A stretch of DNA of 23,150 nt from a virus, in IMG/VR virus record IMGVR_UViG_3300042453_001439, positions 1 to 23,150 of that record; one strand, 5' to 3'. Position numbers and translations under genes: made by a program. Every line of letters begins with the position of its first letter. Positions within the stretch are counted from its first letter, which is position 1. Below the pieces are notes generated by a model that was given only the letters and a program-made list of their open reading frames with translations, was not told the DNA's origin and searched no databases. This document shows positions 1-23,150 of the stretch, piece by piece.

Positions 1-3000
1 GACCAGCAAACGTCATCGCCCCCGTGCCCGTCAGCGTCGTTCCCGTACCATTTACCCAGTTGCCGTAGATTGCTGGTGTGGTTGAACCCGTCGCCAGCGT
101 CATCGTATTCGTCGTCCTAGCCGACATGTCGATGGTGCCGATGTTGTAGGCGGCGTTAACGGTGATGGTGGCTCCGCTGTTTGGAACAGCAGCCATAAAA
201 ACTGCAGTATCTTGAGCCAAGGGGAAATAATCAGCACTTCCAGTCCCTGGTGTAGTAGTGTTTGACCACAAATTGACACTACTCCAGTTTTGGCTTGCAG
301 CAGAAACCGTATAAACCGTCTTCGCAGCATCAAACGTAATGCCGCTGTTGCCTTTGCAGTCTCCGATGCGCGTGCCCGTCGCTGGCGCGGCTACACCGGC
401 TATGGTGATGGCTCTGAAGTCAACGTCGGTGAGGCTGACGGCAGCGCAGGTGAGCGTGCGTGTGATGCTAAAGGCGTTGGAGCGAACGAAGTGACGCATC
501 GTGGCGTCGGTGCCTGCTGAGCAGGTGAGGGTGCCGGTGATGGTCTGGTTGGCTGTGACGCTGATGATCTTCAAGCCAGCAGAGGTAATGCCGGTGAAGG
601 ACAGGTTGTTGAAGGTGTTGGCCCCGTTGATGGTGACGGTGCCTGCTCCCACGCTTGTGAAGCTAACGTTGTAGAAGGTCTTACCATTTCCTGTAATTCC
701 AGGGTTTGCGTTTGTAAAATTTAACTGTGACGTGCCGGATGTAAATGTCAGATTAGCGGCGCTTGTTTCTGTTGTGCCAAAGTTTAAAGTATTACCACTA
801 CCCGAAAAACTTATTATGCTACTTCCAAGAGAATATGTTATAGAATTTCCATGATCTGATACAAAACCACCAGCGGTCACATTGTAAGAGGCCGTATCAA
901 ATGACCCATTGGTTACCCTGAGATCAGCATTACCAATGTTTAACGCACTCCCCAACGTCCACTCACACCCAACGCCATTCACCGTAATCGTTGAAGCTAA
1001 CGCCACACCATTCGTCGTCAACGTCTTCCCCGACGTAGACCCTGACAGCGTGATAGCGCCCGTGTACGTCCTCGTTAACCCCGTCGCAGGCAGCGTCACG
1101 TTGCCGTGAATGCCGTCAATAGCTGTGCTGCCTGCCAGCGTTACGTTGCCGCTTGCGGGGCCTGCAATGGTCAGAGACTTCATCCTGATGCCGCCAGTGA
1201 CAGCGTTCACCGTGGCTGTGTAGGCTGTGGCGTTGGACAGGCTGTCAAAGACAACATCATCATGGCTTCTCGGCACAGACGCGCCTGAGCCTCCACCAGA
1301 CGACGTAGACCAACGAGCGGTGTCGCTCCAGTTGCCTGTGCCGCCAACCCAGTAGCGTGTGCTGTCGGCTGGCTTGGCTGTGCGGTAGACAGGCGCCGCT
1401 GCTGTGCCTGTGCTGTTGGCACCGGCGTAGAACTCACCAGGGCTTGTGGCCGCAAAGCCGAAAGTATTCATTTGAAGGTAATCAATACCGCTAGTGCAAG
1501 GGCCTGCCAAGATGTGTGTAGCGTTGCCACTAATAGCAACAAGAATCAGGCCGAAATTACCACCAGATATCGACCATTTGCCAAAAGTCTGTGTTGTTGT
1601 ACCAAAATTAATACTGAAATTAAGTGTTACAGGTGCGGCAAACTCAGTAAATTGGTTGTTTCCTGTGACCGTAAGGCCATTGCCGTTTGGTGTAATAGTG
1701 AGTTTGTTGTATGATTGATTACCACCGGCAAAAGTACGGGCAAGGTTGGTAGCGCTAGACAGAAGAATGTCGGCGGTGCCTTTGTATAAAGTTCCTGCCG
1801 TATAAGTCCACACGTTTCCAGTGCCTGAAAGAGACCAAGCACCGGAGCCCATTTTTAGCGTGCCTGCGGTAGATGTAAAAAATCCGGTGGTAACGCTGTA
1901 TGACACCGCATCAAACGTGCCGCTGGCTAGTGTCAGGGTTCTTGTGGAACCTAGAGACAACGCATCAGCAAGCTGGACAACACCAGTAACGGAATTTACC
2001 GTGACAGGACAACCAAAAGTAATGCCGTTGCTGGTAATCGTCTGCGTGCCGCGCTTGGCGAACGTGATCGTGCCTCCGGCACTAGACGACGTCACTCCTG
2101 TACCAAACTTCCAATCGCCGTAAACAAACGGAGTGTTGGTGCTGGTGGTGAGCGTCATCGCACTAGTCCGCAACGACGCATCAAACGTACCAATGTTCCA
2201 TGCGGCATTGATCGTGATGGTTCCTGTCACGCTGCCCGCAGCTTCATCAAACACCGCCGTGTCTTGCGCCAGCGGGAAGTTGTTGATGTCAGGACTGCCC
2301 CCAGAGCCCGGCGCCCAAGCGGTAGCGCTCCAGTTCTGCGCCCCTGCAAGGTTCCAATAGACGGTCTTGGCCGCAGGGAAGGCGATGCCGCTGTTGCCGC
2401 CACAATCGCCTGCACGGGTCGGAGAAGAGCCTGCTGCGGTGCCTGCAATGGTGATGTCGCGGAAGTCGCAGTCTGTGGCACTGAGCGTGCCTACGGTGAG
2501 TCTGCGGGTGGTGCCGATAGTGTTGGAGCGGACGAAGATGCGACGGACGGCTGTGGCACCGGCGACGGTGAGGGTGCCGGTGATGGTTTGGTTTGCCGCT
2601 AGTTCTAGCTGTATTAAACCAGCGGAAGAAGGGGCAGTGACCGTCAAATTGTTAAACGAGTTTGCTCCAAATACTGTATGCGATACAGGCGAAGTTCCGG
2701 TAAAAGATACGTTATAAAAAGTAAAACCAGATCCCCCATCTAACGTTGGGCCAGCAGTATTCGGGGAATTTATCTGGGACGTACCGGCATTCAACGTCAA
2801 GTTGGTTGAAGTGGTAAAAGTTATAAAACTAGAACCACTGAGCGTCAACGTACTCGACCCCAGCGCTATCGTCCTGACGTTGCTGTTGCTGGACGATATC
2901 GCATTTGCCGTTACGTTGTAGTTCTTGGTGTCGAAGGTGCCGTTGGTGATGGTGAGGGTGTTGGAGCCGATGTTCAAAGCGTCGGCGAGTTCGACTGTTC

Positions 3001-4393
3001 CGCCGTAGGTGTCGACTGTGATGCCACCGGCAAATGTTTTGCCTGCGCTAGTGATGGTCTGCGTGTTTCGGCCAGAGAACGTTAGAGTAACAAAGCCTGT
3101 AACGGAAGTGCCCGAACCGTTTGTCCAGTTACCGTAACACGTTGTCCCAACGTTCATTGTAATAGTCATCGCGTTTGTTCGCGTTGACATGTTTACGCTG
3201 GATATGTGCGTTGCCAAAGCAGAATCAATCTGCACCGTAGCGAAGTTATTCAACCCCGTGTTCTCAATGACAGCGGTATCCTGCGCCAACGGGAAGTTGT
3301 CTGTGCTGACACCAGCACCAGAGCTTGCAGCCCAAGCGTTGGCAGACCAGTTGCCACCAGCAGCTAAGTTCCAATACACCGTCTTGGGCGTGTCGAAGGT
3401 GATGCCTCTGCATCCACGCAGGTCTCCAACACGCGTGCCGCTGATGGGCGCGGCTGTGCCAATGACGTAGATGTCTCGGAAGTCTGCGTCGGTCAGGCTT
3501 GGGGCTGAGTTGATGGTGAGGGTTTGGGCGATGCCGTAGGTGACGCCTCTGAACCAGACTCTGCGGTTGCCTGCTGTGCCGGTGGTGGAGAGAGTGCCGT
3601 TGATGGTTTGGCGGGATTCAAAGGCAACTTGACGGACGCCTACGGAGGATGGGGCTGTGACGGTAAGGTTGTTGAAGGTGTTGATCCCCAGAATACTATA
3701 CGTTCCAGTTGCCGTCGAAGTAAAAGACACGTTATAAAATGCGACTCCGTTTTGCGAGAGATTGCCGCCAGCCAATGAACAACCGGTTGCGGTACAAACA
3801 ATAGTTGACGTACCCGCGTTAAATGTAAGATTTGTATTGGTTGTAAAATCAACAGCATTTGCTCCGGTGCTCAAAGTCACCGTAGACGAACCCAAACTAA
3901 TAGTTCTAACGTTTGAGCCCGAAGAAGAAAGAGTTAAGGCCGTAACATTATAGTTGGCGGTATTAAAAGTACCTCTAACAACACCAAGTGTTGCTGATAT
4001 AGTAACAGCATCGCCTAGAGTAACAGTAATACCGGTTCCGTCGATGTTCAACCCGCCTATTGTTTTCCCGGCAGTTGTTATTGTTCCTGTTCCATTTATT
4101 ACGAATGTATTAGCGTAAGTAAACCCCATCCCAGCCACAAGCGTGACGCTACCAGACACCGTAATATTGGTGCTACCCGCCAACGTCCCCGTAAACCCTG
4201 TGCAGTTGATGGACTTGGCACCAGTGTTGCCGCTGGAGATGGTGCAGGTGCCGGTGGACAGGTTCGTGAAGAAAACGTCATCAGCGCTGGTAGGAACGCT
4301 TGCCCCGCCACCGCCGCCAGACGTAGTTGACCACTTGGTTCCGGCAGTGCCATCCCAAGCTGCTGTACCACCAACCCAGTACCTGTCAGCCAT
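1..4393 (-). CDS. Very large modular beta-rich fibre/spike-like protein, 3' end outside window
   Basis: I followed the frame codon by codon from the ATG at 4393 to the left edge and found no stop, so at least 1464 codons are visible and the end lies outside the window. The product is very rich in Thr, Ser, Gly, Asn and Val, with short alternating beta-strand patterns and almost no charged helices, as in right-handed beta-helix fibres, spikes and adhesins. A signature with Y-W/T and a following N-W-S...W recurs with its Tyr at residues 5, 340, 679, 1014 and 1361, so the chain is built of modules of about 335-347 residues. Residues 5 and 1014 begin RYWVGGT; 340 and 679 begin VYWNL. Modules ending near 340, 679 and 1361 share a tail like DFRDI..I.GTAA followed by GD..G..GI.F. 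A tail fibre, spike or surface adhesin is the likely role, but no catalytic motif is recognised. The 90-aa gene ends 3 nt upstream; only a weak AAGAG precedes the ATG. Confidence 0.85.
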   Translation of the reverse strand, partial: MADRYWVGGTAAWDGTAGTKWSTTSGGGGGASVPTSADDVFFTNLSTGTCTISSGNTGAKSINCTGFTGTLAGSTNITVSGSVTLVAGMGFTYANTFVINGTGTITTAGKTIGGLNIDGTGITVTLGDAVTISATLGVVRGTFNTANYNVTALTLSSSGSNVRTISLGSSTVTLSTGANAVDFTTNTNLTFNAGTSTIVCTATGCSLAGGNLSQNGVAFYNVSFTSTATGTYSILGINTFNNLTVTAPSSVGVRQVAFESRQTINGTLSTTGTAGNRRVWFRGVTYGIAQTLTINSAPSLTDADFRDIYVIGTAAPISGTRVGDLRGCRGITFDTPKTVYWNLAAGGNWSANAWAASSGAGVSTDNFPLAQDTAVIENTGLNNFATVQIDSALATHISSVNMSTRTNAMTITMNVGTTCYGNWTNGSGTSVTGFVTLTFSGRNTQTITSAGKTFAGGITVDTYGGTVELADALNIGSNTLTITNGTFDTKNYNVTANAISSSNSNVRTIALGSSTLTLSGSSFITFTTSTNLTLNAGTSQINSPNTAGPTLDGGSGFTFYNVSFTGTSPVSHTVFGANSFNNLTVTAPSSAGLIQLELAANQTITGTLTVAGATAVRRIFVRSNTIGTTRRLTVGTLSATDCDFRDITIAGTAAGSSPTRAGDCGGNSGIAFPAAKTVYWNLAGAQNWSATAWAPGSGGSPDINNFPLAQDTAVFDEAAGSVTGTITINAAWNIGTFDASLRTSAMTLTTSTNTPFVYGDWKFGTGVTSSSAGGTITFAKRGTQTITSNGITFGCPVTVNSVTGVVQLADALSLGSTRTLTLASGTFDAVSYSVTTGFFTSTAGTLKMGSGAWSLSGTGNVWTYTAGTLYKGTADILLSSATNLARTFAGGNQSYNKLTITPNGNGLTVTGNNQFTEFAAPVTLNFSINFGTTTQTFGKWSISGGNFGLILVAISGNATHILAGPCTSGIDYLQMNTFGFAATSPGEFYAGANSTGTAAAPVYRTAKPADSTRYWVGGTGNWSDTARWSTSSGGGSGASVPRSHDDVVFDSLSNATAYTATVNAVTGGIRMKSLTIAGPASGNVTLAGSTAIDGIHGNVTLPATGLTRTYTGAITLSGSTSGKTLTTNGVALASTITVNGVGCEWTLGSALNIGNADLRVTNGSFDTASYNVTAGGFVSDHGNSITYSLGSSIISFSGSGNTLNFGTTETSAANLTFTSGTSQLNFTNANPGITGNGKTFYNVSFTSVGAGTVTINGANTFNNLSFTGITSAGLKIISVTANQTITGTLTCSAGTDATMRHFVRSNAFSITRTLTCAAVSLTDVDFRAITIAGVAAPATGTRIGDCKGNSGITFDAAKTVYTVSAASQNWSSVNLWSNTTTPGTGSADYFPLAQDTAVFMAAVPNSGATITVNAAYNIGTIDMSARTTNTMTLATGSTTPAIYGNWVNGTGTTLTGTGAMTFAG

Positions 4394-4396
4394 CTC

Positions 4397-4669
4397 TTAC
4401 ACCTTGTAGTACCAGACGCCGTCGATCTCAACCAGCTTGGCTCCCGCAGGCGGAACGCCCTCTAGTTTCTGATACACCTCACCAGCAATCTCTTTGGTCG
4501 TCTCAGGCTCCGGTGCAGGCGGCGCAGTCACCACAGCAATCCAGTTGTCTCGACGTTGCTCCTTCATCGCCTGGATTTCAGCTTCGCTGAAGCCGTGGTC
4601 ATCAGGCAGATGAAGGGCATCGGCAAACTTGCCGTGAGGAGTGTCGAAGGAGAAATCGATTTTGATCAT
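4397..4669 (-). CDS. Small acidic phage protein preceding the fibre gene (90 aa)
   Basis: The 90-aa product starts MIKIDFSFDTPHGKFADAL and ends near a short aromatic stretch (VWYYKV). The middle (about 48-60) is Pro/Glu/Ala-rich and probably a flexible linker between an N-terminal and a C-terminal small fold. It lies directly upstream of the giant fibre gene with a 3-nt gap, so it is probably co-translated with it and could be a fibre-associated or tail-assembly protein; that role is inferred from position only. Similar short proteins occur in phage tail regions, but I cannot name a family. Its ATG is only about 15 nt past the T-rich tail of the hairpin at 4685-4702, and no good Shine-Dalgarno is visible, so how it is expressed is unclear. 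Confidence 0.75.
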   Translation of the reverse strand: MIKIDFSFDTPHGKFADALHLPDDHGFSEAEIQAMKEQRRDNWIAVVTAPPAPEPETTKEIAGEVYQKLEGVPPAGAKLVEIDGVWYYKV

Positions 4670-4680
4670 GGCTTAAAAGC

Positions 4681-4709
4681 AAAACACCCGCCTAGACGGG
4701 TGCCTTTTT
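4681..4709. terminator. Bidirectional intrinsic terminator
   Basis: CACCCG (4685-4690) pairs with CGGGTG (4697-4702) around a 6-nt loop. On the plus strand the stem is followed by CCTTTTT; on the minus strand it is followed by TTTTGCTTTT. Either direction therefore fits a Rho-independent terminator. On the minus strand it separates the 172-aa gene from the 90-aa and fibre genes, which then need their own promoter or read-through. Confidence 0.7.
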
Positions 4710-4724
4710 CAGAGTTGTTGAAGA

Positions 4725-5243
4725 TCAGGCAGCATCGAGGCTGAAGGTGTAGGTGACGTTCAACGTGTCCCCACTCGCCACACTCCGATCACCCGGCGCG
4801 GCAAAATCCGCCGCAGAGAACAGCGTGCCCGTCGTCCCGCCCTTGGTGTTGTTGGACGTCAAGAACGCGCCGCCGACGACTGTCGTGCCGTTGATGTTGA
4901 ACGCCGCAGGAGAAGCGCTGTTCGTGATCACCGAAGGGTCCGCCGTTGTGGCTGTACCAAAAGTGCACGTTGGCCGGTTGGCGTTGCTGTACGCGGTGAC
5001 TTCAGTCCAGCCGATATGGCTGAGCATCGTGTCCCCCGCTGCGGGGTTGTTGGACGACGCCGCGCCATACAGACCGATGTACCAAGTAGTGACCTGTGAG
5101 CCGTTACCAAGCGCCGCAGCGTTCATGTACTGCAACCCGACATTCACGACAAGGTTGCGCGACTCGGCCTCCCACTTCAGGTTGCCTTGAGGGTCGTGGC
5201 AAGTGATCTTGAAGACACCGCCCGCTTTGGATTTGTCGAACAT
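4725..5243 (-). CDS. Putative virion protein, beta-rich (172 aa)
   Basis: The 172-aa product is rich in Thr, Ala, Ser and Gly and ends in a beta-like stretch (TLNVTYTFSLDAA). The N-terminus (MFDKSKAGGVFKITCHDPQG) is followed by an ESRNLVVNVGLQYMN segment of the kind found in small phage tail or decoration proteins. An AGGAAA ribosome binding site lies about 6 nt before the ATG. It follows the 138-aa gene with a 9-nt gap and is the last gene before the bidirectional terminator, so these two probably end a transcript. A minor tail or decoration role is inferred from composition and location; no specific family is named. Confidence 0.75.
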   Translation of the reverse strand: MFDKSKAGGVFKITCHDPQGNLKWEAESRNLVVNVGLQYMNAAALGNGSQVTTWYIGLYGAASSNNPAAGDTMLSHIGWTEVTAYSNANRPTCTFGTATTADPSVITNSASPAAFNINGTTVVGGAFLTSNNTKGGTTGTLFSAADFAAPGDRSVASGDTLNVTYTFSLDAA

Positions 5244-5252
5244 GATGGTTTC

Positions 5253-5669
5253 CTATGCAAAGCGCAACAGCGCAGAAGCGGCTGTTGCCGCAGGGAGTTG
5301 AATGGTGAAAGTACCTGACGCCGTCTTGTCCGCACCGAAGTCCAGCACCGCGATAGCGCGGTTGGCCTTGGTCTCGTTGTAGATCAGCCCGCCCCGGCAG
5401 ACGAATGAGGCGTTGGTGAACACCGGGTTGTCGAAGGTGACGTAGGCCGTCGTACCGGAGAGGAGGACTTGGACATTGACGAGGGGGATACCACCCGCGA
5501 TGTACCCCGCACCAGACACTTCCCCCGTGGCAGTGTAAACCGTCGTGGCTTGGCTCAGGTTTGCCGCAGCGGTGTAGAGCGCGAGCTTCAGCGTGTCAGT
5601 GTCGAGGTCATGAATACCAAGCCAAGACTCCTGCTTGAACGACGAACACATGCCTTGGAGGATAGCCAT
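5253..5669 (-). CDS. Putative virion structural protein (138 aa)
   Basis: The 138-aa product begins MAILQGMCSSFKQESWLGIHD and then has the pattern LKLALYTAAANLSQATTVY, a Gly-rich turn (GAGYIAGG) and a C-terminal DFGADKTASGTFTIQLP segment. This is a recurrent arrangement in small structural proteins of phages with T7-like or P22-like necks, recalled as a type and not searched. The start is firmly placed: the upstream neck gene ends TAA and this ATG follows at once (TAAATG). Mostly beta-strand with one hydrophobic core is expected. It lies next to the other virion-type genes and shares their codon use. The exact role is unknown. Confidence 0.75.
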   Translation of the reverse strand: MAILQGMCSSFKQESWLGIHDLDTDTLKLALYTAAANLSQATTVYTATGEVSGAGYIAGGIPLVNVQVLLSGTTAYVTFDNPVFTNASFVCRGGLIYNETKANRAIAVLDFGADKTASGTFTIQLPAATAASALLRFA

Positions 5670-6323
5670 TTACTTCACCGGATTCCGTACTTGGCCACTG
5701 CGGTAGGCATCCATGCGGTTCTTGCCGTCACCCAAGTTCTTGAGCAGCAGGAACGACTCATTGAACTGGTTCTGGTACATCGTCATGATGTCCGCCTCTT
5801 CCTTCATGAACCGACCCGCTTCAACCATGACCGCGTTGAACAGCACCGACTCAAAGTTGTCGCCAATCCATGACGTACCCGCAGTAGCGATGCTCTCGGG
5901 GTAGTAGAAGTAGTGCAGCTCCGCCTTGTACCCCGCCACAGGTGTCGGGCCCAGGATGAACGTCAGCTCGGTCGGCAGGTTGTACACCGGGCCGAAGAGC
6001 GCGTAATAGCGCGGCACGCCCGTCGTCGCCGGGTTCGGGTACGACTCCCGAATGAAGTTGACGTCCTTGTTCAGCAGGAACGTGTACTCTCCGCCTGCGG
6101 CAGGGAACACCGCCATCGAGTAGACCGACAAGAAGTCGTTGGGGGCGGCGAGGTACTGGTTGCCCGCGCTCAAGTCGCCCGTGACGTTCTTGCGGAGCGC
6201 CGGGAGCTGTACGCTGTTGTAGATCTTGTCCTCGGCCAGCCTCGTCAGCGTGGCAAAGTCCGTTGCTGAGAACGTATTCTCAACAGCGTCCTCAACAGCG
6301 GTCTTGAGCTGGGTGTAGTTCAC
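5670..6323 (-). CDS. Neck / phage adaptor-like protein (217 aa)
   Basis: The product has an N-terminal helical part (LKTAVEDAVENTFS, RLAEDKIYNSVQLPALRKNV), then beta-rich segments with LAAPNDFLSVYSMAV and VNFIRESYPNP, and a helical C-terminus (FESVLFNAVMVEAGRFMKEE). This layout of helical bundle, beta insertion and helical tail is that of small head-tail joining or adaptor proteins of short-tailed phages; I recall similar proteins annotated as phage adaptor. The start is GTG and its first four bases overlap the stop of the preceding 59-aa gene (GTGA), implying translational coupling. Together with the 246-aa adaptor it would give two neck components. The virion role is fairly likely, the precise ring position unknown. 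Confidence 0.7.
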   Translation of the reverse strand: MNYTQLKTAVEDAVENTFSATDFATLTRLAEDKIYNSVQLPALRKNVTGDLSAGNQYLAAPNDFLSVYSMAVFPAAGGEYTFLLNKDVNFIRESYPNPATTGVPRYYALFGPVYNLPTELTFILGPTPVAGYKAELHYFYYPESIATAGTSWIGDNFESVLFNAVMVEAGRFMKEEADIMTMYQNQFNESFLLLKNLGDGKNRMDAYRSGQVRNPVK

Positions 6324-6499
6324 GCCATCGGTCCTCGGGCCATGAAGCCCTTGGTCTGAGCCTTGCCGCCCCGGACCTTGATCCCGGAGGTCTTCACCGG
6401 CGGGCAGGGGGCGGTCGACTCAGCACCGACAACAAGGCGCGGGGGAGTGCGCTCAGCGACGCCCACAACGGGCGTAGGGACCGGCTTGGCCTTCATCAT
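6320..6499 (-). CDS. Small hypothetical protein (59 aa)
   Basis: I start this gene at the first of two adjacent ATGs (6499), which gives MMKAKPVPTPVVGVAERTPP. A longer upstream extension in this frame would run across the 57-aa gene and is unlikely. The product is Pro/Val-rich in its first half and ends in a basic Gly-rich tail (KVRGGKAQTKGFMARGPMA). AAGAAGGGG lies just upstream and overlaps the end of the 57-aa gene. The stop overlaps the GTG of the neck gene by 4 nt. No family is recognised; tight coupling to virion genes suggests a minor virion or assembly role. Confidence 0.6.
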   Translation of the reverse strand: MMKAKPVPTPVVGVAERTPPRLVVGAESTAPCPPVKTSGIKVRGGKAQTKGFMARGPMA

Positions 6500-6503
6500 G
6501 GGT

Positions 6504-6677
6504 TCACCCCTTCTTGCGCCCGACAGCGCCTTGGTTGGCCACACGGGCCATGTTGCGGCCCATCTGCTGAGCGGCCTGCGTGGTAACACCGCCCTTGGCG
6601 AGCTTCGCGCCGGGGCCGTGCGCCACACCAGCGGGCTTCTTGGCATGCGCCCGGAGGGCCTTCATCGCGTCTTTCAT
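6504..6677 (-). CDS. Small basic protein (57 aa)
   Basis: A complete ATG-to-TGA frame encodes a 57-aa protein beginning MKDAMKALRAHAKKPAGVAH, continuing with LAKGGVTTQAAQQMGRNMAR and ending GRKKG. It has a clear AAGGAG ribosome binding site 7 nt before the ATG and is followed 4 nt later by the next start. It is strongly basic and Ala/Gly-rich, with a predicted amphipathic helix in the second half. The KGGVT motif resembles the KGG or NGGVT motifs in the small basic proteins at 9-10 kb. Function is unknown; DNA binding inside the capsid or a minor ejected protein are possible, on charge alone. Confidence 0.65.
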   Translation of the reverse strand: MKDAMKALRAHAKKPAGVAHGPGAKLAKGGVTTQAAQQMGRNMARVANQGAVGRKKG

Positions 6678-6712
6678 CTTGAACTCCTTCGGGCTGCGCC
6701 CGCTTGAATGAT

Positions 6713-6728
6713 ACCGCTGACCAGCGGT
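6713..6728. other. Hairpin after the glycine-rich protein gene
   Basis: ACCGCT (6713-6718) and AGCGGT (6723-6728) form a perfect 6-bp inverted repeat with a 4-nt loop, right at the stop codon of the 367-aa gene. No T-run follows on either strand, so a terminator is not supported; mRNA 3'-end stabilisation or processing is possible. Confidence 0.4.
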
Positions 6729-7832
6729 TTAGGGAACTGGGAGATAGTTGATGCGGACTGCTCCGCCGCCACCGCTACCCGAATTTGCAACAACACCGCC
6801 TGCGCCGACAACAACAGGATACGTAGTTCCGGGGGTGACTGTCAGGAATGTCCAGCGAAGTCCACCACCGCCGCCACCGCCACCAGCCGACGCTGATAAA
6901 CCAGAACCGCCACCGCCACCGCCGTACAACGCCCCGTTCTGACCTACAGAGGTTTCTCCGCCAGAACCCCCTCCGCCGAATCCGCCCCCTGTGCCGTTTG
7001 CGCCCTGCCCACTCAGACCTACGCCACCGCCACCAACTCCGTATGAAAGAAACGCGCCGCCGCCGCCCGCGCCGCCGCCAGTCCCTGCAACTCCGCCAAG
7101 ACCAAGATAGCTGCCGCCATTTCCACCGTTACCTGCGTACCCGCCCGCCCCGCCACCGCCGCCAGAAAAAATACTTACCCTGTTACTGCCTGCACCGCCG
7201 TTACCGCCAAAGACAGTTGCGCTTAACGTAGCGCCCGTCCCTCCTGCACCGCCGCCAGTACTTGCCCCCGCGCCGCCGCCACCCGCAAAAAACGTGTCAA
7301 AACTAGACGCAACTCCCGGATTTCCAGTACCCGCAACAGGCCCGCCGCTTCCTCCACCACCAACACACAGTACGTATACCTGCGTGACACCTACCGGAGC
7401 CGTCCAAGAGTACGTACCGGGCGTGGTAAAGAGTACGGAAGTCCACGGCGCAAAAGTCACCTGACCAACCTGTCCTACACCAACAAGCGTATTCGGTGTC
7501 AACGGGTCAGTGAAGTCTCTCGCACCGCCAATCGGGGCCCAACCCCACTGGATGACCAGCATCCCTTCGCTGACGTTGTTCAACGCGTTGACGCCAGACT
7601 GATACCACGTGTTCGTGTCCGGGCGTGGATTACGCAATGCCTGCGGGTCTGCAATCGGGTACATCCCGAGTTGCAACTGTGGCTGATCCGGCGTCCAGCA
7701 CTGCGGACATGCTTTGATCTGTGTCTCTTTCGTCTTGACGACGAGGTTCTTCAGTCGCTTCAGGTCAAAGCGAAAGCCACAGACGTCGCAAAAGCCGAAC
7801 GCCTTTCTTCCGTTTGCGAAGCGGTTAGACAT
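6729..7832 (-). CDS. Zinc-ribbon plus glycine-rich tail-type protein (367 aa)
   Basis: The N-terminus carries two Cys pairs, C15-x2-C18 (CDVC) and C42-x2-C45 (CPQC), about 24 residues apart, as in a zinc ribbon. Residues about 46-150 form a Trp-containing beta-type linker (LGMYPIADPQALRNP, WTSVLFTTPGTYSWTAP). From about 155 to 355 the chain is a glycine-rich domain with many runs of three to six Gly (GGGGSGG, GGGGGAGG), ending YPVVVGAGGVV and GAVRINYLP. Glycine-rich domains of this kind, often ending near a short beta-strand, form distal adhesins or tail-tip domains in several phages. It follows the adaptor gene by 6 nt with no strong Shine-Dalgarno. A virion tail or receptor-contact role is inferred. 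The joining of a zinc ribbon with a polyglycine sandwich is unusual. Confidence 0.75.
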   Translation of the reverse strand: MSNRFANGRKAFGFCDVCGFRFDLKRLKNLVVKTKETQIKACPQCWTPDQPQLQLGMYPIADPQALRNPRPDTNTWYQSGVNALNNVSEGMLVIQWGWAPIGGARDFTDPLTPNTLVGVGQVGQVTFAPWTSVLFTTPGTYSWTAPVGVTQVYVLCVGGGGSGGPVAGTGNPGVASSFDTFFAGGGGAGASTGGGAGGTGATLSATVFGGNGGAGSNRVSIFSGGGGGAGGYAGNGGNGGSYLGLGGVAGTGGGAGGGGAFLSYGVGGGGVGLSGQGANGTGGGFGGGGSGGETSVGQNGALYGGGGGGSGLSASAGGGGGGGGLRWTFLTVTPGTTYPVVVGAGGVVANSGSGGGGAVRINYLPVP

Positions 7833-7838
7833 GACAAC

Positions 7839-8579
7839 TCAGGAGATGAATTGTTGCCTTGGGACAAAACGTACCGCTGCTTTCTCGCGGTCCTCTGAAC
7901 TGGCGCGGTCCCAATCCGCGTCGTACTGCTCCTTAAGGACAGGGAGACGGTCGATAGCACCGGGGATCTTGAGGCCCAAGTAGTACGCCAAACCAGAGAC
8001 CAAACACGGGAGGAAGCGGAAGGGGATGTCCTGCGTGTAACCGCCGCCTGCACCAGCGTCTTGGACCCTTCGCAAGTACCAGTAGACGAACTGGTAGACG
8101 CCGGTCTGGTCCGGAGTGGGCCACACGGTGATGCTCGGTGAAGCCGTTGCCCCCGGCGAGTAGCTGCTGCCCGCAGGGTACGTCGCATTGGAGTTCCGGT
8201 TCACCAGTACCTGAATGGGCCGCGCCTGCTGGAGCTTGTTGGGGATGGACGAGTAGGTAGAGATCGAAATGCGCGTGATGGTCAGGTCGACCTGCGTACT
8301 GACGTTGCCTGCACCGGTCCTGATGACGTGTTCGAGGAGGTCGACGGTGTCAGAGGGCAATGGGTAGGTGTTGACGCCTTGGGTCAGGTTGATGACCGCT
8401 TGGTTGAACGTCCACATGTTCACACCACGGTTCGCCCAGTCTGCGAACAGCAGGTTCAGCGATCTCCGCGCCGTACGCAAGTCATAACCCGTGCGCAACT
8501 CAGCACCACAGCGCTCGAAGGCTTCCTCGACCGCTTCGTTGAGGTCAAGGTTGAATGATGTGGTGCCGGAGGTAGTCAT
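7839..8579 (-). CDS. Head-to-tail adaptor / connector-like protein (246 aa)
   Basis: The product starts with a helical region (LNEAVEEAFERCGAELRTGY, ARRSLNLLFADWANRG), then a beta-rich insertion (LTQGVNTYPLPSDTVDLLEH, ITVWPTPDQTGVYQFVYWYL), and returns to helices (IPFRFLPCLVSGLAYYLGLK). The same helix-beta-helix order is seen in adaptor proteins that attach the tail to the portal in short-tailed phages (P22 gp4 or T7 gp11 type), so I assign it to that role. The ATG overlaps the stop of the 77-aa gene (ATGA). Together with the 217-aa neck gene it completes the portal-distal connector. The role is fairly secure, the precise family less so. Confidence 0.75.
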   Translation of the reverse strand: MTTSGTTSFNLDLNEAVEEAFERCGAELRTGYDLRTARRSLNLLFADWANRGVNMWTFNQAVINLTQGVNTYPLPSDTVDLLEHVIRTGAGNVSTQVDLTITRISISTYSSIPNKLQQARPIQVLVNRNSNATYPAGSSYSPGATASPSITVWPTPDQTGVYQFVYWYLRRVQDAGAGGGYTQDIPFRFLPCLVSGLAYYLGLKIPGAIDRLPVLKEQYDADWDRASSEDREKAAVRFVPRQQFIS

Positions 8580-8809
8580 CTAAATCTCGCCGTCTTTCGG
8601 GCTACGCCCTTGGGCTGCGCCACAAATTGTTGGCCCTTGGCCTTGCCTTGACGCTTGGCCTTGGTTGTCGCCGCGTACTCAGCAGGAGACAAAGCATTGA
8701 TCGCTGCTTCCGGGAGGTATCTCTCCCCCGTCTTTGACGACGGCTTCCCTGACTTGGTCCGCCATTTCTGTGCGGTCCAGTCCTTCAGGGACTTTTGGGG
8801 GGCTTTCAC
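8576..8809 (-). CDS. Small basic conserved phage protein (77 aa)
   Basis: The product starts MKAPQKSLKDWTAQKWRTKS and continues with KPSSKTGERYLPEAAINALS, ending in a Lys/Arg-rich tail. The W-x-QKW-RTKSGKPS...TGERYLP pattern is a compact motif that I recall from small proteins in aquatic phages and large DNA viruses (possibly the DUF5872 type, low certainty). The start is GTG, overlapping the previous stop (GTGA), and the stop overlaps the adaptor ATG. The protein is very basic with conserved aromatic residues, so nucleic-acid contact is plausible. No enzymatic motif is seen. Confidence 0.7.
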   Translation of the reverse strand: MKAPQKSLKDWTAQKWRTKSGKPSSKTGERYLPEAAINALSPAEYAATTKAKRQGKAKGQQFVAQPKGVARKTARFR

Positions 8810-9057
8810 TTATACCCGCCACCGCGTTGTTTGTACTGCTTGGCAAGCAGTTGCGCCTTACGGGCGCTCCACTGTCCTGCGGCAGTACCTTGCGTTGCCT
8901 GTCCTTTGATGCTCTCGAACAACGACTTTCGCATCCCGGGCTTGGTGTAGTTACCCGCCGCGTTGACACGGCTCTCGCCGCCCTTGGCGTAGCCCGAGAC
9001 TTTCGCCTTGGGCATCTTGGCGGGGTTGATGCACCCCATGCCACGGGATGCGCGCAT
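8806..9057 (-). CDS. Small basic protein with YAKGG motif (83 aa)
   Basis: I place the start at the ATG at 9057, which overlaps the preceding stop by one base (TGATG), giving 83 aa; an in-frame extension upstream to 9093 would lie inside the preceding gene. The product begins MRASRGMGCINPAKMPKAKV, contains GYAKGGESRVNAAGNY at about 22-37, and has a helical basic half (KPGMRKSLFESIKG, WSARKAQLLAKQYKQRGGGY). The YAKGG motif also ends the 265-aa gene and appears as YANGG in the 65-aa gene, so these may be related. Its overlap with the next gene suggests coupled translation. Function is unknown. Confidence 0.7.
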   Translation of the reverse strand: MRASRGMGCINPAKMPKAKVSGYAKGGESRVNAAGNYTKPGMRKSLFESIKGQATQGTAAGQWSARKAQLLAKQYKQRGGGYK

Positions 9058-9854
9058 CAGACGTACCTCGTCTTCTTGGTACGCGTCTCGCACCCAGCAC
9101 CACGAACGCTGCCGCCCTTGGCGTAGGACTTGACGTTGCCGCCGCGTTTCATGCCCATTTCGGCGCCGCGCTCCATGACGTCACGGGCGTAGTCCTCGGT
9201 GGCTTTGCGGCCCGCAGCTTGCTGCTCGCCGCGAGTGCCGTACCTTGCGCTGCTGAAGACCCCGCCGGTCTTGGGCGGGTCGGGGTACAACGAGGGATCG
9301 TTGCGCTCGGGGGCCTCTTTGGCTGCGGGACGTTTCATCGCACCCGCTGCGCCTCGCGCCAGCGCCGCAAGCCCTGCGCGCCCCAACGCCGCGACACCCG
9401 CCTCCGGGCCCAGCATAGGCTCGACGGCGTCACGGCCCGGGTCCCGCATCATTTCTCGACGGCGCGCAGCCGCCCCTTCCTTCGCCCTTGACGGGTCGTT
9501 GTAGGGGCTCTCACTACGCATCGGGGCGGTATCGCGGTCCGCTGCCTTGCGACCTTCGGCGGCACCGCGACCTGCGCCCGCACCAACACGCGCAGGCAGC
9601 TTACCGGTCGCGTCCGCATTCAACAGATCGCGCAGCGTCTTGTCAGCGCCGTACTGCCGTTGGAAATCCGCGAGTTCCTCACGACTGACGTTTGCGTTTC
9701 CGCGCGCGTCTTCTCCCCGGTTTTTGACCGGCCCGTCGTACTTGGTCCTCCGTTGAGTCACAGACGCAGGGCGCAGCGCAGGAGCCAGCGCTTTGCGCAG
9801 CGCTTCTCCTTTGTCGATGCTGCGAAAGTCTCTTGAGTAGTCCTCGCGCGCCAT
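9057..9854 (-). CDS. Ala/Arg-rich basic protein with C-terminal YAKGG motif (265 aa)
   Basis: The 265-aa chain begins MAREDYSRDFRSIDKGEALR and is mostly disordered-looking, rich in Ala, Arg, Gly, Asp and Lys, with a short helical Ala/Gly stretch near 150-172 (GVAALGRAGLAALARGAAGA). The C-terminus holds SYAKGGSVRGAGCETRTKKT. This resembles the tail of the 65-aa protein (YANGGVTRADGCIRKGHTRG): both have Y-A-x-GG, then G-C about 8 residues later and a basic end. The gene sits amid the small basic genes of the virion cluster, and its stop overlaps the next start (TGATG). An internal virion or ejected protein is plausible, but no domain is recognised. Confidence 0.65.
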   Translation of the reverse strand: MAREDYSRDFRSIDKGEALRKALAPALRPASVTQRRTKYDGPVKNRGEDARGNANVSREELADFQRQYGADKTLRDLLNADATGKLPARVGAGAGRGAAEGRKAADRDTAPMRSESPYNDPSRAKEGAAARRREMMRDPGRDAVEPMLGPEAGVAALGRAGLAALARGAAGAMKRPAAKEAPERNDPSLYPDPPKTGGVFSSARYGTRGEQQAAGRKATEDYARDVMERGAEMGMKRGGNVKSYAKGGSVRGAGCETRTKKTRYV

Positions 9855-9861
9855 CGCAACC

Positions 9862-9993
9862 TCACTTGCAGCTACCGCCGCCCATCATCTTCTTGGGTTT
9901 GGCTTTGCCGTCCTTCTTCATGAAGAACGGAAGTTCCTTCTTGCCCTTCGCCTTGGGAGGCATCTTGGCGGACATCGGGGGCTTCTTCATCAT
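9862..9993 (-). CDS. Tiny lysine-rich protein (43 aa)
   Basis: A complete frame of 43 codons runs from ATG at 9993 to TGA at 9862. The product begins MMKKPPMSAKMPPKAKGKKE, contains LPFFMKKDGK and ends MMGGGSCK; about one third of it is Lys. An AAGGAAGG ribosome binding site lies about 7 nt before the first ATG, and the gene fits exactly between the 65-aa gene (1-nt gap) and the 265-aa gene (7-nt gap). That snug fit and the good ribosome binding site argue that it is a real gene. Function is unknown; a very basic DNA-contacting or packaged peptide is one possibility. Confidence 0.6.
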   Translation of the reverse strand: MMKKPPMSAKMPPKAKGKKELPFFMKKDGKAKPKKMMGGGSCK

Positions 9994-9994
9994 C

Positions 9995-10192
9995 TCACAC
10001 CTTCCTTCCTCTGGTATGGCCTTTGCGGATACAGCCATCGGCGCGGGTCACACCGCCGTTGGCGTACTTCTTGGGAGCAGGTTTGCGCTTGCTGGGCGGG
10101 GGTGGCGCAGGGGGCTGCGGTGGGGTCGGTTTGCCGTCCTTGTAGTCCGGGTCAGGGACCATCTGCCATCCAGATCCGCTTTTCGTTGCCAT
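9995..10192 (-). CDS. Small Pro-rich basic protein with YANGG motif (65 aa)
   Basis: The product starts MATKSGSGWQMVPDPDYKDG, passes through a proline-rich linker (PTPPQPPAPPPPSKRKPAPK) and ends in YANGGVTRADGCIRKGHTRG plus RKV. The C-terminal block, Y-A-N-GG-V-T-R-A-D-GC followed by a basic KGHTRG segment, is a motif I recall in short proteins of many aquatic phages. A weaker version ends the 265-aa protein. A TGGAG ribosome binding site precedes the ATG by about 8 nt. The conserved tail could bind a virion partner or nucleic acid, with the Pro linker giving reach; this is inference from composition. Confidence 0.65.
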   Translation of the reverse strand: MATKSGSGWQMVPDPDYKDGKPTPPQPPAPPPPSKRKPAPKKYANGGVTRADGCIRKGHTRGRKV

Positions 10193-10210
10193 TTTGAACT
10201 CCAGTGATGG

Positions 10211-10456
10211 TCAGCCCGGGTGAGGGCGGTTCTTGAGATTGTCGATCTTGGCTTCGAGCCTGTCAAAACGTTCGAGCAACTCTTTCATGTCCTGACGAAA
10301 CTCTGCGCGGGTGAGATGGTCCCGGGCAACTTCCTCGCGTGTCCTGTTCAACAGGATGCTCAAGCGGTCAAGTTCACGGAACTTAGCGGCCATGAAGAAC
10401 GCCACCACGCCCAGTAGGACCGTCAGGAGGGTGTTCCATAGGAGCGTCGCATCCAT
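10211..10456 (-). CDS. Single-pass membrane protein with coiled-coil tail; holin or spanin-like candidate (81 aa)
   Basis: I choose the ATG at 10456 because GGAAG lies 7 nt upstream; an in-frame GTG at 10474 lacks a ribosome binding site and overlaps the preceding gene. The protein has one hydrophobic segment at about residues 5-29 (LLWNTLLTVLLGVVAFFMAA) and then a charged heptad-rich coil (FRELDRLSILLNRTREEVAR and EFRQDMKELLERFDRLEAKI). One N-terminal membrane helix followed by a coiled coil suits a small holin, an Rz-like inner-membrane spanin, or a membrane-tethered virion protein. No endolysin gene is seen nearby in this window, so a lysis function is not proven. Confidence 0.65.
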   Translation of the reverse strand: MDATLLWNTLLTVLLGVVAFFMAAKFRELDRLSILLNRTREEVARDHLTRAEFRQDMKELLERFDRLEAKIDNLKNRPHPG

Positions 10457-10457
10457 T

Positions 10458-10712
10458 TCAGCACTTCCATGCACGCAAGGATTTGTTGATACGGGAGTTT
10501 GGGTCTTTTGCCGTTTTGGAGCTTGTCAGCTTCGCCTTCATGCCTTTCATCCGGGCGCAAAAGGAGTCACGACGAGGCCCGCCTTCAGGCTGTGGGGCCT
10601 TCAACCCCGGCTTGCCCGGGTTGGCTGCGTTGTAGCTGGCGCGGCCTTTGGCGTTGAGACCCCCGGCTTCAGACTTGCCTTCCTTACGCGTCCACGCAGG
10701 TGTCTTAGCCAT
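10458..10712 (-). CDS. Conserved small basic phage protein (84 aa)
   Basis: The product begins MAKTPAWTRKEGKSEAGGLN and contains AKGRASYNAANPGKPGLKAP, then RRDSFCARMKGMKAKLTSSK and RINKSLRAWKC. I recall this pattern (W-x-RKEGKS...GGLNAKGR...FCARMKGMK...NSRINKSLR.W.C) as a recurrent small protein of aquatic phages and cyanophages, probably the DUF6321 group. The conserved Cys residues, aromatic residues and basic charge suggest a compact nucleic-acid or metal-binding fold. The ATG overlaps the end of the 93-aa gene by 8 nt (ATGGCTAA) and lacks a Shine-Dalgarno, so translation is probably coupled. The family is fairly secure as conserved, its function unknown. Confidence 0.75.
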   Translation of the reverse strand: MAKTPAWTRKEGKSEAGGLNAKGRASYNAANPGKPGLKAPQPEGGPRRDSFCARMKGMKAKLTSSKTAKDPNSRINKSLRAWKC

Positions 10713-10986
10713 AGAAAATGGTGACTTTGGTCGCAGTAGGCAGCGTCACATAAACGCCGTTTTCAAACAGAATCCCCTCTCCGGGAATCAAGTTGGCAAA
10801 GGGGTTGTTGGTGTTTGCAGGGACATTGAAGCGCAAACGCTCAAGCCCCGTAGCGGTGCCATCGGTGAAGATGATGTCACCGGCTGTACCACCAGAAAGG
10901 CACTGGTAGCCTTTCAGCCGCACCCGCCCCGAAACAAGGGAGCCCGTAGCTTCTAGGTGCGCTGATTTGACGTCAGTCTGCATCAT
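10705..10986 (-). CDS. Small virion-type beta protein (93 aa)
   Basis: I start at the first of two adjacent ATGs (10986) because GGAG lies 6 nt upstream; an in-frame TTG at 10998 overlaps that GGAG. The 93-aa product (MMQTDVKSAHLEATGSLVSG) is a mix of short beta-strands with hydrophobic alternation (VRLKGYQCLS, GDIIFTDGTA, ATKVTIFYG) and resembles small virion-associated beta-sandwich proteins. It follows the 152-aa gene after a hairpin-containing gap of about 42 nt. A decoration or tail-associated role is plausible. Its stop is embedded in the next start, which suggests coupling to the 84-aa gene. Confidence 0.7.
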   Translation of the reverse strand: MMQTDVKSAHLEATGSLVSGRVRLKGYQCLSGGTAGDIIFTDGTATGLERLRFNVPANTNNPFANLIPGEGILFENGVYVTLPTATKVTIFYG

Positions 10987-11005
10987 GGTGAACTCCAATA
11001 GGAGA

Positions 11006-11023
11006 ACGCCCCCGGAGGGGCGT
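11006..11023. other. GC-rich hairpin between the 152-aa and 93-aa genes
   Basis: ACGCCCC (11006-11012) pairs perfectly with GGGGCGT (11017-11023) around a CGGA loop. On the minus strand it is followed by TCTCC rather than a T-run, so it is not a convincing terminator. It may define a transcript end or stabilise the upstream message. Confidence 0.45.
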
Positions 11024-11028
11024 CAGGA

Positions 11029-11487
11029 TCAGACCTGTGACGGGTTTGCAGCGCCGTCGTCACCGCGCACCACGTAGCTGATGATGATCGTTGCCGCGCC
11101 CGTGGTCAGGCCCGCGCCAGCCAGCGTGTAGCCCACGATGGCATCCGTGGCACCGACGTTCACCCAGCCGCCCGGGGTCGTCGCGTTGGCGGTCAGCGAG
11201 ACGCTGCCGACACTGGTGACGGTGCCCGTGGTCGTGAAGTCCACACCACCGATGCTCAGCTTGCAAGTCGTCGCCGCGCTGAAGACCGCTGTGGTCACCA
11301 CCGTGACCGCCGTCACTTGTGCGCCCGCAGGCAGGACGAAGGCCGTGCCCGTCAGGGTGCCGAACACCACGTCGGCGGATTGGGCGACCACCGTGGCCCC
11401 CATGTTGCGGATCGTGCCCGCCGTGGTGCCCGTCGTGTTCTTGACAGTGCCCAGCAGCCAAGGGCCGAGATGTGAAGCGAATCCCAT
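11029..11487 (-). CDS. Putative virion / decoration protein (152 aa)
   Basis: The product starts MGFASHLGPWLLGTVKNTTG and is dominated by Thr, Val, Ala and Gly, with alternating beta patterns (VVAQSADVVFGTLTGTAFVL, VTAVTVVTTAVFSAATTCKL). It lies immediately downstream of the major capsid gene but behind a terminator and a structured leader, so it may be expressed at its own level. An AGAGGA ribosome binding site lies 6-7 nt before the ATG. The composition suits a small beta-sandwich capsid-surface protein or a minor tail protein, which is inference. Only the minus-strand frame is supported by its ribosome binding site and by fit with its neighbours. Confidence 0.7.
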   Translation of the reverse strand: MGFASHLGPWLLGTVKNTTGTTAGTIRNMGATVVAQSADVVFGTLTGTAFVLPAGAQVTAVTVVTTAVFSAATTCKLSIGGVDFTTTGTVTSVGSVSLTANATTPGGWVNVGATDAIVGYTLAGAGLTTGAATIIISYVVRGDDGAANPSQV

Positions 11488-11502
11488 AATGGTTCCTCTT
11501 TG

Positions 11503-11548
11503 CCTGCACCGTCTTGAGGAGACAGTCCGCCGAGTCGGTCGGTGCAGG
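11503..11548 (-). promoter_or_regulatory. Structured leader upstream of the 152-aa gene
   Basis: CCTGCACCG (11503-11511) and CGGTGCAGG (11540-11548) form a perfect 9-bp inverted repeat 28 nt apart, with further short pairing potential inside. On the minus-strand transcript this stem-loop ends just upstream of the AGAGGA ribosome binding site of the 152-aa gene. An RNA element controlling translation or mRNA stability is plausible; no known class is recognised. Confidence 0.4.
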
Positions 11549-11558
11549 AGGTTGATTT

Positions 11559-11574
11559 CTCGGGCAAGCCCGAG
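11559..11574. other. Perfect small hairpin between terminator and leader
   Basis: CTCGGGC (11559-11565) and GCCCGAG (11568-11574) form a 7-bp stem with a 2-nt loop. It has no T-run and lies between the capsid-gene terminator and the leader stem of the 152-aa gene. Confidence 0.4.
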
Positions 11575-11590
11575 CCTAGCACAGTCTCGG

Positions 11591-11619
11591 ACAAAAGAAA
11601 AGGCCCCCGAAGGGGCCTT
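11591..11619 (-). terminator. Intrinsic terminator after the major capsid gene
   Basis: Read on the minus strand, AAGGCCCC-TTCG-GGGGCCTT (stem 11600-11607 with 11612-11619) is followed by TTCTTTTGT. An 8-bp GC-rich stem with a stable tetraloop and a T-rich tail, 18 nt past the capsid stop codon, is a classical Rho-independent terminator. It probably ends or reduces transcription after the capsid gene. Confidence 0.85.
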
Positions 11620-11637
11620 GGATCACGCCGGAGCCGC

Positions 11638-12549
11638 TCAGCTTGCGCCGGGGGAGCCGTACACGCCCAGACTGTCGCTGACCCCGAAGCTGTAGCGCTC
11701 GCGGGCCTTGTACCGGCTGTTGCCGGTGTCGAAGTCGGCATCCATCGACGTCGCCAGCGCCACACGCACGAAGTGCTTCAGACCGTTGGGCACGTCGGTC
11801 TTGAGGAACCAAGCGTTGTTGTCGGTCAAGAAGTGGTTGACGGTGTACCCTTCCGGGATCGAACCGTTGTTCTTCAGCGCGTTGAGGTCGTTGTCGGTGG
11901 TGCCGACGCGGAGGTTGGTCTCCAGCAGGCGCGTTGCGACGAACATCAAGGCCGGAGGCACGATCAGCTTGCGCGGCTTGGCGGCGATCAGGAGGCCCTT
12001 CTCGTCCGTCCACGCAGCGATCTGGATCACTGCGTTCTCCAGCGAGGTCTCGTTCAGGTCAGCCGCCGTCGCGGGACGGTTGCTGTTGGTACCACCGGAG
12101 ACCAGCGGGTGTGCGGTCGAGAACAGCGACTGCCCGTCACCGTAGGTGACCGAGCTGTTGAAGCCGTTGTTCAGGATCGCCGCCGCCTTGACCTGCTTGG
12201 TGTAGGACATCGCCCGAGCCAGCGCCTTGGTGTACCGCGCCGACAGACTGTCGTACAGGTTGTCTTCCATCGCCTCTTCGGTGATGGAGAAGCCCATAGC
12301 GATGGTCTCGTGGTTGTAACGAGCGGTCCAGGCTTCCTGCGCGTTGTCGTACGCGATGGCCTGACCTTCGTTCTTCACCGGAGCGGCAGAGAAACCAGCG
12401 AGCTTGGTCTCCTCTTCGAACGAGCGGTCGGAGGTCTCCGTTTCGTAGATCTCCTTGTGCTCTTCGCCGTAGCGCTTGTACTCCAGACCGAACAAAGCGT
12501 TCAGGCCGGGCAGCAGTTCCTTGAGAAGTTGTGCGCGAGAAATTGCCAT
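11638..12549 (-). CDS. Major capsid protein, Mu gpT-like (303 aa)
   Basis: The 303-aa protein fits the Mu gpT-type major head subunit, a branch of the HK97-fold capsid proteins. It opens with an N-terminal helix (AISRAQLLKELLPGLNALFG), followed by EETKLAGF and QEAWTARYNHETIAMGFSIT. A helical stretch (YDSLSARYTKALARAMSYTK, residues about 99-118) leads into the hallmark loop YGDGQSLFSTAHP at 136-148. The second half (PPALMFVATRLLETNLRVG, FLKTDVPNGLKHFVR) matches the domain order of gpT relatives. A GAGGAG ribosome binding site lies 9 nt before the ATG, and an intrinsic terminator follows. It lies downstream of terminase, portal, scaffold and decoration genes, the expected position for the shell protein. 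Mature length and any N-terminal cleavage are unknown. Confidence 0.9.
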   Translation of the reverse strand: MAISRAQLLKELLPGLNALFGLEYKRYGEEHKEIYETETSDRSFEEETKLAGFSAAPVKNEGQAIAYDNAQEAWTARYNHETIAMGFSITEEAMEDNLYDSLSARYTKALARAMSYTKQVKAAAILNNGFNSSVTYGDGQSLFSTAHPLVSGGTNSNRPATAADLNETSLENAVIQIAAWTDEKGLLIAAKPRKLIVPPALMFVATRLLETNLRVGTTDNDLNALKNNGSIPEGYTVNHFLTDNNAWFLKTDVPNGLKHFVRVALATSMDADFDTGNSRYKARERYSFGVSDSLGVYGSPGAS

Positions 12550-12561
12550 GATTCAGACTCC

Positions 12562-13425
12562 TCAGATCGCCACGGCGACTTGGTAGGCGTGGTAGCCGAA
12601 GTTCCACTTCAGCAGCACTTCGGGGTAGCCGACGAAAGTCAGCGTCACGGTGCCCGATGCGGTGGCGTTGGCCGACAGGGTGACCGACGTACCGGAGACA
12701 GCAGCCACCACCGTGCCCGCCGCGATGCCAGTGCCCGTCACGAGCATGCCCGTGCGAACGTCGGGGTTGGCCGCAGCCAGCGTGACCGCCGTGCTGGCGC
12801 TGGTCGTGGTGCCCGTCGACTGCGTGACCATTTTGGTGTCTTCCACCAACTGGACGATGCGGAACGGGGTCGTGGTCAGCAGGCGAGCGTTGCCCGAGCC
12901 GCCCATCACGCCGACGTTCGAGTTGCCCGCCGTGTTGGCGTTCACACCCGTGTTGGCGGTGTTGGTGGCCATCGAGGACACGTTCGTGCCCAGCGACAGA
13001 GCGCTGACCGCACCGGGGGTGATGGTCGAGCCGGTGTTGTAGCTGATCACCGCCGCCTTCATGATGACGTCGGGGTCATCACAGATGTAGGCCACAGCGT
13101 CCGGGGCGGTTGTGCCGTTGGCCCAGTACTGAGAGCGCAGCTTGCCGTAGATCGGACCGCCCGCCTGGGTGTACTCGCAGCCCAGGAAGATGCCGAGCGT
13201 GCCGCCCGTCTCCGCCGCAGCCGTGTTGTACGCCAGACCAGAGGTGATCAGCGTGCCGGTGTTGGTGAACTTCACCGGGTCACCGAAGAAGAGACCGCCG
13301 CCAGACACACCCGTGGTGTAGCCGGAGGCAATCGGGATCATCCGCGTCGAACCTGCGAAGACTTGTCCGCCGATCAGGTTCTGCGGAATCAGGCCGTAAG
13401 GCCGATCAACAGAGGGGTAAGACAT
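12562..13425 (-). CDS. Probable capsid decoration / head-associated protein (287 aa)
   Basis: The protein begins MSYPSVDRPYGLIPQNLIGG and has a first half of mixed strands (GLFFGDPVKFTNTG, YANGT-type turns). A Thr/Ala/Asn-rich middle (SMATNTANTGVNANTAGNSN) follows, and then a C-terminal block of small beta repeats (GMLVTGTGIAAGTVV, VSGTSVTLSANATASGTVTL). This last block resembles an Ig-like or beta-sandwich surface module. The gene is next to the major capsid gene with a 12-nt gap and has a TAGGAG ribosome binding site, so co-expression with the shell is expected. A decoration or second head protein is the best inference from position and composition; homologues I recall are annotated only as structural. 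Confidence 0.75.
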   Translation of the reverse strand: MSYPSVDRPYGLIPQNLIGGQVFAGSTRMIPIASGYTTGVSGGGLFFGDPVKFTNTGTLITSGLAYNTAAAETGGTLGIFLGCEYTQAGGPIYGKLRSQYWANGTTAPDAVAYICDDPDVIMKAAVISYNTGSTITPGAVSALSLGTNVSSMATNTANTGVNANTAGNSNVGVMGGSGNARLLTTTPFRIVQLVEDTKMVTQSTGTTTSASTAVTLAAANPDVRTGMLVTGTGIAAGTVVAAVSGTSVTLSANATASGTVTLTFVGYPEVLLKWNFGYHAYQVAVAI

Positions 13426-13434
13426 TCAAAACTC

Positions 13435-13890
13435 CTAGTTTGCTGCACCACGTCCGAACTTCACCTCCGAGCGCCGTTCGTTGAACAGCGGCATGCGGGC
13501 GTCGCTCTCGCGCATCAACGAATTGTCAACAGAGTGCATCTGCCCGTCAGTCATGTTTTGAAAGTGGGCGTTGCGCTGCTGAACAAACTCTTTGGGGGTT
13601 TTGCAAAGCATCAACCCACCGATCTCGACGCAGTCAGGAAAACGAGGGTTGTCGTTGTTCCCGGCCATCATGAGTTCGGGGTGGGCGGCTGCTTTGACAG
13701 GCTCCCAGCCTTCGCGCATCTTGGAGGAAATGTTCTTCGGGTCACTGGTACCCAAAGTGCTCAGGCGAATCCACCGGTACTCGTACCCCTCTTCAGGGAT
13801 CGGGCTCGGAAGAAGATCGGGTTGAACCCATTGGCGAGGACGCTCGGTTCGCGCACGAGTGTCCAGATCACGGGGGGTACGATCAGCCAT
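13435..13890 (-). CDS. Conserved hypothetical protein in the capsid cluster (151 aa)
   Basis: The product begins MADRTPRDLDTRARTERPRQ, is Pro/Arg-rich at the N-terminus, then has an ordered block with EGYEYRWIRLSTLGTSDPKN, MREGWEPVKAAAHPEL and FPDCVEIGGLMLCKTPKEFV, and ends in a charged helix with RMPLFNERRSEVKFG. The first four codons overlap the end of the scaffold gene by 8 nt, suggesting coupled synthesis. Placement between scaffold and head-protein genes suggests a head-assembly or head-internal role, for instance an accessory scaffold or head-completion protein, but no family is identified. Confidence 0.7.
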   Translation of the reverse strand: MADRTPRDLDTRARTERPRQWVQPDLLPSPIPEEGYEYRWIRLSTLGTSDPKNISSKMREGWEPVKAAAHPELMMAGNNDNPRFPDCVEIGGLMLCKTPKEFVQQRNAHFQNMTDGQMHSVDNSLMRESDARMPLFNERRSEVKFGRGAAN

Positions 13891-14815
13891 TTTGCTTCCT
13901 CATTTCCTCTGCTGCCGCGCGGGCATACTGCTCCGGCGTCAAGCCGAGCCGCTTTGCAAGGGTCAACGCCGACTGCGTCAGCACGATCTTCTTGGGCGCT
14001 GTGCTGCGCGTGGCCGGTGCCACCACGGACGCTTTCGCTGGCTTCTTCACCGAGGAAAACGCGCTCGGGAAGTTGTCGCGCAGCTCTGAGTCGATCCGTT
14101 GGAAGTACGCATCGTCCCGAGGGTCAACGCCTTCTTCCACAAGCTCCTCATGCAGCGCCATCGCAAAGTTCGTCAGCCGCTTGTTTTTGCCAAACCAAGG
14201 ATTGGCTTGCATCCACGCATTGGTTTTGGGATCGAGCTGCTGCGGCGCTTGCGCCGGGGACTGCTGCGCGGTTTGTACCTCATTCTGCTCCTGTTGTAAA
14301 GGGGCAGGTTTGAAATTACTGACACGCTCCAAGCGCATCTTCGCCGCAGTCATCGCCTCTTGCGCCTCGATGATGGCGTCGGTGTCGAACGCCTCGTGCG
14401 CCTCTTTCAGCTTGCGCTTGGCCTCGTCCAAGTCGGTCTGCGCAACCTTCTTGGCCTGCTCGACGAGCACTTGCTGACCCTGGCCCACCGTGCCTTGGAG
14501 CTTCTTGTTCTCGTTGAGCAGCGAGTTGACCAGTCGCGCAGCCTCATCGCGCTCGCGCTGCGCCGCTTCCTTGGCCCTGCGCTCCTCGTGATAGCCCTTG
14601 GAGAGGTGCTGAATGCGCTTGCGCACACTGTCGCCGTACTGCTCCAGTTCTTCGTCCGTGACCTCCGGCGGGGGGTCCTTCATGGGCGTGCGGCCCCGAT
14701 CCTCCGGCGGCGTATCGTCAACAACCTCGATCTCGGTGTCGCTTTCGACCTCGTAGTCGACCTTGGTGTCAGCCTTGTCGTTGCCCTGCTCGTCAGGGAA
14801 TTTGAAATCAGCCAT
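13883..14815 (-). CDS. Scaffold-like coiled-coil protein (310 aa)
   Basis: The N-terminal 60 residues are strongly acidic (KADTKVDYEVESDTEIEVVD, EVTDEELEQYGDSVRK). Residues about 60-165 form a long coiled coil (EERRAKEAAQRERDEAARLV, LDEAKRKLKEAHEAFDTDAI). A Gln/Pro-rich linker (EQNEVQTAQQSPAQAPQQ) leads to a helical second half (WMQANPWFGKNKRLTNFAMA) and a basic Ala/Lys/Thr-rich C-terminus. Acidic tail, long coil and basic end are the hallmarks of phage scaffolding proteins, which line the inside of the procapsid and leave before packaging. It has an AAGGAG ribosome binding site 7 nt before its ATG and sits between portal and capsid genes, as scaffolds do. No protease motif is seen. Confidence 0.75.
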   Translation of the reverse strand: MADFKFPDEQGNDKADTKVDYEVESDTEIEVVDDTPPEDRGRTPMKDPPPEVTDEELEQYGDSVRKRIQHLSKGYHEERRAKEAAQRERDEAARLVNSLLNENKKLQGTVGQGQQVLVEQAKKVAQTDLDEAKRKLKEAHEAFDTDAIIEAQEAMTAAKMRLERVSNFKPAPLQQEQNEVQTAQQSPAQAPQQLDPKTNAWMQANPWFGKNKRLTNFAMALHEELVEEGVDPRDDAYFQRIDSELRDNFPSAFSSVKKPAKASVVAPATRSTAPKKIVLTQSALTLAKRLGLTPEQYARAAAEEMRKQNG

Positions 14816-14826
14816 GTGTCCGCTCC

Positions 14827-15228
14827 TTATGCACGCTTGATGCCGCGCGGGTCTTGAACCACCGCTTCGACGGAGTCATCATTGATGATCCGCCACTCGG
14901 TTCCGTGGATCTTCAGTCGAGTGCCCGAGTTCGGGCGCACGAGCACGAAGTCTCCGACCTTGCACGACGGCCCGGAAGGGAACCGCAGGGGGTCTTTGTA
15001 GCAGTCCGGGCCCATTTTGGCCACGAACAGCACGGGGGACAGCACTTCTTCGTACTGCATCGTCTGTCCGGCCTTGGCCAGACCGCTCTCGTACTCCTGT
15101 TCTGCCTTCGGCACCATGCACAGAATGTGGTAGGTCGCCGGATCAGGCACTTGACGTGCTTTTTCGGCGTCAGTTTGAGGCAAAACAGACGTACTTCCCT
15201 CTGCATCCGCAAGGAGCAGTTCACTCAT
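14827..15228 (-). CDS. GroES-like co-chaperonin (133 aa)
   Basis: The second of two in-frame ATGs (15228) is chosen because GGAGA lies 6 nt upstream; the first ATG (15234) touches that GGAGA directly. The stop of the 62-aa gene lies inside the start region, giving an 8-nt overlap. The protein begins MSELLLADAEGSTSVLPQTD. Its middle has the co-chaperonin beta-barrel signature: SPVLFVAKMGPDCYKDPLRF, then CKVGDFVLVRPNSGTRLKI and WRIINDDSVEAVV, which parallels the V-G-D-x-V-L-V...I-x-x-x-x-Y/W-x-I-x-x-D-x-V-x-A GroES C-terminal pattern. Phage-encoded GroES homologues such as T4 gp31 help the host chaperonin fold capsid protein, which fits its place beside scaffold and capsid genes. The N-terminal 40 residues are an extension beyond the core fold. 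Confidence 0.7.
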   Translation of the reverse strand: MSELLLADAEGSTSVLPQTDAEKARQVPDPATYHILCMVPKAEQEYESGLAKAGQTMQYEEVLSPVLFVAKMGPDCYKDPLRFPSGPSCKVGDFVLVRPNSGTRLKIHGTEWRIINDDSVEAVVQDPRGIKRA

Positions 15229-15409
15229 CGCCATTCTCCAATTTACGCACAAGGTCGTTGATTACCATCTCGGCAAAGGAAAGACCTCGGATTTCCCCTG
15301 CGAGTCCTTTGTATGCGGGAAAGTCGTCTGCTTTACCCCCGCACAGCGCCGCCTCAAGCGACTGGCGCTTCCACACGATCTCTTTGAGCGCCGCCTCGAA
15401 CACGTTCAT
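15221..15409 (-). CDS. Small helical protein after portal (62 aa)
   Basis: The product reads MNVFEAALKEIVWKRQSLEA and ends LSFAEMVINDLVRKLENGDE. It is a short, mostly helical protein with conserved-looking Gly-Gly-Lys-Ala-Asp and Tyr-Lys-Gly segments in the middle. The ATG overlaps the stop of the portal gene (ATGA), and its own stop lies within the start of the GroES-like gene, so the three are translationally coupled. I recall similar 60-65-residue genes between portal and head genes in other phages but no function. A portal- or assembly-associated accessory protein is the simplest inference. Confidence 0.7.
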   Translation of the reverse strand: MNVFEAALKEIVWKRQSLEAALCGGKADDFPAYKGLAGEIRGLSFAEMVINDLVRKLENGDE

Positions 15410-17835
15410 TTGGCCGGTCCTTTAGGCTGCGGGCGCGGCTTCATCATGCTCTTGGCCATGTCGGCCTGGATGCGTTTGTCGCCTTGCCGCTCCTGGGACT
15501 GGAGCCGTGCACCCTCCTTGCGCGCGTCCAGCGCGAGTCGCTGGCCCTCAAGCTGCAACTTCTGCTGCGAGATGGTGAAGTCGCGCTGGCTGTCGGCCTC
15601 CTTGCGCTGCAACTCCTGCGCCTTGAGCTGAAGCTCCTGCATCTGCATCTGGACCGTCGGGTCCATCGCCTGCTGTTGGGCCTGCATCTGGGCGGCGGCA
15701 GCTTGGTTCTGGAGCATCGTGCGCTGCGCGGCAGCGGCGATGAGCGGGGCCAGGGCCTTCTCATCCGCCGGGGCGATGGGCGCCTGTGAGTCCTCGTCCA
15801 GCGCGGGCAGCGGCACGCCCAGCGCCTGCTCGACCTGCGCGCGGTACGCGAACGCGGCGTGCTCCGCAATGTGCGCCATGAGCGCGGCCATCATCTGCTG
15901 CGCCATCGGGTTCTGCCCCAGCGTGGCTGCGATCTTCGGGTCCTGCATGAACGACTGGTGCACCATGATGTGCGCCTCGTGGTCTTGGTACGCGAACGCC
16001 TTGACGGGCGTGCCCATGAGCACATGCATGTTCTCGGTGACCGGGTCCTGTGGCTTCTGGTCCTCGGGCAGCGCGACCAGCTTGTCGGCGTTCTTGATCC
16101 CGATGACCTCCAGCATCCCTCGGTGGAGCTGCGGCATGTTGTAGATCTGCGGCGCGGTGCTGGCAAGCTGCAACACAGCTTGGTACTGCGCGATCCGCTG
16201 CGCCATCGTGGCCGCGTTGGGGTCGCTGACCGGGATGATCTCGACGATGTCGTAGTCGCTCTGCTTGGCCCTGCGCGGGGCGCCTTCGGGCTCGTAGCTG
16301 TACTCCGGTGGGGTGTCTTCCCGGATGAGCTTCTTCAGCAGCTTGAACTCCATCCGCAAGCTGGCGTGGACCCGAGCCTGCACGGCGCTCATCGTCTTGA
16401 GCTGGCGCTCCAGCAGCGCCAGCGTGGTGCCCACCGGCGCCTCGGAGGACATGTCGGAGATCTTCAGGTCCCCGATGGCCGCAAGCCTGCGCCCCTCGTC
16501 CGTGATGCGCTCCAGCAGACCTGCGAGCACCTGCGACGGCTCCTTGTAGGGCAGCGGCATGATGTTGTCGCGCACCACGCCGGAGGGCACGTCGACGTCC
16601 CTGAACTCGCCCGGGGCGATGGGGGTGTCGTCACCTTTGATCCGCAGCCCCCGGGACTTCAACCCCCCGGGCAGGTTGCTCAGCGTGCCTGCATCGACCA
16701 GTTGCCGGATGATGGACGTGCCGCCGCGCGCGTAGCCGCCGATGATGTGGAAGAAGCCCAGCCCGTATGCCCCGAAGCCCGGGATGTACGTGTACTGCAC
16801 GAAGTGTTGCTGTTTCTGGTGGCTGTCGTCGGCCTCGTCCCAGTTGCGCCTGACGGCCAACACCTGCTGCGTGCCCCTCTCCAGCGTGACCACGTAGGGC
16901 AGCGCCACGCCGTTCTCGTCCTCATGCCCGGGCATGTCGTAGTCGACGTGGATCTCCAGCAACTGGTAGCGGTTGTCCTCGTTGAGCGCGTACCCCTCTT
17001 CCTCGGCTTTCTTCTTCTCGATGTCGGTGACGATGTGCTCAGGCTCGCCCAGCTCCACGTCGCGGTAGAACCCCGCCACTTGCAGCTTCTTGACCTCGTT
17101 CTTGGTCTTGCGCATGAGGTGCGTCACGCGCTCGGCGGTGTACACGTTGGCCGCGCCGTAGGGGATGATGAGGTCTTCTGCGGGGATGTACGGCGCTTCG
17201 GGGTTCTTCTGCCCGGGCACCTTGTAGAGCTTCTTGAACGCCGCACCCACGAGCCCCAGGGAGAACAACATCCGCTCGTGCTCCGGGCGGTACGACACCA
17301 TCTCTTCGGTCAGGCGGTAGTTCATGTCCTCACGGACGCGCTCCGCAGCCTCCTCCTTCAGGCGGTTGGTCGCCCCGACGATCTGCGTCTTCACCGGACC
17401 TTGCGCGGGGAACGTCTCGGTGATCATCTCGGATTGGAACCGTATGGCGGCCTCGGCCAGCAGCGGGCTGTACACCCCGCACGCGCCGCTCCAGGGCTCG
17501 GTGCGCTCCTCGTACCGCAGCCCCAGCACCTCCAGCCCGTCGATGTAGGCTTGCGCCCAGTCCTTGCGGCTGTTGATGTCAGCGTCCACCATCTCCAGCA
17601 GGTCACTCGCCAAGGCCTGTAGGGCGTCCTCAGGCATCGTTTCGGCGAGGTTGGCACCGAACTCCTCCGGACCCGCTGCGTCGGGCTCCAGCGTGATCTC
17701 CAGGCCGTCCACGCCGACCGTGACGCTGTCCGGGTTCTCGATCTCGATCTCCAACACACCGGGGTCGTCCGCGCTGGGCTCGGGCAGCAGCGAGAAGGGG
17801 GAGGGCGTCAGGGCCCGGTCGATGTTCGTTGCCAT
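15406..17835 (-). CDS. Portal protein (809 aa)
   Basis: A large 809-aa protein whose size, order and content fit the dodecameric portal of short-tailed phages (P22 gp1-like scale). The N-terminus is acidic (EIEIENPDSVTVGVDG and AETMPEDALQALASDLLEMV). Residues about 90-130 contain DWAQAYIDGLEVLGLRYEER followed by EPWSGACGVYSPLLAEAAIR, a typical portal clip-and-stem region. A long mixed core follows (EEMVSYRPEHERMLFSLGLV, FVQYTYIPGFGAYGLGFFHI, GLKSRGLRIKGDDTPIAPGE, LAGLLERITDEGRRLAAIGD). The last 120 residues are a Gln/Ala-rich coiled coil (MQAQQQAMDP, LQLKAQELQRKEADSQRD), probably a barrel. It has an AAGGA ribosome binding site and is followed by a 4-nt overlap with the 62-aa gene. Function is docking of terminase and formation of the DNA channel. 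Confidence 0.9.
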   Translation of the reverse strand: MATNIDRALTPSPFSLLPEPSADDPGVLEIEIENPDSVTVGVDGLEITLEPDAAGPEEFGANLAETMPEDALQALASDLLEMVDADINSRKDWAQAYIDGLEVLGLRYEERTEPWSGACGVYSPLLAEAAIRFQSEMITETFPAQGPVKTQIVGATNRLKEEAAERVREDMNYRLTEEMVSYRPEHERMLFSLGLVGAAFKKLYKVPGQKNPEAPYIPAEDLIIPYGAANVYTAERVTHLMRKTKNEVKKLQVAGFYRDVELGEPEHIVTDIEKKKAEEEGYALNEDNRYQLLEIHVDYDMPGHEDENGVALPYVVTLERGTQQVLAVRRNWDEADDSHQKQQHFVQYTYIPGFGAYGLGFFHIIGGYARGGTSIIRQLVDAGTLSNLPGGLKSRGLRIKGDDTPIAPGEFRDVDVPSGVVRDNIMPLPYKEPSQVLAGLLERITDEGRRLAAIGDLKISDMSSEAPVGTTLALLERQLKTMSAVQARVHASLRMEFKLLKKLIREDTPPEYSYEPEGAPRRAKQSDYDIVEIIPVSDPNAATMAQRIAQYQAVLQLASTAPQIYNMPQLHRGMLEVIGIKNADKLVALPEDQKPQDPVTENMHVLMGTPVKAFAYQDHEAHIMVHQSFMQDPKIAATLGQNPMAQQMMAALMAHIAEHAAFAYRAQVEQALGVPLPALDEDSQAPIAPADEKALAPLIAAAAQRTMLQNQAAAAQMQAQQQAMDPTVQMQMQELQLKAQELQRKEADSQRDFTISQQKLQLEGQRLALDARKEGARLQSQERQGDKRIQADMAKSMMKPRPQPKGPAK

Positions 17836-17844
17836 GATGGGTCC

Positions 17845-18588
17845 TTAAATCAGTTTCACGTTACCGCCGCCGTTGAAACCCAACGATTTTTTCGTTTTTT
17901 CAAGCAGCGATTGTGCGGTATTTTTTTCAGGCTGGCGTGTGTACGGCGGCAAATCGCGCGCGTCAAGACGCGTTTGGCGAAGCCCTGTGATGGCGTTATA
18001 TGTCTCGCGCACGTCGCGGTCTTTGAACAGCGTTTTGCGCAACTGAGGGTCTTTTGTAAGATCCACACCGAGCGTTTGCTCGATCGCCGCTAAATCTGCC
18101 AACTGCTCGTAGAGCAGCACTTCTGGCTTGTTGTTTTTGAGCAAGTTTTTGTCAAAATAACCGCTGCTAAACCCGTATTTTTCTTTGAGATAAGGCGCAG
18201 CCGCCATTGCCGCCAGCACAAACTTGTTGCGAGCATCGGGTTTGCCCAGCAACTCGTCAAATTTTTGGTTGATTGCCTGCGGATGCCCAAGCTGTTTCTT
18301 GGCCATCAAATGTTCGGCCTCGTGCGCAAAAGTGCTGGGTGCCGCGCCCGGTCTGGCAAAAACAGCCCCACGCGCTGCTCGATTTTGTTCTTTTTGGGAA
18401 AGACGTGGGTCTGACAGTACAAACCCCCGAACGTTTGTGTTTTGAAGTTGCGGCGCAGTGTAGGCAACTAGGTCCGCAATCCCCGCAGTGCCAGCAGGCA
18501 TTCCTTGCGTAGAAATTTCGTCTAGCGTCGCGGGTGAAAAGCCTGCTTTGACAAGCATGGCCAGCGTTTGCGCGTCAAGTTTGTCCAT
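17845..18588 (-). CDS. Zincin-like HExxH protein between terminase and portal (247 aa)
   Basis: The product contains TFAHEAEHLMAKKQLGHP with the zincin metal-binding motif HExxH (H89-E90-A91-E92-H93). The Leu-Met after it fits the metal-binding helix. Possible third ligands are H102 or the acidic residues of the later YEQLADLAAIEQ segment, but none is certain. A GAGGAG ribosome binding site lies 4 nt before the ATG. Base composition is noticeably more AT-rich than the flanking terminase and portal genes, with runs such as TTTTTTC and more A/T-ended codons, which suggests later acquisition (a moron-like insertion) or relaxed selection. It might be a prohead or virion-borne protease or a peptidoglycan or host-protein peptidase. 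The motif is seen; activity is inference and unproven. Confidence 0.6.
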   Translation of the reverse strand: MDKLDAQTLAMLVKAGFSPATLDEISTQGMPAGTAGIADLVAYTAPQLQNTNVRGFVLSDPRLSQKEQNRAARGAVFARPGAAPSTFAHEAEHLMAKKQLGHPQAINQKFDELLGKPDARNKFVLAAMAAAPYLKEKYGFSSGYFDKNLLKNNKPEVLLYEQLADLAAIEQTLGVDLTKDPQLRKTLFKDRDVRETYNAITGLRQTRLDARDLPPYTRQPEKNTAQSLLEKTKKSLGFNGGGNVKLI

Positions 18589-18598
18589 GTCTGGCTCC

Positions 18599-20152
18599 TC
18601 AGTAGTACGCCACTTTTCTGAAACTGCGGAACTCCGGCGGGTCGTCCGGTGCGTCCGACGGCAGGCCGATGAACCCGCCCATGCGCAAGCGCATCAGGGC
18701 TTGTATGCATGTGTCCACATAGTCGTCGTGGTCCCCTGCGGGGAACGCTGCGACCTCCTCAATGACCTCCTTGGCCCACCTAGTATCGGGGGCCCACACA
18801 CGGCCCGAGACAAAGATGTCCGACACGGAGTTCAACCGCGCCATTTTGTCTGATTTTGTGCCGACTTTACCTCTTGATGGCGAAAACTCCGACACCGGCA
18901 CGCCTGTTGCGCGCAGCTCCTGTATCAACGGAGCGCCTGCGGCCTTTTTCTCGACCAGACAGGTGTCGGGTTGCCACTCCTTGTAGTACTCCAACGCTCG
19001 CTTTTTTAGATCCGGGAACGTCCATCGGTACTTGATGGCGTCCAGCAGGATAATATGCGCGTTGTTGTTGTCGTCCTCGTTGAACCACACACCCCACGTC
19101 GTGCAGGCGCTGTAGTCAGCGGCAGTTTTTGTCTCGTGCGCGGTGTCCCACGACTGGATGATGTAGTCGCACTTGGGCGGTTTGTCTCGCTCCCAGAGCC
19201 GCCAGTGCTCGCGCCGGATGACTGCCGCCACCTCGCTGGTGGGGTTCTGCTGGTACTGCGCTTGCCAGAAGCGCGGGTCCATACCTGCGCGCTTGGCCTG
19301 CAACTGCTCCAGGGGCCACTGCCCCGGCCACAGACTCTTCTCCTCGTCGGTGTTCTCGTTGAGGATGGCGGGCAGCTCGACGATCTCCCAAGGAGTGGCG
19401 TCGGGGTTCTTGATCTGGTGGCTGATCAACTGGCCCGTGAGGTCAATCTGCGACCACCGCGTCATGATCACGATGATCGCCCCGTTGGGCATCAGGCGCT
19501 GCAAAGGGCCGGTCTGGAACCAGTTCCACGCCGCGTCGAAGGGCGTGCGTGTGCCCGCCTTCAGGTCCTGCTCCGAGTGCGGGTCGTCAATGACGAACAG
19601 GTCCGCGCCCCGGCCTGCGATGCTGCCGCCCACACCCACGGCGTAGTACTGCCCGCCCGATGCGGTCGACCACTTGCCCGAAGCCTTCTGATCATCGGCC
19701 ACCTTGGTGCCGGAGAAGATCTGCTGGTAGTCCTCGGTCTCGATGAGGTTTCTGATGCGCCGCCCGAAGTCCTCCGACAAGGAGGAGGTGTGCGTGCCCA
19801 TGATGATCTTCTTCTCGGGGAAGCGTCCGAGGAAGTACGACGGGAACAAGAACGAGGAGAACTCCGACTTGCCCATGCGAGGCGCGATGTTGATGATCAC
19901 GCGTGTCTTCTCGCCCCTGACCACGGCGTCGAAGATCTGCGCCAGCTTGCGGTGGTGCGGCCCCTCCTTGAACCCCGGGTAGATGGCGTGGGCGTAGCCC
20001 AGCAGACCTGTGCGTGCGGCGCTGAGCTTGGCGCGCTTCTCGCGCTCCTCCAGCAGGTCGAACAGCTCGGCCTTCTCCTTGGCCGTCATCGTGGGCAACG
20101 CGCGCTGGAGCGCAGCGGCCTCTGCCGGGGTCAGGAAGTCAGGGAACTTCAC
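18599..20152 (-). CDS. terL: Terminase large subunit (517 aa)
   Basis: The 517-aa chain has the two-domain motor-nuclease layout of TerL. The ATPase domain carries a Walker A-type motif (INIAPRMGKSEF, residues about 87-98), a Walker B (DLFVIDDPHSEQ, about 184-195) and a coupling motif (IIVIMTRWSQID, about 226-237). The RNase H-like nuclease domain shows acidic residues in SWDTAHE (D336), in LVEKKAAG (E401) and in GDHDDYVD (D474, D476, D477), the usual three-metal-ligand pattern. The start is GTG and overlaps the TerS stop by 4 nt (GTGA), giving coupled synthesis. Length and motif spacing suit headful or cos-type terminases with a gp17-like nuclease fold. It packages DNA into the prohead through the portal. 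Confidence 0.95.
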   Translation of the reverse strand: MKFPDFLTPAEAAALQRALPTMTAKEKAELFDLLEEREKRAKLSAARTGLLGYAHAIYPGFKEGPHHRKLAQIFDAVVRGEKTRVIINIAPRMGKSEFSSFLFPSYFLGRFPEKKIIMGTHTSSLSEDFGRRIRNLIETEDYQQIFSGTKVADDQKASGKWSTASGGQYYAVGVGGSIAGRGADLFVIDDPHSEQDLKAGTRTPFDAAWNWFQTGPLQRLMPNGAIIVIMTRWSQIDLTGQLISHQIKNPDATPWEIVELPAILNENTDEEKSLWPGQWPLEQLQAKRAGMDPRFWQAQYQQNPTSEVAAVIRREHWRLWERDKPPKCDYIIQSWDTAHETKTAADYSACTTWGVWFNEDDNNNAHIILLDAIKYRWTFPDLKKRALEYYKEWQPDTCLVEKKAAGAPLIQELRATGVPVSEFSPSRGKVGTKSDKMARLNSVSDIFVSGRVWAPDTRWAKEVIEEVAAFPAGDHDDYVDTCIQALMRLRMGGFIGLPSDAPDDPPEFRSFRKVAYY

Positions 20153-20748
20153 GAGGCGCCAGCCTCGACGGCTACGCCGCCGTCGCCGACGGCAACGACA
20201 TCGGACACCGAGACGTCCGTCACGGACATGAACCGCGCAAGCTTCTCCTTGATCTTGGCGTCCAACTCGGCGTCGTTGACGCCGGTCTTCTTGACCTCCA
20301 CCCGGTCGGTGAACAACGCCACCTCGGTGACGCGCCCCAACATCTCCAGTGCACGCAAGCGGATGCGCGGGTCGGGGTTTTTTGTCTCCTCCAAGATCTG
20401 CGACACCGCGTAGCCGCGCAACTCTCGCGCCTGCTCGACGAACGCCCAGTCGTAGGCGGTCAGCATGCCTACAAGGTGGCGCACCGCCGGGGGTGTCTTC
20501 AACTGCAACAGCGCAGCGTGCTGATCTGGCGTCGGGGTCGACGTCGTGACCGCTGTGAAGGCCTGTTGTGCCAGCGAAGCGGCAAGCTGTGCGTCGGCGG
20601 AGTCTTCGGTGGGTGCGCCCACAGCGGTGAGCCAGTCGAGTGTCCCCTGTTGTGCGGCCACAAGATCTGGCGCAGACACCCGCGACACCGGCACTACGTG
20701 GTCGGCGCTTTCGATGGGGGGTTCGAAATCGAGGAGGTGTTCCAGCAT
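20149..20748 (-). CDS. terS: Terminase small subunit, probable (199 aa)
   Basis: The gene directly precedes TerL and overlaps it by 4 nt, the standard position of the small terminase subunit. The start is set at the ATG 20748 (MLEHLLDFEPPIESADHVVP); a TTG 66 nt upstream (20814) would extend into the plus-strand promoter/RNA region and is unlikely. Neither start has a strong Shine-Dalgarno. The second half contains LRGYAVSQILEETKNPDPRI and RLRALEMLGRVTEVALFTDR, a helical pattern I recall from small terminase-type proteins of aquatic phages, followed by a basic helical stretch (AELDAKIKEKLARFMS) and a Val/Gly-rich end. A weak minus-strand promoter candidate (GGGACA, 17 nt, TAGTAT at 20819-20847) lies upstream. 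DNA binding at the packaging site is the expected role. Confidence 0.7.
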   Translation of the reverse strand: MLEHLLDFEPPIESADHVVPVSRVSAPDLVAAQQGTLDWLTAVGAPTEDSADAQLAASLAQQAFTAVTTSTPTPDQHAALLQLKTPPAVRHLVGMLTAYDWAFVEQARELRGYAVSQILEETKNPDPRIRLRALEMLGRVTEVALFTDRVEVKKTGVNDAELDAKIKEKLARFMSVTDVSVSDVVAVGDGGVAVEAGAS

Positions 20749-20794
20749 ATGTCGCAGGGCCGCATCAAAACGCCCCAGTGCGCGCAGTGTAGCG

Positions 20795-20823
20795 TTGCAA
20801 CCTGCTCGCCGCAAGCCTATACT
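20795..20823 (+). promoter_or_regulatory. Sigma70-type promoter of the small RNA candidate
   Basis: TTGCAA (20795-20800) and TATACT (20818-20823) are separated by exactly 17 nt and both are close to consensus (TTGACA, TATAAT). It points to the plus strand, away from the minus-strand packaging genes, and the transcript would start near 20829. No coding sequence follows before the strong terminator. Confidence 0.55.
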
Positions 20824-20828
20824 ACAAA

Positions 20829-20876
20829 GGCTTCTGTGCCTTGTCCCGGGTTGAGCTTGCTCCCCGGGATTTTTTT
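20829..20876 (+). ncRNA. Candidate stand-alone small RNA (about 48 nt)
   Basis: A promoter-like pair ends at 20823 and an intrinsic terminator ends at 20876, with nothing coding between them, so the transcript would be about 48 nt. It would begin with a short hairpin (AAGGC 827-831 with GCCTT 838-842, partly included) and end in a longer compound stem and seven U. The RNA lies in the gap between two divergent transcription units. No known family is recognised; the transcript and its start are predicted only. Confidence 0.4.
20844..20876 (+). terminator. Strong intrinsic terminator on the plus strand
   Basis: TCCCGGG (20844-20850) pairs with CCCGGGA (20863-20869), and inside the loop GAGC (20853-20856) pairs with GCTC (20859-20862). 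Seven T follow at 20870-20876. This is a clear Rho-independent terminator reading rightward, in a region where no plus-strand gene lies to the left. Confidence 0.8.
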
Positions 20877-20910
20877 ATGTATACGTGTCAAACACTAGAC
20901 AGTGTGTAAG

Positions 20911-21030
20911 GTATTTTTGTAGAAATTTTGTAAAAATTTTATTTTTGTTTTAGAAAAGGGCGATTTTTGTAAAAATTGTGATTTTTACTATTTTTGTGGT
21001 TTTGTAAAAATTGCAGTTTTTACAAAAATT
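20911..21030. repeat. AT-rich block with repeated TTTTGTAAAAATT motifs and inverted repeats
   Basis: The motif TTTTGTAAAAATT occurs at 20926-20938, 20965-20977 and 21000-21012, with a degenerate copy (TTTTGTAGAAATT) at 20915-20927. On the opposite strand TTTTGTAAAAA lies at 21017-21027. The last pair forms a perfect 11-bp inverted repeat (21000-21010 with 21017-21027) around a TTGCAG loop. A second perfect 8-bp inverted repeat, GTAAAAAT-TGTG-ATTTTTAC, lies at 20969-20988. The tract is extremely A/T-rich between GC-rich flanks, as expected for operators, an origin or a DNA-unwinding element. Position between two divergent transcription units favours a regulatory or replication role. Confidence 0.6.
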
Positions 21031-21038
21031 GTTATTAT
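21011..21038 (+). promoter_or_regulatory. Possible early promoter of the plus-strand small genes
   Basis: TTGCAG (21011-21016) and TATTAT (21033-21038) are separated by 16 nt and both partly fit sigma70 boxes. The -35 box is exactly the loop of the 11-bp inverted repeat, so a protein bound to the repeat would cover it. The -10 matches TATAAT at four of six positions, so this is tentative. Confidence 0.35.
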
Positions 21039-21118
21039 GGTTGTGGATTAGTGTTTATATTATGTCGCGTATCAGCCCTGCACAGGGGGGTGGTGGGGAG
21101 GGGTGGGGTCGCCGCAGC

Positions 21119-21192
21119 AGGGTCTTTTGACCCCCTCGGCAGGGGGGTAGCACTACTTATGAGAGCACTTCGCTCTCGACGTGACAGCGTCG
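21119..21192 (+). promoter_or_regulatory. Chain of hairpins in the leader of the plus-strand genes
   Basis: Four hairpins follow one another: GGGTC-TTTT-GACCC (21120-21133), CCCCCT-CGGC-AGGGGG (21131-21146, mutually exclusive with the first by overlap), GAGAGC-ACTTC-GCTCTC (21161-21177) and CGACG-TGACAG-CGTCG (21177-21192). A fifth (21202-21220) is the first copy of the GGGGGACA repeat. Two overlapping alternative stems suggest a switching or attenuating leader, but no T-run is present. Confidence 0.4.
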
Positions 21193-21201
21193 TGTACGCT
21201 G

Positions 21202-21220
21202 GGGGGACACGATGTCCCCC
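21202..21220 (+). repeat. GGGGGACA/TGTCCCCC hairpin, copy 1
   Basis: GGGGGACA (21202-21209), loop CGA, TGTCCCCC (21213-21220) form a perfect 8-bp stem. It lies 20 nt before the 132-aa gene start, with GGAAGG between, and is the first of six such elements. Confidence 0.75.
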
Positions 21221-21240
21221 ATGATCGGAAGGTATCTCCC

Positions 21241-21639
21241 ATGTCTCTCAAGACTGCCATCGCCGCCGTGCTGACCCACGGCGACGCACTTGCCACGGCG
21301 TGGCTCGACCTGCAAGCGCAGGCGAAGCGGGTTTCCTACGCTGCCTACGAAACCGCGTGCATCCAAGCGATCAGCGCTAAGTACGGCGTGGCCTTGAATA
21401 CAGACGGCACTCTGCCCAAGGCGGACGCTGCGGCGTACCAGCGACTGAAGCGTCTGCGCCGTGCACACCCGGAGTTCGTGGGCGGCGGCTCTCGCCAGCA
21501 CAAGGCGGAGCCTGTGCGGACTCGCGTCGTGGCTCGCGTGGCGGGCGACGTGATCGCGGCCCTCGTGGCCGCAGGCCTGAGCAAGGCCGAAGTGGCGGGC
21601 GTGCTCAAAGCCGTCAAAGACGGGATCACGTTCGAGTGA
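21241..21639 (+). CDS. Hypothetical protein of the plus-strand gene set (132 aa)
   Basis: The ATG at 21241 is chosen because GGAAGG lies 8 nt upstream; an upstream in-frame start would read through the hairpin. The product starts MSLKTAIAAVLTHGDALATA and is largely alpha-helical, with conserved-looking SYAAYETACIQAISAKYG and KADAAAYQRLKRLRRAHPEF blocks. A basic linker (GGGSRQHKAEPVRTRVV) then leads to a C-terminal helix (GLSKAEVAGVLKAVKDG). The middle basic RLKRLRRAHP segment could bind nucleic acid, but no DNA-binding fold is established. It is the first and longest gene of the rightward set, so it may be an early regulator. I do not recognise a family. Confidence 0.65.
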   Translation: MSLKTAIAAVLTHGDALATAWLDLQAQAKRVSYAAYETACIQAISAKYGVALNTDGTLPKADAAAYQRLKRLRRAHPEFVGGGSRQHKAEPVRTRVVARVAGDVIAALVAAGLSKAEVAGVLKAVKDGITFE

Positions 21640-21646
21640 TCCCTCA

Positions 21647-21667
21647 GGGGGGACGCGATGTCCCCCC
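21647..21667 (+). repeat. GGGGGGAC/GTCCCCCC hairpin, copy 2
   Basis: GGGGGGAC (21647-21654), loop GCGAT, GTCCCCCC (21660-21667) form a perfect 8-bp stem 7 nt after the stop of the 132-aa gene. Same arms as the other copies with a longer loop. Confidence 0.7.
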
Positions 21668-21673
21668 CATCAT

Positions 21674-21770
21674 CGCTGCGTCCGCAGCGGTGCTGCGTCC
21701 TGCGGGGCGCAGACCAGTGCGGATGTGACGCGCCCGTCGGGCGCTGTCCGTACATCAGGGCACAGCCCTG
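21674..21770 (+). promoter_or_regulatory. Cluster of four hairpins between the 132-aa and 53-aa genes
   Basis: Perfect stems are CGCTGCG-TC-CGCAGCG (21674-21689), CTGCG...CGCAG (21693-21712, 10-nt loop), GCGCCC-GTC-GGGCGC (21730-21744) and CAGGGC-ACA-GCCCTG (21756-21770). The last ends just before the AAAGGAGAG ribosome binding site of the 53-aa gene. No T-runs follow, so they are not typical terminators. Confidence 0.45.
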
Positions 21771-21784
21771 CAAAGGAGAGTGAA

Positions 21785-21946
21785 GTGGACGTTCTCTACT
21801 ACGCCATGCGCTTCGCGCACAACGGCGGAAAACTGCCTGTGCAAGCGCACTTGCAAGAGGCTGCACAAATGTGCGATCTACCCGTCTACGAAAGCGAACC
21901 CGTGGACGGATATGCGCCTGTGGCGCTGGAAGACTACGAGTTCTGA
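21785..21946 (+). CDS. Small hypothetical protein, GTG start (53 aa)
   Basis: The start is the GTG at 21785 because AAAGGAGAG ends 4 nt upstream; a longer in-frame start would lie within the hairpin cluster. The 53-aa product (MDVLYYAMRFAHNGGKLPVQ onward) has an N-terminal hydrophobic/aromatic stretch, a central AHLQEAAQMCDLPVY helix and an acidic C-terminus (EPVDGYAPVALEDYEF). Its composition suits a small globular accessory protein of the early gene set. No family is recognised. Confidence 0.65.
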   Translation: MDVLYYAMRFAHNGGKLPVQAHLQEAAQMCDLPVYESEPVDGYAPVALEDYEF

Positions 21947-21959
21947 GCGTAGCCGCTAA

Positions 21960-21977
21960 GGGGGACACGTGTCCCCC
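21960..21977 (+). repeat. GGGGGACACGTGTCCCCC palindrome, copy 3
   Basis: GGGGGACACGTGTCCCCC is an 18-bp perfect palindrome with no loop between arms, 13 nt after the stop of the 53-aa gene. It is the fully symmetric version of the repeat element and could act as a double-stranded operator as well as a hairpin. Confidence 0.75.
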
Positions 21978-21993
21978 TTGCGAGTGCGCTTGA

Positions 21994-22010
21994 CGCTCCC
22001 GTCGGGAGCG
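21994..22010 (+). promoter_or_regulatory. CGCTCCC-GTC-GGGAGCG hairpin
   Basis: A perfect 7-bp stem around GTC. It shares the CCC-GTC-GGG core with the hairpin at 21730-21744, while the outer pairs differ but still pair (compensatory change), which supports RNA pairing. It lies about 20 nt before the 89-aa gene start. Confidence 0.5.
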
Positions 22011-22030
22011 GCGTGCTGTTGGAGAGAGCC

Positions 22031-22300
22031 ATGCCAAAAGAGTACTTTCTCGTCCACACCGCAACCCTCGTCGGCGGGGGGTTCGCGGGCTTCAACACCG
22101 TAGTCTCAGGGCCCGTCAGCCAAGACGGGTACATGAAGCGGTACGGGGAGCACCCGGCCCGAGAGCGGGCCGAAGCCGCCGCAGAAGAAGTGTTCCGTGC
22201 CTCGGGCGCATACCCGGGGTACCGCTTCATGGCCGCAGTCGTCCGCGTGGACGGCGGGCGCGCCGTCGTGTGCCAGTCCCGAGGCCGTCGGGGTTGGTGA
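22031..22300 (+). CDS. Hypothetical protein (89 aa)
   Basis: I start at ATG 22031 (MPKEYFLVHTATLVGGGFAG), with GGAGAGAGCC immediately upstream as the ribosome binding site. The product is 89 aa, mainly beta-type in its first half and helical in the middle (YMKRYGEHPARERAEAAAEE), with YRFMAAVVRVDGGRAVVCQS as a likely beta-hairpin near the end. No catalytic motif is visible. It is followed by the first of three identical 34-bp cassettes. It belongs to the early small-gene set; function is unknown and no family is recognised. Confidence 0.65.
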   Translation: MPKEYFLVHTATLVGGGFAGFNTVVSGPVSQDGYMKRYGEHPARERAEAAAEEVFRASGAYPGYRFMAAVVRVDGGRAVVCQSRGRRGW

Positions 22301-22303
22301 AAC

Positions 22304-22337
22304 CCGGGGGACATTTGTCCCCCATCAACTAGGAGAG
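22304..22337 (+). repeat. 34-bp hairpin-RBS cassette, copy 4
   Basis: The cassette starts with CC, then GGGGGACA (22306-22313), TT and TGTCCCCC (22316-22323), then ATCAACTAGGAGAG, which ends in the ribosome binding site of the 59-aa gene. Its 34 bases are identical to those at 22526-22559 and 22803-22836. It lies 3 nt after the stop of the 89-aa gene. Confidence 0.9.
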
Positions 22338-22342
22338 TCAGC

Positions 22343-22522
22343 ATGATCAAAGAGACCCAGAAGGACGCACTGCGTGCGTTCAAGACCGAACTGCGCACGC
22401 GTGCGCAGGACGAGCGGGCTGCTGCCCGCCGCAAGGCGCAAGCCCTGCGCTGTGCGCAAGCGAAGGAAGCCCAGGCTGAGACATGGGCACAGACCGTGCG
22501 CGGCGTAGCGCCGCTGCGCTGA
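22343..22522 (+). CDS. Small Ala/Arg/Gln-rich helical protein (59 aa)
   Basis: A complete ATG-to-TGA frame of 60 codons fits exactly between two identical cassettes, 5 nt after the GGAGAG of copy 4. The product begins MIKETQKDALRAFKTELRTR and continues AQDERAAARRKAQALRCAQA, ending TVRGVAPLR. It is highly charged, Ala- and Arg-rich and predicted to be one long helix, with a strong basic moment. A nucleic-acid-binding or RNA polymerase-modifying small protein would fit, but no family is recognised. The flanking cassettes support its being a real gene. Confidence 0.7.
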   Translation: MIKETQKDALRAFKTELRTRAQDERAAARRKAQALRCAQAKEAQAETWAQTVRGVAPLR

Positions 22523-22525
22523 AGC

Positions 22526-22559
22526 CCGGGGGACATTTGTCCCCCATCAACTAGGAGAG
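22526..22559 (+). repeat. 34-bp hairpin-RBS cassette, copy 5
   Basis: Identical in all 34 bases to copies 4 and 6: stem arms at 22528-22535 and 22538-22545, then ATCAACTAGGAGAG. The GGAGAG (22554-22559) lies 4 nt before the ATG at 22564. Confidence 0.9.
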
Positions 22560-22563
22560 AAAG

Positions 22564-22797
22564 ATGTTCGATATCGAAGTAACAGACACTTTCGGCGGAG
22601 CGCCGAACTACTGCTGGGTCAAGCGGGGGTACACCCGCGCCCAGTCCAGGCGCGGCGTAGTCCGCGCAATCAAGACCTTGGCCGGCTGGCACGGCTGGGT
22701 GCGCGTGAAGGTCGAAGATCTGGGCGACACGCTCATCGTGCGCCCGACGGACACGTCCGGCGTCAACCAGATCGCGTTCGCGCACTGGGCCGACTGA
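22564..22797 (+). CDS. Small conserved-type phage protein (77 aa)
   Basis: The ATG at 22564 follows the cassette GGAGAG by 4 nt. The product reads MFDIEVTDTFGGAPNYCWVK, then a basic segment (YTRAQSRRGVVRAIKTLAGW) and a Trp/His-rich region, ending with VNQIAFAHWAD. The opening motif (FDIEVTDTFGG...NYCWV) is one I recall in short proteins of many environmental phages, so it is probably a real, widespread family without a known function. A mixed alpha-beta fold is suggested by the pattern. Flanking cassettes tie it to the gene set. Confidence 0.75.
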   Translation: MFDIEVTDTFGGAPNYCWVKRGYTRAQSRRGVVRAIKTLAGWHGWVRVKVEDLGDTLIVRPTDTSGVNQIAFAHWAD

Positions 22798-22802
22798 CTC
22801 AA

Positions 22803-22836
22803 CCGGGGGACATTTGTCCCCCATCAACTAGGAGAG
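22803..22836 (+). repeat. 34-bp hairpin-RBS cassette, copy 6
   Basis: Same 34 bases as copies 4 and 5: arms at 22805-22812 and 22815-22822, then ATCAACTAGGAGAG. The GGAGAG (22831-22836) lies 4 nt before the ATG at 22841. Confidence 0.9.
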
Positions 22837-22840
22837 AGCA

Positions 22841-23065
22841 ATGCCCTACTACCTCTGCATCGGGGACGACCCGCTGGAAGACTCCAGCCGTCACCGCACC
22901 AAGCGCGACGCGATCGACGCCTTCCGCGAAGTGGCGGAAGAACTGGCCCGGTACGGTCAGACCATCACCGGGACGGTACACGTCGCCGACAAGCGCAGCG
23001 AGTGCGTCGACGACCCCGACCTCCACCTCTGCATCGGCCCGCGCGGCGGCGTGCAGTGCACCTAA
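22841..23065 (+). CDS. Small conserved-type phage protein (74 aa)
   Basis: The product starts MPYYLCIGDDPLEDSSRHRT and continues KRDAIDAFREVAEELARYGQ, then a beta segment (TITGTVHVADKR) and an end CVDDPDLHLCIGPRGGVQCT. The YYLC...DPLEDSSRH-TK-AIDAFR...Y-GQ pattern resembles a small protein family frequent in environmental phage genomes (recalled, no known role). It is likely an alpha-beta domain with paired Cys residues near each end. It follows cassette copy 6 and is followed by the next gene after an 11-nt gap that contains AAAAGGA. Confidence 0.75.
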   Translation: MPYYLCIGDDPLEDSSRHRTKRDAIDAFREVAEELARYGQTITGTVHVADKRSECVDDPDLHLCIGPRGGVQCT

Positions 23066-23076
23066 AAGGAACAGTC

Positions 23077-23150
23077 ATGGTACTCCAGCGCTTCGAAATG
23101 ATGCCCGTCCTGCGCGACGGCCCAGGCGTCGATGCCCTCGTGGCCATGCT
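23077..23150 (+). CDS. Start of another small gene, cut by window end
   Basis: ATG at 23077 is preceded by AAAAGGA about 6 nt upstream and opens a frame that stays open to the window end (24 codons visible): MVLQRFEMMPVLRDGPGVDA, then LVAML. No GGGGGACA cassette precedes this gene, unlike the others. Nothing can be said on function. Confidence 0.55.
   Translation, partial: MVLQRFEMMPVLRDGPGVDALVAM

Follow-up and report, generated by a model that had tools for sequence, protein, structure and literature searches.

Repeated intergenic palindromes were known earlier from phages without a known reader. The window (the whole stretch of DNA analysed, 23,150 bases of a virus record) carries six copies of the palindrome GGGGGAC(A)-N2/3-(T)GTCCCCC among the small genes to the right of its terminase gene. 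This raises the question of whether the copies act as RNA hairpins or as DNA sites, and of which factor reads them. The patterns described below suggest that they are probably dyad-symmetric duplex sites for a phage-encoded dimeric protein, most likely the autoregulating product of the operon's first gene, working as a repressor of the roadblock or stoperator type. Natural minimal pairs among related phages point to this specific protein, which matches no known family, as the reader.

Sites and genes in the window

The operon is a run of small plus-strand genes to the right of the gene for the terminase large subunit (18599..20152, minus strand), whose transcription runs away from it. Site 1 (21202..21220, GGGGGACA-CGA-TGTCCCCC) was located between an AT-rich leader region and the first gene, and the relatives carried a site in the equivalent place. 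The first gene (21241..21639, plus strand) encodes the proposed reader of the sites, a protein of 132 aa without a family or fold match. Site 2 (21647..21667, GGGGGGAC-GCGAT-GTCCCCCC) lies 7 bases 3' of the first gene's stop codon, and about 118 bases separate it from the GTG at 21786, the next likely start, which is that of small gene 2 (21786..21946, 52 aa, start uncertain). It is followed by site 3 (21960..21977, GGGGGACA-CG-TGTCCCCC) and small gene 3 (22031..22300, 89 aa). The last three sites each stand in a plus-strand cassette of 34 bp. Cassette 1 (22304..22337) consists of site 4 (22306-22323) and ATCAACTAGGAGAG with the Shine-Dalgarno sequence, and precedes small gene 4 (22343..22522, 59 aa); cassette 2 (22526..22559), with site 5 (22528-22545) and a Shine-Dalgarno sequence, precedes small gene 5 (22564..22797, 77 aa); cassette 3 (22803..22836), with site 6 (22805-22822) and a Shine-Dalgarno sequence, precedes small gene 6 (22841..23065, 74 aa, MPYYLCIGDD...). 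Small genes 2 to 6 are all on the plus strand and had no Pfam match. The gene after small gene 6 (start at about 23078) had no preceding site. Both spacings, 2 and 3, were mixed in the window group.

The original prediction had reported six inverted repeats, and all six were present. A search for the exact pattern GGGGGACA-N2..12-TGTCCCCC gave five matches in the window and none in 100 dinucleotide shuffles; site 2 fell outside this pattern, its centre being imperfect and the innermost pair absent. The identity of the last three copies over 34 bp, Shine-Dalgarno sequence included, was also confirmed. The prediction had further placed one copy before each of six genes. The copies are there, but sites 2 to 6 start 5-13 bases 3' of the preceding gene's stop codon, so their position is that of a gap and not strictly one before a gene. 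Likewise, the proposed unit of hairpin and ribosome binding site describes three copies here but does not hold in general, because the distance to the next start varied widely.

The sites had no T-run, and no terminator-like match (GC stem followed by a T-run) was found at them, in agreement with the view that they are not ordinary terminators. Rfam covariance models gave no match up to E=1 in 20800-23150, in line with the earlier remark that the element has no recognised described form. The gene at 20149-20814, the neighbour of the terminase gene, was used as the neighbour control in the comparisons below; its label as TerS, given by position only, was rejected, Pfam giving a haloacid-dehalogenase-like match.

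Relatives and site dialects

A search with the terminase of the window yielded 80 loci with terminases 67-98% identical, and repeated palindromes in them were searched for de novo. Many of these relatives had a palindrome family in the equivalent place, with an arm sequence that differed by phage (hereafter, dialects). The half-sites included GGGGACA, GGGGAGA, TAGGACA, GTTGACA, AGGGACA, AGGAACA, CGGGACA, GCGGACA, GTGGTCA, TGTGTCA, GGGGTCA, AGTTACA, and CAGGTAG, a list that is not exhaustive. Consistent half-sites were obtained from 39 distinct loci, with one dialect in almost every genome. In the larger genomes checked, the sites were almost entirely within the small-gene operon adjoining the terminase; one 67.8-kb record (G001) had 14 sites in 8.7 kb. 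The copy number in larger loci was 4-14.

The occurrence of copies in related phages, on which the original prediction depended, was thus established among the terminase relatives. The prediction would also have failed had the copies spread only by gene duplication. The site sequence next to similar genes differed from phage to phage, so gene duplication alone does not explain the copies; for example, genes resembling small gene 6 were preceded in the equivalent place by a GGGGAGA site in two relatives of the GGGGAGA dialect, L128 and L129.

Many single matches to the exact pattern in the viral collection were estimated to be due to chance; therefore, only loci with several copies, among the matches listed, were used. 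When the phage collection was searched at the nucleotide level for the operon, nothing relevant was returned, and a comparable repeat family was not found in the isolates DSL-LC04, 023Pt_psg01, HTVC027P, and HTVC023P. In the bacterial genome collection, a terminase relative was present at one locus only; it was distant and in an uncultured bin, and no host was therefore assigned.

Placement of the sites and promoters

Placement was counted with a simple gene caller for 163 sites in 24 genomes or loci. Of these sites, 45% started within 20 bases past a stop codon (4% for random positions), 41% ended within 40 bases before a start bearing a Shine-Dalgarno sequence (random 9%), and 17% were inside a called ORF (random 71%). 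The distance from the site to the next start varied widely across genomes. Matching palindromes flanked the first gene in 38 of 54 distinct genomes, with 0 for shuffled flanks and 12% for flanks taken from different genomes; some genomes had no site pair around the first gene. The suggestion that many small genes are under the coordinated control of one factor was supported.

Promoter-like -10 elements, mostly of the extended -10 type (TGnTAnnAT), were concentrated in the stretch of 80 bases preceding a site, which was site 1 in most cases: this stretch had 22 of them, and the 160 bases on the downstream side had 4. In those phages, an early transcript therefore begins close to site 1. The window itself showed no recognisable promoter directly before its site 1.

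Duplex DNA sites or RNA hairpins

Within a genome the arms were invariant or nearly so, 148 of 158 sites had the genome's modal spacing, and the centre sequence was free. The innermost A..T was complementary in 53 of 55 sites with a two-base centre, where the adjacent A and T are unpairable in RNA and the predicted RNA fold leaves both open, and in 64 of 86 sites with a three-base centre, where pairing is possible. One-sided changes in imperfect copies comprised 16 G-U-compatible changes, 23 A-C changes, and 21 transversions, showing no bias towards G-U. Fixed arms and spacing, a free centre, an A..T kept where it is unpairable, and the lack of G-U bias together suggest symmetric DNA sites read by a dimeric protein. 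An RNA stem fits poorly, and the earlier proposal of selection on the paired arms as RNA was not borne out; the hairpin reading is probably wrong.

On that reading, the early transcript would fold into hairpins at the sites, and either the product of the first gene or some other factor would recognise them. The hairpins could serve processive antitermination of the N/boxB kind, control translation as an operator, or be stems for processing or stabilisation; these forms, taken jointly, are unlikely. All placed sites are in presumably transcribed gaps, close behind a stop codon in the 45% given above, and a first gene preceded by a hairpin resembles the lambda nutL-N arrangement. Although all ten dialect sequences tested folded as hairpins in prediction, the predicted stability ranged about two-fold between dialects, from -6.8 to -13.7 kcal/mol. 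Known RNA hairpin operators have the reverse of invariant arms with a free loop, and the features of such operators (boxB and MS2-like: a conserved loop, with compensatory changes or G-U tolerance in the stem) were not found at the sites.

The first gene as candidate reader

In most relatives, the first gene encoded about 125-165 aa and was about 1.0-1.3 kb from the terminase start. Its proteins were of two types, a broad group of 45 sequences that included the one of the window (alignment A1) and nine AGA-type sequences (alignment A2), with no demonstrable homology between them. All nine AGA-type first genes occurred with GGGGAGA sites, and none of the other type did. The AGA type was present both in phages with terminases 94-98% identical to that of the window and in phages where this identity was 79-81%. 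With the AGA-type profile alone as query, 10 further loci came up, each of them with GGGAGA sites (41 in total) and without any GGGACA site; eight of the ten had near-identical N-domains, and the loci thus represent about three independent cases. The C-terminal modules were exchanged between the types, the module of L128 resembling those of L134, L140, and L153, which have ACA dialects.

Mantel tests showed a modest correlation of dialect with the N-domain of the first gene (r=0.26, p=0.0005; r=0.19, p=0.001 when the terminase and the neighbour gene were allowed for), the p-values taking genomes as units where independent dialect switches are few. The C-terminal part of the first gene showed no correlation with dialect; the terminase and the neighbour gene also correlated with it.

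The large GGGGAGA genome G015 (463 ORFs) was compared for ORFs that recur in the second GGGGAGA genome but have no counterpart in four genomes with other dialects, and the first gene was the best-supported of these ORFs (lowest E-value). The next-best candidate ORF resembled the window gene at 22841-23065 and is an unlikely reader, since the window has the GGGGACA dialect. Other ORFs were also exclusive to the two GGGGAGA genomes, for example one of 64 aa.

Two pairs of related phages differed in little apart from dialect and first gene. L129 and L071 were 98.3% identical over 7.5 kb, a stretch ending 8 bases before the first gene; site 1 inside this stretch differed (GGGGAGA vs GGGGACA), and the first genes were unrelated. 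L071 is a mosaic genome with sites of both dialects. L162 and L163 had near-identical terminase proteins, and four of their sites had all changed alike, in the left arm, correspondingly in the right arm, and by one base in the spacing. Nucleotide identity between the two was 95.7% upstream, 72.5% in the N-domain of the first gene, 92.3% in its C-module, and 93.9% downstream. The dialect thus changes together with the operon's first gene, which makes this gene the likely regulator.

Searches of Pfam, PHROG, and PDB sequences gave no match for the first-gene protein, nor could a DNA-binding domain be recognised in it. Two AlphaFold models of first-gene proteins (all-helical, pLDDT about 81) gave no credible Foldseek match. 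The first-gene protein of L141 had no match among phage records, and searches of viral contigs with single first-gene proteins returned mostly contigs already known. With no family or fold match, binding to DNA is proposed from the association of gene and sites.

Proposed mechanism and other explanations

In the mechanism that we infer, the first-gene protein would bind as a dimer to site 1, just downstream of the early promoter, and also to the subsequent sites, which are located between the small genes that follow. The bound protein would act as a roadblock or as a stoperator-type repressor, damping or shutting off transcription of the early operon, and this limitation would grow as the protein accumulates. 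The first gene lies between site 1 and site 2, so its product would control its own synthesis. The N-terminal part of the protein (about 95 aa) would read the half-site, and the C-terminal helices would be exchangeable. In the repeated dialect switches of related phages, the N-domain of the reader would have been replaced or remodelled and the sites of the operon altered to match. Bound protein may instead serve to activate transcription, to organise the DNA, or to protect the operon. The original prediction had listed repeated sites for a DNA-binding repressor among its options, and it is this option that gained support.

An alternative is that the sites are DNA operators whose reader is another phage protein, with a gene linked to or exchanged with the first gene. 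We consider this improbable. The first gene has no recognisable DNA-binding domain, and the two GGGGAGA genomes share further exclusive ORFs, such as the 64-aa one; however, the sites flank the first gene in most genomes, the divergence between L162 and L163 peaks at the N-domain of the first gene alone, and the next-best candidate ORF has its counterpart in the window with its GGGGACA dialect. In the nine large genomes searched, HTH_3 (the lambda CI/Cro type) gave no match over the cut-off and ParB (PF02195), found in 11 of 14 controls, was absent. These same absences, with that of a tyrosine integrase, bear on a further suggestion, namely that the phage is temperate and uses the sites as operators of a lysogeny repressor, or that they serve in partition or as a centromere. 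Multiple dispersed palindromes do occur in partition and lysogeny repressor systems. The nine large relatives had no tyrosine integrase, ParB, or clear HTH_3 gene, the bacterial genome collection had a single, distant terminase-relative locus, and the sites occupy the early operon only, which together leave such a role hardly credible.

The palindromes could also be mobile or recombination-linker elements, spread by copying for module exchange and lacking a dedicated reader. Identical 34-bp cassettes in the window genome, sites at gene boundaries, and mosaic genomes such as L071 are what such elements would produce. Against this, symmetry and spacing are kept though the centre is free, genes that resemble one another have sites of different dialects depending on the phage, dialect goes with a single protein domain, and the sites are confined to one operon; this explanation is very unlikely.

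For a regulator encoded by the first gene, a wider reading can be offered tentatively and with some doubt. The first-gene proteins may form a new family of DNA-binding regulators in phages, one that evolves fast and can exchange its specificity domain. Each regulator would write an operator dialect of its own into most early-operon gaps, and dialect switching together with mixed-dialect mosaics could be a compatibility barrier between co-infecting, near-identical phages. If true, the system would provide a new DNA-recognition domain whose specificity could be decoded from about a dozen natural protein-site pairs, and an operator network rewritten in concert over short evolutionary times, and it would help in annotating the regulators of uncultivated phages.

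Comparison with known systems

The nearest known systems are the palindromes of cluster O mycobacteriophages and the stoperators of cluster A. Cluster O mycobacteriophages have a 17-bp palindrome (TGTTCGG-NNN-CCGAACA) in more than 30 copies, for which dimeric regulators were proposed; one sequence serves all five genomes, about one-third of the sites are within genes, and no reader was named (PMC4351075). The sites described here are alike in their invariant 7-bp arms, a variable centre of fixed length (3 bp in cluster O, N2 or N3 here), their many copies, and the concentration of intergenic copies in an operon of small genes. They differ in that the dialect varies from phage to phage with the candidate reader and the sites are confined to one operon. 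Since the site sequence differs from the cluster O palindrome, the two are alike in working, without demonstrated membership.

Cluster A stoperators (L5, Bxb1) are 13-bp asymmetric, oriented sites of a monomeric repressor in temperate phages; the distance between stoperator motifs correlates with the distance between repressors, and sites are found at the repressor's own gene (PMC6550527, PMC9283540). Both systems have many sites of one factor, many of them in intergenic gaps, and here too site and protein diverge together, the dialect tracking the N-domain of the first gene, a candidate reader. In stoperator systems the bound repressor halts elongation by the polymerase, as the first-gene product would do in the mechanism proposed here. 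In contrast to the asymmetric stoperators with their single orientation, the present sites are dyad-symmetric with a free centre, the protein matches no known family, and a tyrosine integrase was not found in nine relatives.

In cluster K, the SAS is an asymmetric 13-bp sequence (GGGATAGGAGCCC) at translation starts, and the ESAS consists of 17-bp imperfect repeats with a variable spacer of 4-13 bp, with a consensus that differs between subclusters (PMC3203893). The likeness is in repeats near the starts of a subset of small non-structural genes; however, the palindrome here is of another sequence, unlike the SAS, its spacing is fixed, and its position is tied to the stop codon no less closely than to the start. 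The lambda N/boxB (nut) system also has a site between the promoter and the first gene of an early operon, and its partner specificity differs between phages. BoxB is an RNA hairpin with a conserved loop and few copies, whereas the present sites have a free centre, fixed arms, and 4-14 copies in the larger loci.

No publication on the present system was found in a search that covered a minority of subscription papers and no preprints, so this is weak evidence; no paper was located on the palindrome of the Planktothrix phage Pag-Yong1 (OL906435) either. This phage carries GGTTCA-N3-TGAACC in 21 copies, many of them in intergenic gaps. Its palindromes differ from those described here in being spread across the whole genome, including the late genes, and a counterpart of the first gene was not identified; it resembles the present phages in having a repeated palindrome with a fixed three-base centre and a terminase related at 44% identity.

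Genomes Carrying Sites of Two Dialects

Comparison of the phage contigs showed that sites of more than one dialect (the arm sequence of the palindromic sites used by one phage) could occur in a single genome. In contig L071 (the same contig as L130), sites of both the GGGGACA and the GGGGAGA dialect were located near 7473-9364, and the first gene of the operon was of the GGGGACA type. Part of the downstream segment of L071 shared 95.7% identity with the GGGGAGA phage L129; the presence of both dialects together with this identity suggests that L071 is a recombinant. In the window, the gap 3' of site 2 (21667-21785) contained additional GC-rich inverted repeats, CGCTGCGTCCGCAGCG among others, which L071 and L129 had as well.

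Two phages of the GGGGAGA dialect carried an imperfect GGGGGAG site with a GGGGGACACCAGTCCCCC remnant some 27 bases away (in operon orientation, near 15073 and 15100 in L128, and near 15907 and 15934 in L129); the remnant is possibly a relic of an earlier dialect. Contig L162 retained one AGGGACA-N3 site, the dialect of phage L163, at 9498 (operon orientation), and the segment around it shared 99.3% identity with L163.

Palindromes in Other Phages

Around the first gene of the phage loci L170 and L194, the palindromes were of the form CTCAGTTACA-N3-TGTAACCGAG, and the two copies in each genome all had an identical A-C mismatch. Pairing in RNA would not favour such an asymmetry.

Planktothrix phage Pag-Yong1 (OL906435.1; handles L248, L208, and L249), a sequenced phage named for a Planktothrix host, had a site layout similar to that of the window-type sites. 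Its palindrome, GGTTCA-N3-TGAACC, was present in 21 copies genome-wide, frequently between annotated genes, and other spacing was found in one copy only. Further phage contigs carried GGGGGGAC..GTCCCCCC palindromes (L016 at 4345, 5008, and 6630; L053 at 4316 and 4586; L062 at 8465 and 8774); those of L062 were immediately followed by an AGAAAGG-type Shine-Dalgarno.

Other Genes of the Window

The gene adjoining the terminase (20149-20814, minus strand) had a weak haloacid-dehalogenase-like Pfam match (31 bits, cut-off 26.4), and its product may be either haloacid-dehalogenase-like or the terminase small subunit. The ORF at 2-4393 (minus strand), which extends past the window edge, encoded at least 1,464 aa with several similar YWxxG...FPLAQDTA segments; its product is probably a tail or adhesion protein of repetitive sequence.
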